DNA from: Mycoplana rhizolycopersici | GTDB lineage: Bacteria; Pseudomonadota; Alphaproteobacteria; Rhizobiales; Rhizobiaceae | DNA length: 64,000 nt | Reading direction: 5' to 3' | Assembly: GCF_013378445.1 (NCBI RefSeq) | Contig: NZ_JABXYK010000013.1 | Coordinates: forward strand, 62,001-126,000 | Part shown: piece by piece, positions 1 to 64,000 of the stretch | Layout: every line of letters begins with the position of its first letter | How positions within the stretch are numbered: position 1 is the first letter of the stretch | Notes under the pieces: model-generated | Database searches by the model: none | The model's input: only the letters and a program-made list of their open reading frames with translations | What the model was told of the DNA's origin: nothing | Translations under genes and position numbers: made by a program

Positions 1-1
1 C

Positions 2-1183
2 GGCCATCCGCCGCAGCGTTTCGGCTTTCTCGACAAGCGGACGCGCCGTGACCGCGCGAAAGAGGCGCTGATCCGCGTCGGCGCGAACTTTTCGCCGGAA
101 GACCGGGTGGGCAGCCTGTCGATCGCCAACCAGCAGCTGACGGCCATCGCAAGGTCTCTGACCCGCGATGCCAAGGTCATTATCATGGACGAGCCGTCGG
201 CAGCGCTTAGCGAGACGGAGCTCAAGGCCGTCTTCCGCGTCATCCGCGAACTCACCGCACAGGGCGTGGCCATTCTCTATGTCAGCCACCGGCTCGGCGA
301 ACTGCGGGAGATCGGCGATCGCGTGACGGTCCTGCGGGGCGGTCAGACGATCGAGACCTTCGATGTCGAAGGCACCCCCGACAGCGCGCTCGTCGAGGCG
401 ATTCTCGGCCGCAACCGTACGCTCGTCGAGCGTCGCCAACGCCCGCCGGTGACGGGCGATGTCCTCCTCAAGGTCGACCGGCTGACGGCGGCGCAGGGCC
501 TCGACATCCGCGATTTCGAACTTCGCCGCGGGGAGATTTCGGGGCTGACCGGCCTCAACGGCTCCGGGCGGACCTCGTTCCTCAAGGCGCTTTTCGGCGC
601 TGAGCTCTGCGAGGCGAAGATGTCGCTCGATGGCCGGCCCTACCGGCCGAAGGCCCCGCGCGACGCGATCAGGGCCGGGCTCGGCCTCGTACCGGAGAAC
701 CGCAAGACCGAAGGCCTCATTCTCGATGCGCCAATCTATCGAAACGCGACGCTGCCCGCGATGCAAGGCAACTTCCTCGCCCGGCACGGCGAACTGAAGG
801 CGAAAACCGTCCCCGTCCTCAAGCAGTTGTCCACCAAATACGGCGCACCGGAACAGAAGGTCATCCAGCTTTCCGGCGGCAACCAGCAGAAGGTCGTGCT
901 GGCGAAGTGGATCATCAAGGGCGCGAGCCTGCTTCTGCTCGACGAACCCTCGCGCGGTCTCGACATCGGCGCCAAGGCAGACCTCTACCGGCTGGTCGAG
1001 GAACTGGCTGCGGACGGTGCCGCGGTGATCGTCGCCTCGTCCGAGCTGGAGGAACTCTACGCGGCCTGCGACACCATCTGGGTCTTCCACGAGGGGCGAA
1101 ACATCGCCCGGTTCGATCCGGCCATCACCAACCAGGACACGATCCTGAAGCATCAGATTCTCGGAGAACATCACCATGACTGA
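2..1183 (+). CDS. Ribose-type sugar ABC transporter ATP-binding protein (5' end missing)
   Basis: This is the 3' part of a double-ATPase subunit of the RbsA/XylG type, which powers import of a sugar or sugar-like solute at the inner membrane. The frame is open from base 2, so the true start lies upstream of the window. The tail of the first ATPase domain is present, with the degenerate signature SIANQQ and Walker B VIIMDEPS. The second domain has the modified Walker A GLNGSGRTS (about 551), signature LSGGNQQK (about 869) and Walker B LLLLDEP (about 929), all usual for this family. It overlaps the permease by 8 bases. The DeoC, aldehyde dehydrogenase and HAD genes downstream suggest a deoxy-sugar or related substrate, which is inference. 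Confidence 0.93.
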   Translation, partial: GHPPQRFGFLDKRTRRDRAKEALIRVGANFSPEDRVGSLSIANQQLTAIARSLTRDAKVIIMDEPSAALSETELKAVFRVIRELTAQGVAILYVSHRLGELREIGDRVTVLRGGQTIETFDVEGTPDSALVEAILGRNRTLVERRQRPPVTGDVLLKVDRLTAAQGLDIRDFELRRGEISGLTGLNGSGRTSFLKALFGAELCEAKMSLDGRPYRPKAPRDAIRAGLGLVPENRKTEGLILDAPIYRNATLPAMQGNFLARHGELKAKTVPVLKQLSTKYGAPEQKVIQLSGGNQQKVVLAKWIIKGASLLLLDEPSRGLDIGAKADLYRLVEELAADGAAVIVASSELEELYAACDTIWVFHEGRNIARFDPAITNQDTILKHQILGEHHHD

Positions 1184-2177
1184 CACCGTGACGGGAGCTC
1201 CGCCCATGCAGCGTTCCGGACGCCGCCTCATCGATCTGGCGATCGAATACAACTTCATCTTCATCTTCCTGGTTGTCGTGGCGATCGCCGCGATCCTGTC
1301 GCCAAACTTCATGACGCCGACCAATATCGCCAACCTGTTTCAGCAGGCAGCCGTCGTCGGCGTGGTCGCGATCGGCATGACCTTCGTGATCCTGACAGGA
1401 AACATCGACCTTTCCGTCGGCTCCGTGGTTGCGCTGTGCGGCATGCTCGTCGCGGTGCTGCTCGCGGGCGGCATGCCGATCCTGCCGGCGATCGCCATCA
1501 CCATCCTGACGGGCGCGGCTGCCGGCGCGACAATCGGACTGATCACGGCGCTGGCGGAAGTACCGAGCTTCATCGTCTCGCTTGCCGGGCTGGTCTCCTT
1601 CCGCGGCATCACCTACCTTTTGACCGACGGCGTGCCGGTCTCCGGGCTGCCGCCAAGCTTCGGAGCGATCTCGTCCACGATGATCCCGCTTTTCCCGGGC
1701 GCGCAGATCAGCTCGATGGGGCTGATCTTCATCGTTCTCTGCATCGCTGCCGGCGCGCTCCTTCGCTTCACGGTCTTCGGGGAATCCGTCTACGCGACGG
1801 GTGGCAATGCCGAGGCGGCCCGCCTTTCCGGCCTGCCGACCAAGCGCATCCTCGTCCTCGTGTTCACCGTTTCGGGCATCATGAGCGCTCTCGGCGGCAT
1901 TCTGCTCACCTCACGCCTGCGCATCGGCCAGCCGACCGCCGCGCAAGGGCTGGAACTCGATGCCATCGCGGCCGTGGTCCTCGGCGGCACTTCGCTCTTC
2001 GGCGGCCGCGGCGGCGTGCTCGGCACCTTCTTCGCCGTGATGCTGCTGCAGGTGCTGCGCAACATCTTCAACCTGCTTGGCCTCGGCTCATTCTACCAGA
2101 TGACCGTCACTGGCCTGATCATCGTCGCCGCCATCCTGCTCAATCGTTTCATCGACATCCGCCGCGGCCGGGCCTGA
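1176..2177 (+). CDS. Ribose-type sugar ABC transporter permease
   Basis: Integral membrane permease of the RbsC family (333 aa, normal length) that forms the channel for the ATPase just upstream. The protein is strongly hydrophobic with many predicted membrane spans. The EAA-like stretch VYATGGNAEAARLSG, which contacts the ATPase in this family, lies about two thirds along the chain. The start codon overlaps the end of the ATPase gene, indicating translational coupling. The periplasmic binding protein is not in the window and probably lies upstream. The substrate is unknown. Confidence 0.94.
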   Translation: MTDTVTGAPPMQRSGRRLIDLAIEYNFIFIFLVVVAIAAILSPNFMTPTNIANLFQQAAVVGVVAIGMTFVILTGNIDLSVGSVVALCGMLVAVLLAGGMPILPAIAITILTGAAAGATIGLITALAEVPSFIVSLAGLVSFRGITYLLTDGVPVSGLPPSFGAISSTMIPLFPGAQISSMGLIFIVLCIAAGALLRFTVFGESVYATGGNAEAARLSGLPTKRILVLVFTVSGIMSALGGILLTSRLRIGQPTAAQGLELDAIAAVVLGGTSLFGGRGGVLGTFFAVMLLQVLRNIFNLLGLGSFYQMTVTGLIIVAAILLNRFIDIRRGRA

Positions 2178-2204
2178 CCCCGCCGCCCAACGCTGGACAT
2201 TGCC

Positions 2205-3158
2205 ATGACAAAACATTTCCCCCGTCCGGAGGGTTCTCCCCTCATGCTCGATTGGTTCGACGGCCATGCCGTCAATCTGAGCGCCACTGAGCGGCGTGCG
2301 ACGAGCCTGCCGACGCGTCGCACCGTCAAGAAGGAGTGGCAGGCCGCCTGGCTCCTGCGGGCGATCACCTGCATCGACCTGACGACGCTTGCCGGCGATG
2401 ACACCGAGGGCCGCGTCCAGCGCCTGTGCGCCAAGGCCAGGGCGCCGGTGCGCGCGGACTTGCTCGAAGCGCTCGGCATCGAGAAAGTGACCGTCGGCGC
2501 GGTCTGCGTCTATCCGACGATGGTGGCGCATGCGGTGAAAGCGCTCGAAGGTTCGGGCATTCCCGTCGCCTCGGTCGCGACAGGCTTCCCCGCCGGCCTC
2601 ACGCCCCTGCCGCTGCGGCTGGCAGAAATCCGCTACGCCGTGGAGCAGGGGGCGAAGGAAATCGATATCGTCATCACCCGAGAGCACGCGCTGAGGGGCG
2701 ACTGGGCCGCTCTCTATGACGAGATCAGGGCGATGCGCGAGGCCTGTGGCGCAGCACACATGAAGGCCATCCTCGCCACCGGCGACCTGAAGACGCTGAC
2801 CAACGTCTACAAGGCCGCGATGGTCGCCATGCAGGCCGGATCGGACTTCATCAAGACGTCGACCGGCAAGGAGGACGTCAGCGCGACGCTGCCGGTGTCG
2901 CTGACCATGGTCCGCGCGCTTCGCGACTACTGCGGCCGGACCGGCCAGATGGTCGGCTTCAAGCCGGCCGGCGGCCTCAGGACTGCCAAGGACGCGATGA
3001 ACTGGCTGATCCTGATGAAGGAGGAGCTCGGCACCCGCTTCATGATGCCGGATCTTTTCCGAATCGGCGCGTCCTCCATGCTCGGCGATATCGAACGCCA
3101 GCTCGAACACCATGTCACGGGCCGGTACTCGGCCGCCAACCGCCACGCGCTGGCCTGA
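2205..3158 (+). CDS. deoC: Deoxyribose-phosphate aldolase
   Basis: Class I aldolase that cleaves 2-deoxyribose 5-phosphate to glyceraldehyde 3-phosphate and acetaldehyde in the cytoplasm. At 317 aa it is longer than E. coli DeoC and belongs to the long form with an N-terminal extension. The Schiff-base lysine is K217 in DFIKTSTG. The other conserved residues are K253 in GFKPAGG and D154 in EIDIVI. An alternative ATG at 2244 (residue 14) follows GGAGGG by 10 bases and may be the real start. The next gene is an aldehyde dehydrogenase that could take the acetaldehyde or a related aldehyde, so the pair forms a coherent pathway step. Confidence 0.92.
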   Translation: MTKHFPRPEGSPLMLDWFDGHAVNLSATERRATSLPTRRTVKKEWQAAWLLRAITCIDLTTLAGDDTEGRVQRLCAKARAPVRADLLEALGIEKVTVGAVCVYPTMVAHAVKALEGSGIPVASVATGFPAGLTPLPLRLAEIRYAVEQGAKEIDIVITREHALRGDWAALYDEIRAMREACGAAHMKAILATGDLKTLTNVYKAAMVAMQAGSDFIKTSTGKEDVSATLPVSLTMVRALRDYCGRTGQMVGFKPAGGLRTAKDAMNWLILMKEELGTRFMMPDLFRIGASSMLGDIERQLEHHVTGRYSAANRHALA

Positions 3159-3167
3159 GGAAAGACC

Positions 3168-5549
3168 ATGCCTTCCATCAAGGACATCATGCAAACCATG
3201 GAATATGGCCCCGCACCCGAGAGTAATTCCGAAGTCAAGGCCTGGCTCCAAGCCCGTTCGGCCGGGCTCGGCCACTATATCAACGGCAAATTCACGACGG
3301 CCGAGGGTGACCTTATCGAGGTCTCCAACCCGGCGACCGAAGAAGTGATCGGCCGGGTCGCCAAGGCCAATGCCGGCGATGTGGACGCTGCGGTGCGTGC
3401 TGCCCGGGCCGCGCTGCCGAAATGGTCGGCGCTGAGCGGCCACGAGCGCGCGAAATATCTCTACGCCATCGCCCGCCATATCCAGAAGCGCGAGCGGTTC
3501 TTCTCCGTGCTGGAGACCATGGACAACGGCAAGACCATCCGCGAAACGCGCGACATCGACATCCCGCTCGTCGCCCGGCACTTTTATCACCATGCCGGCT
3601 GGGCCGAGCTCGTTGCCGACGAGTTTCCGAACCATGCGCCGGTCGGCGTCTGCGGCCAGATCATACCCTGGAACTTCCCGCTGCTGATGCTGGCCTGGAA
3701 GGTCGCGCCGGCTCTGGCGGCGGGCAACACCGTCGTCATCAAGCCTGCGGATCTCACGCCGATGACCGCCTACGCGTTCGCAGAGCTCCTGAGCGAGATC
3801 GGCCTCCCGCCGGGCGTCGTCAACATCGTCCACGGCGACGGCGAGACGGGGGCGGCGATCGCCGGCCACCCGGACGTCGATAAGGTCGCGTTCACCGGCT
3901 CGACCGATGTCGGCAGGATCATCCGCCGCCAGATCGCCGGCTCGGGCAAGAAGCTCAGTCTGGAGCTCGGCGGCAAGTCACCCTTCATCGTGCTGGAAGA
4001 TGCCGATCTCGATGCGGCGGTCGAAGGGGTAGTCGATGCCGTCTGGTTCAACCAGGGCGAGGTCTGCTGCGCCGGGTCGCGCATCCTCGTGCAGGAGGGA
4101 ATTGCCCCGCGCTTCTTCGAGAAGCTGAAGAGCCGCATGGCCACCCTGCGCGTCGGCGACCCGCTGGACAAGACCATGGACATCGGCGCCGTCGTGTCGC
4201 CGAAACAGCTCGCCCGCATCAAGGGCCTGCTTGCGACCGGCGAGGCCGAGGGAGCAACCCTCAATCTCGCCCCCGTCGATCTGCCGAAGCGCGGCGCCTT
4301 CTGCGCGCCCGGCTTCTTCACCGGAACGGCACCGGCCCACACCGTGTCACAGGTCGAGATCTTCGGACCGGTCGCCACCAGCCTGACCTTCAGAACCCTC
4401 GACGAGGCGATTTCGCTCGCCAACGATACGCGCTACGGGCTTGCCGCTTCGGTCTGGTCCGAGAACGTCAACCGCGCCATCGAGATGGCGGCACGGGTGA
4501 AGGCCGGCGTCGTCTGGATCAATGCGACCAACCTGTTCGATGCGGCAGCACCTTTCGGCGGCTATCGGGAAAGCGGCTTCGGCCGCGAGGGCGGGCGCTC
4601 CGGCCTGCTCGAGTACCTCACGATACCCGCAGACAGGCAGGGCAAGACGCGGCCTGCGCCAGCGCTTCAGCCGCAGGTCGTGCCGTTTACCGGCAAGGCC
4701 GAGCGGCCCGACATCGACGTGACGGCGAAACTCTATATCGGCGGCAAGCAGGTCCGGCCCGACGGCGGGCAAAGCTACACCGTCTTCGGCAAGTCGGGCC
4801 AGGCGATCGGGCAGGCGGGCCTCGCCAATCGCAAGGACGTCCGCAATGCCGTGGAAGCTGCGAACAAGGCAACGGGCTGGGGAAGTGTCACCGGACACAA
4901 TCGCGCCCAGGTACTCTATTTCCTCGCCGAGAACCTGAGCCAGCGTCGCGCCGAGTTCGTGTCGGCGCTCGCGGTAACCGGGGCAAGCCCGAAGCCCGAG
5001 GAGGAGGTGGAACTGGCGATCCGGCGCGCCTTCTGGTACGCGGCTCAGGCAGACAAGTTCGATGGCGCCGTTACGGCGACGAAGTCGCGACATGTGACGA
5101 TGACCGTCAACGAGCCCTATGGCACCGTTGGCGTCGTCGCCGCAGACGAGGCGCCGCTGCTGTCGCTCTTGTCGCTGATCCTGCCCGCGCTCACACTCGG
5201 CAACCGGGTCGTCGCGATCGCCGCCCAGAGCCACCCGCTCGTCGCAACGCGTCTCTACCAGGTGCTCGAGACATCAGACATTCCCGCAGGCGTCGTCAAT
5301 CTCCTCACCGGTGAGCGCGACGTACTGGCCAAGACGCTTGCCGAGCACGACGATGTAGCCGCGGTCTGGTACTGCGGCGACGACGAGGGCTCCAGGATGG
5401 TCGAGGCCGCCTCTGCCGGCAATCTGAAGACGACGTGGGTCGATCACGGCAGGCTGCGCGACTGGCGCGATCCGCGCCAGGGGCAGGGCAGTGAATTCCT
5501 CCGGCGCGCCTGCCAGCTCAAAACCATCTGGTTGCCCTATGGCGAGTGA
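3168..5549 (+). CDS. Two-domain aldehyde dehydrogenase, ALDH16-like
   Basis: NAD(P)-dependent aldehyde dehydrogenase of 793 aa made of two ALDH-type units. Residues about 35-480 form a full catalytic unit with IPWNF (166-170), the general base E266 in ELGGK and the catalytic cysteine C300 in NQGEVCCAGSR. From about residue 500 a second ALDH-like unit begins (LYIGGKQV) but ends without an ELGGK or cysteine motif. This active-plus-degenerate arrangement is the hallmark of ALDH16 proteins; ordinary ALDHs are about 480-500 aa. It probably oxidises the aldehyde released by DeoC. It starts 9 bases after deoC, preceded by GAGGAAAG, and overlaps the HAD gene at its 3' end. Confidence 0.9.
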   Translation: MPSIKDIMQTMEYGPAPESNSEVKAWLQARSAGLGHYINGKFTTAEGDLIEVSNPATEEVIGRVAKANAGDVDAAVRAARAALPKWSALSGHERAKYLYAIARHIQKRERFFSVLETMDNGKTIRETRDIDIPLVARHFYHHAGWAELVADEFPNHAPVGVCGQIIPWNFPLLMLAWKVAPALAAGNTVVIKPADLTPMTAYAFAELLSEIGLPPGVVNIVHGDGETGAAIAGHPDVDKVAFTGSTDVGRIIRRQIAGSGKKLSLELGGKSPFIVLEDADLDAAVEGVVDAVWFNQGEVCCAGSRILVQEGIAPRFFEKLKSRMATLRVGDPLDKTMDIGAVVSPKQLARIKGLLATGEAEGATLNLAPVDLPKRGAFCAPGFFTGTAPAHTVSQVEIFGPVATSLTFRTLDEAISLANDTRYGLAASVWSENVNRAIEMAARVKAGVVWINATNLFDAAAPFGGYRESGFGREGGRSGLLEYLTIPADRQGKTRPAPALQPQVVPFTGKAERPDIDVTAKLYIGGKQVRPDGGQSYTVFGKSGQAIGQAGLANRKDVRNAVEAANKATGWGSVTGHNRAQVLYFLAENLSQRRAEFVSALAVTGASPKPEEEVELAIRRAFWYAAQADKFDGAVTATKSRHVTMTVNEPYGTVGVVAADEAPLLSLLSLILPALTLGNRVVAIAAQSHPLVATRLYQVLETSDIPAGVVNLLTGERDVLAKTLAEHDDVAAVWYCGDDEGSRMVEAASAGNLKTTWVDHGRLRDWRDPRQGQGSEFLRRACQLKTIWLPYGE

Positions 5550-6252
5550 ACGAGCGGCGGCGGCCGGGGTGCTTCGGCGTCCCCGGCTGGTCATCTTCGA
5601 TTTCGACGGCGTGATCGCCGATAGCGAGACTATTGCGCTGGAGGAGCTTGCCGCGGAGATGACGGCACGAGGAGCCGAGACGAGCTACGAACAGGCGAGG
5701 GCCCTCTTCCTCGGCATGTCAACGGCACGCCACATGGCCTATATCAGCGAGAAATCGGGCCGCCCTTGCGCGCCGGATTTCCCAGACGTCTGGCATGGCC
5801 GGCTCTTCTCGCGCTATTCGACCGAGCTTGTTGCCGTGACCGGCGTGCATCGAACGCTCAACCTGCTCGATCGCCTCGGCATCGACTACTGCATCGCGTC
5901 CGGCGGAAGCGTCGAACGCATCCGCTTCGCCCTGGATTGCTTAGGCTTGGCATCACGCTTCGAGGGCCGCGCCTTCAGCGCGGAAATGGTGGCACGGGGA
6001 AAGCCGGCGCCGGACCTGTTTCTCCACGCCGCCGCCGCCCGCAGCACGTCCCCGCACGAATGCCTCGTGGTCGAGGACGCGCCCTCCGGCGTCATGGCGG
6101 CCGTGGCGGCGGAAATGCCCTGTGCGGCCTTTCTCGGCGGGTCGCATCTCGATCCCATCCGCACCCGGCATCGGGAGACTTTGATACAGGCGGGCGCCAC
6201 GGCCTGCGTGGGGGATCACGCCGAATTGCAGGTGATGATCGAGGCACGCTGA
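5539..6252 (+). CDS. HAD-superfamily hydrolase (phosphatase or phosphoglucomutase type)
   Basis: Cytoplasmic HAD hydrolase of 237 aa. Motif I is DFDGVIADSE with the nucleophilic aspartate, motif II is the serine/threonine region near CIASGG, motif III is the lysine in GKPAPD and motif IV is VVEDAPSG. These fit the subfamily I phosphatases and beta-phosphoglucomutases. The ATG at 5539 overlaps the aldehyde dehydrogenase stop by 11 bases and is preferred over upstream ATGs that lie inside that gene. Position in the operon suggests it dephosphorylates or isomerises a sugar phosphate of the DeoC pathway. The exact substrate is not visible. Confidence 0.88.
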   Translation: MASERAAAAGVLRRPRLVIFDFDGVIADSETIALEELAAEMTARGAETSYEQARALFLGMSTARHMAYISEKSGRPCAPDFPDVWHGRLFSRYSTELVAVTGVHRTLNLLDRLGIDYCIASGGSVERIRFALDCLGLASRFEGRAFSAEMVARGKPAPDLFLHAAAARSTSPHECLVVEDAPSGVMAAVAAEMPCAAFLGGSHLDPIRTRHRETLIQAGATACVGDHAELQVMIEAR

Positions 6253-6276
6253 CGCCATGGGCAAAGCCGCCGCCTA

Positions 6277-6825
6277 TCAGCCTGCCAGCGGCGAAAAACC
6301 GCCATATCGGCCGTTGTGATAGACAAGCGACTGCCCGCCGCCGATCGTGACCTCCAGGACGCGGCCGATGATGATGCCGTGGCTGTGCCTCTCGATGATT
6401 TCCTCGACTTCACAGTCGATGGCCGCCAACGCACCGACCAGGACCGGCGCACCGCTGAGCCGTGTCGTCCAGGCGGCACCTTCATAGCGCGCTTCGCCCT
6501 TGACCCCGCCAAGTCCGGCGAAGCGGTTGGCGATTTCCTGATGTTCTCCCGCCAGGATGTTGACGCAGAAGTGGCCATGGCGGCTGATGACGGGAAAGCT
6601 GGAGGACGCGCGGTTGATGTTGACGATCATCGTCGGCGGTTCGACGGACAGCGCCGTGGCGGACGTGACCGTCGCGCCCGTGCGATCCGGGCCGGCGCCG
6701 GCCGTGATCACCGAGACCGCGCCGGAGACCCTGCGCATGGCCGTCTTCAACAGAGCCGGATCAACGATGGCGCGCGCGCCGTGGTCGTCGTTGAAGCCGA
6801 TGTTTGTGAGATTGGCCGTGTTCAT
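6277..6825 (-). CDS. Flavin reductase family protein
   Basis: Small FMN-binding NAD(P)H:flavin oxidoreductase of the type that supplies reduced flavin to two-component monooxygenases (182 aa, typical length). The family signature includes RRVSGAVSVITAG near the N-terminus and FCVNILAGEHQE in the middle. The ATG at 6825 is chosen because GGAG lies just upstream on the minus strand; an upstream start at 6903 has no such support. No monooxygenase partner is visible nearby. The gene lies downstream of, and in the same direction as, the Pot-type importer operon, with a 183-base gap that could hold its own promoter. It converges with the HAD gene. Confidence 0.88.
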   Translation of the reverse strand: MNTANLTNIGFNDDHGARAIVDPALLKTAMRRVSGAVSVITAGAGPDRTGATVTSATALSVEPPTMIVNINRASSSFPVISRHGHFCVNILAGEHQEIANRFAGLGGVKGEARYEGAAWTTRLSGAPVLVGALAAIDCEVEEIIERHSHGIIIGRVLEVTIGGGQSLVYHNGRYGGFSPLAG

Positions 6826-7008
6826 TTCCGTCTCCGTCGTCGAGCCTTCGCTAAAGGCAGCATTTCGTCGGAGAATGGAAGTCCGGATATGCATCTCATG
6901 CATTGCCTGACTGTCAGTCTGGCAACCACGGCCGCATTGGAGACCATCTGCCCGAGCGCTGATGAGCCGCGCCGGGTCTGCGGCACCGCCGGATGAACGC
7001 GGCCTCGA

Positions 7009-7857
7009 TCAGCCCAGTTCCAGCGTGGTAACCGCAAAAACTCCTTCGTGAGATACGGACGGTGCGGCTCCCCGGTACATGCGCGCAGTCACGAAACCCT
7101 TCTGCATGCCTGACCGTTCCAGAACGGCTGCAAAAGTCGCGCTTGTCTCCGGCACGTCAAGCTGAATGAGGTCCGGTCCGCACGACTGCGCCAGCGACGC
7201 GAGCAGTTCCGTAGCTCCACTCGTATCGACCGCAAAAAGCGGGCCGATCTTGTAGCCTTCCCGGCAGCGCCTGGCGACACTGTAGCCGCAAACATTTCCA
7301 TCCCGAAGCAGGACGCGTGCAATTCGCGGCGGCGCGAGCCATTTCGAGAGAAAAGCCTGACGCTCCGCGGGAAAGAAGCGCCGGTCGAAGGCGGAGAGCG
7401 ACGCCAGGGGGTCAGGCGCTGCGTTGACGAAGGTCCCGCTCGGAGCAAAGGCCGGCAGCGCAGGGCGGCCCGACCAGCGATAGGTCTCGTAGACGGGCCG
7501 GAAACCCATGCTGGCATAGTTCTGTTGCTGCTGCGGAACGCCATCGAGACCGATCGTGCGGCCGGCAAGGTACGCCATGCCGGCATCCCAAACAGCTTTG
7601 CCGTAACCCTTGCCCCGTGCATCCGCGCGGCAAATGTAGAGGCCGATGAACCCGAAATCGGCCCCGTAGGCGATGGCGGAGATGCCGGCCACCATCCTGT
7701 CTTCGACGAAAGCGCCGATGAAGCCCGCCGGATCGGCGGCATGAAAGGCCGGCGCGTCGTCCAGTCCTGGATTCCAGCCTTCGGCTGCAGCCCAGTCCAG
7801 AAGCTCCGCCACCTCGGGAAGGGTCAGTGTCCGTATCACGGGTATCGTTGTGCTCAT
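7009..7857 (-). CDS. GNAT family N-acetyltransferase
   Basis: Predicted acetyl-CoA-dependent acetyltransferase of 282 aa. The N-terminal GNAT core has the acetyl-CoA pyrophosphate-binding loop RGKGYGKAVW (R/Q-x-x-G-x-G/A pattern). A conserved GFRPVYETYRW follows, and then a second domain of about 130 aa resembling the C-terminal unit of two-domain GNAT proteins. It is the last gene of the importer operon and its ATG overlaps the racemase stop by 4 bases, so the two are co-translated. It may acetylate or detoxify the imported compound; this is inference. Confidence 0.86.
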   Translation of the reverse strand: MSTTIPVIRTLTLPEVAELLDWAAAEGWNPGLDDAPAFHAADPAGFIGAFVEDRMVAGISAIAYGADFGFIGLYICRADARGKGYGKAVWDAGMAYLAGRTIGLDGVPQQQQNYASMGFRPVYETYRWSGRPALPAFAPSGTFVNAAPDPLASLSAFDRRFFPAERQAFLSKWLAPPRIARVLLRDGNVCGYSVARRCREGYKIGPLFAVDTSGATELLASLAQSCGPDLIQLDVPETSATFAAVLERSGMQKGFVTARMYRGAAPSVSHEGVFAVTTLELG

Positions 7858-8600
7858 GCCGACAGGATGACCTGCGGCGCGAATGATTCAAGCGCGCCGC
7901 TATAGGATTTTGGCAGCGGCGCCGCATAGGGACCGCGCTTGGACGTGCGCAGCCCCAGTGCCACGAGTGCTTCCGCCTGTTTGACGGCTGCGGCGACGCC
8001 GTCGACAACCGGAACGCCAAATTCGGCGCGAAGGGAATTTGCGAGGTCGGCCATGCCGGCGCAACCGAGCACGATCGCCTCCGCGCGATCGTCACGAAGG
8101 GCAGCGCCGATCTCGCGGCGCAGACGGTCGCGCGCATTCGAGCGCGGATCCTCCAGCGACAGGACCGGGATGTCTGCGGCGCGCACCTTGCAGCGGCCGC
8201 CCATGCCGTAGCGATGGACGAGATCCTCGATGGGAAGGCGCGAGCGCTCCATTGTCGTGACGATGGTGAAGCGCCGCGCGATGAAAGAGGTTGCGGCGAC
8301 CGCGGCCTCGCAGATGCCGAGCACGGGGATTTCAGCGAGCGCCCGGCACGCATCGAGCCCCGTATCGTCGAAACAGGCGATGATGGCGGCGTCGGCTCCG
8401 GCGCGCTCGGCCTTGGCGAGTTCAACAAGAAGACCCGGCACGGCCAGCGCCTCGTCATAGTAACCTTCGATCGACGCCGGGCCGGATGCCGAAGTTATGG
8501 GCACGATCGCGGTCAGCGGGTTCGCCACGCGCGAAGCCGCATCGGCGATGGTCGCGGTCATGGACTGCGTGGTGTTGGGGTTGATAACGGCGATGCGCAT
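7854..8600 (-). CDS. Asp/Glu/hydantoin racemase family protein
   Basis: Cofactor-independent racemase of the HyuE/allantoin racemase family (248 aa). The N-terminus MRIAVINPNTT is characteristic. The two catalytic cysteines are C76 in IIACFDDTGL and C180 in VLGCAGM. The ATG at 8600 is preceded by AGGGA; longer open reading upstream merely crosses the permease gene. Family members invert amino acid, hydantoin or allantoin stereocentres. With the Pot-type importer before it and a GNAT gene after it, it probably racemises an imported amino-acid-like or ureide compound. Confidence 0.9.
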   Translation of the reverse strand: MRIAVINPNTTQSMTATIADAASRVANPLTAIVPITSASGPASIEGYYDEALAVPGLLVELAKAERAGADAAIIACFDDTGLDACRALAEIPVLGICEAAVAATSFIARRFTIVTTMERSRLPIEDLVHRYGMGGRCKVRAADIPVLSLEDPRSNARDRLRREIGAALRDDRAEAIVLGCAGMADLANSLRAEFGVPVVDGVAAAVKQAEALVALGLRTSKRGPYAAPLPKSYSGALESFAPQVILSA

Positions 8601-8614
8601 GACTGCAGAATTCC

Positions 8615-9433
8615 CTAGGCCCGCGCCCTGCGCCGGTTGAGGTAGAGGATGGTGCCGACCGTGCCGCCAATGACAAGAAAGGAGAACAGGGTGGTGACGG
8701 TGCCGAGCGCATAGAGCACCGGCGTGGTGACGTTGGTGGTCATGCCGTAGATCTCCAGCGGCAGCGTGTTGTAGGTGCCCGAAGTCATCAGAGTACGTGC
8801 GAATTCGTCGTAGGACAGCGAGAAGCCGAACAGGCCGACGCCGATCAGGCTCGGCGCGATCATCGGCAGCACCACATGGCGGAAGGTCTGCCACGAACTG
8901 GCGCCGAGGTCGCGTGCCGCCTCCTCGTATGTGGGAGAGAAGCGGTTGAAGACGGCGAACATGATCAGCACGCCGAAGGGCAGGGTCCAGGTGAGATGAG
9001 CCCCGAAGGCCGAGCTGTACCACGCCGGCTGCAGGCCGAATTGCTGGAATAGCACGCCGATGCCAAGCGAAATGATGATCGACGGCACGACGAGGCTTGC
9101 AACCGAAAGGTAAAACAGCGGCGTGGCGCCGAAGAACTTGCGGCGGAAGGCGAGCCCGGCAAGCAGCGAAATCACCACGGTCACCGCCATCACCATCAGC
9201 CCGAGCATGAGCGAACGGCGGAAGCTGCCGCCGAAATCGCCGACCGCCTGCTTCTCCAGAAGATTGCCGAACCAGTGCAGCGACATGCCGTTCAGCGGGA
9301 AGGTCAGGCCGCCGTCCGGCCCCTGGAAGGAGAGGATGACAATCGCCGAAAGCGGTCCGTAGAGAAAGACGACGAAGAGCGCGAAGAAAAGCGCCAGAAC
9401 ATAGAATTCGCGGCTGCGGGGTTCGCGATGCAT
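8615..9433 (-). CDS. Spermidine/putrescine-type ABC transporter permease (PotC-like)
   Basis: Inner-membrane permease of 272 aa with about six membrane spans. The EAA loop reads EEAARDLGASSWQTFRHVV, the ATPase-docking site of the binding-protein-dependent permease family. The ATG follows AGGAG. It starts 3 bases after the upstream permease and pairs with it as the second membrane subunit. Confidence 0.93.
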   Translation of the reverse strand: MHREPRSREFYVLALFFALFVVFLYGPLSAIVILSFQGPDGGLTFPLNGMSLHWFGNLLEKQAVGDFGGSFRRSLMLGLMVMAVTVVISLLAGLAFRRKFFGATPLFYLSVASLVVPSIIISLGIGVLFQQFGLQPAWYSSAFGAHLTWTLPFGVLIMFAVFNRFSPTYEEAARDLGASSWQTFRHVVLPMIAPSLIGVGLFGFSLSYDEFARTLMTSGTYNTLPLEIYGMTTNVTTPVLYALGTVTTLFSFLVIGGTVGTILYLNRRRARA

Positions 9434-9436
9434 GGC

Positions 9437-10348
9437 TCAGAGCTCCTTGCGGATATCGACGATGCGCAGGATCCCCGCCACCATCATGAGAACGAGGACC
9501 AGCAGGATCACGGCATTTGCGGCGGCCGCCGGGTATTGCAGCAGTGACATCTGGTTCTTCATCATCAGCGCGACGGAGGCGCTCTGGCCGCCGGACATGA
9601 CCTGCACCGTCGAGAAGTCGGCCATCACAAGGGTCACCACGAAGATCGTGCCGATCGCCATGCCGGGCTTTGCGAGCGGCAGGATGACGTTGGTCAGCAC
9701 CTGCCAGCTTGATGCGCCCGCGTCGCGCGCCGCCTCCACCAGCGATCTGTCGATGCGCATCAGGGTGTTGAAGATCGGCGTCACCATGAAGAGCGTGTAG
9801 AGATGCACCATGGCAAGCACGACGGCAAAATCAGAGTAAAGCAGCCATTCCACCGGAGCGGCGACGATGCCCGTGTCCACAAGCGCCGAGTTGATCAGCC
9901 CGTTGCGACCGAGCACCGGGATCCAGGAGATCATGCGGATGATGTTCGAGGTAAGGAAGGGCACCGTGCAGACGAGAAAGAGGACTGTCTGCATGGCCGA
10001 CGTACGGACGTGGAATGCCAGGAAATAGGCGGCCCAGAAGCCGACGAAAAGCGTGATCATCCAGACGATGACAGCGAATTTGAGGGTGTTGAGATAGGTC
10101 TTCCACGTCACCCAGGAGCCGAGGGTCTCGGTGTAGTTGAAGGTGACGAAATCTGGATACATCGCCGCAAAATCATAGTCCCAGAAGCTGACGACTGCGA
10201 TCATGAGGAGCGGCAGCAGCAGGAAGGTGCCGAGAATGACGAGGAGCGGCAGCGCCTGCAGATAGGCGGCGAATTCGCCGATCCGGCTGCCGGGCTTGCG
10301 TGTACGTACAGCGGGTTGCGCAATCGCAGTATCAGTCATCGTCGCCAT
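9437..10348 (-). CDS. Spermidine/putrescine-type ABC transporter permease (PotB-like)
   Basis: First membrane subunit of the importer, 303 aa from the ATG at 10348. That start is preceded by AGGAGA at a 5-base spacing, while an upstream start at 10432 falls inside the intergenic palindrome region and is rejected. The EAA loop is EAARDAGASSWQVLTNVI. Upstream, a 171-base gap with a strong hairpin separates it from the binding-protein gene. Confidence 0.93.
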   Translation of the reverse strand: MATMTDTAIAQPAVRTRKPGSRIGEFAAYLQALPLLVILGTFLLLPLLMIAVVSFWDYDFAAMYPDFVTFNYTETLGSWVTWKTYLNTLKFAVIVWMITLFVGFWAAYFLAFHVRTSAMQTVLFLVCTVPFLTSNIIRMISWIPVLGRNGLINSALVDTGIVAAPVEWLLYSDFAVVLAMVHLYTLFMVTPIFNTLMRIDRSLVEAARDAGASSWQVLTNVILPLAKPGMAIGTIFVVTLVMADFSTVQVMSGGQSASVALMMKNQMSLLQYPAAAANAVILLVLVLMMVAGILRIVDIRKEL

Positions 10349-10426
10349 GTCTTCTCCTGAAGATGCGGGGAGCGCCCCGTTTCCTGCGCATTGGCTCTCG
10401 GTCACACCGGCACCGCCTCGCTCGAC

Positions 10427-10457
10427 CGTCATCCTCGGGCTAGCCCCGAGGATGACG
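10427..10457. repeat. Rhizobial-type intergenic palindrome (hairpin)
   Basis: CGTCATCCTCGGG (10427-10439) and CCCGAGGATGACG (10445-10457) form a perfect 13-bp stem with a 5-base loop. It resembles the GC-rich intergenic palindromes scattered in rhizobial genomes (RIME-like). It lies between the binding-protein gene and the first permease gene of one operon, where a transcript hairpin could stabilise the upstream message or lower downstream expression. No T-run follows on either strand, so it is not a classical terminator. Confidence 0.75.
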
Positions 10458-10519
10458 GCGTGGGTTTGCGCCGAGGCTTTCTCCCCGCGCGGAAAGCCGG
10501 GGTCAGCGGCAGCAAGCGG

Positions 10520-11809
10520 TTACGCAGCGATAAACTCGTTCCAGCGCTTCAGCATGTAGCGGTCCTCGTCCATGACCGAATTCCAGCAGGCGACCTTGCC
10601 CATGCGCTCCTCGAAGGAGCCGCCGTCGCGGACGGCGCCCGCCTTCTCCATGACCTTGCCTTCAGGTGAGAGGATGTCGCCCTGGGCCGGCTTGCCCTCG
10701 ATCCAGTAGCCCCACTCGTCCGGCGACATGAATTCCTTCGCCGTGTCCATGCAGGCCGAATAGTAACCCTGCCGGTTGAGGTAGCCGCCGACCCAGCCGG
10801 AGGTGTACCAGTTGATGTACTCGTAGGCCGCATCGAGCTGTGCGCCCGTCAGATGCGTGGCAAGGCCGAGACCGCCGCCCCAGGAGCGATAACCTTCCTT
10901 CAGCGGCTGATACTTGCAGGCGATGCCCTTGGAACGCACGGCGGCTACTGCCGGCGACCACATGGACTGGATGACGACTTCGCCCGAAGCCATCAGGTTG
11001 ACGCTTTCGTCAAACGATTTCCAGAAGGCGCGGAACTGGCCGTCCTGCTTGGCCTTGATGAGGAAATCGATCGTCGCGTCGATCTCCTCCTTGGTCATAT
11101 TGCCCTTGTCGGCATATTTGATCTTGCCCATCGCCTCCATGATCATCGCGGCGTCCATGATGCCGATCGAGGGGATGTTGAGGATCGAGGTCTTGCCCTT
11201 GAACGCCGGGTCCATGATGTCGGCCCAGGAGGTGATCTCGCGGCCGACGAGGTCCGGACGAATGCCGAGCGTGTCGGCGTTGTAGATCGTCGGCATCATG
11301 GTGAAGAAGCCGGTCTCGCCGGAAGCAAAGGTCTTGGCGTCCTTGCTCTCGACATAGCCGACCGTGTGCGGTGCCGTCCCCTGGGCGATGACACTGTCAG
11401 GCGTCAGCTTGCCGGTTTTGAACAGCGGAACGACCTTGTCGTAGTATTTCAGCTTGGAGGTTTCCATCGGCTGGATGACGCCGGTCGGATAGACCTTCTT
11501 GAGGATCCAGTATTCGATGTCGGCGATGTCGTAGGAATTGGGCTGGGTGACGGCGCGCTGGGCCGCAGCATCGGAGTCCGTCGCCGTCATCTCGAGCGTG
11601 ATGCCGAGGTCTTCCTTGCATTTCTCGGCGATGGCATTGATGTTCGAGACGCCGGTACCGAACTGGCGCAGGGTGATCGGGTTCTGCGCCCAGATGGTCG
11701 GGAAGCCGGTGATGGCGCCCGAGCCCGCGGCAAGGCCGGCGGCTGCGGCACCCGTCTTCAGAAGCGCCCGGCGGCTGACGCCGCCCTTGTGCGATGCATT
11801 CTCTGTCAT
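10520..11809 (-). CDS. Pot-type ABC transporter substrate-binding protein, Tat-exported
   Basis: Periplasmic binding protein of 429 aa. The N-terminus carries a twin-arginine motif, SRRALLKTG, followed by an Ala/Gly-rich hydrophobic segment and a cleavage region near residue 41, so export by Tat as a folded protein is likely. The body resembles the PotD/PotF family of polyamine and related solute receptors. It follows the ATPase gene and precedes the permeases. A hairpin just downstream may give it higher expression than the membrane subunits. The ligand cannot be read from sequence. Confidence 0.92.
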   Translation of the reverse strand: MTENASHKGGVSRRALLKTGAAAAGLAAGSGAITGFPTIWAQNPITLRQFGTGVSNINAIAEKCKEDLGITLEMTATDSDAAAQRAVTQPNSYDIADIEYWILKKVYPTGVIQPMETSKLKYYDKVVPLFKTGKLTPDSVIAQGTAPHTVGYVESKDAKTFASGETGFFTMMPTIYNADTLGIRPDLVGREITSWADIMDPAFKGKTSILNIPSIGIMDAAMIMEAMGKIKYADKGNMTKEEIDATIDFLIKAKQDGQFRAFWKSFDESVNLMASGEVVIQSMWSPAVAAVRSKGIACKYQPLKEGYRSWGGGLGLATHLTGAQLDAAYEYINWYTSGWVGGYLNRQGYYSACMDTAKEFMSPDEWGYWIEGKPAQGDILSPEGKVMEKAGAVRDGGSFEERMGKVACWNSVMDEDRYMLKRWNEFIAA

Positions 11810-11854
11810 AGGCTGTTCTCCTTCATTGTGATTGTTGTCGTTGTCTGGTCGGCC

Positions 11855-12943
11855 TTACGCCGCGACACGCCCGAGCACGATGGCATCCGCCCCGCCCCAG
11901 GAGAGCGGCACGGCGTCGCCGACCCTGATCGTCTGCTGGAAGAAGGTCGCGTCATCGAGGATCGCCGTGAAGTCCTCGACGCCCGCACCGTCGAAGGTCA
12001 GCTTCACCGTCGAGCCACGGTACTCGATGTTGGAAACGATCCCGTTGAAGCCGAGACCGGCTTGATCCGGGTGGCCGATGCGGACGCGGTCGGTCCGGAC
12101 CGCGATATCGACAGGCCCGCCGATGTCCGCCGCGTCACCGATCGCCTTGAACTGGCCGCCATTGGCCACTTCCAGCGTGACGACGCCGTTTCCGCTTGCA
12201 ACCGCACGGCCGGAAATCACGTTGTGATCGCCCATGAAGCGGGCGACGAAGGCAGTGGCCGGCCGTTCGAAAACCGTGCGGGGTGCCGCTGCCTGCTCGA
12301 TCCGCCCGTCGTTCATCACGACAATCAGGTCGGCCAGCGCCATCGCCTCTTCCTGGCTATGGGTGACGTGGACGAAGGTGATGCCGAGGGAGGTCTGCAG
12401 GCGCTTCAACTCGGCGCGCATGCGGATCTTCAGGAACGGATCCAGCGCGGAAAGCGGCTCGTCCAGAAGCAACGCTTCGGGATCGGTGATCAGCGCGCGG
12501 GCAAGCGCCACGCGCTGCTGCTGCCCGCCGGAGAGCTGTGCCGGCCGCCGCGTCGCATAGGCCTCAAGCTGCATGAGCCGCAGCATGTCGAGCGCCTTCT
12601 GCCGCCGCTCGTCCTTCTCCACGCCCTTCATCTTCAGGCTGAAGGCGACATTGTCGACAAGGTCGAGATGAGGAAAGAGCGCATAGGACTGAAACATCAT
12701 GGCCGTGCCGCGCCGCGCCGGCGGCAGGTCGGTCACGACGACGTTGCCGAGGCGGATATCGCCGCTGGTGATGCTCTCATGGCCAGCGATCATTCGAAGC
12801 GTGGAGGTCTTGCCGCAACCGGACGGCCCGAGCAGGCAGCAGTAGGTTCCGGCCGGAATTTTCAGGCTGATTGCCTGCACGGCCGTCGACTGGCCGTAGA
12901 CTTTGGAGACGGAAGCGATGTCGATTTCTGCGGCTTTGGTCAT
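11855..12943 (-). CDS. Pot-type ABC transporter ATP-binding protein
   Basis: ATPase subunit of 362 aa with Walker A GPSGCGKTS (39-47), signature LSGGQQQ (137-143) and Walker B ALLLDEP (157-163). A C-terminal TOBE-like regulatory region follows, from about residue 270. The ATG at 12943 is chosen because AGGAG sits upstream at good spacing. It is the first gene of the minus-strand operon ATPase - binding protein - two permeases - racemase - GNAT. It is divergent from the GntR regulator at 13190 across a 246-base control region. Confidence 0.94.
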   Translation of the reverse strand: MTKAAEIDIASVSKVYGQSTAVQAISLKIPAGTYCCLLGPSGCGKTSTLRMIAGHESITSGDIRLGNVVVTDLPPARRGTAMMFQSYALFPHLDLVDNVAFSLKMKGVEKDERRQKALDMLRLMQLEAYATRRPAQLSGGQQQRVALARALITDPEALLLDEPLSALDPFLKIRMRAELKRLQTSLGITFVHVTHSQEEAMALADLIVVMNDGRIEQAAAPRTVFERPATAFVARFMGDHNVISGRAVASGNGVVTLEVANGGQFKAIGDAADIGGPVDIAVRTDRVRIGHPDQAGLGFNGIVSNIEYRGSTVKLTFDGAGVEDFTAILDDATFFQQTIRVGDAVPLSWGGADAIVLGRVAA

Positions 12944-13090
12944 GCGGCATCTCCTGGTTCCCGCCATGGGCGATGCAGGTGCCGTGCCAGTTCAAATGAG
13001 GAAATGCCAAGGCATTGAAATCGCGGAAGTTTAATTTCGGCTGCCTGTTGTTTGCGCTGCATCGCAGCAATGCATGCACAAAAAACAGCA

Positions 13091-13127
13091 TTTTGCGTTC
13101 AATCTGGTGGCGATATTGAATGCAAAA
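13091..13127. promoter_or_regulatory. Inverted repeat, candidate GntR operator
   Basis: TTTTGCGTTCAAT (13091-13103) and ATTGAATGCAAAA (13115-13127) are 13-base arms that match at 12 of 13 positions in inverted orientation, 11 bases apart. The repeat lies between the divergent ATPase gene and the GntR regulator gene and is the best operator candidate there. The regulator link is inferred from position only. Confidence 0.55.
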
Positions 13128-13189
13128 CAATTTTGAAATTGCAGACGCTCCATATTCCCTCGCGGGCCGTCGCAGGCTAGAGATAGGTC

Positions 13190-13912
13190 ATGCCAAAGAC
13201 CCTGAAGATCGCCGAACCGCCGCTCCCCTCCGATCCGAGCCAGGAGGATCGGGCCCAGGCCATCCGCGACTCGTTACGCGACGCGATCGTCGATCGCCGG
13301 CTTGCGCCCGGCACAAAGCTGTCGGAAGCAGAGGTTGGAACGCTCTTCGATGTGAGCCGAACGGTGGTGCGCGCCGCCCTGCAGATGCTGGCGTTCGAAG
13401 GGTTGGTACGGGTCGAGCGCAACCGCGGTGCCTTCGTGTCCGATCCGACGCCAGAGGAGGCGATCCAGGTGTTCGCGTCCCGACGCCTGATCGAACCCGG
13501 CGTGATCTCAGCAGCGATCGAGCGGGCCTCGGCGAAAGACATTGCGGCCTTCCGCCGTCACCTGGAAGAGGAAACGCGCCACAAGCATGAGAGGGGTGCG
13601 CAGGCGCGGCGCGCGGAGATCAAGGCGTCCGGCGACTTCCACCTGATGCTTGCCGCCGTTGCCGGCAACGTCATCTTGCAGAAGTTCATGGACGAGCTGG
13701 TTGCCCGCTCGTCGCTGGTCATCGCGCTTTACGGCCGCTCGGGCGCGTCAAGCTGCGGGCACAACGACCACGCCGATCTGCTCGACGCAGTCGAGGCACG
13801 GGACGTCGCACGCGCGCAGGCGCTCATGCTGCGCCATATCGATCACATCGAGGCCGACCTCGACCTTCGGGCCAGTTCCAGCCTGACCCTTCGCGACGCA
13901 CTTTCGCTTTAG
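13190..13912 (+). CDS. GntR family (FCD/FadR-type) transcriptional regulator
   Basis: Regulator of 240 aa. Residues about 18-85 form the winged-helix domain with GTLFDVSRTVVRAALQML as the recognition helix region and GLVRVERNRGAFVS as the wing. The C-terminal FCD all-helical domain usually binds a small carboxylate and often a metal through conserved Asp/His residues. It is divergent from the Pot-type importer operon and likely controls it and itself. It converges with the alpha/beta hydrolase gene. Confidence 0.9.
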   Translation: MPKTLKIAEPPLPSDPSQEDRAQAIRDSLRDAIVDRRLAPGTKLSEAEVGTLFDVSRTVVRAALQMLAFEGLVRVERNRGAFVSDPTPEEAIQVFASRRLIEPGVISAAIERASAKDIAAFRRHLEEETRHKHERGAQARRAEIKASGDFHLMLAAVAGNVILQKFMDELVARSSLVIALYGRSGASSCGHNDHADLLDAVEARDVARAQALMLRHIDHIEADLDLRASSSLTLRDALSL

Positions 13913-13966
13913 GGGGCGCCCGCGACCTGGGGCGCCCTGAAAATTTGTATCGCCACTTCCGGCCTG

Positions 13967-14782
13967 TCAGGCCGCGACATCGCGGATGAAACGGAGCAGA
14001 TATTCGTCGAATTCCGCCGGCTTGTCCCAGAAGGGGGCATGACCCGAATTGGCGATGGTGTGGGTTTTGCCTTCCCATAGGTTGCCGAACCTGACGTTGG
14101 CAACGAAATCCACCTCGACGAATGGCTCGTCGATACCATTCACGACGGCGATCGGCGGCGTCGGCCCGGCGACGATGTCGCGCTGGTTGTCGCCGGTGCC
14201 GGCAGCGAATTTCTCGAACATCAGCCGGCGCGCGCGACCATCGGTTCGCCGCACCGTATCCAGCAGGAACGGTTCGAACGGCTCGCCGCAGGTGGAGTGC
14301 GCATAGTGGCCGACATCCTCCTCGGTGAAATCCTGCTTTCCGGCAAGCCCCATGTGCGGACTGGGTCGGAAGCCCCGGGAGACCTCGTCGGGCGCGACCG
14401 GTGGCGTCCCGGTGATCATCAGGCCGAGCATGCCGGGATACCGCTTGATCATCTCCAGGCCGATATGGCCGCCAAGCGACCAGCCGAATACGACGGCGCG
14501 CTCGATGCCGAGAAGGCCAAGTGCCTCGACCATGCAATCGGCATAGCCTTCCATCGAGTAGCTGCGTTCCGGATCGACGGCATCGGATGAAACGCCATGT
14601 CCGGGGAGGTCGAACGAGATCATGCGGTAGGTGGCGCCGATCTCCCCTTGAAACTGATTGCGGAATACCGCGCCAGAACTCGAATTCCCATGCACGAAGA
14701 GGATCGGCGTACCTGTACCGCCGCTCTCGCGGACCGCAATTTTCGCATGGCTCGTTTCGAGCACTGATGTTCGCACGCTCAT
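13967..14782 (-). CDS. Alpha/beta-fold hydrolase
   Basis: Serine hydrolase of 271 aa. The oxyanion-hole region is LFVHGNSSSG and the nucleophile elbow is GWSLGG with S102. The C-terminal catalytic histidine is in NSGHAPF and an acidic residue lies in the IDEPFVEVDF region. The ATG at 14782 follows GGAG; a longer start at 14812 is less likely. It is divergent from the Liv-type binding-protein gene at 14945, so it may hydrolyse an ester, lactone or amide imported by that system. The reaction is not identifiable. Confidence 0.87.
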   Translation of the reverse strand: MSVRTSVLETSHAKIAVRESGGTGTPILFVHGNSSSGAVFRNQFQGEIGATYRMISFDLPGHGVSSDAVDPERSYSMEGYADCMVEALGLLGIERAVVFGWSLGGHIGLEMIKRYPGMLGLMITGTPPVAPDEVSRGFRPSPHMGLAGKQDFTEEDVGHYAHSTCGEPFEPFLLDTVRRTDGRARRLMFEKFAAGTGDNQRDIVAGPTPPIAVVNGIDEPFVEVDFVANVRFGNLWEGKTHTIANSGHAPFWDKPAEFDEYLLRFIRDVAA

Positions 14783-14867
14783 GAAAATCTCCGGAAAGCG
14801 GACGTTGTCCAATTGGTGGGCATGCTCAGAAATTAAGCGAAATCTTTAACGCGTCAATGAAATTATC

Positions 14868-14902
14868 TTTTCAATCGAAATTGATTATGCCTATATTGAA
14901 AA
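14868..14902. promoter_or_regulatory. AT-rich divergent control region with inverted repeat
   Basis: TTTTCAAT (14868-14875) and ATTGAAAA (14895-14902) are perfect 8-base inverted arms 19 bases apart in an unusually AT-rich stretch between divergent genes. Within it, TCAAT and ATTGA flank CGAA as a smaller palindrome. This is a likely promoter/operator area for the Liv-type operon and the hydrolase. No regulator gene adjoins it directly. Confidence 0.4.
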
Positions 14903-14944
14903 AAATATATCGCCGCCGAGGGTGGTCATAACAGGGGTCCGCAC

Positions 14945-16201
14945 ATGAAGAATCGCTCCATTGCCGCGCATGTCCGCAAGCTCGCCTCCTGCGTTGCCGC
15001 AGGTGTCCTGCTGAGTGCCGCCGCGGCGAATATCGCGTCCGCAGCCACCATCAAGATCGGCCTTCTGGCGCCGTTGACCGGGCCAGCCAGCGCTGACGGC
15101 CAGGAGTACGAGCGCGGTGCACAGATGGCCATCGACGAACTCAACGCCGCAGGCGGCTTCAACGGCGACACCTTCGAACTGGTTGTTGGCGACGTGAAGG
15201 ACCAGTCTGCCGGGAATGTCACCAGCGCCGTCGAGCGCCTGCTCGGCGATCCAGACGTTCACTTCATGCTGACGGGCTATGCGAGCCTGACCAACTTTGA
15301 AATCGACACCATGGCCGAGGCGGAGATGCCTTATGTGCTCGCCGCCACCTCGGCGCAGACGCGCGACATCATCGCGCCGGATCCGGAAAAGTATAACTGC
15401 TGCTGGTCCTGGACGCCGTCCTTCGACGCCTACAACACCGATGTCACGTATTTCGTCGAGAAGCTCGCTGCCGATGGCAAGCTGAAGCTGTCCGACAAGA
15501 AAGTAGCGATCATCTCGTCCGACAATGCCTACTCGAAGACGATCTCCGAGGGCATGAAAAAGACCTTCAGCGAGAAGGGCTGGACGCTCACAGTCGACGA
15601 AATGGTGCCGTTCGGCGAAGTCACCGACTGGCGTCCCATTCTTGCCAAGGTGCGTGAGAACCCGCCGGACGTGGTGATCAATACCGACTATCTGTCGGGC
15701 AATTCCGCCTCGTTCCTGAACCAGTTCCTGGAACAGCCGACAGACAGCCTCGTCTTCCTGCAATATGCGCCGAGCGTGCCCGAGTTTGTCGAACTGACCA
15801 AATCCAACTCCAACGGCGTCGTCTACAACCTGCTCGGCGGCCCGCTCTTTTCGCCGAAGAACCCGCGCGCCGACGAGGTCGCAAAGAAGTTCAAGGACAA
15901 GTATGGCGTGGAAAGCGGCACCTATGGCCTGGCGCTCTACGAGATCGTCAACGTCTACTATGACGCGCTGAAGAAGGTCGGCGATGCCAGCGACCACGAG
16001 GCGATCATGAAGGCGATCGGCGAGACCGACAAGCAGGTGGTTGCCGGCCGGCTGAAGTTCGACCCCGCCACCCACCTTGCCATGCAGGGCGACGACTACA
16101 TTCCGATCACCTTCTTCCAGATCTGGGATGGCCAGCGCACGTTGATCTCGCCCGCGGCCTATGCGAGCGGTGAATACAAGCAGCAGCCCTGGATGAAGTG
16201 A
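14945..16201 (+). CDS. Branched-chain amino acid-type ABC transporter substrate-binding protein
   Basis: Periplasmic receptor of 418 aa in the LivJ/Peripla_BP_6 family. A Sec signal peptide spans about residues 1-33, with a positively charged start, a hydrophobic core and cleavage near IASA/ATIK. The mature N-terminus IKIGLLAPLTGPAS is the family signature. It heads a five-gene operon (binding protein, two ATPases, two permeases) with gaps of only a few bases. Members bind amino acids, amides, ureas or aromatic acids; the ligand here is unknown. Confidence 0.93.
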   Translation: MKNRSIAAHVRKLASCVAAGVLLSAAAANIASAATIKIGLLAPLTGPASADGQEYERGAQMAIDELNAAGGFNGDTFELVVGDVKDQSAGNVTSAVERLLGDPDVHFMLTGYASLTNFEIDTMAEAEMPYVLAATSAQTRDIIAPDPEKYNCCWSWTPSFDAYNTDVTYFVEKLAADGKLKLSDKKVAIISSDNAYSKTISEGMKKTFSEKGWTLTVDEMVPFGEVTDWRPILAKVRENPPDVVINTDYLSGNSASFLNQFLEQPTDSLVFLQYAPSVPEFVELTKSNSNGVVYNLLGGPLFSPKNPRADEVAKKFKDKYGVESGTYGLALYEIVNVYYDALKKVGDASDHEAIMKAIGETDKQVVAGRLKFDPATHLAMQGDDYIPITFFQIWDGQRTLISPAAYASGEYKQQPWMK

Positions 16202-16204
16202 AGC

Positions 16205-16942
16205 ATGCCGCTGCTCGAAGTCGAAAGCGTCAGCAAGGCCTTCGGTTCGCTGAAGGCTTTGGACAAGGTCTCCTTTAAGGTCGAGCCCGGCGAGATCTTC
16301 GGGATTGCCGGACCGAACGGATCGGGCAAGAGCACGCTGTTCAACGTGATCACCGGAATTCCGTTCGGCCCGGACAGCGGCCGCATCGTCTTCGACGGTG
16401 CCGAAATTCAGCGCAAGGCCGGCCATGAGATCGCGTGGCTCGGCCTGGCGCGGACGTTTCAGCGCGAGACGAGCTTCGACAAGCTGACCGTGTTCGAAAA
16501 CGTCCTGATCTCCGGCGCCTATGGAAAACCCGGTCGTTCGCCGGAAGAAGCGCGCGCCGGCGCTCTCGAGGCGCTGGACATCGTGGGGTTGCCAAGATCG
16601 AGCCATGGGCGACTGGCCGAGGAACTGTCGGTGTTCGACCGCAAGTGCCTGATGCTTGCAACCGCGGCCGCGATGCAGCCGAAGATGCTTCTTCTCGACG
16701 AGCCCGCCTCCGGCCTCACCAAGCCGGAAATCGAGACGTCGATCGGCTTGATCCGCAAGATCGCGGACCTCGGGGTGACGATCGTGCTGATCGAACACGT
16801 GCTGACTTTCCTGATGAGCCTTTCACAGCACCTTCTCGTGCTCAACCAGGGACAGGTCCTCACCATCGGCAATCCAAAGGACGTGATCGCCGATGAGCGC
16901 GTCATAGAGGCCTATCTCGGCACGAGGAAGGCTGCGGTATGA
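16205..16942 (+). CDS. Liv-type ABC transporter ATP-binding protein (LivG-like)
   Basis: ATPase subunit of 245 aa with Walker A GPNGSGKST (36-44) and Walker B MLLLDEP. The ABC signature region reads LSVFDRK instead of the usual LSYG/LPYG-x-QR, and the stretch after Walker B is SGLTKPE rather than GLNP-x-E. The protein is full length and in frame, so this looks like divergence and not damage. It starts 3 bases after the binding protein and overlaps the next ATPase by 4. Confidence 0.92.
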   Translation: MPLLEVESVSKAFGSLKALDKVSFKVEPGEIFGIAGPNGSGKSTLFNVITGIPFGPDSGRIVFDGAEIQRKAGHEIAWLGLARTFQRETSFDKLTVFENVLISGAYGKPGRSPEEARAGALEALDIVGLPRSSHGRLAEELSVFDRKCLMLATAAAMQPKMLLLDEPASGLTKPEIETSIGLIRKIADLGVTIVLIEHVLTFLMSLSQHLLVLNQGQVLTIGNPKDVIADERVIEAYLGTRKAAV

Positions 16943-17652
16943 GCGGGCTTCTCGAAATCACCAATCTGACCGCCGGCTACGGCCGCATCGATGTGCTGCA
17001 CGACCTGACCATGTCGATCGGCGCGCACGGTAATGTCGGTCTTTTCGGGCCGAACGGCCACGGCAAGACGACGTTGCTCAGGGCGATCTCCGGCCTGGTG
17101 AAGGCGCGTTCCGGCTCGATCCGTTTCGGCGGCGCGGCGATCGCCAACCAGACGCCGCGCTCGATCGTCGGGCTGGGCCTGGTCCACTCCTCGCAGGGCA
17201 ACCGGCTTTTCCCTGATCTGACGATCGGCGAATGCCTGGCACTCGGCGCCTATACGCCACGCGCCAGGGCGCAGGAGGAGGCGAACCGGGAGCGCGCGCT
17301 GAAGATATTTCCGAAGCTCAGCGAACGCTGGAACCAGAAGGTTCGCACGCTTTCCGGCGGCGAGCGCCAGATGGTGTCGATCGGCACTGCGCTGATGAGC
17401 AGCCCGGCAATGCTGATCCTCGACGAGCCAACGCTCGGCCTTGCACCGAAGATCAAGGAAGAGCTATGCCGCGCCGTGCTCGATATCTCCGCCGGCGGCA
17501 TCCCGCTCGTCGTGGTGGAGCAGGACGTCGAGTTCCTGCTCGAGCTCAGCCAGCACCTCTACCTCATCAATCACGGGCAGGTGGCCGCCGAGATCAAGCC
17601 CGGCCAGACCATGGACCATGCCGATATCATGGCGCTCTATTTTGGCCAGTAA
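16939..17652 (+). CDS. Liv-type ABC transporter ATP-binding protein (LivF-like)
   Basis: Second ATPase subunit, 237 aa, with Walker A GPNGHGKTT (37-45), signature LSGGERQ (138-144) and Walker B LILDEP (159-164). It keeps a canonical signature, unlike its LivG-like partner, so the heterodimer may have one strong and one weak nucleotide site. The ATG overlaps the preceding stop by 4 bases. Confidence 0.93.
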   Translation: MSGLLEITNLTAGYGRIDVLHDLTMSIGAHGNVGLFGPNGHGKTTLLRAISGLVKARSGSIRFGGAAIANQTPRSIVGLGLVHSSQGNRLFPDLTIGECLALGAYTPRARAQEEANRERALKIFPKLSERWNQKVRTLSGGERQMVSIGTALMSSPAMLILDEPTLGLAPKIKEELCRAVLDISAGGIPLVVVEQDVEFLLELSQHLYLINHGQVAAEIKPGQTMDHADIMALYFGQ

Positions 17653-17691
17653 GACGATGTTCGATTTTTACCCCTCCGGAGGGCAGGCATA

Positions 17692-18567
17692 ATGGATGCA
17701 GCCTTGCAGATCCTGTTCGGTGGCCTGTTTCAGGGTTCACTCTTTGCCATGATGGCAGTAGGGTTGGCGCTGATCTGGACGACGATCGGCGTCTTCAACT
17801 TCAGCCACGGCGTGATGATGATGCTGGGCGCATACGTCGCCTGGCAATTGAGCGACTGGTCCTTGCCCCTTTTCATCGTGCTGCCGGCGACGATGCTGAT
17901 CATGGCGGGGGTCGGCTGGCTGCTTCAGGCCAGCGTTGTGCGCCCGCTAATCGGCCGTCCCAACATCGTTCTCGTGGTCGTGATCACGACGCTCGCCGCA
18001 GCCTCGCTCATCGAGAACGGCGTCCTTGAGGTATGGGGGCCACGGTCGAAACAGCTGCCGACGCTGATCGAAGGCAATACGCAGATCCTCGGCGTCGGCG
18101 TTTCGATGCATCAGATCGCCATCATCCTCATTACCCCGGTGATCCTCGGCGCGCTCTGGCTGTTCCTGAACCGGACGCGGCTAGGGCTTGCACTTCGCGC
18201 GGTCGCGCAGAACGAGGACGCCAGCCTGCTGGTCGGCCTGAACGTGACGGCACTTTACGGCCTCGCCTTCGCGATCGCCGCAGCCCTTGCCGCTCTCGCC
18301 GGCATCTTCATGGGCGGCTATCGCTTCATGTCGCCGGTGATGGGGGCCGATCCGCTGCTGAAGGCGCTGATCGTGGTAGTCTTCGGTGGATTGTCGAGCA
18401 TTTCCGGCCCGATCTTCGCGGCCTATCTGATCGGCTTCTTCGAGGCGATCTGCAGCTACTACTTCGGCCTCTACTGGACGCCGGCGCTGCTCTTCGCAGT
18501 TCTCATTCTCATGCTGATGATCAAGCCGGAGGGCCTCTTCGGCGCAAAGACGAGGGGGCTCGCATGA
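17692..18567 (+). CDS. Liv-type ABC transporter permease (LivH-like)
   Basis: Membrane permease of 291 aa with about eight hydrophobic spans. It has the family pattern GLFQGSLFAMMAVGLALIW at the N-terminus and LALRAVAQNEDASLLVGLN as the cytoplasmic loop docking the ATPases. GGAGGG lies about 8 bases before the ATG. It overlaps the second permease by 4 bases. Confidence 0.94.
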   Translation: MDAALQILFGGLFQGSLFAMMAVGLALIWTTIGVFNFSHGVMMMLGAYVAWQLSDWSLPLFIVLPATMLIMAGVGWLLQASVVRPLIGRPNIVLVVVITTLAAASLIENGVLEVWGPRSKQLPTLIEGNTQILGVGVSMHQIAIILITPVILGALWLFLNRTRLGLALRAVAQNEDASLLVGLNVTALYGLAFAIAAALAALAGIFMGGYRFMSPVMGADPLLKALIVVVFGGLSSISGPIFAAYLIGFFEAICSYYFGLYWTPALLFAVLILMLMIKPEGLFGAKTRGLA

Positions 18568-19556
18568 AGGCCGACCTGCGCTCGACACCTGGCCGCGTAA
18601 GCTGGAAGAACGAGGCGGCACTTGTCGCTGCGGCATTTGCCGTGCTGGCGCTGCTGCCATTCGTGATCACCGACAGCTACAGCCGCCACATCCTGATCAT
18701 GGCGTTCATCTATGCGGTGGTAGCGTCGAACTGGGACCTGAGCCTGGGCTATGGCGGCGTTTTCAATTTCGGCCATCTGGCGCTGTTCGGCATCGGCGTC
18801 TACGCCTACGGCCTGATGACCAAGCTTGCCGGCATCGATCCGTGGCTCGCCCTGGCATTGAGCGGCGCGGTGTCCACAATTGCCGCGATCGTGGTGACGA
18901 TCCCGATCCTGCGGCTGAAGGGTATCTACATCATTCTCGTGACCTTCGGCTTTGCCCAGCTCGTCATGCAGTTGATCCTCAGCCAGTCCGATTATACCGG
19001 CGGCACGCAGGGCATGGTGCGGATCCAGACGCTCTATCTTGCCAGCCACAACATGATCCGCGACGGGAAGTTCGCCTATTTCTACATCGCGCTGGCGATT
19101 CTGTTTGCCAGCACGGTGTTTCTGCGGCTGCTCGTCCGCTCGAAGACCGGAGCCAGCATCGTAGCGCTTCGCGACAATGAGGAATATGCCGTCAGCCGGG
19201 GTATCTCACTGGTGCGCCAGCGAGTGATCACGCTTGCCGCAAGCGCTTTCTTCACCGGCGTCGCGGGTGCCTTCTATGCCGCCTACCAGCGCAATGCCTC
19301 GGTGGACGTGTTCGGCATGAGCCTTGCCACGATCATCCTGTCAATGGTGCTGCTGGGCGGCACGAGCACGATATATGGAGCGATCGGCGCATCCTTCGTG
19401 CTGACGATCTTCGCCGAGATCATGGCCGACTTCGGCGCCTGGCGGCCGATCATCACCGCCCTTCTGATCATTGTCGTGATGCTCGTCTATCCGTCCGGGC
19501 TTGCGGGGATATGCACTTCGGCGCGCGCCTCATGGCGCAGACGCCAGGAAATCTGA
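18564..19556 (+). CDS. Liv-type ABC transporter permease (LivM-like)
   Basis: Second permease, 330 aa. The ATG at 18564 overlaps the LivH-like stop as ATGA; open reading farther upstream merely crosses the other permease. It has the family pattern NWDLSLGYGGVFNFGHLALF and a docking loop around ALRDNEEYAVSRGIS. It is the last gene of the operon and a strong hairpin terminator follows. Confidence 0.93.
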   Translation: MKADLRSTPGRVSWKNEAALVAAAFAVLALLPFVITDSYSRHILIMAFIYAVVASNWDLSLGYGGVFNFGHLALFGIGVYAYGLMTKLAGIDPWLALALSGAVSTIAAIVVTIPILRLKGIYIILVTFGFAQLVMQLILSQSDYTGGTQGMVRIQTLYLASHNMIRDGKFAYFYIALAILFASTVFLRLLVRSKTGASIVALRDNEEYAVSRGISLVRQRVITLAASAFFTGVAGAFYAAYQRNASVDVFGMSLATIILSMVLLGGTSTIYGAIGASFVLTIFAEIMADFGAWRPIITALLIIVVMLVYPSGLAGICTSARASWRRRQEI

Positions 19557-19579
19557 ACAGACAGGGGTTCCCCAACGAT

Positions 19580-19617
19580 AAAAAACCCGGACTGCATCCC
19601 TGCAGCCCGGGTTTTTT
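19580..19617. terminator. Bidirectional Rho-independent terminator
   Basis: AAAAACCCGG-A-CTGCA and TGCAG-C-CCGGGTTTTT pair as a long stem with one mismatch around the loop TCCC. There is a T-run on the right and an A-run on the left. It sits between the convergent LivM-like gene and the M20 peptidase gene, so it can stop transcription from both sides. It is the clearest terminator in the window. Confidence 0.92.
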
Positions 19618-19642
19618 GGCACTGGAATGCGGGCCTGGGCGC

Positions 19643-20959
19643 TTACTTGCTGCCGCACCAGTCGATGACGCTGGCCGCGATCACCTTCGTTGTTTCGACC
19701 AGGGATTCAACATCGACATATTCGTCGTCACCATGAAAGCCGTCGCCGGAGGGGCCGAAGATGACGCCGTCAACGCCGGCCCCGGCATAGTGGGCAGCAT
19801 CGCAGACAGCAACGAACCCCTTGATGTCAGGCTTGCGCCCCACCGCCGTCTTGTTGGCCACGAGAGACTGCACGAGCGGATGATCGACCGGCGTATTGAG
19901 GGGCGGGAAATGCAGCCCGCCGAGTTCCCATTGAATGGTTGGCGGATTGTTGCGCAGCCAAGCGTCCGTCTGGGCGAAATGATGCACGAAGGCTTCGAAA
20001 TCGCGCCTATAGTCCGCGGAATTCTCCGACGGCAGGAACTTCATGTCGAGATCGATCACGGCGACGTCGGGGATGATGGCCGGGTTCGTCATCGTGATCG
20101 GCAGGCCGTTGTCGCCGAGACCGGCGCCCGCATGCAGGACGCCGACGTTGATCGTGTTCATGCCCACGGGCAGAAGCGGGTGGGATGCCGCACGGGTGCG
20201 GCCGGATTCATAGTGGCGCAACGCTTCGATGAAGCGCGTGGCAAGCTCGATCGCATTCACGCCGGGTTCCAGGCGCCCGCTTTCCTGCCGCTGCGGATAG
20301 ATCTCGTTGTAGCGCCAGGCCGAGTGAGCCGTGCGCCCGCGGATCGTCACGCGCGCCCATTCGAGGCCGCCTTCTGCCGGCAACACGTCGCCCCAGGTCG
20401 GCTCAGCGACGAGGACGGCCTTTGCAAGCTTGCCTCGCTTGACCGCATCCATCGCGCCGAAGCCGCCGGCTTCCTCGTCGACCACCGTATGGATCGAAAG
20501 CCGGCCGTCCAGCTCGATGCCAGCCGCACGAACCGCCCGCGCGGCCGCAATGCAAGCAGCCACGCCACCCTTCATATCGATGGCGCCACGTCCGTAGAGC
20601 CTGCCGTTCTTGATCTCACCGCCGAACGGATCGACGGTCCAGCGGGCTGGATCCCCGATCGGCACCACGTCGATGTGACCGCACAGGATGAGGCTTTTCT
20701 CCTCGTTGCCGGCAAGATCGCCGACGACGTTCGGGCGGCCGGGCAACGCATCCCAGCTTTCGGTCGAAAATCCGATCGTCTTCAGTTCCGTCTCGATGAG
20801 CTTCTGAACGTCCGCCTCGCGATTGACCGCCGGATCGAGGTTGAATTTCGGGTTGACGGAGGGGATGCGGACCAGACGCTGCGTCAAGTCGACAACCCAG
20901 TCCCTGTCCTTTTCGATCAGGGCGGTTACTGTCTCAACCAGTTGGGAACGTGTCGTCAT
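19643..20959 (-). CDS. M20 family metallopeptidase (ArgE/DapE-like deacylase)
   Basis: Zinc-dependent amidohydrolase/peptidase of 438 aa. Visible metal and catalytic sites are GHIDVVP (H95, D97), GRGAIDMKGG (D128, bridging) and VVDEEAGG (E162 catalytic, E163 ligand). Family members remove N-acyl groups or cleave dipeptides and carbamoyl amino acids in the cytoplasm. The length is normal. It shares direction with the aminotransferase upstream and lies 112 bases after it. It converges on the Liv-type operon across a terminator. The substrate is not determined. Confidence 0.92.
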   Translation of the reverse strand: MTTRSQLVETVTALIEKDRDWVVDLTQRLVRIPSVNPKFNLDPAVNREADVQKLIETELKTIGFSTESWDALPGRPNVVGDLAGNEEKSLILCGHIDVVPIGDPARWTVDPFGGEIKNGRLYGRGAIDMKGGVAACIAAARAVRAAGIELDGRLSIHTVVDEEAGGFGAMDAVKRGKLAKAVLVAEPTWGDVLPAEGGLEWARVTIRGRTAHSAWRYNEIYPQRQESGRLEPGVNAIELATRFIEALRHYESGRTRAASHPLLPVGMNTINVGVLHAGAGLGDNGLPITMTNPAIIPDVAVIDLDMKFLPSENSADYRRDFEAFVHHFAQTDAWLRNNPPTIQWELGGLHFPPLNTPVDHPLVQSLVANKTAVGRKPDIKGFVAVCDAAHYAGAGVDGVIFGPSGDGFHGDDEYVDVESLVETTKVIAASVIDWCGSK

Positions 20960-21070
20960 GGAGTTTAACCTTTCCGGATAACATGCTGTTTTCGGGCAAT
21001 TTCATTTCGTTTGACAAAGACTTTGATTTTCATCGGCGGCGCGCCTCCCCTCTCAGAGGCACGTCGAAGG

Positions 21071-22384
21071 CTACCATCCTGCAAAGCCGGAAAGGACGTC
21101 TTCACCGATCTTGCCGTCGCGGACGTCGGTGAGCGCCCGGTCGAGGATGGCCACCCCCTTCTCCGCCTCCTCAGCGGTGAGGGTGAGCGGCGGTGTGAAT
21201 TCCAGCACGTTGGATCGTACCCCGACATAGTAGAGCACCAGCCCCAGTTCGAAGGCACGATAGACGGTCAGCGCCGCTTCCCGCGCGGCTGCGGCGCGAC
21301 TGGCCGCATCGCTCACAAGCTCGACCCCAAGCGCCAGACCATGACCCCGGATATCGCCGATCAACGCATGGCGAGAGGCGAGCCGGTCGAGAGCGGTGCG
21401 GAGAACGCTCCCCGTCCGGGCTGCGTTTTCGGCAAGGCGGTCCCCCTCGATCGTCTCAAGCACGGCGAGGGCGGCGGCGGCGCAGACAGGGTTGCCATGG
21501 ACCGTCTGCAGCGAGAAGGCGGCGGCGTGGTTCATCAAGGACTCAGGGCCGACGACGGCGGAGATCGGCAATCCGCCGCCGAGGCCCTTGCCGAAAACCA
21601 CGATATCCGGCTCGATCCCGGAATGCTCGTATGCGTGGAACCGGCCGCTGCGGCCGATCCCGACCTTCACCTCGTCGCAGACGAGCAGGATGCCGTGCTT
21701 GCGGCAGAGCGCCTCCACCGCCTGAAAGAAGCCGTCCGGCGGAACCAGCATGCCGCCATCGGACTGGACCGGCTCGATGAAGAAGGCCGCAACCTCATCC
21801 GGCGGCACTTCGGCCGCAAACAGGCACTCGAGATGGGAAAGGGTGGCGTCCCGCGCGGCCTCGGCGCTGCCGGCGGTATAGCTGTTGGGGTAGGGGACGA
21901 GCGTCAGGCCGGCCGCGCGCGCACCTTGCTGCGCCGGATGCCCGGAAACGGCCATCGAACCGACAGTGCCGCCGTGGTAGGCGCCATTGAATGCGAGGAT
22001 CCGCGGACGCCCTGTTGCGGCCGTGACCATGCGCGCGACCGTCTCGTTGGCGTCCGAACCGGAATGGCCGAACCAGACCCGGCCTCTGGCACGCTCGGGC
22101 ACGAGCGACAGCAGCTTTTCCGCAAGCAGCACGCAAGGCTCGTTCGCCGACGAAAGATAGCTGGCCCCGGCCTGGTCCGAAAGCGCGCGGTCGACCGCCG
22201 CGCGGATCGCAGGATGCGAATGTCCGAGGCTTGCAGACCCCCACGATGCGGAGAAGTCGAGAAGTTGCCGGCCGTCGTCGCCGGTCAGATACGCACCGCG
22301 GCCGCCGACGACCGCCTGCGGGAAGAACCGCAGGTGCGCCATCTTGGAGACCGATTGGCCTTCGCGGGCGTAGAGACCGGACAT
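21071..22384 (-). CDS. Class III aminotransferase (PLP-dependent, omega type)
   Basis: Aminotransferase of 437 aa. The PLP lysine is K266 in VVFGKGLGGGLPI, the pyridine-nitrogen aspartate is D237 in LLVCDEVKVGIGR and the phosphate-binding region is HSGSDANE (107-114). The family transfers omega-amino groups (GABA, beta-alanine, ornithine, polyamines) or isomerises glutamate semialdehyde. It follows the first isochorismatase-type hydrolase by 13 bases and is probably the last gene of the operon that begins upstream of 27749. Confidence 0.92.
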   Translation of the reverse strand: MSGLYAREGQSVSKMAHLRFFPQAVVGGRGAYLTGDDGRQLLDFSASWGSASLGHSHPAIRAAVDRALSDQAGASYLSSANEPCVLLAEKLLSLVPERARGRVWFGHSGSDANETVARMVTAATGRPRILAFNGAYHGGTVGSMAVSGHPAQQGARAAGLTLVPYPNSYTAGSAEAARDATLSHLECLFAAEVPPDEVAAFFIEPVQSDGGMLVPPDGFFQAVEALCRKHGILLVCDEVKVGIGRSGRFHAYEHSGIEPDIVVFGKGLGGGLPISAVVGPESLMNHAAAFSLQTVHGNPVCAAAALAVLETIEGDRLAENAARTGSVLRTALDRLASRHALIGDIRGHGLALGVELVSDAASRAAAAREAALTVYRAFELGLVLYYVGVRSNVLEFTPPLTLTAEEAEKGVAILDRALTDVRDGKIGEDVLSGFAGW

Positions 22385-22397
22385 GGCATTTCCTCGC

Positions 22398-23066
22398 CTA
22401 TTTGAAGAAGGTCAGGACCTCGTCGAGCTGGACGACATGGCAGTAGATCATGTTGATGATCTCGAGTTCGCGCGCGTGCAGTTCGTCCGTCGCCGCCGCA
22501 CCGCAATCGTCGACGACCACCACGCCAAAGCTCTCATCGGCCAGGCTGCGCACCGTCGAGGAGACGCACTGGTCGGTGAAGATGCCGCAGCAGATGACGT
22601 TCTTGATGCCCATGTTGTGCAGGACGAGGCGCAGGTTCGTGCCGGTCAGCGCGCTGTCGGTGGTCTTTGTGATGACGATTTCGTCCGGACGGGGCTCTAG
22701 CTCCGGCACGACCTGGCCCTCCGGCAGTTCCTTCGGCAGCAGCAGGTAGTTGAAACCCGGCTTCTTCTGGCTCAGGGACCGGTCGCGTCCATCCGGTTTC
22801 AGGCAGGCGATCCGGGCGAAAATGACCTCCACCTTGCGCTTGCGGCATTCCTCGATCAGCCGCGCCGTATTGGGGATGACGGTCTTGCGCATGCGGTCGT
22901 AGAAGGGCTGCCAGCGGTCGGTTTCCTCGGGCGTGTCCTTCGGGTCAAGATAGGTGTTCTGGATGTCGATGACCAGCAGTGCGGTCGTTTCCGGATCGAG
23001 GACAATATCCTCCGGTTCTTCGGCATTGGCATAGTAGAAGGATCGGTAAGCGGTCTTCCAGGTCAT
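22398..23066 (-). CDS. Isochorismatase-fold cysteine hydrolase (amidase type), copy 1
   Basis: Cysteine hydrolase of 222 aa with the D-K-C triad D34 (VIDIQN), K134 (VITKTTDSAL) and C167 (TDQCVSS). The triad cysteine marks it as an amide or ureide hydrolase (nicotinamidase, N-carbamoylsarcosine amidase and similar) and not a true isochorismatase. The segment GRDRSL is shared with the paralogue at 27880. The ATG overlaps the LivM-like stop by 4 bases, so it belongs to the importer operon and likely acts on the imported amide. Confidence 0.9.
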   Translation of the reverse strand: MTWKTAYRSFYYANAEEPEDIVLDPETTALLVIDIQNTYLDPKDTPEETDRWQPFYDRMRKTVIPNTARLIEECRKRKVEVIFARIACLKPDGRDRSLSQKKPGFNYLLLPKELPEGQVVPELEPRPDEIVITKTTDSALTGTNLRLVLHNMGIKNVICCGIFTDQCVSSTVRSLADESFGVVVVDDCGAAATDELHARELEIINMIYCHVVQLDEVLTFFK

Positions 23067-24091
23067 GCGGAGGTCTCCTTCTTGCGGCGCATGCGGGCGA
23101 GGATGTGGCCTATCTCGCGGGTCGGAAAGAGGCCGCCAGGCCTGAGGATCATGAAGGCGATCATGGCGATCGCCAGAACGATCTCGGTCAGTCCGACCAC
23201 CTGTCCGGCGCCAGCGGCCGTCGCGTTCAGCGTTCCTTCGAGGCTGCGGAGCCCCTCATAGGCGAACGTCACGAGGATGGCGCCGGCGACAGCCCCCGTC
23301 ACGGTGTTCGCGCCACCGATCACCAGCATGGTGATGACGAGGAAGGTTTCCTTCAGATAGAACGACTTCGGCGCAAACGAGGTGATGAAGTGCCCCCACA
23401 ACGCCCCGCCGACGCCGGCGATGAAGGCCGCCAGCACGAAGGCCTTCCAGCGAAGTTTCGGAATGTCGGCGCCGAGCGCCGCAGCGGCGACCTCGTCCTC
23501 GCGCGACGCCCGCAGCAGCTTTCCCGTTCGCGACTCCTTGAAGACGAGCGCGACGACGACGACAAGGGCCGCCACGATCGCCGCCATCGGCAGGGTCGTG
23601 GTCTTCGGTAAGCCGAAAAGGGTGCGCGGACCGTTGGTGAAGGCGCTCCAGTTGTTCATCACCGTGTATAGAACGACGAGCAGCGCGAAGGAGGTGATGA
23701 CCGCCGCCGCATCGGAAAGGCGCATCAGCGGGTAGGCGACGATCGCGGCCACGATTGCGGCAACGATGCCTGCGACCAGCATGGCGAGCAGCGGTGATAC
23801 CTCCACCGCCGTCATGAAGCCGTAGAGGTCGGGCAGTGCCATGCCCTTCATCTGCGCCGGAATGGTGAGAACGGCGGATGTATAGGCGCCGAAGCCCATG
23901 AAGCCGATATGGGCGAAGGACAGCAGGCCGGAATTGCCCATGAAGGTCTGCAGCCCGATGACGAGCACCAGCGAGATGAGGAGGTTCGTGACGATACGGT
24001 CATAAAGCCGGATGCCGAGCAGTTCCGTGCCGACGACGAGGGCCGCGATGAGACCGATCAGCAGAGCGGCAGTGATGTAGGAATGCTTCAT
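23063..24091 (-). CDS. Liv-type ABC transporter permease (LivM-like)
   Basis: Membrane permease of 342 aa in the second Liv-type importer. The conserved stretch GNSGLLSFAHIGFMGFGAY and a docking loop around RASREDEVAAAALGADI are present. The C-terminus is basic (RMRRKKE) and overlaps the first codons of the isochorismatase-type hydrolase. It follows the LivH-like permease by 13 bases. Confidence 0.93.
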   Translation of the reverse strand: MKHSYITAALLIGLIAALVVGTELLGIRLYDRIVTNLLISLVLVIGLQTFMGNSGLLSFAHIGFMGFGAYTSAVLTIPAQMKGMALPDLYGFMTAVEVSPLLAMLVAGIVAAIVAAIVAYPLMRLSDAAAVITSFALLVVLYTVMNNWSAFTNGPRTLFGLPKTTTLPMAAIVAALVVVVALVFKESRTGKLLRASREDEVAAAALGADIPKLRWKAFVLAAFIAGVGGALWGHFITSFAPKSFYLKETFLVITMLVIGGANTVTGAVAGAILVTFAYEGLRSLEGTLNATAAGAGQVVGLTEIVLAIAMIAFMILRPGGLFPTREIGHILARMRRKKETSA

Positions 24092-24104
24092 TGTTGCGCG
24101 CTCC

Positions 24105-24995
24105 TCAGGTCCGCTGGCCGCTTGCCGGACCCTTGATGAGGCCCGCCGGCCGCCAGAGCAGGATCAGGATGACGAGGGTGAAGGTGAAGGCGTCGCGGAA
24201 CTTCAGCAGGTCCTGCGGCAGGGTGTAGTTCAAGGTGGTGTCGATGAGCGCGAGCAGGAAGCCGCCGACGACGGCGCCGGGCAGGCTCCTCATTCCTCCA
24301 ATCACCGTTGCGATGAAGGCGACGAGCAACGGTTCGAGGCCGACGCCCGGCACCACGGTTCCGATGCGACCGATCCAGAGGATACCGACGACACCGGCGA
24401 GGAAGCCTGAAAGCGCGAATGCCGAGGAGATGATCAGGTTTGCGGGAACGCCGAGCATGCGGGCCATGGTGAAGTTCGTGGCCGCCGCGCGCATGGCGAT
24501 GCCGAGCGTGGTCTTGCGCATCAGGTAGGCGACGGCGGCGAGAAGCACGATCGATGCGGCTATCGTGATCAGGTTGCGGACTGGGGTGATCGCCCCCCCG
24601 ATCTCGACCGTCTGCGAGAAGATCGGCGGCAGCGGCACATTGCGTGGACGCGGCGAGATGAAGAGAAGTGCCGCATTCTGCAAGAGGTTGGAGAAGGCAA
24701 ACGAGGTGATCAGTACGGCGGTGACCGACTTGGCGCGTACCGGCCGGAAGGCGGCGTAGTCGGTGAAGATGCCGAACACCACGGCCATGGCGACGGCGAG
24801 CGAGGCCATGACGATCCACGGCAGACCCGAACCGCTGGAGAGATACATGGTGTAGCCCGCGACCATGATCAGTTCGCCGTAGGCGAAGTTAACCAGCCGC
24901 AGAATGCCGTAGATGATCACGAGACCGAGCGCCATCAGCGCATAGGCGCCGCCGAGGCTGAGGACGTCGATGATGAACTGGATGGTAAAGGCCAT
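24105..24995 (-). CDS. Liv-type ABC transporter permease (LivH-like)
   Basis: Membrane permease of 296 aa, with the family pattern GGAYALMALGLVIIYGILRL at the start and the docking loop around MRAAATNFTMARMLGVP. It lies 3 bases after the LivF-like ATPase gene in the minus-strand operon and pairs with the LivM-like permease downstream. Confidence 0.93.
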   Translation of the reverse strand: MAFTIQFIIDVLSLGGAYALMALGLVIIYGILRLVNFAYGELIMVAGYTMYLSSGSGLPWIVMASLAVAMAVVFGIFTDYAAFRPVRAKSVTAVLITSFAFSNLLQNAALLFISPRPRNVPLPPIFSQTVEIGGAITPVRNLITIAASIVLLAAVAYLMRKTTLGIAMRAAATNFTMARMLGVPANLIISSAFALSGFLAGVVGILWIGRIGTVVPGVGLEPLLVAFIATVIGGMRSLPGAVVGGFLLALIDTTLNYTLPQDLLKFRDAFTFTLVILILLWRPAGLIKGPASGQRT

Positions 24996-24998
24996 GGG

Positions 24999-25706
24999 TC
25001 AGCTCCCCAGATAGTGCGCGCTGAGGTCGCTGGTCGAGCGGATCTCGTCCGCCGTGCCGGATGCGACGATCGAGCCGAGCCGCATGACATAGGCGCGATC
25101 TGCGACAGCCAGCGCCTGGTTCACGTTCTGCTCGACGAGCAGGATGGTCAGGCCGGACTTCTTCAACGTTTCGATCATTTCGAAGATGCGATCGACGATC
25201 GCGGGCGCGAGGCCGAGCGAGGGCTCGTCGAGCAGCAGCACGCTCGGACGCGACATCAGCGCGCGGGCAATGACCAGCATCTGCTGCTCGCCGCCCGACA
25301 GTGTGCCCGCCGCCTGGTTGGATCGTTCGGAAAGGCGGGGAAACAGCGCATGCATCCGCTCCAGGTTGTCGCGGTTGCCTGCCTGGTCCCGCCGGTGGAT
25401 ATAGGCGCCGAGCATGAGGTTCTCGGCGACGGTAAGATCGGGGAAGACGTCACGCGTCTCGGGTACCGTCGCTAGTCCGGCGCGGACCACCTGTTCGGGG
25501 CTGGCTGCGGTGATATCCCTGCCTTCCAGCGTGATCGCGCCGCCGGACGCCCTTAGCGCACCGGCAATGCATTTGATGGTCGAGGACTTGCCGGCGCCGT
25601 TTGCGCCAAGAAGACTGACCAGTTCTCCCCTGCCAAGCGAGAAGCTGATGCCCCGCACGGCACGAATGGCGCCATAGCTGACGGAAAGGTCGCGCACCTC
25701 AAGCAT
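24999..25706 (-). CDS. Liv-type ABC transporter ATP-binding protein (LivF-like)
   Basis: ATPase subunit of 235 aa with Walker A GANGAGKSS (34-42), signature LSGGEQQ and Walker B VLLLDEP. The ATG at 25706 overlaps the LivG-like stop by 8 bases and gives the normal N-terminus MLEVRDLSVSYG. A longer start at 25724 would add six residues with no homology. Confidence 0.93.
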   Translation of the reverse strand: MLEVRDLSVSYGAIRAVRGISFSLGRGELVSLLGANGAGKSSTIKCIAGALRASGGAITLEGRDITAASPEQVVRAGLATVPETRDVFPDLTVAENLMLGAYIHRRDQAGNRDNLERMHALFPRLSERSNQAAGTLSGGEQQMLVIARALMSRPSVLLLDEPSLGLAPAIVDRIFEMIETLKKSGLTILLVEQNVNQALAVADRAYVMRLGSIVASGTADEIRSTSDLSAHYLGS

Positions 25707-26433
25707 GGGCCGTGCCCTTTCCAAGATAGGCCTCGATGACGGCCGGATGCGCGCGAACGTGAGCAGCGGTGCCCTGCGCTATGGTGCGCCCCGAAGCGAG
25801 CACATGCAGCCGGTGGCACAGGCGCATGATCAGGCCCATGTCGTGGTCGATGATGAGAAGACCGAGCCCCCGCTTTTCCGGCAGCGCGGCAAGGGTGTGA
25901 AGCAGCGTTTCGGTCTCCGCGTCGTTCATGCCCGCGGCAGGCTCGTCCAGAAGCAGAAATTTCGGTTCGGCCGCCAGCGCCCGGGCGATCTCGACGCGGC
26001 GCTTGTCGCCATAGCTGAGGCTGTCGCCAAGCTCGTCGGCCTTGGAGGCGAGCCCGAACTCGTCCAGCAGCGCTTCGGCCCGCTCGCGCGCGGCTGCGCG
26101 GCCAGCACCCTTGGCCAGAGCCGCGGCCTCGACGTTTTCAAGCACGGTCATGGCATTGAACAGGCGAACGATCTGAAAGGAGCGGCTGACCCCCTGCAAG
26201 GCGATCGCGCGCGGAGAGAGGCCGGAGAGCGTGACGCCGGCGGCGGTGATCGTGCCGGTGGCAAGTTTGACCTGGCCGGTGATGGCATTGACGAGCGTGG
26301 TCTTGCCGGAGCCGTTCGGCCCGATGAGGCCGACGACTTCGCCGGTGTCGACCGACAGCGATACATGATCGAGTGCGCGAAGTCCGGTAAACTCCACCGA
26401 CACATCGGCTACCGCGAGACGCGTTTCAGACAT
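25699..26433 (-). CDS. Liv-type ABC transporter ATP-binding protein (LivG-like)
   Basis: ATPase subunit of 244 aa with Walker A GPNGSGKTT (38-46), signature LSYGDKRRVEIA and Walker B FLLLDEPAAGMND, all standard for LivG. It is separated from the binding-protein gene upstream by 146 bases that hold a nested hairpin, and overlaps the next ATPase gene. Confidence 0.94.
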   Translation of the reverse strand: MSETRLAVADVSVEFTGLRALDHVSLSVDTGEVVGLIGPNGSGKTTLVNAITGQVKLATGTITAAGVTLSGLSPRAIALQGVSRSFQIVRLFNAMTVLENVEAAALAKGAGRAAARERAEALLDEFGLASKADELGDSLSYGDKRRVEIARALAAEPKFLLLDEPAAGMNDAETETLLHTLAALPEKRGLGLLIIDHDMGLIMRLCHRLHVLASGRTIAQGTAAHVRAHPAVIEAYLGKGTAHA

Positions 26434-26515
26434 GGCTTATCCGAAGGTGATGGGCCGGTCTTTCCGGGCACCGTGCGTCATCGACTGGAAAAGACGACGC
26501 CGCGGCGCCTGGCCC

Positions 26516-26557
26516 GCGCATGCCCGAAAAACCGTTTTCGGCTCCGGAGGCATGCGC
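26516..26557. repeat. Nested intergenic hairpin
   Basis: GCGCATGCC (26516-26524) pairs perfectly with GGCATGCGC (26549-26557), and inside it CCGAAAA (26524-26530) pairs with TTTTCGG (26535-26541). It lies between the binding-protein gene and the LivG-like ATPase gene of one operon. It resembles short rhizobial intergenic palindromes and may set the ratio of receptor to membrane complex. Confidence 0.65.
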
Positions 26558-26579
26558 AGGACCGGCCCGGTGTGGGCGA

Positions 26580-27749
26580 TCAGGGCTTCGGCAGGGATTC
26601 GGGCTTGCGCCATCCCACGAAGCTCGGCTTGCCACCCTTGAGCTGGATGATGGCTGCGGCCTTGTTCGGCACGTGACCTTCTTCTGCAGTGCCGTAGTCG
26701 AGATCGCCAGTCAGAAGCTTGAACTGGCCGTCCTCAAGCGCCTTGGCGACGGCCGCACCGTCGGTGGAGCCGGCCGCCTTGATCGCTTCGGCGATCAGCA
26801 TGACAGTGTCCCAGCCGGTCGAAACGAATGAGGTGTCCGGCGCCTTGCCGTGCATGGCGGTGTAGAGTTCGATGAACTTTGCCATGTCGGGATGCGCTTC
26901 CGGTCCCATCCAGGTGTGGGTGACGAAATAGACGTCGTTGCCGAATTTCTCGCCGAGCGCTTCGTGCATTGCCGGGTCGTCATAGGCGTCGCCACCGAGG
27001 ATCGGCGCATCGTAGCCGACTTCGCGCAGTGCGCGGATGATGACACCGATATCCGTCCCGTAAGAGGAGACGAAGATCACGTCCGGCTTCTTGCCGAGCG
27101 CCTGCAGGCGCGCCAGCTGGGCGGAGAAGTTGTTGTCGCCGTTGGTATAAGTGTCTTCGAGGATGACCTCGCCGCCATTCGCCTTGAACTGCTCGACGAA
27201 GTACTTCGAGAGCGACTTGGTGTAGGCGATGAACTGGTCGGTAACGACATAGGCCGTCTTCCAGCCCTTCTCCTTGACGGCGAAGTCCGCCGCCGTGGCC
27301 CCCATCGTCGTGTTCCACATGGACAGCGTGAACTGCTTGTCGCCGAGCGACCACGATGAGTAGAGCGGATCGGAAGCGCAGGTCGAGATGCCGACGAGAC
27401 CGGCCGACTGTGCCTCGCGGCCCGCCGGCGATCCGAAGTCAAAGTCGCACGGCGCCACGATGACCTCGGCGCCCTTGTCGATCAGTTCGACGGCGACATT
27501 GCCGACCGTCACCGGATCGGACTTGCCGTCGATATTGATGAACTCGACCTGTTTGCCGAGCACGCCGCCATTGTCGTTGAGGTATTTCACGGCGACGAGG
27601 GCGCCGTTATAGCCGGGGGTGTCCAGCGGTGCCTGGATACCGGTCATCGAAAGCGCGCCGCCGATGACGATCTTGTCGTCGGCCGCGAGCGCCGACGAGC
27701 CCGCAAGCGCAAGACCTGCTGCCAGAAGTAGTTTGGACGTCGATTTCAT
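26580..27749 (-). CDS. Branched-chain amino acid-type ABC transporter substrate-binding protein
   Basis: Periplasmic receptor of 389 aa. The Sec signal peptide is about residues 1-22 with cleavage at SALA/ADDK, then the Peripla_BP_6 start IVIGGALSMTGIQAP. It is the first importer gene of the minus-strand block that continues with two ATPases, two permeases, a cysteine hydrolase and an aminotransferase. The ligand is not known; the neighbouring amidases favour an amide- or ureide-bearing compound, which is inference. Confidence 0.93.
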   Translation of the reverse strand: MKSTSKLLLAAGLALAGSSALAADDKIVIGGALSMTGIQAPLDTPGYNGALVAVKYLNDNGGVLGKQVEFINIDGKSDPVTVGNVAVELIDKGAEVIVAPCDFDFGSPAGREAQSAGLVGISTCASDPLYSSWSLGDKQFTLSMWNTTMGATAADFAVKEKGWKTAYVVTDQFIAYTKSLSKYFVEQFKANGGEVILEDTYTNGDNNFSAQLARLQALGKKPDVIFVSSYGTDIGVIIRALREVGYDAPILGGDAYDDPAMHEALGEKFGNDVYFVTHTWMGPEAHPDMAKFIELYTAMHGKAPDTSFVSTGWDTVMLIAEAIKAAGSTDGAAVAKALEDGQFKLLTGDLDYGTAEEGHVPNKAAAIIQLKGGKPSFVGWRKPESLPKP

Positions 27750-27879
27750 AGCTTGGTTCCCCTTTCTTTTGCCATCACGGCACTAAAGCTGTTGCGCGGA
27801 CATGTCTTTTTCTTCTGCTGGGGTCCGCTTGCGGAGGTCTCCTTGTTTCGTCCCATCATGCTTGATGCGCAGTTTCTTA

Positions 27880-28530
27880 TTATTGGCCGATTTCCTTCAG
27901 CAGCGCATCGGTCGATATCTGGCGGCAATAGCCCTTGATCGCGCGAAGCGACGTCTCGTGCCGCTCCTCGGAGTAGGTGCCGCAGGCATCCGGCACCAGC
28001 GTCACCAGATAGCCGAGGTCGCAGGCGTCGCGGATGGCCGATTCCACGCACTGATCCGTCAGAAGGCCGCAAAGGACGAGCTGCTTCACGCCGAGATTGC
28101 GCAGGACATAGTCGATATGCGTGGAGACGAAGACACTGGACGAACTCTTGGGAAACACGATCTCGTCTTCGAGCGGTTCCAGTTCGTCGATGACCTTGCC
28201 GTCCCATGACCCCTTCGCCACGTTGAACCCGGTGATCTTGTAGTCCAGGCTGCGGTCGCGGCCGTCCTTTGTCAGGCTCTCGATGGTGGTGTGCAACACC
28301 TCGATGCCGGCCTTGCGAAAGCCGTGCAGCAGGCGCTGCATGTTCGGGATGGCAACCTCGCCGATGCGCTGGAAGTAGTAGCCGTACTTGCCGGCGATGT
28401 CGGCGTCGGAGACATCCTTGAACTCGCCCCCGTCGCGTCGGACCGAGAAATTCTGGACGTCGATGAAGAGGATCGCGGACGCAGCCGGATCGAGCGCAAC
28501 TTCGCGGGTGGTCAGGTGTTCAGCGGCCAT
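27880..28530 (-). CDS. Isochorismatase-fold cysteine hydrolase (amidase type), copy 2
   Basis: Cysteine hydrolase of 216 aa with triad D24 (FIDVQN), K128 (VFPKSSSS) and C161 (TDQCVES). It is a paralogue of the hydrolase at 22398: both share GRDRSL, an ELEP segment before the lysine and TDQCV. They differ in the loops around the lysine that line the active site, suggesting two different amide substrates or successive steps. The ATG overlaps the end of the N-formylglutamate amidohydrolase-like gene by 11 bases. A 130-base gap separates it from the binding-protein gene downstream. Confidence 0.9.
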   Translation of the reverse strand: MAAEHLTTREVALDPAASAILFIDVQNFSVRRDGGEFKDVSDADIAGKYGYYFQRIGEVAIPNMQRLLHGFRKAGIEVLHTTIESLTKDGRDRSLDYKITGFNVAKGSWDGKVIDELEPLEDEIVFPKSSSSVFVSTHIDYVLRNLGVKQLVLCGLLTDQCVESAIRDACDLGYLVTLVPDACGTYSEERHETSLRAIKGYCRQISTDALLKEIGQ

Positions 28531-29335
28531 CGGTCGTTTCCTTCAGCATGTCGGTAGCGCGGCGGAGCGGTTCGGCGAGCCTGTCGGCCCACTCCTGCTG
28601 TCCGCGGGCGTCCTTGATGAGATCATTGCGCACTTCGATGAGAACGTGCGGCAGACCGCGTTTCTCGCCATGGACAGGAATCGTATAGTCGGACCGGTCG
28701 TCTACGACGTAAGGCTCGTTGAGCCGGACGGAAGCATCCGGATTGGCCTCGGCAAACGCCTCGGCGAGATTCCTCGCAAAGCGCCCGTCGCGATTGTAGA
28801 GAAGCCCGAGTTCGAAATCCCGCACGGCGCCGGTCGAGCGCATGACCGGCGTGAAGCTGTGCACCGATACGAGCACCGTCGGGCGGCCGGCGGCCTGGCG
28901 CTCATCGAGAGCCGCCGTGATGGCATCGTGCAAGGGCTCGTGAATTTCGGAGTAACGACGAACACGGTCGCTCTCGGCAAGGTCCACATTGGCGGGCACC
29001 CTCGTGCCGTCACTGCGCAGCACGACGCAATCGTCAGCCTCGAAGGGCCGGTTACAATCGATCACAAGGCGGCTGTAGCGCTGGAGAACGAGGGCTGAGC
29101 CCAGGCGCTCCGAAAGCGCATGCGACAAGCCTTCGGCGCCGACGTCATAGGCGATATGCCGGTCCATCTCGTCGCTGGCCACGCCAAGGTCGCCCAGTAC
29201 GGAAGGCACCGCGCGCCCGGCATGCTCGCAGGTCAGGAAAATGGCAGAGTCGCCCGCAAGGTTGACCGTTTCGACAGGCTCGGGATCTCCGGCCAGCAGC
29301 AATTTCATCGTGTCGCGTTCCGCGATCCTCGGCAT
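28520..29335 (-). CDS. N-formylglutamate amidohydrolase family protein
   Basis: Zinc-type amidohydrolase of 271 aa related to HutG-type N-formylglutamate deformylases. Recognisable segments are LTCEHAGRAVP near the N-terminus, VIDCNRPF, SVHSFTP with a likely metal-binding histidine, and VLIEVRNDLI. The start may instead be the ATG at 29308, which fits MKLLLAGDP. No other histidine-degradation gene is present, so the substrate is probably another N-acyl amino acid. It is divergent from the RpiR regulator and followed at once by a cysteine hydrolase. Confidence 0.86.
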   Translation of the reverse strand: MPRIAERDTMKLLLAGDPEPVETVNLAGDSAIFLTCEHAGRAVPSVLGDLGVASDEMDRHIAYDVGAEGLSHALSERLGSALVLQRYSRLVIDCNRPFEADDCVVLRSDGTRVPANVDLAESDRVRRYSEIHEPLHDAITAALDERQAAGRPTVLVSVHSFTPVMRSTGAVRDFELGLLYNRDGRFARNLAEAFAEANPDASVRLNEPYVVDDRSDYTIPVHGEKRGLPHVLIEVRNDLIKDARGQQEWADRLAEPLRRATDMLKETTDGR

Positions 29336-29417
29336 GGAAACCCGATCTGTTCATGCTCCGGCGACATGGTTGCCGGTGCGGGATAGTATGGACGTCATCC
29401 AAGGAAATTTATCAATC

Positions 29418-29447
29418 ATAGTCAATCATATTTTTCTGTTTGACTAT
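29418..29447. promoter_or_regulatory. Inverted repeat, candidate RpiR operator
   Basis: ATAGTCAA (29418-29425) and TTGACTAT (29440-29447) are perfect inverted 8-base arms separated by 14 AT-rich bases. They lie between the divergent N-formylglutamate amidohydrolase-like gene and the RpiR regulator gene. An operator role is inferred from symmetry and position. Confidence 0.5.
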
Positions 29448-29493
29448 TTTTTTTCATGCCGCAATATCGATCGAAACTGGGGGAAAGCAACCG

Positions 29494-30393
29494 GTGAACC
29501 ATGTGAAATCATCGACGATCCGCGCGAGGATAAGGGATTCCGCGGCACAGCTGACGGCAAGCGAGCGCAAGATCGCGAATGCGATCCTCGCCGACTATCC
29601 GTTTACGGCGCTTGAGAGCATCCAGGAGCTTGCCACCAAGACGGGGGTGAGCGCGCCTTCCATTACCCGCTTCGTCAGCAAGATCGGTTGTGGCGGCTTT
29701 CAGGACCTGCAGCGCCAGCTCATTGCCGAGTTGAGGGAGGGGCAGCGCTCGCCTCTCGATCTCATGTCGAGCCAGAAGCCCGTCGGCCATTCGGAATTTC
29801 TGGCAGAGTACGTCGCGCGTCTTTCTGCCGTCATGCAGGAGATGACGGAGACCTTCTCGCAGGCGCAGTTCGACATCCTCGCCGCTCTGCTGGCGGATCC
29901 GTCCCGCAACATCTTCCTGCTGGGCGGCCGCGTCAGCGACAGCATTGCGTCCTTTCTGTCGATCCATCTCCGCCAGATCCGCAGCGGCATCTACCACATC
30001 TCCGACAATCCCGAATTCTGGCCCGAGCACGTCCTGCGGATGCGCAAGAAGGACGTCGTCCTTCTGTTCGATTTTCGCCGCTACCAGCCGAGCCTCTGCC
30101 GCCTCGCCGAAACGATCGCCGCCAATCGCGGCGCGACCATCGTCGTGGTGACCGACAAGTGGATGTCGCCTGCCGCGCGTAGCGCCGACCATATCGTGGC
30201 GCTGCCGATCGATGCCGGGACCGCATGGGACACCGTGGCCGCGGCGATAGCCCTCGTCGAGGCACTGATCGTGCGCGTGTCCGAGGCAGACTGGAGCGCC
30301 ACGCAGAAACGGATCAACGATTGGGACGGCATCCGTTTTTCGATGCCGGGATATGACCAGGACAGCATGAACGGGGAAATGGATGAAACGTGA
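29494..30393 (+). CDS. RpiR/MurR family transcriptional regulator
   Basis: Regulator of 299 aa with an N-terminal RpiR-type helix-turn-helix (IQELATKTGVSAPSITRFVS) and a C-terminal SIS domain (about residues 125-260, including FLLGGRVSDS) that usually senses a phosphosugar or related ligand. The chosen start is GTG at 29494, preceded by GGGGGA; an ATG at 29440 overlaps the inverted repeat and is less likely. The 3' end overlaps the glutamine-synthetase-like gene, so both are one transcript. It probably controls the divergent amidase genes too. Confidence 0.88.
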   Translation: MNHVKSSTIRARIRDSAAQLTASERKIANAILADYPFTALESIQELATKTGVSAPSITRFVSKIGCGGFQDLQRQLIAELREGQRSPLDLMSSQKPVGHSEFLAEYVARLSAVMQEMTETFSQAQFDILAALLADPSRNIFLLGGRVSDSIASFLSIHLRQIRSGIYHISDNPEFWPEHVLRMRKKDVVLLFDFRRYQPSLCRLAETIAANRGATIVVVTDKWMSPAARSADHIVALPIDAGTAWDTVAAAIALVEALIVRVSEADWSATQKRINDWDGIRFSMPGYDQDSMNGEMDET

Positions 30394-31696
30394 GGAAATG
30401 ATGGTCGCATGCTGCGGCGACCTTTCGGGCATGGTCCGCGGCAAGGCCTTTCCGTTGGATCAATTTGAAAAGCGCCTGAAGCGGGGTGTCGGCTGGACGC
30501 CGACCAATGTGCAGATCACCTGCTTCGATGCCATCGCCGACAGCCCCTTCGGCTCGCTTGGCGATCTCGTGCTGATCCCGGATGCTGCCACGCGCGTAAG
30601 CATCGAGAGCGAAGACGACGCGCCTAACGAAAACTTCGTCCTCGGAAACATCCGCTACACCGACGGACGACCCTGGGAATTCTGCACCCGCTCGATTCTC
30701 GAATCCGCCCTCGAAAGGCTTGAGCGCGTTGGCGGCGTCACCCTGCTCGGTGCCTTCGAGCACGAATTCCAGCTGAAGCACCTGACGTCCGAAGTGGGCG
30801 GAGCCTTCACGCTGGGCGGCTTCCAGCGGGAGCGCCACTTCTGCGAAGCCATCGTCGCCGCCATGCGCGACGCCGGTGTCACGCCGGACACGATCCTGAA
30901 GGAGTTCGGCAGCGGTCAGTTCGAAGTCACCATGGGTCCGCAGAAGGGCGTCACAATCGCGGACCATTCGCTGATAACACGCGAACTGGTCGGCCTTGTC
31001 GCCCGGGAACTGGGCTATGACCCGACCTTCACGCCGATCCGCGATCCCGCAGGCGTCGGCAACGGCGTCCATGTGCATCTGAGCATGTTGGACGCCTCCG
31101 GCAATCCGGCGACCTACGATCCGCAGGGCAAGCATGACCTGTCGGAGCTGGCGGGAAAATTCGTTGCCGGCGTCCTGAAGTACCTGGATTCGATCATCGC
31201 CATCACGGCGCCGAGCGTCGTCTCCTATCTCCGCCTGACGCCGCATCGATGGAGTGCCGCCTTCAACAATCTCGGCTTCCGCGACCGCGAGGCCTCGGTG
31301 CGAATTTGCCCGGTCTCGGACATGAGCGACATTGCCAAGGCAGCCCAGTTCAACTTCGAGTTCCGTGCGGCCGATGCCGCCGCCAATCCGCACCTTGCGC
31401 TTGCCGCGATCGTCCATGCAGGCGTTCAGGGCATCGAGGAAGGCCTCGAAGTGCCCGAAGCGACCCAGGAGGACCTGTCGCTGCTCGGGCCGGATGCGCT
31501 TGCCGCCCGCGGATACGTCCGGCTGCCGCAGTCGCTCGAGAACGCGCTGGCCTGCTTCCGGAACAATGCGACCGTCTGCAGCTGGTTTCCGGAGGGTTTT
31601 GCCGACGTCTACGTCAAGCACAAGCAAGGCGAGATCGCCCACTTGGCAGGAAAGACGCAGGCCGAAATGTGTACAGCCTACGAAGCGATCTACTGA
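30383..31696 (+). CDS. Glutamine synthetase family protein (glutamate-amine ligase type)
   Basis: ATP-dependent ligase of 437 aa related to glutamine synthetase and gamma-glutamylpolyamine synthetases. Conserved sites seen are the metal-binding pair in FEHEFQ (E126, E128), GQFEVTMG (178-185), GNGVHVHLSM (227-236) and FRDREASVRICP (299-310). The N-terminal beta-grasp part is short and the usual ammonia-site loop is not obvious. An amine or amino acid other than ammonia may therefore be the acceptor, as in PuuA. It is co-transcribed with the RpiR regulator and converges with the PuuB-like oxidase gene. Confidence 0.88.
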   Translation: MKREEMMVACCGDLSGMVRGKAFPLDQFEKRLKRGVGWTPTNVQITCFDAIADSPFGSLGDLVLIPDAATRVSIESEDDAPNENFVLGNIRYTDGRPWEFCTRSILESALERLERVGGVTLLGAFEHEFQLKHLTSEVGGAFTLGGFQRERHFCEAIVAAMRDAGVTPDTILKEFGSGQFEVTMGPQKGVTIADHSLITRELVGLVARELGYDPTFTPIRDPAGVGNGVHVHLSMLDASGNPATYDPQGKHDLSELAGKFVAGVLKYLDSIIAITAPSVVSYLRLTPHRWSAAFNNLGFRDREASVRICPVSDMSDIAKAAQFNFEFRAADAAANPHLALAAIVHAGVQGIEEGLEVPEATQEDLSLLGPDALAARGYVRLPQSLENALACFRNNATVCSWFPEGFADVYVKHKQGEIAHLAGKTQAEMCTAYEAIY

Positions 31697-31771
31697 GCTT
31701 AGGACAACAAGACATCCGCCCGAGTGGGCGGCTGTCTGTCCCTATGCCCCTGGACGACCGTCGCCCGACGC

Positions 31772-33058
31772 CTACTCCCGATCCTGGAAGCGGTTCCAGG
31801 CGTGCATGCGGTTTGCGACCTGTGTTGCGATCGGATGAAAGGGAACCGGTTTCATGCCGGTCACGGGGAGGGGCATCTGCGCGTCCGTCCGCCGTCCCGC
31901 AGCCCATCTTCCCAACTCCTGTCCCAGAGACATGGACAGTGCGACGCCTCGCCCGGAATAGATGCCGCCGAAGACCAGACCCGGCGCAAGCCGGTAGAGG
32001 CGCGGCTGCCGATCTGGCACAACGGCGAACGTGCCATGCCAGTACTCGCTCATCCGAGGCTCGCCGCCAAAGGCGGAGAAAGCCTTGCCGAGCATTCGCG
32101 ACACCTTGGCAAGGCCGCGGTCGGCTTCGTTGTGCCAGAACGTATGGGTGCCACCACTCACAAGCCGGTTGTCGCAGTCATAGTGGAAATAGCGCAGATC
32201 GTTGCGCATGTCGGAGACGGCCGGATTGCCGACGAGGATCTTTGCCCGCACGTCCTCCGGCAGGGGATCGGTGGCGGCCTGAAACACCTTGAACGGGATC
32301 AAGGTGCGCTTCAGGCCGGGCCATATGTCACCGGTGAGCGCATTGGTGGCAAGTATGACTTCCCGTGCCGTCACGCTGCCCTTTGCCGTGCGCACGCGCC
32401 ATCCCGACGCCGCCTTCTCGATCCTGGTCGCCCTGGAGTTTTCGAAGATCGACACACCTTCGCGTGTCAGCGCGTCGGCCAGCCCGATCGTCATCGCGAA
32501 GGGATTGATGTGGCCGGAATTGTGGACGATCCAGCCGCCGAGATAGGGGCTGCCGATGCGCGCCGAAATCTCTTCCCGGTCAAGCCACGAGACATTGGCA
32601 CCGAAGGCCTTCCACTCGTCATGAAACTTTCGGGCGCGGGCAAGTGTCGTCTCGGTGTGGGCGGGCTGGATCCAGCCCTCCTGCACCTGGTGGGCATCGA
32701 TGCCGAAGCGCTGCATCAGGCCGAAGGCGACGCCGGCCGAATCCGCCACCATGCGGTTGAACCGTTCGCCGATCGAGCGGCCTAATGCAGTTTCGAACTC
32801 GGAAGGGGACGCCTTGGAATGATGGGAGATGACGAGACCGTTGTTGCGTCCCGATGCCGCCGAGCCGATCTCGTTTCCTTCCAGGAGAACGACGTCGACA
32901 CCGCTGTCGCGCGCGCCGAGTGCTGCCGCAAGTCCCGTGAAGCCGCCGCCGACGACAAGAACATCCGTAAGATGGTCGCCCTGGAGTTCCTGTGACGCAG
33001 GACGCACTTTTGCCGTCTTGCGCCACAGGTGCGGCGTCTTCCAGTCCACCTCAAACAT
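31772..33058 (-). CDS. FAD-dependent amine/amino acid oxidoreductase (DAO family, PuuB-like)
   Basis: Flavoprotein of 428 aa with the FAD-binding VVGGGFTGLAAA (about 35-46) and family segments GSAASGRNNG, GHINPF and LRYFHYD. The closest recognised types are gamma-glutamylputrescine oxidase (PuuB) and other DAO-fold amine or secondary amino acid oxidases. It is the last gene of the third Liv-type importer operon; its ATG overlaps the LivF-like stop by 8 bases, so it probably oxidises the imported compound. It has a clear paralogue at 62259. Confidence 0.9.
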   Translation of the reverse strand: MFEVDWKTPHLWRKTAKVRPASQELQGDHLTDVLVVGGGFTGLAAALGARDSGVDVVLLEGNEIGSAASGRNNGLVISHHSKASPSEFETALGRSIGERFNRMVADSAGVAFGLMQRFGIDAHQVQEGWIQPAHTETTLARARKFHDEWKAFGANVSWLDREEISARIGSPYLGGWIVHNSGHINPFAMTIGLADALTREGVSIFENSRATRIEKAASGWRVRTAKGSVTAREVILATNALTGDIWPGLKRTLIPFKVFQAATDPLPEDVRAKILVGNPAVSDMRNDLRYFHYDCDNRLVSGGTHTFWHNEADRGLAKVSRMLGKAFSAFGGEPRMSEYWHGTFAVVPDRQPRLYRLAPGLVFGGIYSGRGVALSMSLGQELGRWAAGRRTDAQMPLPVTGMKPVPFHPIATQVANRMHAWNRFQDRE

Positions 33059-33800
33059 GAAGGACTTCCTCGGTAGCGCTACCGAGATAGTGGTCGCTGA
33101 GGGCGGAATGCTGGGCGATTTCCTGCGCCGGTCCGTGGACCCTGACCCGTCCTGTGTTCAGCAGGTAGGCGTAGTCGCCGCATTCCAGCGCCAGCTGGAC
33201 GTTCTGCTCGACGAGCAGGATGGAGATCCCGGTCTGGGAGAGATCCAGAATGATCCGGAAGATCTGGTGGATGATCTTCGGGGCGAGGCCCAGCGACGGC
33301 TCGTCGAGCATCAGCAGTTTCGGTTCCGCCATGAGCGCGCGGCCGATCGCCAGCATTTGCTGCTGACCACCGGACATGCGGCTCGCCATCCCGTTGCGCC
33401 GTTCCTTGAGCACCGGGAACAGGTCGAACACATCAGAGCGGAGCGCTTCGAAGCTCTTTCCGGCGCGGCCGATGTGGGCCGCGACGAGGTTTTCCTCGAC
33501 CGTCAAACGCTGGAAGATCCGGCGACCCTCCGGGCAATGCACGAGCCCCATCCGCACGACCTGTTCGGGCTTTGCGCCGGTGATGTCCTTGCCGTCGAAT
33601 AAGATGCTTCCCGTCGTCGCCCGAGCGACGCCGGAGATCGAGTTCAGGAGTGTCGTCTTTCCCGCGCCGTTCGGACCGAGGATGACGACGATTTCCTGGT
33701 TGTCGACCTCGAGGTCGATACCTTCAAGAACGCTGACGCGCCCGTATCCCGAGCTTAGCCCTGCGATCTTGAGCAGCGGCGCGGATTTCGTCGATGTCAT
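33051..33800 (-). CDS. Liv-type ABC transporter ATP-binding protein (LivF-like)
   Basis: ATPase subunit of 249 aa with Walker A GPNGAGKTT (42-50), signature MSGGQQQ and Walker B LLMLDEP. The ATG at 33800 is preceded by GGGGA and gives a normal N-terminus. The gene begins inside the 3' end of the LivG-like gene, a 77-base overlap in different frames. The last codons contain an 18-base perfect palindrome (33069-33086). Confidence 0.92.
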   Translation of the reverse strand: MTSTKSAPLLKIAGLSSGYGRVSVLEGIDLEVDNQEIVVILGPNGAGKTTLLNSISGVARATTGSILFDGKDITGAKPEQVVRMGLVHCPEGRRIFQRLTVEENLVAAHIGRAGKSFEALRSDVFDLFPVLKERRNGMASRMSGGQQQMLAIGRALMAEPKLLMLDEPSLGLAPKIIHQIFRIILDLSQTGISILLVEQNVQLALECGDYAYLLNTGRVRVHGPAQEIAQHSALSDHYLGSATEEVLHV

Positions 33801-34554
33801 TGGCTGTCCCCAGATAGGCAAGTTGCACGTCGGGATTCGCCTGCACCTCGGCGGGCGTGCCCTGGAAGAGAAGTTTGCCGTGATGCATGACCACGATGCG
33901 ATCGCAGAGCGTCATCACGAGATCCATGTCGTGCTCGACGATAATCATGATGCGAGCGGGCGAGCGCAGCTCGGCGAGCTTGGCCGTCAGTTCCGCGGTC
34001 TCGTGGTGATTGAGGCCGGCCGCCGGCTCGTCCAGCAACAGCACTCGCGGATTCATGACCAGCGCACGCGCAATCTCGAGCATGCGCTGGCGGCCGTAGG
34101 GCAGGCTGCCGGCTTCGGCCGTGGCGTAACCTTGCAGATTGAAAAACCGCAGTATCTCCATGCAGGCTTCGCGTCTGCGCTCGCGCTGGCTCCGGCTGAA
34201 GGGCGGCCACAGCACTTCCCGCCACGTCGCCCCGACTTCCGTCGGATAATAACACACCTCGAGGTTCTCCAGCGCCGTCATCTGGTCGAACAGGCGGATG
34301 TTCTGGTAGGTGCGGGCGATTCCCGAATTGGCAATTTCGTACTTCTTCAGGCTCTGCATCTGCCTGCCATCGAGAACGATCGCGCCTGACGATACGGTAT
34401 ACGATCCGGCCGTCATGTTGATCAGGGTCGACTTTCCCGCACCGTTCGGCCCGATGATGCCGTGGATCAGTCCGGGCACGAACTCTGTGGAGACGTCGTC
34501 GATCGCGACGTTGCTGCCATACTGCTTGCGGATATTCTGGAAGATGAGCGTCAT
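33724..34554 (-). CDS. Liv-type ABC transporter ATP-binding protein (LivG-like)
   Basis: ATPase subunit of 276 aa with Walker A GPNGAGKST (35-43), signature LPYGRQRML and Walker B VLLLDEPAAGLNH. After the usual C-terminal end LAYLG the frame continues for about 29 residues rich in Ala, Arg and Asp, running into the next gene. The ATG overlaps the LivM-like stop by 4 bases. Confidence 0.92.
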   Translation of the reverse strand: MTLIFQNIRKQYGSNVAIDDVSTEFVPGLIHGIIGPNGAGKSTLINMTAGSYTVSSGAIVLDGRQMQSLKKYEIANSGIARTYQNIRLFDQMTALENLEVCYYPTEVGATWREVLWPPFSRSQRERRREACMEILRFFNLQGYATAEAGSLPYGRQRMLEIARALVMNPRVLLLDEPAAGLNHHETAELTAKLAELRSPARIMIIVEHDMDLVMTLCDRIVVMHHGKLLFQGTPAEVQANPDVQLAYLGTANDIDEIRAAAQDRRAKLGIRARQRS

Positions 34555-35546
34555 TTTCCGAACAGCCCCCGAATGAGTTTATCCGGTCCGAAGCTGCGCG
34601 GCACGATGCCGGCCGGACGAATGATGATGAGAACGATCATGAGCAGGCCGAGGAAGAGAATGCGCCATTCGGCGAACTCGCGCAGGACTTCCGGCAGGAG
34701 GATCAGGATCGCGGCACCCGCAACGATGCCAAGGATATTGCCGATACCGCCGATGACGATCATCAGAACGATCAGCACCGACTCCTGCAGCGTGAAGCTT
34801 TCCGGGCTGACGAAGCGTTGCGAGGCGGCGAAGATGACGCCCGCGATGGAGCCGATGCTGGCAGAGGTCGCAAATGCAGCCAGTTTGGCATTGGTCGTGT
34901 TGATGCCAATGCCGCGCGCGGCATCCTGGTCTTCCCGGATGGCGGCCCATGCCTTGCCGAGGATCGATTGCTCCATGCGCCAGACCAGAACGGCGACGGT
35001 GAAGACGATCACCAGCAGCAGGAAATAGATCTCGACCGGACGGGCGAACTCGATTCCGAACACCGATGCCTTGTCGAGGCGGGCGATGCCCTGCGGGCCG
35101 CCGGTGAGCCAGTCGACGTTGTTCATCATGATGCGGATGATCTCGCCAAAGCCGAGGGTGACGATCGCCAGATAGTCTCCCCTGAGCTTCAAGACGGGAA
35201 TGCCGAGCAATATGCCGGTCAGCATGCCGAGAAAGGCCGCGATCAGGAGGATCAGCAGGAAGGGAAGGTGGAGATCGAACTGCGGGCTTGCGAGCAGCGC
35301 GTAGGTATAGGCGCCGACTGCGTAGAAGGCCACGAAGCCGAGATCGAGAAGACCTGCATAGCCGATGACGATATTGAGGCCGATGCCGAGCAGGATGTAG
35401 ATCAGCAGGCCGTTGATGACCCGGATATGATAGTTCGGCAGGAACGGCGTGGCGACGAGGAGGGCAATCGCAAGCGCAAACACGAGGAACGGGATGATCC
35501 TGCGCGTCCGCGGCGCGGCTGCTGCGGGAGTGTCGGCGGCGGACAT
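34551..35546 (-). CDS. Liv-type ABC transporter permease (LivM-like)
   Basis: Membrane permease of 331 aa with the conserved GYAGLLDLGFVAFYAVGAY and docking loop AIREDQDAARGIGINTTN. Its ATG shares one base with the LivH-like stop (TGATG) and its own stop overlaps the LivG-like start, so the four membrane and ATPase genes are tightly coupled. Confidence 0.93.
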   Translation of the reverse strand: MSAADTPAAAAPRTRRIIPFLVFALAIALLVATPFLPNYHIRVINGLLIYILLGIGLNIVIGYAGLLDLGFVAFYAVGAYTYALLASPQFDLHLPFLLILLIAAFLGMLTGILLGIPVLKLRGDYLAIVTLGFGEIIRIMMNNVDWLTGGPQGIARLDKASVFGIEFARPVEIYFLLLVIVFTVAVLVWRMEQSILGKAWAAIREDQDAARGIGINTTNAKLAAFATSASIGSIAGVIFAASQRFVSPESFTLQESVLIVLMIVIGGIGNILGIVAGAAILILLPEVLREFAEWRILFLGLLMIVLIIIRPAGIVPRSFGPDKLIRGLFGK

Positions 35547-36496
35547 CAGAATTCCCTCTTGTAGACCATGCTCTCCTCCGAAACCGGTTCCCCGAGGATG
35601 CCGGCCGGACGCATGAGCAGAACGAGGATGAGAATGGCGAACGAAAGCACGTCACGGTATTCGGTGCCGAGGACACCGCCGGAGACGACGGGCAGAAGCG
35701 CCGTCCCGCCAACCTCGACGAAAGCGAGGATATAGGCACCGAGCATGGCGCCGGGGATCGAGCCGATGCCGCCGAGGATCGCTGCGGTAAACGCCTTCAG
35801 GCCAATCACCGCGCCCATGGTCGGCGACATGATCCCGTAATAGCTCGCATACAGGATGCCGCCGGCCGCACCCAGCAGGGGGCCGGAAAAGAATACCATC
35901 GAGATCGCCATATTGACGTTGATGCCGAGCAGCTGCGCGGTTGGCCGGCTCTCGGAGACGGCGCGCACGATGATGCCCATGCGGCTGCGATTGACGAGCA
36001 TGTAGAGGCCGAACATCAGGATGAATGCGGCGATCAGAATTCCGATCTGCACCAGCGTGACCGTGCCGCCGAAGACGTCGAAGCGGGTCGTCGGGAAGAA
36101 GCTCGGAAAGCCCACCGGCTGCGGTCCGGCCAAGATCTGCACGCCGGTGACGAGCGAAAGCGAAACGCCGAGCGACGAAAGCATCGGCGCGAGCCGTGTC
36201 GAGTTGCGTAGCGGCTTGTATGCGAGCCTCTCGATGCCGACGCCGACAAAGCCGACGGCAACGATGGCGCCGAAAAATACCAGCGTCAGGCCGATGGCGC
36301 CGACGGCGCCGATATCTCCGACCACGAGGGTCAGCGCGAGAAAGGCGGCATAGGCGCCGAGCATGAACATTTCGCCGTGGGCGAAGTTGATCATGCGCAG
36401 CACACCATAGACCATGGTGTAGCCGAGGGCGATCAAGGCGTAGATCGAGCCGATCGTGAGAGCGTTGACCGTCTGTTGGATTATGGTTCCCAGCAT
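35546..36496 (-). CDS. Liv-type ABC transporter permease (LivH-like)
   Basis: Membrane permease of 316 aa. The ATG at 36496 follows AGGAC and gives the usual start (NALTIGSIYALIALGYTMVY); a start at 36577 would add 27 charged residues and is rejected. The docking loop is VRAVSESRPTAQLLGIN. A 156-base gap with a hairpin separates it from the binding-protein gene. Confidence 0.92.
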   Translation of the reverse strand: MLGTIIQQTVNALTIGSIYALIALGYTMVYGVLRMINFAHGEMFMLGAYAAFLALTLVVGDIGAVGAIGLTLVFFGAIVAVGFVGVGIERLAYKPLRNSTRLAPMLSSLGVSLSLVTGVQILAGPQPVGFPSFFPTTRFDVFGGTVTLVQIGILIAAFILMFGLYMLVNRSRMGIIVRAVSESRPTAQLLGINVNMAISMVFFSGPLLGAAGGILYASYYGIMSPTMGAVIGLKAFTAAILGGIGSIPGAMLGAYILAFVEVGGTALLPVVSGGVLGTEYRDVLSFAILILVLLMRPAGILGEPVSEESMVYKREF

Positions 36497-36615
36497 GGGT
36501 GTCCTGTCCGAGGTATCCGGCTGCCGACGCATTTCGCGGCGCGGGACGAGGATAGGAATGTGCGACCAGCACGCCATCTATTTGGCGGCAGCGCCAGTCG
36601 CACGACGACAGTATC

Positions 36616-36633
36616 GGCCGGATAGCTCCGGCC
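36616..36633. repeat. Intergenic hairpin between binding-protein and permease genes
   Basis: GGCCGGA (36616-36622), loop TAGC, TCCGGCC (36627-36633) form a perfect 7-bp stem just downstream of the binding-protein stop on the minus strand. No T-run follows. It probably protects the upstream message or lowers readthrough into the permease genes. Confidence 0.55.
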
Positions 36634-36652
36634 TATGCACTCCTGACGCGGC

Positions 36653-37762
36653 TTACTTCGAGCCGATCATCATGAAGTCCTTGCCCTCTACCTTGTAAAG
36701 GTAGGACGGGGCGACCTTCAACTCGCCGACTTCGTCGAACTCCAGTTCGCCGACTGCCGTCTTGACCTTGACGGCGTGGAGGGCGTCGTTCATTTCTTCG
36801 CGGCTGAAGCCCTTGGTGGTTTTCAGCACTTCCTCAAGGATCTGCGCCTGGACGTAGCCGTAGATTGAGTAGGGACCGGCTTCCTCGCCGTACTTCTCCT
36901 TGTAGAGCTTGCCGAACGCGGCAATGTCCGGGGATGCGTTCATCGGCGGCACCTGGATCGCCACGATCGTGCCTTGCACGTTGGCTTCGCCGGCCTGGCT
37001 GATGAAGTCCGGCGTGTATCCGCCATCCGGCACAAGCAGCGTGGCCGTGACGCCCTGTTCATGCATCTGCTTGGCGAATAGCGACAACTGCGGCATGACG
37101 GCGCCGACGTAGATGACATCCGGGTTCTTGCTCTTGATCTGAGCCAGGACGGCGGTGAAGTCGACGTCGGTCGGAGCAATGGCAAGTGTGTCCAGCAGCT
37201 CGCCGCCGCCGGAGGTGAAGTTCTTGGCGAAGATCTCCGAAATGCCCTGGCCGAAGACCTGCTTGTCGTTGACGACGATCGCCTTCTTGGCGCCGAGCTC
37301 CCCAAGCGCGTATTCGGCCGGCAGCAATGCACCTGCGAGGTCGTTGGCAACCGGGCGAACCATGAACTTGTAGCCCTGTTGCGTCAGAGCCGGATTGGAG
37401 CCGAAGGTCATGGTCGGCAGAGAGCAATCCTCGTAGATCGGCAGCGTGGACTGGGCGACGCCCGAGTTGAAGTTGACGAGGCCGAGCACGACGTCATCGT
37501 TGTCGCAGTACTTCTGTGCGACCAGCGTTCCTTCGCGCGGATCCGCCTTGTCGTCCTGCTGGTCGATGGCGATGGTCGTGCCGTTGACGCCGCCTGCGGC
37601 ATTCAGCTGGTCGACGTAGAGCTTGAAGCCATTGTGCCAGGTCGTGCCGAAATAGGCCTGCGGCCCGGACAGCGGGCCAGCCAGCCCGATCGTGACTTCA
37701 TCTGCGAGCGCCTGCGTGGCGAGTAGCGATACGCCGAGGCAGAGCGAGGCGGCAAATTTCAT
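36653..37762 (-). CDS. Branched-chain amino acid-type ABC transporter substrate-binding protein
   Basis: Periplasmic receptor of 369 aa. The Sec signal peptide is about residues 1-20 with cleavage at QALA/DEVT, then VTIGLAGPLSGPQAYFG of the Peripla_BP_6 family. The ATG at 37762 follows GGGGA. It heads the third Liv-type operon, which ends with the PuuB-like oxidase. A palindromic operator lies 99 bases upstream of its start, tying it to the GntR regulator at 37910. The ligand is unknown. Confidence 0.93.
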   Translation of the reverse strand: MKFAASLCLGVSLLATQALADEVTIGLAGPLSGPQAYFGTTWHNGFKLYVDQLNAAGGVNGTTIAIDQQDDKADPREGTLVAQKYCDNDDVVLGLVNFNSGVAQSTLPIYEDCSLPTMTFGSNPALTQQGYKFMVRPVANDLAGALLPAEYALGELGAKKAIVVNDKQVFGQGISEIFAKNFTSGGGELLDTLAIAPTDVDFTAVLAQIKSKNPDVIYVGAVMPQLSLFAKQMHEQGVTATLLVPDGGYTPDFISQAGEANVQGTIVAIQVPPMNASPDIAAFGKLYKEKYGEEAGPYSIYGYVQAQILEEVLKTTKGFSREEMNDALHAVKVKTAVGELEFDEVGELKVAPSYLYKVEGKDFMMIGSK

Positions 37763-37858
37763 GGCGGTTCCCCTTTTTTGCAATCTGTTCAAGCCAGGAA
37801 GCTCGATGCGGTTTCCTTGCCGATCGTCATGGAAGCAGACTATTGGATCGCCGTCAAG

Positions 37859-37874
37859 AAAGTGTCGACACTAT
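37859..37874. promoter_or_regulatory. GntR regulon operator, site 1
   Basis: The perfect 12-base palindrome AGTGTCGACACT is at 37861-37872, with AA in front and AT behind. It lies between the GntR stop and the binding-protein start, about 99 bases before the latter on the minus strand. The same palindrome recurs at 45850 and, with one change, at 50648. Its centre TGTCGACA has the GT-N-AC half-site form known for FadR-type regulators. Confidence 0.8.
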
Positions 37875-37909
37875 TGCGTTCAATTTTTGCGCAGGCTAGT
37901 TCTTCTTCC

Positions 37910-38668
37910 TCAGGCCCTTCGGCGGCGCGTCTTGGAGGATGCGTCGCCGGGGGCGAAAACCTTGAGCAGAGCGTCCTTCAACGCCTGCTGCGTCGCGGAG
38001 ACCGTCATCTCGATATGATTGCGCAGCAGTTCGACACCGCGTTCGATATCCCGGTTCATCGCGGCCTCGACGATGGCCGAGTGAGAGCTGACCTGCGCCT
38101 TGTCGTGCGTGCGGTGTTCGATCTGGATGCGCCGAATGAAGCGGATGCGCGCATTGATGGAAGACAGCTGATGAACAAGCTCGGGATTTCCCGAAAGCTC
38201 GGCGATCAGCAGATGGAAACCCTCGTCCTCCGCAAGGATGACATCCGGCGGGTGGTCCTGATAACCCTCGACGATGGCGGTCCAGTAGGCGCGCAGCCGC
38301 TCGATCTGATCGTCCTCTGCGCGCTGGCACATCAGCCTGAAGGCGGCGCATTCGATGATGGTGCGCAACTCGTAGAGGTCGAGCAACCCTTCGGTGCTGA
38401 GGCTGCGGACGAAAAAGCCCCTGTTCGGCGTCAGAGAAACGAACCCCTCCGAGGCGAGGCGGTTCAGGGCCTCGCGAATCGGCGTGCGGGATACGCCGAG
38501 GCTGCGGGAAAGCTGCACCTCGTTGATGCGCTCCTCGGGTTTCAGTTTGAATTCCACCAGAAGCTTGCGGATCGTATTGTACGCCCGCTCGCTGCTGTCT
38601 GCCGATCTGCGCGTCTCGCCCTCGGTCTGCGGATCGCTCAGGGCAATGATTTCGGATCGTTCGTTCAT
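37910..38668 (-). CDS. GntR family (FCD/FadR-type) transcriptional regulator
   Basis: Regulator of 252 aa. The N-terminal winged helix (about residues 22-90) includes VQLSRSLGVSRTPIREALNR and GFVSLTPNRGFFVR. The C-terminal FCD domain contains ELRTIIECAAFRL and the His-rich region EDEGFHLLIAELSGN, usual for ligand and metal binding. The ATG at 38668 has GGAGG 5 bases upstream. Palindromic sites upstream of three nearby transcription units and a weaker one in its own promoter region suggest it controls a regulon spanning about 31.8-52.3 kb. Confidence 0.9.
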   Translation of the reverse strand: MNERSEIIALSDPQTEGETRRSADSSERAYNTIRKLLVEFKLKPEERINEVQLSRSLGVSRTPIREALNRLASEGFVSLTPNRGFFVRSLSTEGLLDLYELRTIIECAAFRLMCQRAEDDQIERLRAYWTAIVEGYQDHPPDVILAEDEGFHLLIAELSGNPELVHQLSSINARIRFIRRIQIEHRTHDKAQVSSHSAIVEAAMNRDIERGVELLRNHIEMTVSATQQALKDALLKVFAPGDASSKTRRRRA

Positions 38669-38697
38669 AGGGCCTCCGGCGCGTTTCAGTCTGCGCT

Positions 38698-38707
38698 TTG
38701 TCGACAG
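38698..38707. promoter_or_regulatory. Weak GntR operator candidate in regulator/proC-like intergenic region
   Basis: TTGTCGACAG contains the core TGTCGACA (38699-38706) of the regulon palindrome but not its outer GTG/CAC bases. It lies 30 bases upstream of the GntR ATG and between it and the divergent ProC-like gene, so it would suit autoregulation. Confidence 0.45.
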
Positions 38708-38775
38708 ATTGTAATGCACCTTTCCCCCAGTTTCATGCGGTTGGCAAGCCGCGGCACGTCCTTGAGGAGTTGACG

Positions 38776-39537
38776 ATGATACTTGGTATCCTTGGCGTAG
38801 GGCATCTCGCCGCGACCATGCTCACGGGCTTGCTGAAGTCGGGTTTTGACCCGGCGAGCGTTCTTCTGTCTCCACGCGGGAAGGGGCGGGAGCTTTCGGC
38901 CCGACACGCAATTCCGCTGGCCGCCGACAACCGGGCGCTCGTCGAGAAGGCCGACGTCGTCCTGCTTGCGGTCCGTCCGGCAGACGCTTCGGCCGCCGTC
39001 GCCGACCTGCCGTGGCGAATGGGGCATGTCGTCATATCAGCATGTGCCGGCGTTGCGCTCGAGTGCCTGCCGGTCGCGCCGGCGCGGGCTGTCAGAGCGA
39101 TGCCGCTGACTGCCGCGGAGATCAATGCAAGCCCGACGGTTTGCTTTCCCGAGATAGCCGAGGCCAACATGGTTCTGGAGCGCCTGGGGCCCGTGATACC
39201 GCTCGCAAGCGAGGCTGACTTCGAGGTCGCCACCGTCAACGCCGCCGTCTATGGCTGGGCCCAGGACCTGATCCGGCGAACTGCGGAATGGTCCGCGCAA
39301 AAGGGCGCCGACGCGCAGGCGATGCGCCGCCTTGTTGCTCTGACGTTCGTGGCCGCAGGCCGCTTGATCGATGAAAAGCCCGATCCGATGGGCGCGCTCC
39401 TCGCCGATCTCGTGACACCCGGCGGCATTACCGAACTGGGGCTCGACGTCCTCGCCTCAGGTGGTCAGGCTGCGCTCTGGCAGGAGGCCTGCGAGGCAGT
39501 GCATGCGCGCCTCATCCGGGAAAGCGGGCCGGCTTGA
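38776..39537 (+). CDS. Pyrroline-5-carboxylate reductase family protein (ProC-like)
   Basis: NAD(P)H-dependent imine reductase of 253 aa, near the usual 260-270 aa. The Rossmann start is ILGVGHLAATML and the C-terminal family signature is DLVTPGGITELGLDVLASGG. GAGGAG lies about 7 bases before the ATG at 38776. ProC reduces a cyclic imine (pyrroline 5-carboxylate) to proline; relatives act on other imines. Divergence from the GntR gene and a shared control region suggest a specialised catabolic role and not proline synthesis, which is inference. Confidence 0.85.
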   Translation: MILGILGVGHLAATMLTGLLKSGFDPASVLLSPRGKGRELSARHAIPLAADNRALVEKADVVLLAVRPADASAAVADLPWRMGHVVISACAGVALECLPVAPARAVRAMPLTAAEINASPTVCFPEIAEANMVLERLGPVIPLASEADFEVATVNAAVYGWAQDLIRRTAEWSAQKGADAQAMRRLVALTFVAAGRLIDEKPDPMGALLADLVTPGGITELGLDVLASGGQAALWQEACEAVHARLIRESGPA

Positions 39538-39543
39538 CAGGCT

Positions 39544-40299
39544 TCAGGACTGACGTTTTGGCGCATCGGGATAGGTGTGCCCGCCAGCAGCCTGTTCGCT
39601 CGGGGTGACCACCAGTTCCGCAACGTCGACATGATCAGGCAGGCGGAGCGCCGAGACAAGAACCGCCGCGACGTCCTCGGGTCCGAGCGGACGCTGCCGC
39701 GTATACATCCGGTTTCGCAGCAGTTCCCGATCGCCGTCGAAAGCCTTCATGTAGAAGTCGGTTTCCACACGGCCCGGAGCAATCTCCGTCAGCCGGACGC
39801 CCGTTCCGGCGAGGTCGTAACGCAGGATACGCCCGGCCTGGGACAGGCCCGCCTTCGCAGCGCCGTAGGTCGTCGTTCCGGGAAAGACCGCACCGGCCGC
39901 CGTGCTCGTGAGGTTGAAGATGTGCCCGCGCCCTCGCTCAATCATGCCCGGCAGGACCAGGCGGATCATCTGCAGCGGGGCTGTCAGGTTCAGCGACACC
40001 ACCTCCGCCGTCTCCTCCGCGCTCTGCTCGTGCAGCGGTCGTACGGTCGCAAGCCCGCCGGCATTGTTGACGAGCACATCGACGGGAACGCCGTCCAGTT
40101 TCCGTGCGATGGCCTCATGGTCGCGTACATCCGCCGCCAGAGGCTTCAGGCGCGGGCCGAGCCGCGCGGCCAGACTTTCCAGCGCCGAAAGGTCACGCGC
40201 CAATGCGTGCACCGTCAGGCCTTCGTTCACCAGTGCCGCGGCGATCGCAGCGCCGATCCCCTTGGAGGCGCCAGTCACGAGGGCTGTACGGTATTCCAT
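39544..40299 (-). CDS. SDR family oxidoreductase
   Basis: Classical short-chain dehydrogenase of 251 aa with the cofactor motif TGASKGIGAAIA, NNAG (structural) and the active-site YGAAKAG (Y-x-x-x-K), plus a serine in NLTSTAAG. The ATG at 40299 follows GAGG. It is the last gene of the seven-gene minus-strand operon starting with the E1alpha-like gene and converges with the ProC-like gene only 6 bases away. It probably oxidises or reduces a hydroxy/keto intermediate. Confidence 0.9.
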   Translation of the reverse strand: MEYRTALVTGASKGIGAAIAAALVNEGLTVHALARDLSALESLAARLGPRLKPLAADVRDHEAIARKLDGVPVDVLVNNAGGLATVRPLHEQSAEETAEVVSLNLTAPLQMIRLVLPGMIERGRGHIFNLTSTAAGAVFPGTTTYGAAKAGLSQAGRILRYDLAGTGVRLTEIAPGRVETDFYMKAFDGDRELLRNRMYTRQRPLGPEDVAAVLVSALRLPDHVDVAELVVTPSEQAAGGHTYPDAPKRQS

Positions 40300-40324
40300 G
40301 ATCTTCACCTCAATTTTGCTATTT

Positions 40325-41248
40325 TCAGAGAGCGCCGCGTTCGGCGATCGTTTTCAGGATCCCGACGAGACCGGCCTCGCGGTCGTCCTTCAGTTCCGCC
40401 TGGGTGCGGCCGCGAACGGCCTGCGCGGTCGAACCGGTGACGGTGCGGATCGTCTCGTCGTCCAGCTTGGCATCGAGAAGCGTATCCCAGATCGCCTGGT
40501 AGGTCGGGCCGTACTTCCGGAGGAAATCCTCCATGCCGTCAGCATTCAGCTGGTTGGAAATGAAGGAGCCCTGCAACGTCCATTTCGGACCCGGGCCGTA
40601 CATGAAGGCGCGATCGACATCCTCGACGGACGCCACGCCGTCGCGCACGAGCGCGATCGCTTCGCGCCACATCGCCCCCATGAGGCGCAAGGCGAGGTGG
40701 CCGGTGATTTCGCGGTTGAGAACGACCGGCTTCTTGCCGATGGCTTCGTAGATGGTGCGCGCCCGAAGGAGCGACGTCTCGGTCGTGTCGCGCCCGCCGA
40801 CGATTTCGACCAGAGGCATGAGATGCACCGGATTGAAGGGATGGCCGAGGACGATGCGGCCGGGCACACGGCAATCCGCCTGCATGTCGGATACGATCAG
40901 CGCGGAAGATGATGAGGCTATCACCACCTCGTCGTCGATATGCGCCTCAATCTCGGCCAGCAGCCGCCGCTTCAGCGAGAGGTCTTCCGGGCCGTTTTCC
41001 TGAACGAAACCTACGCCGGCAAGTGCATCCGCCAGCGTCGCGAAAATGTCGATGGGGCCGGGCTCGGCGATCCGTCCGCTAACCGCGTCCAGATCGGCCA
41101 TCAGCCCCGGTTGCGCGGCCCGGAACGCCTGCGTGCGGCCGTCCCCCGGATCATACACGCGCACGGGATGGCCGGCATGGGAAAAAGCCGCCGCCCAACG
41201 TTGTCCGATCACCCCAAAACCAACGATGCCGACAGGCTGCTTTTCCAT
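40325..41248 (-). CDS. 3-hydroxyacyl-CoA dehydrogenase-like NAD-dependent dehydrogenase
   Basis: Protein of 307 aa with an N-terminal Rossmann domain (GFGVIG, 10-15), the active-site region SSSSAL and GHPFNPVHLMPLVEIVGG with the catalytic histidine, and a C-terminal helical domain. Length and sequence fit the lambda-crystallin, L-gulonate 3-dehydrogenase and carnitine 3-dehydrogenase branch, whose substrates are free beta-hydroxy acids and not CoA esters. It sits in the operon with the E1/E2 complex. The exact substrate is unknown. Confidence 0.9.
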   Translation of the reverse strand: MEKQPVGIVGFGVIGQRWAAAFSHAGHPVRVYDPGDGRTQAFRAAQPGLMADLDAVSGRIAEPGPIDIFATLADALAGVGFVQENGPEDLSLKRRLLAEIEAHIDDEVVIASSSSALIVSDMQADCRVPGRIVLGHPFNPVHLMPLVEIVGGRDTTETSLLRARTIYEAIGKKPVVLNREITGHLALRLMGAMWREAIALVRDGVASVEDVDRAFMYGPGPKWTLQGSFISNQLNADGMEDFLRKYGPTYQAIWDTLLDAKLDDETIRTVTGSTAQAVRGRTQAELKDDREAGLVGILKTIAERGAL

Positions 41249-41258
41249 TTCCCTATCC

Positions 41259-42113
41259 TCAGTCCAACGCTTTGCGGAAGGCCTCGTTAAGGTCGTTCCA
41301 CGGTATCAGGAGGTCGATCCAGGCGCCGATGCGGCCGGCAGCGAGTATCGCTTCATCGATGAGGGAATCGAAAGGCAGGTCTTCCGCCATGGCCGCTTCC
41401 AGACGGAACAGAAGCGCCGGCGTTTCTTCCATGTGGCAGAAGTCGCGAAGCCGCGTTGCGGTCTTGTTCAACGCCAGCGCCGCCGTCTGCCGCAGGACGT
41501 CTTCGTCCCGTTTTCCGCGCTCGGCGCGCACCCACCAGAGGAGTTCGTGAAGAACCCGCGCTTCGGCCTCTGCTGCAAAGACCGGCCCGGCCGGATGCAT
41601 GATCGCACGCGAGGCGGTGATACCGCCGATGTCCGCCGGGCAGGCGGCCCAGAGTTTCGCGCGCGCCGACAGGATGTCGGGCGGCAGAAGCTGGGTTGCT
41701 TCGGGTACGGACGATTGCCGGTCGGCGCGCTCGAGCGTGCCGCTCAGGATGCGGCGGCCCTGCTCGTGCTTCAGCGTCCTGGCCAGTGCCGCGATGCCTT
41801 CGATCGGGGCATCGAGATGACCAAGTACGGTGATCTCAGCGTTCTCTGCCTGCAAGGGAGCAAAGGTGATTTCCAGGAACTGACGGACAGGCCAGTACAG
41901 AAACGCTCCCGGCGCTGCCGAAAGCACATGGGTCGCCCCTTCGACATCTTCCACAAACGGCGCGTGCCAGTAGATATGGCTGCCGGCGATCTTGGGTGTG
42001 TGGAGTTGCAACGGCAGCGGCAGTGCGTTCAGAAGAGCGCGCTGTGTGCGTTCGGCGTTGCCGTTCAGCCGCAGTGGCCAGCTCTGGCCTTCGGCCGAAA
42101 ATATGAGGTGCAT
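41259..42113 (-). CDS. Uncharacterised protein, possibly cyclophilin-like N-terminal domain
   Basis: Soluble protein of 284 aa with no signal peptide or membrane span. The first about 130 residues (start LIFSAEGQSWPLRL, then AGSHIYWHAPF) faintly resemble the small cyclophilin-like family DUF3830, seen beside amino acid importers. The remaining half is helix-rich with conserved-looking WWVRAERGKRDE and no motif I recognise. The ATG at 42113 follows GGGAAG; the long upstream reading frame overlaps the NIPSNAP gene and is rejected. It lies between the NIPSNAP and dehydrogenase genes. Function not assigned. Confidence 0.75.
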   Translation of the reverse strand: MHLIFSAEGQSWPLRLNGNAERTQRALLNALPLPLQLHTPKIAGSHIYWHAPFVEDVEGATHVLSAAPGAFLYWPVRQFLEITFAPLQAENAEITVLGHLDAPIEGIAALARTLKHEQGRRILSGTLERADRQSSVPEATQLLPPDILSARAKLWAACPADIGGITASRAIMHPAGPVFAAEAEARVLHELLWWVRAERGKRDEDVLRQTAALALNKTATRLRDFCHMEETPALLFRLEAAMAEDLPFDSLIDEAILAAGRIGAWIDLLIPWNDLNEAFRKALD

Positions 42114-42115
42114 TC

Positions 42116-42439
42116 TTACTTCCCGGGATTGAAAAAGGGGACGGGTTTGAGGATCTGGTTTCGCATGTCGAGCAGGTAGTCGGTCTCGATCACCTTGCGG
42201 CGGTAGGCCTGCCATTCCGGATCGGCCTCCATGCGGTCGCGACGTTCCTCGCGGTCGGCGAGGCTGTCGTACTTCCAAAGGTGGACCGTGCGGGAGAGAT
42301 CGCCGATATGCGTCTGGAAGAAGCCGAACGGCTCGCCGAGATAGTGGCGCTGCATCGGCAGGCCGACATCCTCGTAGAGCTTCAGAAAGTGCGGCAACAT
42401 GTTCGGGCGGGCCGTGTAGGTGCGATGATCAAAGATCAT
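42116..42439 (-). CDS. NIPSNAP family protein
   Basis: Small dimeric alpha/beta-barrel-type protein of 107 aa, recognised by the start MIFDHRTYTARPN, the middle LGEPFGFFQTHIGDL, then HLWKYDSLADRE and QNQILKP-like end. Members are often found in catabolic operons and may bind or isomerise small aromatic or keto intermediates, but their role is mostly unproven. The ATG at 42439 follows GGAG. It ends 2 bases before the unknown gene starts. Confidence 0.86.
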   Translation of the reverse strand: MIFDHRTYTARPNMLPHFLKLYEDVGLPMQRHYLGEPFGFFQTHIGDLSRTVHLWKYDSLADREERRDRMEADPEWQAYRRKVIETDYLLDMRNQILKPVPFFNPGK

Positions 42440-42459
42440 TTTCGTACTCCTTCGGGATC

Positions 42460-42476
42460 GATGGCACTGTGCCATC
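42460..42476. repeat. Intercistronic hairpin
   Basis: GATGGCA (42460-42466), loop CTG, TGCCATC (42470-42476) form a perfect 7-bp stem between the E2-like and NIPSNAP genes of the same operon. It may mark a processing or stability point. Confidence 0.5.
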
Positions 42477-42517
42477 CCGCACATGCGGAACGGCGATGAC
42501 GTATTGGCCGACGCCGG

Positions 42518-43852
42518 TCAGCCGGCGCTCCGAAGTGTTTCGGCAATGAGGCGCGCGGTGAGCTCGGGCGCTTCCATCTGCGGCACGTGGCCGACACCGT
42601 CGAGCAGGTGGACCGCCGCCGAGCCGGGCGCGCGCAAACTGTGCGCATGCGGGATCACCCGGTCCGAGCGGCCCCACACGATGCGCGTCGGCACCGACAC
42701 CCGCCGCAGGGCAGACAGCAGATCGAAGGCCTGCGTGCCGCCCGCAAAGAGTCGTTCGGCAAGGGCTGCCAGCACCGCTTTTTGTCCGTTCCGCTCCATG
42801 CTTCTCAGAACGGCACGCGCGTAGCCCTGCGGCAGCACGTTGGGGTCGGCGACCATCACGGAAAGCCAGCGCTCCAGTGCTTCGGCGGTCGTGGAGCGGG
42901 TCAGGCCACCGATGAAGCCGGCGTTGATTTCCGGGCCCAGACCTCCGGGAGCAAGCAATGTCAGCGACCGGACTGCGACACGGCCAAGGGCGGTCAACGC
43001 CAGCGCCGTGGCACCGCCGAGCGAGTGGCCCACGAGGTGGCTCCGCTCGATGCCCAGAGCTTCGATCCGGTCGGAAACGTCGAGCGCCAGGTCTTCGATC
43101 CCCTGTGCGGAGCGGCCGGTTTCTGCGCCGTGGCCGGGCAGATCGAGCGTGATCGTCTCGAATTCGGCCGGCAGAAGCGGCAGCACCTGCCGCCATGCCG
43201 AGCGGTCGGCGCCGAAACCGTGCAGCAGGATCACCGGATCGGCTTTGCGAGTGACGCTGGAAACCACCGGTGCCTGCGGTGCGCCCCCGGCCGTGGACGC
43301 TACTTGCGGCGCGGCGGAAGCAACCGGCGAAGCGATTGCCGGCTGCTCGCCCCTTGCGGACAAGGCCGCGGCCACGTCGCGCTGCTTGATGCGTCCGCGC
43401 GGACCGGAACCGGAAATGCCGCAAAGGTCGAGGCCGGCTTCCCTTGCAAGACGCCGCGCAAGCGGGCTTGCAATGACCCGACCTCCGGCCACCGCGGCAG
43501 GTGCGCCTGCCTCAGACGAGGCACCTTCGGCCGTGGCCGCGGCCATGACCGGCGCCGGGGCGGCCAGAGGTCGGGACTTCGGCCCGCCAGCCGAAGCATC
43601 TGCAGGTTTCGTATCCGAGATGGTGCCCAGGACCGCGCCGACCGGCGCTTCCTGGCCTTCAGAGAAGAATGTTTCTGCGAGCCAGCCGTCGCGTTCGGCT
43701 GCGACCTCGGTTGCGGCCTTGGCCGTTTCTACGGTGACAATCAGCTGGCCGGCCTTCACCGGCTCGCCGGGCTTCACCGCCCAGTCGAGGACGAGCACGG
43801 ACTCCATGTACTCGCCGCCGGCGCTTTCGATGCTGATCGGATGGTTCGCCAT
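42518..43852 (-). CDS. acoC: Acetoin dehydrogenase-like E2: lipoyl domain fused to alpha/beta hydrolase
   Basis: Dihydrolipoamide acyltransferase-type subunit of 444 aa. Residues 1-80 form a lipoyl domain with the lipoylated K45 in ETAKA. An Ala/Pro-rich linker follows, then an E3/E1-binding domain at about 126-165 (ASPLARRLAREAG and GPRGRIKQRDV). Residues 205-444 are an alpha/beta-hydrolase unit with S277 (GHSLGG), D397 and H422, in place of the usual acyltransferase domain. This layout is that of AcoC in acetoin cleavage systems. It works with the E1 subunits upstream; no E3 (lipoamide dehydrogenase) gene is in the operon, so a shared one is probably used. Confidence 0.9.
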   Translation of the reverse strand: MANHPISIESAGGEYMESVLVLDWAVKPGEPVKAGQLIVTVETAKAATEVAAERDGWLAETFFSEGQEAPVGAVLGTISDTKPADASAGGPKSRPLAAPAPVMAAATAEGASSEAGAPAAVAGGRVIASPLARRLAREAGLDLCGISGSGPRGRIKQRDVAAALSARGEQPAIASPVASAAPQVASTAGGAPQAPVVSSVTRKADPVILLHGFGADRSAWRQVLPLLPAEFETITLDLPGHGAETGRSAQGIEDLALDVSDRIEALGIERSHLVGHSLGGATALALTALGRVAVRSLTLLAPGGLGPEINAGFIGGLTRSTTAEALERWLSVMVADPNVLPQGYARAVLRSMERNGQKAVLAALAERLFAGGTQAFDLLSALRRVSVPTRIVWGRSDRVIPHAHSLRAPGSAAVHLLDGVGHVPQMEAPELTARLIAETLRSAG

Positions 43853-43864
43853 TCCGCGTCTCCG

Positions 43865-44839
43865 TTACTTCAGCGTTGCGAGCGCGGCTGCGCGGATCTT
43901 TTCCGCATTGGGCAGCATCGCCACTTCAAGCGGTTCGGAATAGGGGATCGGCATGTCGGGCAGCGTCACGCGCGCAACCGGCGCGTCGAGTTCGTCGAAT
44001 GCGTGATCCATGATCGTCGCCGATAATTCGGCCGCGTAGCCGCAGAAGCGCCAGCCCTCGTTGACGACGACCGCATGGTGCGTCTTGGCGATCGAGGTGA
44101 CAATGGCATTGACGTCGAGCGGGCGCAGCGAGCGCAGGTCGATGACTTCTGCGGAGACACCGTCCGCGGCCAAAAGTTCGGCTGCCTTCCTGGCTTCCAC
44201 GACCATCTTCGAGGTGGCAAAAATCGACACGTCATTACCGTCGCGCACGGTCGCCGCCTTTCCGAGCGGCACGGTCACGTCGCCGTCCGGCACTTCGCCA
44301 CGAATGTTGTAGAGAAGCTTGTGCTCCAGGAACACGACCGGCTGGTCATCGCGGATCGCCGCCTTCAGCATGCCCTTCGCATCGGCCGGCGTCGACGGTG
44401 CGACCACCTTGATGCCGGGGATATGGGCGAGCATCGAATCCAGCGCCTTTGAATGCTGCGCCCCGGCGCCCGCGCCGCCGCCGCCCTGCGTGCGCAGCAC
44501 GAACGGCATCTTCACCTGGTCGTTCCAGATGTAGTTGTAGATCGAAGCCTGGTTGACCAGGGCGTCGAGCGTCAGCGGAACGAAGTCCGCATACATGATC
44601 TCCAGCACCGGCCGAGTGCCGGTCATCGCGGCCGTGACCGCCATGGCCGTCAGCGCCTGCTCCGAGATCGGCGTGTCGCGAACGCGGCTTTCGCCGAACT
44701 CCTCCATCAGGCCTTTCGACACCTTGAAGACACCGCCATAGCGGCCTATGTCCTCGCCGAAGAGAAAGACGGACGGATCAGCCAGCATTTCCTCGCGAAG
44801 CGCGGCGTTGAGCGCTTCGGCATATCGCATAAGGGCCAT
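43865..44839 (-). CDS. acoB: Thiamine-dependent dehydrogenase complex E1 beta subunit (AcoB-like)
   Basis: Transketolase-like subunit of 324 aa. Landmarks are FGEDIGRYGG, RDTPISEQALTAMAVTAAMT, the GGGGAGAGAQHSKALDSMLAHI stretch and the C-terminal transketolase domain with PDMPIPYSEPLE. It forms an alpha2beta2 E1 with the gene upstream, decarboxylating or cleaving a keto substrate with ThDP and passing the acyl or hydroxyalkyl group to the E2 lipoyl arm. The ATG at 44839 is 2 bases after the E1alpha stop. Confidence 0.92.
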   Translation of the reverse strand: MALMRYAEALNAALREEMLADPSVFLFGEDIGRYGGVFKVSKGLMEEFGESRVRDTPISEQALTAMAVTAAMTGTRPVLEIMYADFVPLTLDALVNQASIYNYIWNDQVKMPFVLRTQGGGGAGAGAQHSKALDSMLAHIPGIKVVAPSTPADAKGMLKAAIRDDQPVVFLEHKLLYNIRGEVPDGDVTVPLGKAATVRDGNDVSIFATSKMVVEARKAAELLAADGVSAEVIDLRSLRPLDVNAIVTSIAKTHHAVVVNEGWRFCGYAAELSATIMDHAFDELDAPVARVTLPDMPIPYSEPLEVAMLPNAEKIRAAALATLK

Positions 44840-44841
44840 GT

Positions 44842-45813
44842 TCAGAGCGCCTCGCTGTAGGGATTGCAATTTTCGTCGATGCTGAACTCCGGCATCGGAT
44901 CGGAAAGCGCAGTTGCGAAGGCCGCATCGACTTCCGCCTTTGCCGCAGCTTCGATTGCGGCGAGCCTGTTCTCACCGACTTCGCCCAGAAGCGCCTTGCG
45001 CGAAACGAGCAGCGGGTCGCGCTCCTTCCAGGAGGCGATATCCTCCGGTTTCTGGTAGCCGCCCATGTCGGAGGTGGAGAAGCCTTCCAGGCGGTAGGTC
45101 TTGCACTCGACCATGCCGGGACCTTCGCCGCGGCGGGCGCGATCGACCATCGAAGAAACGGCGCGATAGACCGCGACCGCGTCGTTGCCGTCGACGATCT
45201 CGGCCGGCATCGCATATCCTGCCGCGCGGACCGAAAGGTCTTCGACAGGCGACTGGACGTCGGAGGGAACCGTGAGGCCGAACTGGTTGTGTTCCAGCAC
45301 GAAGACGACGGGGAGCTTCCACAGCCCGGCCATGTTCATCGCTTCGTGACAGATGCCGGTCTGGGCCGCACCATCGCCGAATACGCACATGGCGACGTTC
45401 TTCTGGCCGAGCACCTGCATGGAAAGCGCCATGCCAGCGGCTGCCGGAATACCGGCGCCGACGATGGCGTTGCCGCCGATGACGCCCTTGTCCGCATCAG
45501 CGACCAGCATGTGACCGGCGCGGCCGGCGCAGGCGCCGGTGGCACGGCCAAAGATTTCAGCGATAACCGGATAGGGATTCATGCCCTTGCCGATGTAGAC
45601 GGCATGACCGCGGTGGGTGGTCGCCACCTTGTCGCCGGCTTCAAGCACGGCGGTAGCGGCAACGCCGACAGCCTCCTGCCCATCGCAGCGATGGATCGGG
45701 CCGCGCGTGCGCCCTTCCTTGTGAAGGGCGCCGAGGCCCTCTTCGAGATGCCGGACCAGCAGCATCTTCCGGTAGATTTCCAGATGCTCTTCTACTGAAG
45801 GTGTGTTCTTCAC
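44842..45813 (-). CDS. acoA: Thiamine-dependent dehydrogenase complex E1 alpha subunit (AcoA-like)
   Basis: ThDP-binding subunit of 323 aa with GDGAAQTG (146-153) through N176, the ThDP/Mg motif, and GRAGHMLVADADKG. The likely start is GTG at 45813, because GGAGG lies 6 bases before it; the ATG at 45831 has no good ribosome site. It is the first gene of a seven-gene operon. The regulon palindrome at 45850 lies about 42 bases upstream, placing the complex under the GntR regulator. Related complexes cleave acetoin or pyruvate; the substrate here is unproven. Confidence 0.92.
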   Translation of the reverse strand: MKNTPSVEEHLEIYRKMLLVRHLEEGLGALHKEGRTRGPIHRCDGQEAVGVAATAVLEAGDKVATTHRGHAVYIGKGMNPYPVIAEIFGRATGACAGRAGHMLVADADKGVIGGNAIVGAGIPAAAGMALSMQVLGQKNVAMCVFGDGAAQTGICHEAMNMAGLWKLPVVFVLEHNQFGLTVPSDVQSPVEDLSVRAAGYAMPAEIVDGNDAVAVYRAVSSMVDRARRGEGPGMVECKTYRLEGFSTSDMGGYQKPEDIASWKERDPLLVSRKALLGEVGENRLAAIEAAAKAEVDAAFATALSDPMPEFSIDENCNPYSEAL

Positions 45814-45847
45814 GGATGCCTCCAAATGCATGCAGCAATTTAATACA

Positions 45848-45863
45848 AAAGTGTCGACACTTT
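45848..45863. promoter_or_regulatory. GntR regulon operator, site 2
   Basis: AAAGTGTCGACACTTT is a perfect 16-base palindrome, the longest of the regulon sites, with core AGTGTCGACACT at 45850-45861. It lies between the divergent E1alpha-like operon and the SDR gene and is well placed to repress both. Confidence 0.82.
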
Positions 45864-45913
45864 GCAAGGGCTTCTGCAAGATTGGATGTGGTCAATTGAA
45901 AAAGGGGACCGAA

Positions 45914-46660
45914 ATGCGATTGAAGGACAGGGCCGCCATCGTCACCGGAGCAGGTGCGGGCATAGGAGCGGCCACCGCGGAACTCTTCGCCCGGGAAGGA
46001 GCGCGCGTGCTCGTGGTGGACCGCGACGGCGAACGGGCAAGGCAGACAGCCGATCGAATCGGCGCGCAAAGTCTGGCGGTCGATGTCTCCGACGAAACGC
46101 AGGTGGCGAACATGGCGCGCTTCGCAAACGAGCGCTTCGGCGGCATCGACATCCTCGTCAACAATGCCGGCTACGGCTTTCGGGGCACGGTCGTCACCAT
46201 CGAGGCGAGCGACTGGGATGCCTTGATGGCCGTGAACCTGAAAGGCGTGTTCCTGTGCTCGAAACACGTCATTCCCGTCATGGCTTCATCCGGCGGCGGC
46301 GCCATCGTCAACACCGCCTCGAACGTTGCCCAGATCGGCCTGGCCGATCGGGCAGCCTATGTCGCGTCGAAGGGCGGCGTCGCCGCGCTGACGCGGGCGA
46401 TGGCCCTCGATCACGCCGGGCAGAACATTCGGGTGAACGCGGTGGCGCCCGGAACGACCTGGTCGAGCTACTTCGACGATATCCTCGAGAACCATCCCGA
46501 CCCCGAGGGTTTCCTCGCAGGCTTGAATGCGCGTGCGCCCATGAATCGCGTTGCCCAGCCGATCGAAATCGCGCAAGCGATCCTATGGCTTGCCAGCGGC
46601 GAGTCGTCCTTTGCGACCGGCTCGATCCTCACCGTCGATGGCGGCATGACCGCCTGGTAG
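45914..46660 (+). CDS. SDR family oxidoreductase
   Basis: Classical short-chain dehydrogenase of 248 aa with TGAGAGIGAATAE, NNAGYG, the catalytic YVASKGG and a C-terminal TVDGGMTAW. The acidic VVDRDGE after the second strand favours NAD over NADP. GGGGA lies 7 bases before the ATG at 45914. It is divergent from the E1alpha-like gene, sharing the palindromic operator, and converges with the B12-domain gene. Confidence 0.91.
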   Translation: MRLKDRAAIVTGAGAGIGAATAELFAREGARVLVVDRDGERARQTADRIGAQSLAVDVSDETQVANMARFANERFGGIDILVNNAGYGFRGTVVTIEASDWDALMAVNLKGVFLCSKHVIPVMASSGGGAIVNTASNVAQIGLADRAAYVASKGGVAALTRAMALDHAGQNIRVNAVAPGTTWSSYFDDILENHPDPEGFLAGLNARAPMNRVAQPIEIAQAILWLASGESSFATGSILTVDGGMTAW

Positions 46661-46673
46661 AGGTTTTTGGCCC

Positions 46674-48413
46674 TCAGGCAGGCTGAAAGGTCTTTCTGAG
46701 GGCTCCGAGCATCTGGTCGAGATCGGTGCAGGGGCTGCATCCGAGTTCGGAGATTTCGCGGGTCACATCGACCGGCAGACCCGAATTCGAATCCTTCGGC
46801 ACCTCGTTCAGCCGCCCTCCGATCAGCACGGGAAGCCGAATAGATTGCTTCTCCATCGCCGTTTTGACGGCCTTGGCATAGGAATAGGCAACGCCATTAT
46901 ACGTGCTGATGGCAATGGCATCGGCACCGGCCTCCATTGCGCGTGCGACCAGCACTTCCGGATCGACCGCCACCCCGGCGTCGACGATGCCGATCCCCAG
47001 CCCTTCGAGAGCCTGTTCGACCAGATACTTGCCGTGTTCGTGCACGTCCGTCGTACCGATGCAGACCGAGATCGGCCCGGTAGTGGCGATCGGCTTCTGG
47101 CCTGCCACCCAGACCTCCGCCTTGTCGTTGAGTTCGCGCGCCCATTCCGCATGAATCAGTGGCTTGCGACCGCGTGCGGTCTCCGCGCCAGGGCCGAACA
47201 GCATCTCCATGCGTTTCGGCCCCATGCGGCGGATCGCCAACATCAGTGCGGCCGGATCCTTCGTGTCGACGCCCCGATCCGCAAGGCCGGCAAGGACGGC
47301 GGCTGCGAAACGCCCGCCGCCTTCCACCAGGACGTCGGCCATGGCCTCGACCTTCGACCAGTCGTACACCGGATCGTAGAACGGGGCATGCAGGGTCAGC
47401 CGGTGGGCGAAGGTCTGCGCATCGATGATCTCGTCGACATCCGGGATGCGCTGGTTCTCGGTCACCGGCACGGGATTGATCGCATGACCCGCGGGCCACC
47501 GGCCAAGTGCCAGAATGTCGGCCAGCAGATAGCTCGCAAGGCTCGCATAGTTCCCGGCAGGGCTCGACTGATAGGCAACCGTATTGCCGAAGATCATCGT
47601 GCCGGGCGTATCGTTGACGCGGACGAGCGCGGCATGGAACGCGGTTCGCGATAGCGGGTCGCTGAAATGGTGCCCGTAGCAATGCGCCAGCTTTGCGCCG
47701 ATCAGGTCTTCGACGATGTGCTTTTCGATCAGCACCATGCCCAGCGCGCAAGCCATGTCGATGAAGAGGCCGGCAAAGCCATCGTCGAGATTGGAATGGA
47801 CAAGGATTTCGGCGTCCTGCGCGGCAATGAGACCGAGGGCGGTCACGGTCGCCTCGGTGGTGGCCACGTCGTCGTCCCAATAGGGCAGCCGGAAGGTGAA
47901 GTACTGGCCGAGATTGCCGACGGCGGTCGCGCCGGCCGCAATCGCGGCCCGGGTGTTTTCGACTGCGCCCGGCAGCCCGAGCATGAAATCGCCGAAATGG
48001 GCCGCGGCAGGGGCCGCATTCGTTATGCGCGCGAAATCCTCCGGCCCGGACAGGACGATGCCCGTGCCGCGCGACGCCTTGGCGCGCATGGCTTCCGGAT
48101 AGCCCATCGACCAGTCCAGGGTGATGCCAAAGCGATCGACGGTCGTCCCGTTTCGGGCGCACGTGCCGTGAACTTCGCGGATAGCCTCGATCGTCCGGTT
48201 GACATCGCGAAAACCGATATGGGCGTGCTGCATGATGCGCTTGTCGGCCATGGCCTTGCGCTTCCAGGCGGCCTCGGAAGGGACGCCTTTCTCCGACAGG
48301 AACAGGCAGCTTCCAACGCGCCAGTCGCGCGCCATGGCCCGCCCTGCGGAGAGAAGGTCGGCGCCGGGCGTAAGGCGCGGGTCAACAAGGGTAAGCAAGG
48401 TCTCAGCTGTCAT
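46674..48413 (-). CDS. Fused barrel plus B12-binding protein, probable cobalamin-dependent mutase
   Basis: Protein of 579 aa. Residues about 450-579 are a cobalamin-binding domain with the exact base-off/His-on pattern: D456-V-H458-E-H-G461, 41 residues, S503-T-Y, 26 residues, G532-G533. This pattern is typical of adenosylcobalamin mutases such as glutamate mutase and of methionine synthase. The first about 440 residues look like an alpha/beta barrel and only faintly resemble glutamate mutase E. The chain would thus unite what are two subunits elsewhere. It is the last gene of the cupin operon. A carbon-skeleton or amino migration role is inferred; substrate unknown. The ATG at 48413 gives the natural start. 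Confidence 0.85.
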   Translation of the reverse strand: MTAETLLTLVDPRLTPGADLLSAGRAMARDWRVGSCLFLSEKGVPSEAAWKRKAMADKRIMQHAHIGFRDVNRTIEAIREVHGTCARNGTTVDRFGITLDWSMGYPEAMRAKASRGTGIVLSGPEDFARITNAAPAAAHFGDFMLGLPGAVENTRAAIAAGATAVGNLGQYFTFRLPYWDDDVATTEATVTALGLIAAQDAEILVHSNLDDGFAGLFIDMACALGMVLIEKHIVEDLIGAKLAHCYGHHFSDPLSRTAFHAALVRVNDTPGTMIFGNTVAYQSSPAGNYASLASYLLADILALGRWPAGHAINPVPVTENQRIPDVDEIIDAQTFAHRLTLHAPFYDPVYDWSKVEAMADVLVEGGGRFAAAVLAGLADRGVDTKDPAALMLAIRRMGPKRMEMLFGPGAETARGRKPLIHAEWARELNDKAEVWVAGQKPIATTGPISVCIGTTDVHEHGKYLVEQALEGLGIGIVDAGVAVDPEVLVARAMEAGADAIAISTYNGVAYSYAKAVKTAMEKQSIRLPVLIGGRLNEVPKDSNSGLPVDVTREISELGCSPCTDLDQMLGALRKTFQPA

Positions 48414-48426
48414 GGCGGCTGTCCGG

Positions 48427-49218
48427 TTACAATTTGGCGATGAAGCGGCGAAATTCGGCAGCGAAGCTGTCCGGGTCGGTAAACGGGTGAAAATGCGCGC
48501 CACGGACGGTTACGAACTCCGCACCGGCAATTGCTGTCGCCACCGCCCTGGATAGTTCGGGCGGCGTCAGGATGTCGTCGACGGCGGCGATCACCTGGAC
48601 CGGACTCCTGATGCTTGAGAGGTCTGCCAGACGATCATGATCGAGCAGCATGCGCACGCGTGCCGCCGCGACGTCGAGCGGGGCGAGATTTCGAGGAGCA
48701 TCCGCCACTGCGGCGTCCAGCTTTGCGGCGTGGGCCGTCAACCAGGCCGACGTATGCCCGAAGACATGCGTCAGCCGCTGGTAGGTTTCCGCCTGTCCCG
48801 CTTCCAGCATCTCGGCGCGGGCAATGAACAGCGTGCGGAACCGCGCGTCCGATCGCGCCCAGGAACTGCTGATCGTATAGCTCAGGCCTTTGATATCGTG
48901 ATCCAGCGCAAGGACCTGTGCGATCGCTCCACCGGTGGAATGGCCGACGACATGGACCGGTTCACCCCATTGATGGACGATGCCTGCGACATCTGCGGCA
49001 CTCCGGGGGATCGAATAGCCTCCGGGCGGCCGGTCGCTTCGCCCCGCCCCGCGGTGGTCCGCAACCACCAGGCGGAACTCCGTCTGAAGCCGCTGGACGA
49101 CGCCGCCCCAGAAACGTCCGTCGCCGCCAAGGCCCGGGATCAGCAGAACCCGCGGCCCCGTTTCGCCAAAAGTCTCGTAGTGTATCCGGCAGCCATCCGG
49201 CGCTGTATAAGTCGCCAT
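48427..49218 (-). CDS. Alpha/beta-fold hydrolase (RutD / enol-lactonase-like)
   Basis: Serine hydrolase of 263 aa with LLIPGLGGDGRFW, nucleophile S94 in VGHSTGG, an aspartate in AVDDILTP and a histidine in RGAHFHPF. It resembles 3-oxoadipate enol-lactonase and RutD-type enzymes acting on lactones, enols or carbamoyl compounds. Its ATG shares a base with the stop of the aspartate-dehydrogenase-like gene (TGATG) and the B12-domain gene starts 13 bases after it. Confidence 0.89.
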   Translation of the reverse strand: MATYTAPDGCRIHYETFGETGPRVLLIPGLGGDGRFWGGVVQRLQTEFRLVVADHRGAGRSDRPPGGYSIPRSAADVAGIVHQWGEPVHVVGHSTGGAIAQVLALDHDIKGLSYTISSSWARSDARFRTLFIARAEMLEAGQAETYQRLTHVFGHTSAWLTAHAAKLDAAVADAPRNLAPLDVAAARVRMLLDHDRLADLSSIRSPVQVIAAVDDILTPPELSRAVATAIAGAEFVTVRGAHFHPFTDPDSFAAEFRRFIAKL

Positions 49219-50036
49219 CAGCCGTTTTTCCCCGCGTCCAGCACGGTTTCCAGCGCCGACAGCAGGCTCAGCGCCGTGATCGCGGACGTCTTCGGGTTGT
49301 CGGGGGAGGGGGTGTTCACGAAGCGCATGAAAGCCGTGCCTGCGGAGCTTGCAGCTTCGATCTCGTGCGTATTTCCTTCCACCTTCGGGTCGGCGACGAC
49401 GCGAACGGTGAGCGACCGGGGACGAACGGCCAGGGATATTGCCAGCGCTGCATTCAAATTCTTCGGAAAGCGGCGCGCGGCCTCTTCGGGCGCACCCTCG
49501 AAAAGCACGACCTCTGTCGACGGTGCTGTCACTCCCAGCCTTTCAAGCTCTGACGCCCAAGCGGCCACGGGCTTGCGCGACGTGTAGCGAATCTCCGCAT
49601 CCTCCAGCCTCGCGACGGCGCCGAGGTAGTCGAGCCCTCCCACCGAACCGGCGGGAAGCACAAGCGGCGCGCCCGATGCGTTCCGCGCTGCGTCCAGCCT
49701 GAGACAGAGCTCCGGATCGGCGAGTACGCCGACCGATGCCAGAACGACGGGAATTCCGGCTTCCAGCAGTTGCGGCACGCAGTCGGCCGCAGCATCCTGC
49801 GTCGCAACCTCGACTACCGCGCGTGGCCGGGCCGCGACCAGTTCTTCGATACGCGTCACAAGGCGGACGTTTTCTGCGGATTGCGCGAGACGGCGATCGT
49901 TCCGCACCAGAACGACCCACTCCGCCTCGCCGGGTCCGAAACCGGCAATGAGGCGGTGTGCCAGCGCGCCGAACCCGATGAGGCCGAGTGTGACGGGAGC
50001 GGAGCGCTTTTGGTCCGGCGCGGCAAGCGAAGGCAT
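49218..50036 (-). CDS. Aspartate dehydrogenase-like NAD(P)-dependent enzyme
   Basis: Protein of 272 aa with an N-terminal Rossmann fold (GFGALA, 21-26), PAGSVGGLD (128-136), PKNLNAALAISLA (191-203), KVEGNTHEIEA with the likely catalytic H224, and NPKTSAITALSLL. These are the hallmarks of L-aspartate dehydrogenase (NadX/AspDH), which deaminates aspartate to iminosuccinate or oxaloacetate. Here it lies in a catabolic operon without NAD-synthesis genes, so it probably acts on aspartate or a close analogue from the pathway. Confidence 0.88.
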   Translation of the reverse strand: MPSLAAPDQKRSAPVTLGLIGFGALAHRLIAGFGPGEAEWVVLVRNDRRLAQSAENVRLVTRIEELVAARPRAVVEVATQDAAADCVPQLLEAGIPVVLASVGVLADPELCLRLDAARNASGAPLVLPAGSVGGLDYLGAVARLEDAEIRYTSRKPVAAWASELERLGVTAPSTEVVLFEGAPEEAARRFPKNLNAALAISLAVRPRSLTVRVVADPKVEGNTHEIEAASSAGTAFMRFVNTPSPDNPKTSAITALSLLSALETVLDAGKNG

Positions 50037-50039
50037 GAA

Positions 50040-50573
50040 TCAGTCGCCCTTCACCGGGTCGAACTTGTCGGCAAGGTCGGTGCCGAACACCGTCTGGCGT
50101 TCGATTTCCAGCACGTTCTCCGGCCGGGGAAAGTTCGAGGGAACGCGGTCGCCCGGCTTGCGGGGCCTGCCGATCAGCCGGAAGAAATCCTCAAGCCCGT
50201 TGGGAACGATCAGCCAGACCCAGCGCAGGCGCGTCTCGCCATCGTTGATGAACATGTGTCGCATGTTCTTCGGCAGGAAGATCGCGCTGTCCGGGCCGAT
50301 CGGATACTCCTTGCCGTCGATCACGGCGCGGCCGTGCCCTTCGATGACATAGACGGCTTCCTCATTGTGTTCGTGGGTATGTTCGCGCACATAGCCGCCG
50401 GGCGCCACCGATTGGGTGCCCATGCCGAAAGGCGATTCCATGCCGACGATATGCGGCGCCAGCGCGACATCGACATGGCCGTTGGCCGGCACCGGCTGCC
50501 AGTAGCTTTCGCGTGCTTCGGGACCGGAAACATGGACACCGGCGAGAACGGGCGGAATGCGGGTCTCGTCCAT
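50040..50573 (-). CDS. Cupin domain protein
   Basis: Protein of 177 aa with a single cupin barrel. The metal-binding motif is EHTHEHNEEAVYVIEGHG (H-x-H-x4-E type) in strand region one and NMRHMF in region two. Small cupins of this form are metal-dependent isomerases, lyases or sensors; the exact role is not visible. It is the first gene of the operon cupin - aspartate-dehydrogenase-like - hydrolase - B12 protein. The regulon palindrome at 50648 lies 75 bases upstream. Confidence 0.88.
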   Translation of the reverse strand: MDETRIPPVLAGVHVSGPEARESYWQPVPANGHVDVALAPHIVGMESPFGMGTQSVAPGGYVREHTHEHNEEAVYVIEGHGRAVIDGKEYPIGPDSAIFLPKNMRHMFINDGETRLRWVWLIVPNGLEDFFRLIGRPRKPGDRVPSNFPRPENVLEIERQTVFGTDLADKFDPVKGD

Positions 50574-50645
50574 TTTTTACACCTGTCGGATAAGGACCCC
50601 GAAGGGTCTCATGGTACATCGTGACCTGTGAAAGCTATATCGCAA

Positions 50646-50661
50646 AAAGTGTCGACACAAT
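50646..50661. promoter_or_regulatory. GntR regulon operator, site 3
   Basis: AAAGTGTCGACACAAT at 50646-50661 has the core GTGTCGACAC (50649-50658) of the regulon palindrome with one change in the outer ring. It lies between the divergent cupin gene and the KstD-like flavoprotein gene. Confidence 0.76.
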
Positions 50662-50721
50662 AGTAGACAGATTAAATGCGGTGCTTTTATAGTGCCGCGA
50701 CGCGGTGAATGGGGAATAGAT

Positions 50722-52326
50722 ATGGAAGCTTGGGACGTATTGGTCATCGGTTCCGGTTCGGCGGCTTGCGCATCGGCGCTGCGAGCAGCCAAGGGCGGAT
50801 TGAAGGTGCTCGTCATCGAGAAGAGCGAATGGCTCGGCGGCACCTCGGCCATGTCGGGCTCAGGCATCTGGATTCCGGCCAATCACGTGGCCGCGGCCGC
50901 CGGCATCGCCGACAGTCGAGATGAAGCGATCGCGTACCTGCGCGCGGTCACGCCCGAGGGGTGGGCAGAGAAAGAAGACGCGCGCTGGGTTTCCTTCGTC
51001 CAGTCCGCGCCGGATATGCTCCGTTTTCTGTCCGATAACACCCCGCTCGACCTGCGCGTCGTAGCCGAGCCCGATCCTTATGCCGAGGCACCGGGAGGCA
51101 AGATGGTCGGACGCATGGTGTCGCCGATGCCGCTCAGCCGCCGCATCCTGGGCCGCTTCGCACCCCGGCTGCGGCGTTCGACGCTGCCCCATACCTTTAC
51201 CTATCAGGAGGTCGTCGATCTCGACCTCTACCACCACCCCATCCGCGCCGGGCTGCGCATGTGGCCGAAGCTGCTTTGGCGTTGGCTGACCAATTCCGGC
51301 GGCCAGGGCACCGCCCTGATGACGGGCCTGGTCAAGGGCTGCCTCGACGCCGGTGTGACCTTCTGGCTCGAAACCCGCGCCATTCGCCTCATTCAGGATT
51401 CCGACGATCGCATCGTGGGTGCGGAAGTGGAGCGCCAGGGACAGCGGCAGACGATTGCCGCCGAGCGCGGCGTCGTGATCGCGACCGGCGGGTTCGAGTG
51501 GGACCCACAGATGCGCGAACGCCATTTTCCCGGCCCGCTCGACCGTATCGGCAGCCCGCGCAGCAACGAAGGCGATGGGCAGAAGCTCGCAGCCTCGGTC
51601 GGCGCAGAGCTTGACCGCATGGACCAGGCCAATATCTATCCCTGCCTGCCGACACGCTACCAGGGCAAGCAGCACGGCCTTCCGATGACCTTCCAGGCCG
51701 AACCCCATTCAATCGTGGTGAACCGGCATGCGAAGCGCTTCGTCAGCGAGAACGACTTCAACATCGGCGAGGTGCTGGACGAGCGGGATGCCAATGGCGC
51801 GCCGGTGCACCTGCCATGCTTCCTGGTCGGCGATCACCGGTTCCTGAAAACTTCGATCCCCTTCCGCTGGTATTCCTCCTACGACCGCGACTGGGTGAAG
51901 ACGGCGGATACGGTTCCCGAACTCGCAGCCAAGCTCGGCCTGCCGGCCGACGCGCTCGTCGAGACCATCAACCGCTGGAACGAGTTCTGCAAGACCGGCC
52001 ATGATACCGACTTCAAGCGCGGCGAGAACGGCTGGGAAGCCTACAAGGCGCACGGCGACGAGAACCGCCTGAAGCCGATCGACAAGGCTCCCTATGTCGG
52101 CATGACGATCAACCGTTCCATTCTCGGCACGAAGGGCGGCGCGCGCACCAACGACAAGGGCCAGGTCCTGCGCGCCGACGGCTCGCTGATCCCGGGCCTC
52201 TATGCGGCGGGCCTCGCCATGGCCAACCCGTTCGGTACCCGCGCTGTCGGCGCAGGCACGACCATCGGCCCGAACATGACCTGGGGCTACATCGCCGCCG
52301 AGGCCATCCTTCGGCAGAACCGCTGA
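50722..52326 (+). CDS. FAD-binding dehydrogenase, KstD/fumarate-reductase-like
   Basis: Flavoprotein of 534 aa. It starts with the dinucleotide-binding DVLVIGSGSAACASAL, followed by GGTSAMSGSGIWIP. The C-terminal KGGARTNDKGQVL and GAGTTIGPNMTWGYIAAE complete the FAD site, as in 3-ketosteroid-delta1-dehydrogenases and related FAD_binding_2 enzymes. No steroid gene is nearby, so it more likely desaturates or reduces another alpha,beta-position of a keto or acid intermediate. GGGGAA lies 7 bases before the ATG at 50722. It is divergent from the cupin operon and shares operator site 3. Confidence 0.88.
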   Translation: MEAWDVLVIGSGSAACASALRAAKGGLKVLVIEKSEWLGGTSAMSGSGIWIPANHVAAAAGIADSRDEAIAYLRAVTPEGWAEKEDARWVSFVQSAPDMLRFLSDNTPLDLRVVAEPDPYAEAPGGKMVGRMVSPMPLSRRILGRFAPRLRRSTLPHTFTYQEVVDLDLYHHPIRAGLRMWPKLLWRWLTNSGGQGTALMTGLVKGCLDAGVTFWLETRAIRLIQDSDDRIVGAEVERQGQRQTIAAERGVVIATGGFEWDPQMRERHFPGPLDRIGSPRSNEGDGQKLAASVGAELDRMDQANIYPCLPTRYQGKQHGLPMTFQAEPHSIVVNRHAKRFVSENDFNIGEVLDERDANGAPVHLPCFLVGDHRFLKTSIPFRWYSSYDRDWVKTADTVPELAAKLGLPADALVETINRWNEFCKTGHDTDFKRGENGWEAYKAHGDENRLKPIDKAPYVGMTINRSILGTKGGARTNDKGQVLRADGSLIPGLYAAGLAMANPFGTRAVGAGTTIGPNMTWGYIAAEAILRQNR

Positions 52327-52387
52327 GGTCGCCAATGTGCCGCTTCTTCACTTGCGTGCGAAGGAGCGGTCATGGACAGGACGGCGG

Positions 52388-53446
52388 TTAGGCTGTGACG
52401 GTTGAGATCCCGCGCATCGGCTCGGATGTCCATGATACGCTGTCGCGCCGGAGCACCTCGAATCCGGTGTCCATGATCTTGCCGGCGCTCTCGTCGCCTT
52501 TGACCCGCTCGACGATCATCCTCATCGCCGCCTGTCCCATCTGATAGGTATTCGGCTGCAGGGTGGTCAGCGCCGGGGTGATCTCGGACGCAATCTCGTA
52601 GTCGCCCCAGCCGACGACGGCGATCTGTTCGGGAACCCTCCATCCCCGCCGCCCGCATTCGAATACGACGCCGGCGGCGACGATGTCGGTCGGGCAGAGC
52701 AGTGCGTCGAGATCGGGATCGAGACGGAAAAGGCCCTCCAGCGCTTTCGGGCCAGCGCCGAAGCCGTCCGTCTCGTCGACGAGATGGACGAGGTCCGATC
52801 GCAGGCCGTATGCGGCCAGCCGTTCCCGGAACGCCGGCATCCTCTGTTTGAAGCGCCGGGACGCAGCGCCCGCGTATCCGATGAAACCAATATGCCGGCG
52901 GCCGGATTCCAGCAGGAGATCGACCAGCGCCCGTGTGGCCTCATAGGTGGAAAAGCCCACCGCCATGTCGAAGGGCGCGTCCTGGACCCAGGCCTCCACG
53001 ACCGGCACGCCGGTCTTGCGCATCAGCCGGAGCGCCTGCTCCTCGTGCTCGTCGCCGACGAGGGCAATGCCGGCCACGCGCAATCCTACGAAGGTCTCAA
53101 TTGCAGCGGTTTCGTTACGTTGCGTGTCAGCCAGTTTCAGGATCAGCTCGTAGCCTTCGCTGGCAACGGCGTCCTGCATGCCGCGAACGTAGTTGTAGAA
53201 GCTGGAGTTCTTGATCGACGGGATCACCGCTCCGATGACACGGCTCTGCCCGGACGCAAGGTTACCTGCGGCGTAGTTGGGCACATAGCCCAGTTCCGCG
53301 GCAATCCTTAGTACCTTCTGCCGCGTTTCTTCCTGTACGCGCTCGGGATAGCGGAACGTGTTCGACACGGTCATCGGCGAAACGCCCGCCGCAGCCGCGA
53401 CCGACTGCATCGTGACGGAAGTCTTCTCACCGCTCAACTTTGACAT
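52388..53446 (-). CDS. LacI family transcriptional regulator
   Basis: Regulator of 352 aa with an N-terminal LacI helix-turn-helix (MQSVAAAAGVSPMTVSNTF), a hinge region around residue 60 and a periplasmic-binding-protein-like sensor domain. The ATG at 53446 follows GAGGA; longer upstream reading is rejected. It is divergent from the Pot/HyuAB operon, and a perfect palindrome lies between them. Confidence 0.91.
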   Translation of the reverse strand: MSKLSGEKTSVTMQSVAAAAGVSPMTVSNTFRYPERVQEETRQKVLRIAAELGYVPNYAAGNLASGQSRVIGAVIPSIKNSSFYNYVRGMQDAVASEGYELILKLADTQRNETAAIETFVGLRVAGIALVGDEHEEQALRLMRKTGVPVVEAWVQDAPFDMAVGFSTYEATRALVDLLLESGRRHIGFIGYAGAASRRFKQRMPAFRERLAAYGLRSDLVHLVDETDGFGAGPKALEGLFRLDPDLDALLCPTDIVAAGVVFECGRRGWRVPEQIAVVGWGDYEIASEITPALTTLQPNTYQMGQAAMRMIVERVKGDESAGKIMDTGFEVLRRDSVSWTSEPMRGISTVTA

Positions 53447-53551
53447 GCGTTCCTCTTCGGCCGTCCTGCACCCTGCACAAGGAAATTGCAATGCTCCAAA
53501 GATGAGCAAAATCGCAAAATCAATCCTTGACGCCACGCGGCTTTAAATCAA

Positions 53552-53565
53552 TTGTAGCGCTACAA
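53552..53565. promoter_or_regulatory. LacI-type operator
   Basis: TTGTAGCGCTACAA is a perfect 14-base palindrome with the central CG typical of LacI-family operators. It lies 106 bases upstream of the LacI ATG and 86 bases upstream of the ATPase ATG, so it can control both divergent transcripts. TTGACG at 53527-53532 may be part of the promoter for the plus-strand operon. Confidence 0.82.
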
Positions 53566-53590
53566 ATGCAGAATGGGAACTGGAGAGGCG

Positions 53591-53641
53591 ATGTCAATCA
53601 GCAGAACGGCATCTCCGACCGTCATGCGGACAAAAACATGA
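53591..53641 (+). CDS. Possible 16-residue leader peptide
   Basis: ATG at 53591, preceded by GGAGAGG at close spacing, opens a frame coding for MSISRTASPTVMRTKT. It stops at 53639-53641 in an ATGA overlap with the ATPase start codon at 53638. The ATPase start itself has no clear ribosome site, so translation of this short frame may deliver ribosomes to it. The product is probably not functional as such. Confidence 0.45.
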   Translation: MSISRTASPTVMRTKT

Positions 53642-54738
53642 ACAAGGCCACTGGAACGACGGCTGAAGCCTTGCGGCTCGCCAGCGTTCGAAAATCCTAT
53701 GGTTCCACCGCCGCGGTCCGCGAACTGGATCTTTCGGTCGAGGCGGGGGAGCTCGTTGCGCTGCTGGGGCCGTCGGGCTGCGGCAAGACGACGACGTTGC
53801 GCATGGTGGCAGGTTTCGAGCGGCCGGATGCGGGATCGATCCGGATCGGCGGAGCCGAGGTATCGCAGCTGCCGCCACACAAGCGCAACCTCGGAATGGT
53901 CTTCCAGAACTACAGCCTCTTTCCCCACCGCACCGTCGCCGAGAACATCGGCTTCGGCCTGAGGATGGCAGGCGTCGGGCGTGCCGAACGGGACACGCGG
54001 GTCCAGGAAATGCTTGACCTCATCCAGCTGCAAGGCCGGGCCGAAATGTACCCGTCGAAGCTTTCTGGTGGCCAGCAGCAGCGCGTCGCCCTGGCACGAT
54101 CGCTGGTCGTCAACCCCAAGGTCCTGCTTCTCGACGAGCCGCTTGGGGCGCTGGACAAGTCCCTGCGCGAGAGCATGCAGTTCGAGATACGCGGCATGCA
54201 GCAGCGCCTCGGCATAACGACACTGCTTGTCACCCACGACCAGGAAGAGGCGCTTTCGATGTCGGACAAGGTGGCGGTCATGAGCGCCGGCCGCATCCTG
54301 CAGATCGGGACGCCCAATGACATCTACGACCGGCCGCAAAGCCGCTTCGTCGCCGAATTCCTGGGAACGTCGAACATCTTCGAGGGAAAGGTCGCACCGG
54401 AGGGGACATCGGTGTTGCTGCCCGGTCGCGACGGCGAGATCGCGGTTCCTCTCGAAATGGCAGCCCAGCCGGGCTCGCCGCTTGTCCTGTCCGTCCGGCC
54501 CGAGCGGGTAAGGCTCGGCGAGCATGCCGGAGAGGGAGCGAATTTCGAGGCGCGCGTCACCGGGGCAGTCTTTCGCGGCAACTACGCCGCCTATCAGCTC
54601 GACGTGCCGTCGCTCGGGCGCGAGCTTTTCGTCTACCGGCAGGCCGACGGCCCGCTAGGGGCGGTTTCCCACCGCCTCGGCGAAACCCTGACGCTCAGCT
54701 GGGCACCGCGGGATGCGGTGCCGGTCAGCGCGGATTGA
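53638..54738 (+). CDS. Pot-type ABC transporter ATP-binding protein
   Basis: ATPase subunit of 366 aa with Walker A GPSGCGKTT (44-52), signature LSGGQQQ (142-148) and Walker B LLLDEP (163-168), then a TOBE-type C-terminal domain. The ATG at 53638 is chosen because upstream in-frame starts fall in the operator region. It may be translated by coupling from the short frame at 53591. It is separated from its binding protein and permeases by the hyuA and hyuB genes, an unusual order. Confidence 0.93.
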   Translation: MNKATGTTAEALRLASVRKSYGSTAAVRELDLSVEAGELVALLGPSGCGKTTTLRMVAGFERPDAGSIRIGGAEVSQLPPHKRNLGMVFQNYSLFPHRTVAENIGFGLRMAGVGRAERDTRVQEMLDLIQLQGRAEMYPSKLSGGQQQRVALARSLVVNPKVLLLDEPLGALDKSLRESMQFEIRGMQQRLGITTLLVTHDQEEALSMSDKVAVMSAGRILQIGTPNDIYDRPQSRFVAEFLGTSNIFEGKVAPEGTSVLLPGRDGEIAVPLEMAAQPGSPLVLSVRPERVRLGEHAGEGANFEARVTGAVFRGNYAAYQLDVPSLGRELFVYRQADGPLGAVSHRLGETLTLSWAPRDAVPVSAD

Positions 54739-54745
54739 AGTGGAA

Positions 54746-56818
54746 ATGGCAATCATGCAGAAAAACGGCGCACGCATTGGCATCGATGTCGGCGGAACAT
54801 TCACGGATTTCGTGCTCGCCAATCCGGGCGAAGAGCGCCTGGTCTACTACAAGGAACCATCGACGCCGGACGATCCTTCGCGGGCCCTGATCGAGGGGCT
54901 GAAGTCGCTGCTCGAAAAGGCAGGAATCGGCGCAGGCCAGGTGGCGACGATCATGCACGGCACGACGATCGGCCTCAACGCCATCATCCAGCGGCGCGGA
55001 GCGACGATCGCCCTCGTGGTGACAAAGGGATATCGCGACATTCTCGAGATCGCCCGCAGCCGCATGCCGTCGTCCTTCGATTTCCACGCCAGCAAGGAAG
55101 AACCGCTGGTGCCGCGCTACCGGATCGTCGAGATCGACGCCCGGCTGTCGGCCTCGGGAGACGTCACGAACCTGCCCGACGAGGCGGAACTCGACCGCGT
55201 CGCAGCCGAACTTGCGGCGCTCGGCGTCGAGGCTGCCGCCCTGGTTCTGATCAACGGCTACACCAAGCCGGCGCTGGAGATCGATCTTGCTTCGCGGCTC
55301 TCGCAGAAGGCAAACGGGCTCGAGATCACCTCCGCAGCAGCGATCTGGCCGGAGATCCGCGAATACGAGCGAACGCTCGTCGCCTGCCTGAATGCCTACA
55401 TCCAGCCGCTGATGCATCGCTATTTCACCGGCCTGAAATCGGGGCTGGAGCGAGACGGCGTCGTGGCACCGATCCTGGTGACCGCCTCCAATGGCGGCTC
55501 GCTCAGCCTGGCATCGGCGCAGGACCGGCCCGTGGAGACGATCCTGTCGGGACCAGCCTCCGGCGTGATGGCGGCTGCCCGTCTGGCAAGTGCCGCCGGA
55601 GTAACCTCCATCATCACTTTCGACATGGGCGGCACGTCCTCCGATATTGCGGTTGCCAGCGGCGGCTCTGCAGCACTTGCCACCCGCACCGACATCGGCG
55701 GCCTGCCACTTGTCCTGCCGGTGGTGGACGTATCCGCCATCGGCGCCGGCGGCGGATCGATCGTCTGGGTCGACGACCATGGCGTCCTGAAGGTTGGACC
55801 GAGGAGTGCCGGCGCGATGCCGGGACCCGTCTCCTACGGTCGCGGCGGGACGGAACCGGCCGTCACCGACTGCTATCTTGCGCTCGGCTACATCGACCCG
55901 AACGGCTTTCTTGGCGGCCGCATGAAGCTCGACAAACAGGCCGCGGAGACCGCCCTCGGGGCGATCGGGGAGCGCATCGGCCTGGAAGGCAGAAATGCGG
56001 CAGCGCGCGCGGCCGAAGGAGCGCTTGCCGTAACCACCGCCGGAATGGCGACGGAACTCTACAAGACGCTGGCCGCACGCGGGCTCGACCCGGCAACCTT
56101 TGCGCTTCTGCCCTTCGGCGGGGCGGGGCCGACCCATGCCAATCTGCTGGCCGAGGAGGTCGGCATTGGGCGGGTGGTGATCCCGCCGGCCGCCGGGACG
56201 TTCTGCGCGCTCGGTGCCGCCGCCGCCGACCTCCGCCGCGACTTCGTGCGCAGCCTCCGGCGGCCGCTGACCGACGAAAGTGCGCAGCTTCTCCAGGACG
56301 TATTTGCGGAACTCGCCGCCGAAGGCGCCGTCTGGCTCGACCGTGAGGGTGAGCAGGCAGAAGGCCGCCGCGTCGAGCGGGCCGTCGATATGCGCTATGC
56401 CGGGCAGGCCTATGAACTGCGCGTTTCGCTCGATGAAACCTGCCGCGCTGCGGCTGACGTCGCCGCCGCGTTCCATGCGGAGCACGAACGCATCTACGGC
56501 TTCCGCGACACCGAGACCGAAATCGAACTCGGAACCGCGCGGCTTGCGATGGTGGGCGAGACGGCCAAGCTGGCCGATCAGACGATTGCGGCCGGTAGCG
56601 GCCGGCCGACGGCAAAGGGCGAGCGTCCGCTCTTTCGTCGCGGCGCCTGGCTGACCGCCGCCGTCTACGACCGGCAGGCGTTCGGCGCCGGCGACCAGAT
56701 CTCCGGACCGGCCATCATCGAGCAGGACGACACGACCACCATCCTGCTGCCGAACTGGCGCGCGCGCGCCGACGATGCGGGAAATCTCCACCTGGAAAGA
56801 CACGCAGATGAAGCTTGA
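54746..56818 (+). CDS. hyuA: Hydantoinase/oxoprolinase family protein, subunit A
   Basis: ATP-dependent amidohydrolase subunit of 690 aa. The N-terminal ATP-binding start is RIGIDVGGTFTDFVL, with a second phosphate loop in TFDMGGTSSDIAV and GAGGGSIVWVD in the middle; these are hallmarks of HyuA and N-methylhydantoinase A. With subunit B it opens hydantoins, 5-oxoproline or similar lactams using ATP. It starts 7 bases after the ATPase gene; the ATG at 54746 or 54755 could be used. It overlaps hyuB by 11 bases. Confidence 0.92.
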   Translation: MAIMQKNGARIGIDVGGTFTDFVLANPGEERLVYYKEPSTPDDPSRALIEGLKSLLEKAGIGAGQVATIMHGTTIGLNAIIQRRGATIALVVTKGYRDILEIARSRMPSSFDFHASKEEPLVPRYRIVEIDARLSASGDVTNLPDEAELDRVAAELAALGVEAAALVLINGYTKPALEIDLASRLSQKANGLEITSAAAIWPEIREYERTLVACLNAYIQPLMHRYFTGLKSGLERDGVVAPILVTASNGGSLSLASAQDRPVETILSGPASGVMAAARLASAAGVTSIITFDMGGTSSDIAVASGGSAALATRTDIGGLPLVLPVVDVSAIGAGGGSIVWVDDHGVLKVGPRSAGAMPGPVSYGRGGTEPAVTDCYLALGYIDPNGFLGGRMKLDKQAAETALGAIGERIGLEGRNAAARAAEGALAVTTAGMATELYKTLAARGLDPATFALLPFGGAGPTHANLLAEEVGIGRVVIPPAAGTFCALGAAAADLRRDFVRSLRRPLTDESAQLLQDVFAELAAEGAVWLDREGEQAEGRRVERAVDMRYAGQAYELRVSLDETCRAAADVAAAFHAEHERIYGFRDTETEIELGTARLAMVGETAKLADQTIAAGSGRPTAKGERPLFRRGAWLTAAVYDRQAFGAGDQISGPAIIEQDDTTTILLPNWRARADDAGNLHLERHADEA

Positions 56819-58787
56819 TTCCGTCACGCTCGCCATTCTCGGCAACAAGCTCGCCGCAGTCAGCGAGGAGATGTGCCTGACATTGCAGCGAACCGGGCGA
56901 ACGCTCTATGTCAAGGAAACGGCCGATTTCGCCTGCGCGCTCGCGGGCCTCGACGGGCGATTTTTCGCCTATCCGCGGTCGATCGGGGTTTCCGGCTTCG
57001 TCGGGCTGGAATGCCTGCCGGCGATAGAAGCAGTCGGGCCGCTTCAGCCCGGCGACGTCATCCTGACCAACGATCCCTATCGCTCCGAGGGGCTGGCGAC
57101 GCACCTGCCGGACCTGCACATGATCGAGCCCTATTTCCACGAGGGCAGGATCGTCGCCTACGGCTGGTGCTTCGTGCATTGCTCGGATGTCGGCGGACGC
57201 GTGCCCTCGAGCATTTCGCCGGTCAATACCGAAATCTTTCAGGAAGGTCTGCGCATCCCGCCGGTCAAGCTGATGAAGCGCGGTCAGATGACGCCGGAAG
57301 TGCGCCTGTTCCTCGATGCCAACAGCCGCACGCCCGATGCCAACATGGGCGACATCCGCGCGATGCTTGCGGCACTCGCGGCAGGGCGCCGCCGACTGGA
57401 GCAGACGATCGCGCAGCATGGCGCCGAGGCGGTGTCGAACGCGGCCACCGATCTTATCACCTATGCGGCACAGAAAGCGCGCACCGTCTTGCGTCGGGTT
57501 CCCGACGGCACCTATGCCTTCGCCGACTACCTGGACGATGACGCGGCCACGCGCTTGCCTGTCCGCGTCGCGCTCGCCGCGACATTCAACGACGGCACGG
57601 TTCACCTCGACTTCAGCGGCACCGATCCGCAGGTGGCAACTGCGATGAACATCCCCTCGCGCGGACGCCCGCATGCCTGGCTCACGCTGCGCGTGCTGGC
57701 ACTCGTCAACACGCTCGATTCGACGACGCCGCTCAACGCCGGGCTGCTCGACCCCGTCCGCATCACGGCACCGGAAGGCAGCCTGGTCAATCCCCAGGAG
57801 CCTGCGGCAACCGGCGTTCGCCATGCCGCAGCGATCCGCGTCAACGACGTGCTGAACGGCGCCTTCGGCAAGGCGTTGCCCGATGTCATGCCGGCCGCCT
57901 CTTCCGGAACCGTCATTCCGGTCGTGATGGCAGAGCCTGATGGACGGGGCGGACGCCGGGTGCAGGTCATCGAACCGATGATCGGCGGCACCGGTGCGCG
58001 TTCCGGCCGCGACGGCGTCGACGGTCGCGACAGCGGCATTTCCAACCTGGCGAACAATCCGGTGGAGACGGTCGAGGCCGAACTCGGCGTCGAAATCCTT
58101 GCCTATGCGCTGCGGCCGGATTCCGGCGGGGCCGGGAAATGGCGCGGCGGATGCGGCATGGAACTGACGTTCCGCGTCCTCACCGACGATAGCAATGTTC
58201 TCGGTCGCGGCATGGAGCGGCTTGTCTTCAGGCCGTGGGGCTCCTACGGCGGCCGGCCGGGCGCGCCGGGCGAACTGATCATCAACCGCGGGCAGGCCGA
58301 CGAGCAGCGGCTCGGCAAGATCGATGTGCTCACCGTCAACGCCGGCGACACCGTGACCTTCCTGACGCCGGGCGCAGGCGGCTGGGGAAATCCGGCCGAA
58401 CGTGATCCGCAGGCGGTGCTACGTGATGTGCAGAACGGCTTCGTCACCATCGAGGGCGCCGCCGGCCAATACGGCGTCGTCATTGTCGCCGGCACCATAG
58501 ATGCCGATGCCACGGCAGCCCGCCGCGCGCACTTCGCCGCCGGCGGCGCGTCAGGCGCACGGGGGCCGGAGCGCGAGCAATGGGACGCCGTCTTCGCGCC
58601 CGATCTGATGGACAGGATGAATCGGTCGCTGGTGGCACTGCCCGGCGCCGTACGCCAGCGCAAGCGCCGCGAGATCTTCAACCGCGTCCTCGCCGGACTG
58701 CCGCAGGACTTTCCGCGCCAGCCGGCGGACGTTGCTGCGGTCGCGGCCGCGCGCCAGGTGCTGGAGAGTGTCGCGCGCGAACTTTGA
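56808..58787 (+). CDS. hyuB: Hydantoinase/oxoprolinase family protein, subunit B
   Basis: Subunit B of 659 aa, longer than the usual about 550-600 aa because of a C-terminal tail. Recognisable segments are GDVILTNDPYRSEGLATHLPD, HCSDVGGRVPSS, the NPVETVE region and LRPDSGGAGKWRGGCGME. It forms the hydrolase with HyuA. The ATG at 56808 overlaps the hyuA stop by 11 bases; a start at 56775 lies deeper in hyuA and is less likely. The exact ring substrate is not shown. Confidence 0.91.
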   Translation: MKLDSVTLAILGNKLAAVSEEMCLTLQRTGRTLYVKETADFACALAGLDGRFFAYPRSIGVSGFVGLECLPAIEAVGPLQPGDVILTNDPYRSEGLATHLPDLHMIEPYFHEGRIVAYGWCFVHCSDVGGRVPSSISPVNTEIFQEGLRIPPVKLMKRGQMTPEVRLFLDANSRTPDANMGDIRAMLAALAAGRRRLEQTIAQHGAEAVSNAATDLITYAAQKARTVLRRVPDGTYAFADYLDDDAATRLPVRVALAATFNDGTVHLDFSGTDPQVATAMNIPSRGRPHAWLTLRVLALVNTLDSTTPLNAGLLDPVRITAPEGSLVNPQEPAATGVRHAAAIRVNDVLNGAFGKALPDVMPAASSGTVIPVVMAEPDGRGGRRVQVIEPMIGGTGARSGRDGVDGRDSGISNLANNPVETVEAELGVEILAYALRPDSGGAGKWRGGCGMELTFRVLTDDSNVLGRGMERLVFRPWGSYGGRPGAPGELIINRGQADEQRLGKIDVLTVNAGDTVTFLTPGAGGWGNPAERDPQAVLRDVQNGFVTIEGAAGQYGVVIVAGTIDADATAARRAHFAAGGASGARGPEREQWDAVFAPDLMDRMNRSLVALPGAVRQRKRREIFNRVLAGLPQDFPRQPADVAAVAAARQVLESVAREL

Positions 58788-58848
58788 AATACGGTTTCGA
58801 AATTGCAATGCCAGAAACGCCACCACTCTCGATCCATGGAGACCTTCG

Positions 58849-59898
58849 ATGACGACGATTATGAGACGCACATTCCTCGGTGGCAGCGCCATGCTGGGCG
58901 CAGGCCTCCTGACCGGTATCGGCCCACGGCTGGCAAACGCGCAGACCGGCGAAATCACGGTCACCGCGTTTGGCGGCGTCTGGGAGGAGGCGGTACGCAA
59001 ATGCTTCGTCGCGCCGTTTGAAGCCAAGACCAAGGCGAAGGCAAACGTCTCGCTCGGCGGCCCGCCGCAGTGGCTGGCGCAGGTCGAAGCCGAGCCTGCC
59101 AAGCCGCCCGTCGACGTTCTCATCATGACGCCAGATCTGGCGCTGACGGCTGCGAAGGCTGATCTCGTCGACGATTTCACCGTCGAGAAGCTGCCCAACC
59201 TCGCCAAGATCCCGCAGCAGCTGACGGATTCCGTCAAGGGCAAGGGCACGCTGTTCGACTACGGCGTCAGCGGCATCACCTACAACAAGGACCGGGTCAA
59301 GAACCCGCCGAAATCGTTTGCGGAATTTGTCGATCGCGTCGCCTCCGGCGAATTCGTCGCTTCCGTTCCCTCGATCAGCTATGCGGTGACGCCGATCATG
59401 CTCATCTGGTCCATGGCGCAGGCGCTGGGCGGCGGCGCGAACAACGTGGATCCCTTCTTCAAGGCCATGGAAAAGATGAAGGACAACCTGGTGTTCTGGG
59501 CCGGGCCGAACGACTTCTTCAACCACCTGTCGTCGGGCGAGGCCGATATCGGCATCTATTTCGACGGTCGGACCTGGAACCACTTCGACAGCGGCGCGAC
59601 CTGGATCGACTTCATCAATCCGGCGGAAGGCGGCGCGTTGAACGGGGTCGCCGTGCAGAAGCCGAAGAACGCCAATCCGCTCGCCTGGCAGTACATCAAC
59701 GAAGTACTCGATGCGAAGAACCAGGAACAGTTTGCAGAAATCATGAACTACGGCGTGACGAACGTCGACGTCGTCTACAGCGACAAGCTCAAGCCGCGCA
59801 TCACGCCGTGGCAGCAGACGCAGTTCCCGCCTTACGAGGAGATCGCCCCCGTTCGTAACGAATGGGTCGATCGCTGGAACCGTGAAATCGGCCGCTAA
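58849..59898 (+). CDS. Pot-type ABC transporter substrate-binding protein, Tat-exported
   Basis: Periplasmic receptor of 349 aa. The N-terminus MTTIMRRTFLGGSAM has the twin-arginine motif RRTFL, followed by a hydrophobic segment and cleavage near LANA/QTGE. The body resembles the PotD/extracellular binding protein family 1 receptors. GGAG lies 7 bases before the ATG. It follows hyuB by 61 bases and precedes the two permeases. The ligand is likely the compound opened by HyuAB, which is inference. Confidence 0.92.
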   Translation: MTTIMRRTFLGGSAMLGAGLLTGIGPRLANAQTGEITVTAFGGVWEEAVRKCFVAPFEAKTKAKANVSLGGPPQWLAQVEAEPAKPPVDVLIMTPDLALTAAKADLVDDFTVEKLPNLAKIPQQLTDSVKGKGTLFDYGVSGITYNKDRVKNPPKSFAEFVDRVASGEFVASVPSISYAVTPIMLIWSMAQALGGGANNVDPFFKAMEKMKDNLVFWAGPNDFFNHLSSGEADIGIYFDGRTWNHFDSGATWIDFINPAEGGALNGVAVQKPKNANPLAWQYINEVLDAKNQEQFAEIMNYGVTNVDVVYSDKLKPRITPWQQTQFPPYEEIAPVRNEWVDRWNREIGR

Positions 59899-59912
59899 TC
59901 AGCAATGGCATC

Positions 59913-59936
59913 GCGGCCGCCCGCCAGGGTGGCCGC
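59913..59936. repeat. Short hairpin after binding-protein gene
   Basis: GCGGCC (59913-59918) and GGCCGC (59931-59936) form a 6-bp stem with a 12-base loop between the binding-protein and first permease genes. It is weaker than the hairpins in the other operons but lies in the same position. Confidence 0.35.
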
Positions 59937-59960
59937 ATAAGCCCCACGGACAGATCGATC

Positions 59961-60818
59961 ATGCAAGCGCCTGACCAGCCCGCCGCAAAACCCGCCGCTT
60001 CGGTGATCAAGCCCTGGCTTCTCACCGTTCCGGCCATCCTGTTCCTGGCTGCCTTCTTCGTCCTGCCGCTGATCGACAACGGCATGCGCAGCATCGTCGG
60101 CGAGACGGGCGGACTGACGGCTGGCCGCTATCTGACTTTACTGACGGACAGTTTCTATCTGCGCGTCACGGTCGCGACGGTCCTGCTGTCTGCGGGCGTT
60201 ACACTCATCTGCGTCGTGATCGGCTATCCGGTTGCCTACTTTCTCGTCCGCAAGGCCGGTCGCTGGGCCGGGCTGGTGATCTTCCTGCTGATTGCGCCGC
60301 TGCTGACGTCGATCATCATGCGCACCTTCGGGTGGCAGGTGCTGTTTGCGCGCAGGGGGCTCGTCAACAATTTCCTTGTCGACCAGTTCGGCGTCCTATC
60401 CGCCCCGCTGCGGCTCGCCAACTCGCCGGAGATCGCGATTGCGGCACTGGTCCACGTCCTCGTGCCGTTCATGGTCCTGGCGATCGCCACGGTCTTGCAG
60501 TCGGTCGATACGCGCCTTGAGGAATCGGCGAAGATCCTCGGCGCAGGGCGATGGCGGACCTTCTGGGAGGTCACGCTGCCGCTGTCGCTGGACGGCATCG
60601 GAACCGGCGCCATTCTCGTTTTCATGATCGCGAACGGCAGCTTCGTCACGCTGGTGATGCTCGGCGGCGGGCTGCAGACGCTGCCGCTCATGATCTACCA
60701 GCAGTTCAACACCACGCGTGATTTCGGAATGGCCAGCGCCATGAGCACGATCCTCCTGGTGATCGCCGTCTTCTGCCTGTTCCTGCAACTGCGGCTCGTC
60801 CGCCGCCGGGGGGCGTGA
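59961..60818 (+). CDS. Pot-type ABC transporter permease (PotB-like)
   Basis: Membrane subunit of 285 aa with about six spans and the EAA loop EESAKILGAGRWRTFWEV. It starts 62 bases after the binding-protein gene and its stop overlaps the next start (TGATG). Confidence 0.92.
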   Translation: MQAPDQPAAKPAASVIKPWLLTVPAILFLAAFFVLPLIDNGMRSIVGETGGLTAGRYLTLLTDSFYLRVTVATVLLSAGVTLICVVIGYPVAYFLVRKAGRWAGLVIFLLIAPLLTSIIMRTFGWQVLFARRGLVNNFLVDQFGVLSAPLRLANSPEIAIAALVHVLVPFMVLAIATVLQSVDTRLEESAKILGAGRWRTFWEVTLPLSLDGIGTGAILVFMIANGSFVTLVMLGGGLQTLPLMIYQQFNTTRDFGMASAMSTILLVIAVFCLFLQLRLVRRRGA

Positions 60819-61615
60819 TGAGACGAGACTGGATCAATATCGCGCTGGCGGCCTTCGTCGTCCTGTTCTTCATCTTCATGCTCGCCCCCATCCTTGTCGT
60901 CGTCGTGGTTTCCTTCACTGCGGCCGGCTATGTGGCCTTCCCGATTCCGGGATGGTCGTTGAAATGGTTCGGCAACATATTCGCCTACCAGCCGTTCATC
61001 GATGCGCTGCTGGTCAGTTTCCAGGTGGCGATCGGAGCAACGCTTCTCTCGTGCGCGATCGGCATACCGGCGTGTCTTTTTCTCGCCCGCGCGCGCGGCG
61101 CCTGGGCGGGAGCGATTATGACGTTCCTGCTCTCGCCGCTCTCCATGCCGATGATCGTGATCGGCTTCGCATCCCTGTTCTTCCTGTCGTGGCTGGGTAT
61201 CGGCATCTCCTTCACAGCCCTTCTGATCACCCACACCGTCGTCTGTCTGCCCTATGTGATCCGCACCGTTGCCGGGGTCTATGCCGGCGTACCGCGGTCC
61301 TACGAGGAAGCCGCGGCGATCCTCGGCGCCAACCCGGCCAAGGTTTTCTGGCACGTGACGTTGCCGCTCATTCGCCCGGGCATCATGGCGGGATCGCTGT
61401 TTTCCTTCCTGACGTCGTTCGACAACCTGCCGATCAGCTATTTCTTCGGCAGTTCGAGCACCAACACCCTGCCGGTGGTGATGCTGAGCTATCTGGAGCA
61501 CCAGTTCGATCCGACGATCGCGGCACTCAGCACGCTGCAACTGGCAATGGCGGTGGTGGCTCTTATCGTCGTCGACCGCATCTACGGCATCGACAAGATG
61601 ACGGTGGCCGGGTGA
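60818..61615 (+). CDS. Pot-type ABC transporter permease (PotC-like)
   Basis: Second membrane subunit, 265 aa, with the EAA loop EEAAAILGANPAKVFWHVT. The ATG at 60818 shares a base with the preceding stop; a GTG one codon earlier is also possible. Its stop overlaps the VOC protein start in the same way. Confidence 0.92.
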   Translation: MRRDWINIALAAFVVLFFIFMLAPILVVVVVSFTAAGYVAFPIPGWSLKWFGNIFAYQPFIDALLVSFQVAIGATLLSCAIGIPACLFLARARGAWAGAIMTFLLSPLSMPMIVIGFASLFFLSWLGIGISFTALLITHTVVCLPYVIRTVAGVYAGVPRSYEEAAAILGANPAKVFWHVTLPLIRPGIMAGSLFSFLTSFDNLPISYFFGSSSTNTLPVVMLSYLEHQFDPTIAALSTLQLAMAVVALIVVDRIYGIDKMTVAG

Positions 61616-62262
61616 TGCTGCGACTGCCGATCGATCACGTGGTGCTGCCGGTCGCCGATCTCGCCGCAGCCGGTGCTGCCTTCGAGGCTGCAGGCTTCCT
61701 CGTGACCCCGGTGACGAGGCACAGCGCAGCCATGGGCACGGCCAACCGCTGCATCATGCTGGACGGGAGCTACATCGAGCTGATCGGCATCGTCGTCGAG
61801 ACGCCGGCAAACCTGCCGTGGCGCAGGCGAATTGCAGCCGGACACGGCATCGGCGGTCTCGCCTTTTCCACCGGCGACATTGCGGAGGCGTCACGCCATC
61901 TGCAGGAAAAGGGCGTTCGCACCGAGGCTCCGCGCCATTTTTCGCGAATGACGGACGATGGCGAACTGAGCTTTACGGTCATCCGCATCGATCCGGGCGA
62001 GACGCCCGGCCGGCAATGCCTCGTCTGCCAGCACCACACGCGCGAACGCCTCTGGCGGGACGAACTGCTGCTTCATCCGAACGGAGCCCGGTCGCTCGAC
62101 GCCGTGGCCCTGCCGGGCGCCGCCGTGCTGGCGCGTTTTGCCGACGAGAGCGGCGTGGCCGTGCAGGCGGGCGACGACGCCCTGGTGCTTCGCGGCACCA
62201 GACCTGCACGTCACGACCTGCGGGCCATATGCGGGGCGCAGATAGAGGTGATCTGCGCATGA
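61615..62262 (+). CDS. VOC superfamily protein (glyoxalase-like)
   Basis: Protein of 215 aa whose N-terminus LPIDHVVLPVADLAAAGAAF begins a vicinal-oxygen-chelate domain, with a metal-type residue pattern IDHVV and SYIELIG. A second, weaker half follows. Such proteins are isomerases, lyases, dioxygenases or binding proteins; which one cannot be told. It is coupled to the permease before (TGATG) and the oxidase after (ATGA), so it belongs to the HyuAB pathway operon. Confidence 0.84.
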   Translation: MLRLPIDHVVLPVADLAAAGAAFEAAGFLVTPVTRHSAAMGTANRCIMLDGSYIELIGIVVETPANLPWRRRIAAGHGIGGLAFSTGDIAEASRHLQEKGVRTEAPRHFSRMTDDGELSFTVIRIDPGETPGRQCLVCQHHTRERLWRDELLLHPNGARSLDAVALPGAAVLARFADESGVAVQAGDDALVLRGTRPARHDLRAICGAQIEVICA

Positions 62263-63548
62263 CCTCGTGGCCATCTGACAAGCCGTCGCCCCTTTGGATG
62301 GCGCTGTCCCGCGAGCGCTTCTCCGCACCGCGCCTGGAAGGCGCGGTCGAGACTGATGTCGCAGTGATTGGCGGCGGCATATCCGGGCTGGCGACCGCAA
62401 TAGAACTGCGCAGGCGCGGACACAGGGTCGTCGTGCTCGAGGCGACCGGCATCGGACATGGGGCGTCGGGGCGCGCCAACGGCCAGGTGATTTCCGCCCT
62501 CACGCGGCACGGCCCGGATGCCATCCGCAAGCTTTGGCCGGGGGAGCGCGGCGAGCGGTTCATCGCTCTGGTCAGAGGGGCGGCAGACAGCCTCTATGAT
62601 CTCGTCGATCGCTACAGGATCGACTGCGATGCGCGGCGGAACGGATGGCTGCAGCCCGCCCAAAGTCCGGGACGGGCAAAGCGCGTCGCCGGGCTCGCCG
62701 CGCAATGGGCGGAAGCCGGGGCGCCGGCCGCAGCCTTGAACGCTACGGAAATGGCCGGCCGCCTTGGCACGGATGTCTATCACGGCGGCTGGGAGCATGG
62801 CGGCGGCGGCCATATCAACCCCTACGCCTTCACCGTCGGTCTTGCGCGCGGCGCAACCGGGGAGGGTGTGACGATCTATGAAAACAGCCCCGCGACGGCA
62901 CTGTCGCGCCGGGCCGAAGGCTGGATCGTCGAGACGCCGGCTGGCAAGGTCCTGGCGGCAAAGGTTGCAATCACGACAGCGGCCCATACCGGCAATCTCT
63001 GGCCGGCGCTTCGCACATCCATCGTGCCGGTGACGTCCTATCAGGCGGCGACTGATCCCCTCGGCACACTGGCCGACCGGATCCTTCCCAACGACGAGGC
63101 GGCATCCGACACGCGCATGGACCTGCGCTACTTCAGGAAGGATCGCGACGGTCGGCTGGTGTCGGGCGGAGCGCTCGCTGTCCAGTTCGGCGCATCGCAC
63201 CGCCTGCAGGCGATGGTCGGCAGGCGGCTGCGGGAGATGTTTCCGGCGCTGCCGGAAAATCCGATGACATCATTCTGGGGCGGCCGGATCGGGATGACGA
63301 TCGACCGCCTGCCGCACCTGCATCGCAGGGAAGACGGGCTGTGCGCGTGGATCGGCTGCAACGGCCGCGGCCTCGCGCTCGCATGTGCCATGGCTCCGGT
63401 GCTGGCAGACGCATTGGAGGGAGTTGCCGACGAAAGGCTCGCAGTGCGCCCGACGAGCCCGCCGCGGGTGCCGCTTCACTTCCTGGTATCGCGCTTTGCC
63501 CGCCTGATCCTGCCCTGGTACCGGCTTAAGGACAGGCAGGAGGTGTGA
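62259..63548 (+). CDS. FAD-dependent amine/amino acid oxidoreductase (DAO family, PuuB-like), second copy
   Basis: Flavoprotein of 429 aa with FAD site VAVIGGGISGLATAIEL, GHGASGRANGQVIS, GHINPYAF, SYQAATDPL and LRYFRKD. These segments match the oxidase at 31772 closely enough to call them paralogues. It is the last gene of the LacI-controlled operon. After HyuAB opens a ring, it may oxidise the resulting N-substituted amino acid, as sarcosine-type oxidases do; this is inference. Confidence 0.9.
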   Translation: MTSWPSDKPSPLWMALSRERFSAPRLEGAVETDVAVIGGGISGLATAIELRRRGHRVVVLEATGIGHGASGRANGQVISALTRHGPDAIRKLWPGERGERFIALVRGAADSLYDLVDRYRIDCDARRNGWLQPAQSPGRAKRVAGLAAQWAEAGAPAAALNATEMAGRLGTDVYHGGWEHGGGGHINPYAFTVGLARGATGEGVTIYENSPATALSRRAEGWIVETPAGKVLAAKVAITTAAHTGNLWPALRTSIVPVTSYQAATDPLGTLADRILPNDEAASDTRMDLRYFRKDRDGRLVSGGALAVQFGASHRLQAMVGRRLREMFPALPENPMTSFWGGRIGMTIDRLPHLHRREDGLCAWIGCNGRGLALACAMAPVLADALEGVADERLAVRPTSPPRVPLHFLVSRFARLILPWYRLKDRQEV

Positions 63549-63657
63549 CGAGGTCCGACCGGCCGCCCGGGAAACATCGGCCGAGCGACGGCTTTTTCAT
63601 CGCCCCTTCACTATAGGGCCGCTTGGCGGCCTTGCCCCTCGACCCAAGGACGAACTG

Positions 63658-64000
63658 ATGACGAATACGATCGAAGAGCTCGGCGGCATTGAGCCGCAAA
63701 GCCCCATTTCGGCGCTGCTTACGCGCCGCGCGGAACTCATAGCTCTGACCGAGAAGAGCCGGCAGGCCGTCCTTTCTCCGGCCGAGTCGGGCGGCCTTAC
63801 GCATGCGCTACGGGCGCTGATTGCCGTGCGCGCTTCCGAGCGGCTGGGCGACGAGGTCATGAAGGACTACTATTATGGCCTGTTCTCGGCCTGCGACGAC
63901 TTCTACGACTTTGCCGGCCTCGTCGATCCGGATACGACCCCGCAGGACGCATGGCTCGCTGCCGTGCTCGGCCATGCGGACCTTTTGACCCGCAATCCGC
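63658..64000 (+). CDS. CMD-domain protein, Avi_7170-like (3' end missing)
   Basis: The first 114 codons of a gene that continues past the window. The start MTNTIEELGGIEPQSPISAL and the middle GGLTHALRALIAVRASERLG resemble the alkylhydroperoxidase/carboxymuconolactone decarboxylase-like family named after Agrobacterium vitis Avi_7170. The active-site part would lie beyond the window. GAGG-like AAGGA lies 7 bases before the ATG. A 109-base gap after the oxidase suggests a separate transcript. Confidence 0.6.
   Translation, partial: MTNTIEELGGIEPQSPISALLTRRAELIALTEKSRQAVLSPAESGGLTHALRALIAVRASERLGDEVMKDYYYGLFSACDDFYDFAGLVDPDTTPQDAWLAAVLGHADLLTRNP

Follow-up and report, generated by a model that had tools for sequence, protein, structure and literature searches.

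The window analysed here is a stretch of 64,000 nucleotides of Mycoplana rhizolycopersici DNA (contig NZ_JABXYK010000013.1, positions 62,001 to 126,000). Annotation with Pfam and NCBIfam indicated an island of genes at about 31772 to 52326. An earlier sequence-only reading of the same DNA had counted about 18 genes in five transcription units; the corrected figures are about 21 genes and seven predicted units, which are listed below together with the neighbouring gene.

31772 to 37762, minus strand: operon A, six genes (SBP, two BPD permeases, two ABC ATPases, and a DAO-type FAD oxidoreductase; Pfam).
37910 to 38668, minus strand: GntR/FCD (FadR-subfamily) regulator, proposed to bind the operators (Pfam).
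38776 to 39537, plus strand: P5CR-like (ProC-type) reductase, divergent from GntR (Pfam F420_oxidored and P5CR_dimer).
39544 to 45813, minus strand: operon B, seven genes (E1alpha, E1beta, acetoin-type E2, NIPSNAP, cyclophilin-like, 3HCDH/carnitine-DH-like, and SDR1; Pfam/NCBIfam).
45914 to 46660, plus strand: SDR2, divergent from operon B (Pfam adh_short_C2, 2e-65).
46674 to 50573, minus strand: operon C, four genes (cupin, aspartate-dehydrogenase-like, alpha/beta hydrolase, and B12-binding mutase-like protein; Pfam).
50722 to 52326, plus strand: KstD-like FAD dehydrogenase (Pfam FAD_binding_2, 4e-65).
52388 to 53536: LacI-type gene adjoining KstD.

The gene order of operon A was identical in Neorhizobium (L080). 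The regulator matched the Pfam GntR (8.1e-16) and FCD (1.7e-24) domains, both above cut-off, and its N-terminal GntR wHTH, C-terminal FCD domain, and GT...AC operators place it, as judged from sequence, in the FadR (FCD) subfamily of GntR. Its best NCBIfam match, PhnR (TIGR03338), scored 94.5 bits, below the equivalog cut-off of 271.5. The ProC-type NCBIfam matches of the P5CR-like protein were all under their cut-offs, as was the nearest NCBIfam match of the KstD-like protein, 3-oxosteroid 1-dehydrogenase.

An exact sequence check of the window gave the following sites.

37861 to 37872, no strand assigned: operator 1, AGTGTCGACACT, perfect palindrome before the SBP transport operon.
45850 to 45861, no strand assigned: operator 2, AGTGTCGACACT, perfect palindrome between the divergent E1alpha operon and SDR2.
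50648 to 50659, no strand assigned: operator 3, AGTGTCGACACA, the 12-mer with one change, between cupin and KstD.
38699 to 38706, no strand assigned: operator 4, the reduced 8-bp core TGTCGACA, between the divergent GntR and P5CR genes.
50662 to 50669, plus strand: half-site AGTAGACA, 12 nt from the centre of operator 3 and overlapping the -35 sequence TAGACA.

The coordinates and sequences of the two 12-mers, the one-change copy, and the core agreed exactly with those of the sequence-only reading, and all four sites lay in gaps between assigned genes (GntR stop/SBP start, GntR/P5CR, E1alpha/SDR, and cupin/KstD). The site claimed beside the regulator's own start was found 31 bp ahead of the GntR ATG, as the 8-bp core only. 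A fifth copy of the core (12652-12659) lay within an ABC ATPase-like reading frame and was rejected as a regulon site owing to its coding position. The motif predicted for the regulator has the consensus AAGTGTCGACACTT with the core TGTCGACA, that is, the GT-N2-AC form.

Within the window, five copies of the exact core were reached by none of 100 shuffles, and three matches to the 12-mer with two or fewer mismatches were reached by 20 of 100, which is not significant. Since the window-only statistics for the 12-mer were unconvincing alone, genome-wide counts were used in their place. Pattern scans of the 5.6-Mb genome detected two perfect 12-mers, both in this cluster, and three further sites with one mismatch, one of them in this cluster and the other two within long open frames on contigs 2 and 30. 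An open-frame test for the coding status of remote sites was not retained as evidence, since two of the true operators are likewise overlain by spurious long frames. The pattern AAGTGTMKACAC, which allows any GT-MK-AC centre, matched only the three full operators in the whole genome. Sites of equal quality elsewhere were thus few, and both perfect copies and all AAGTGTMKACAC matches were local.

Next to this specificity stands conservation. When the regulator was searched against 84,980 species genomes, 18 loci were obtained, and the island was carried by 13 of them, namely twelve from Rhizobiaceae (regulator identity of 71-97%) and one from Methylobrevis (55%). All 12 Rhizobiaceae loci had perfect SBP and E1alpha operators. 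In anchored alignments, where the distal flank was defined as non-coding columns at distances above 35 nt, column identity was 99% for operator 1 over 15 loci (53% in the distal flanks), 99% for operator 2 over 14 loci (56%), and 98% for operator 3 over 14 KstD promoters (49%). The palindrome was therefore present at orthologous promoters and stood out from the surrounding DNA. For operator 4, all eight core bases were invariant in 13 loci and the outer bases were poorly conserved; the regulator's own site was altered or absent in L077, which has TGTAGACA instead of the core, and in L018. As the cluster is partly shared by descent or transfer, the co-occurrence of genes and sites does not count as independent evidence per genome, and the contrast with surrounding non-coding DNA and the cases of rearrangement outweigh presence alone.

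Such rearrangements were found in several relatives. In most of them, KstD is the first gene of an operon of the order KstD-cupin-AspDH-hydrolase-B12, and the operator precedes it by about 70 bp; the inverted KstD of the window, L052, L057, and L077 keeps the operator. Accordingly, of the divergent cupin/KstD control region proposed earlier, the KstD side alone is backed by conservation. In Shinella UYSO24 (L071), KstD lies on another contig and keeps its operator, a copy that was found only through the operator pattern scan. L007 and L008 have lost E1alpha-E1beta-E2, and the operator with its ACTTTTGTATT flank stays before the next operon gene; L007 retains a stub of the E1alpha start. The operators have GT-CG-AC throughout, with the exception of two GT-CT-AC operators in Shinella H4-D48 (L078), where those before KstD and the cyclophilin-like gene are both GTGTCTACAC, so that the centre is CT for CG and GT-N2-AC is kept. 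Furthermore, a scan of 13 whole relative genomes with AGTGTCGACAC yielded 46 sites, 35 of which were SBP, E1alpha, or KstD operators, leaving about one site per relative genome outside the cluster operators. The operators are thus cluster-specific and conserved upstream of orthologues, as would be expected of a local regulon, and the local GntR regulon put forward in the sequence-only reading is supported by both the genome-wide scarcity of the sites and their conservation at orthologous promoters.

The position of the operators was compared with that of predicted promoters. Aligned promoters were scored with the S. meliloti consensus CTTGAC-N17/18-CTATAT (PMC4696191) and the E. coli consensus, and the following predictions were obtained.

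37829 to 37858, minus strand: predicted SBP promoter, CTTGAC N18 TTCCAT (weak -10), best score in a 17-sequence alignment.
45840 to 45868, minus strand: predicted E1alpha promoter, CTTGCA ... TATTAA, top promoter offset, with operator 2 inside the spacer.
50664 to 50693, plus strand: predicted KstD promoter, TAGACA-N18-TATAGT, highest average match (9.4 out of 12) across 14 loci.

The sequence CTTGCAAAGTGTCGACACTTTTGTATTAAATT was conserved in the E1alpha promoter alignment, and the location of this operator between the predicted -35 and -10 points to repression. The centres of the SBP and KstD operators fell at about -44 and -46, respectively, beside the predicted -35. At the KstD half-site, GTaGACAGA was conserved in 14 loci, with GTAGACA overlapping the -35. 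Centres near -45, just upstream of -35, also fit activation. We consider it unlikely, though deserving of some weight, that the same GntR protein activates or acts dually at SBP and KstD, with repression confined to E1alpha and its own gene; E. coli FadR likewise behaves differently at different promoters. Such activation would suit the nearly constant place of both centres in all relatives, the imperfect -10 or -35 boxes of both predicted promoters, and the conserved extra half-site. However, the E1alpha operator lies within its promoter, and Methylobrevis (L018) adds a second palindrome in the spacer of the SBP promoter. Moreover, repression is the mode of action of many FCD regulators that have been characterised at catabolic genes. 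One example is P. aeruginosa PrpR, a repressor with the predicted motif ATTGTCGACAAT that binds its upstream region in EMSA (PMC9765439).

The motif was also linked to the regulator gene itself. In a screen of 200 family genomes, independent of the locus fetch by the GntR query, a regulator orthologue was detected in four, indicating a patchily distributed island. All four carried the 12-mer, as compared with 8 of the 196 genomes without the orthologue (Fisher p 7.7e-6), in which perfect 12-mers totalled nine. The identity of the DNA-binding domain was 87-100% in Rhizobiaceae orthologues with operators; it fell to 70% in Methylobrevis and to 52-66% in homologues without operators. Distant homologues (39-42% identity, L020-L022), which have no island, showed, at about 95-160 bp upstream of their own gene, CTGTATACAG, a GT-N2-AC palindrome with a centre different from that of AGTGTCGACACT.

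It is very improbable that another protein binds the palindrome, whether the LacI-type protein encoded at 52388-53536 or a different GntR protein of the genome. The LacI gene does adjoin KstD, and CG-centred palindromes also occur among LacI operators. Nevertheless, a LacI homologue was found in none of the orthologous clusters fetched, all of which have the operators, and the sole weak match (27%, L023) was at a locus without the cluster; on the strength of this absence, the LacI neighbour was rejected as the binder. The motif has the GT-N2-AC form, and a GntR gene is present in each cluster with sites, except for clusters split between contigs. Fetching loci by a GntR query is biased in this respect, yet the independent family screen agrees. 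Finally, a chance or non-regulatory origin of the palindromes (SalI-like sequence, recombination or partition site), suggested by the frequency of GTCGAC in G+C-rich DNA and by the weak statistics of the two-mismatch 12-mer within the window, has a negligible probability in view of the genome-wide count, the promoter position, the conservation against background, and the tracking of genes by the sites.

Taken together, these findings suggest that the GntR/FCD protein is very probably a local, pathway-specific regulator of the catabolic island that binds the GT-N2-AC palindrome. We propose that a dimer of the regulator would bind this palindrome at the cluster promoters, and the units behind those promoters would be the ones that respond. 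At E1alpha, where the operator takes up the space from -35 to -10, the bound regulator would block RNA polymerase; at SBP and KstD, it would lie immediately upstream of the -35 box or in contact with it; and at the regulator's own gene, the weaker core-only site may serve autoregulation. The FCD metal-site pattern (D148xxxH152, H196, and H218) was invariant in 20 homologues. This D-x3-H, H, H arrangement predicts a metal/carboxylate pocket, and its invariance makes a carboxylate effector likely by analogy. Hence, the ligand of the FCD metal site would be a small effector of the carboxylate type, probably either the substrate or a pathway intermediate; once it was bound, the operators would be released and uptake and catabolism switched on together. 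Effector-released repression is the most likely mode, with activation at SBP and KstD as the main alternative.

The motif class (GT-N2-AC, FadR-type) is already known, and the regulatory finding is ordinary in kind. According to PMC4494728, the FadR subfamily comprises two spacing groups, and the GT-N2-AC group consists of GntR, HpxS, HypR, MdcY, PrpR, and UxuR. The regulons of this group described there have the same palindrome geometry as that found here, share a single site in divergons, and, as in the present case, have weaker adjacent boxes 7-12 nt from the centre; neither the present consensus nor this gene content is named in the passages considered. E. coli FadR belongs to the same domain architecture family and resembles the present regulator in having operators overlapping or beside -35 and a possible dual action, whereas it controls fatty acid genes and its sites are GT-N3-AC (PMC4494728). 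Thus, the FadR-type GT-N-AC form assigned in the sequence-only reading holds for the GT...AC palindrome, and the spacing is the PrpR-like GT-N2-AC, not that of E. coli FadR.

Pseudomonas PrpR (GntR/FCD, methylcitrate cycle; PMC9765439) likewise has a 12-nt GT-N2-AC palindrome with an identical central TGTCGACA, and the likeness extends to an FCD-type regulator with a site before its own gene and a local catabolic operon. In contrast to ATTGTCGACAAT, AGTGTCGACACT differs at the second and eleventh bases, one per half. The pathway here is also different, with an ABC uptake system and no prp genes among the annotated genes of 31772-52326 (Pfam/NCBIfam), and several separate operators are spread over 13 kb. 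Neither the exact 12-mer AGTGTCGACACT nor the gene combination of the island was found in any paper by an open-access literature search.

With regard to the pathway, the B12 protein of operon C has 579 aa and a DxHxxG cobalamin domain, and its N-terminal part showed no match to any Pfam, NCBIfam, or PDB sequence family. Its structure model had a pLDDT of 60, and the matches to B12 mutases, with a TM of about 0.3, are only a hint. We tentatively raise the possibility that the island encodes an undescribed catabolic pathway, possibly for a cyclic amino/imino acid, the central step of which may be catalysed by a new B12-dependent mutase family. In such a pathway, the mutase would work alongside the acetoin-type dehydrogenase complex, the KstD-like dehydrogenase, and the P5CR-like reductase, with uptake by a system of the branched-chain type.

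The regulon represents an unusually clean case, since its three full operators are the only motif matches in the genome. The cluster consists of uncharacterised nutrient-use genes of a Rhizobium-type soil bacterium, for which a specific candidate operator and regulator are now available. Since a putatively co-regulated set is marked out by these operators and the FCD regulator, screening for effectors or relieving repression by the regulator would lead directly to the substrate and to what the unassigned B12 protein does.

Two of the predicted GntR/FCD operators have a further site close by:

window 50662-50669 and orthologues: half-site GTAGACA, 12 nt from the centre of the operator before the KstD-like dehydrogenase gene; overlaps the predicted -35 box; conserved
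Methylobrevis locus L018, positions 10752 and 10775: a pair of palindromes set 23 bp apart, preceding the binding-protein (SBP) transport operon

The second palindrome of the Methylobrevis pair sits within the -35/-10 spacer of a predicted promoter. In another relative (L007), E1alpha, E1beta, and E2 are gone at about 5915-6550, with the operator, the promoter, and the initial E1alpha codons kept; this stretch is the scar of a recent deletion.

The island also encodes a B12 protein:

window 46674-48413, minus strand: B12 protein, 579 aa; C-terminal B12-binding domain with DxHxxG (D456/H458/G461)

Its approximately 440 N-terminal residues had no family match in Pfam, NCBIfam, or PDB sequences; a low-confidence structure model hints at a relationship to B12 mutases. 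The Methylobrevis counterpart (L018 4382-6038) matched it at 58% across the N-terminal half and at just 34% over the remainder, as if, judging from the sequence, the C-terminal half had been swapped.

A smaller island was observed in Shinella sp. H4-D48 (L078) and in loci L081 and L082, comprising KstD, the B12 protein, a cyclophilin-like protein, P5CR, GntR, the ABC transporter, and the DAO-type oxidoreductase, and missing the E1/E2, cupin, and AspDH genes. These retained genes probably make up the pathway's functional core. On a Phyllobacterium zundukense plasmid (L079), a homologue of the B12 protein (50%) adjoins a P5CR-like gene, and its further neighbours are a different GntR, an amino acid ABC transporter, proline racemase, and DapA-like genes. 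This gene company suggests that the substrate is an amino or imino acid.
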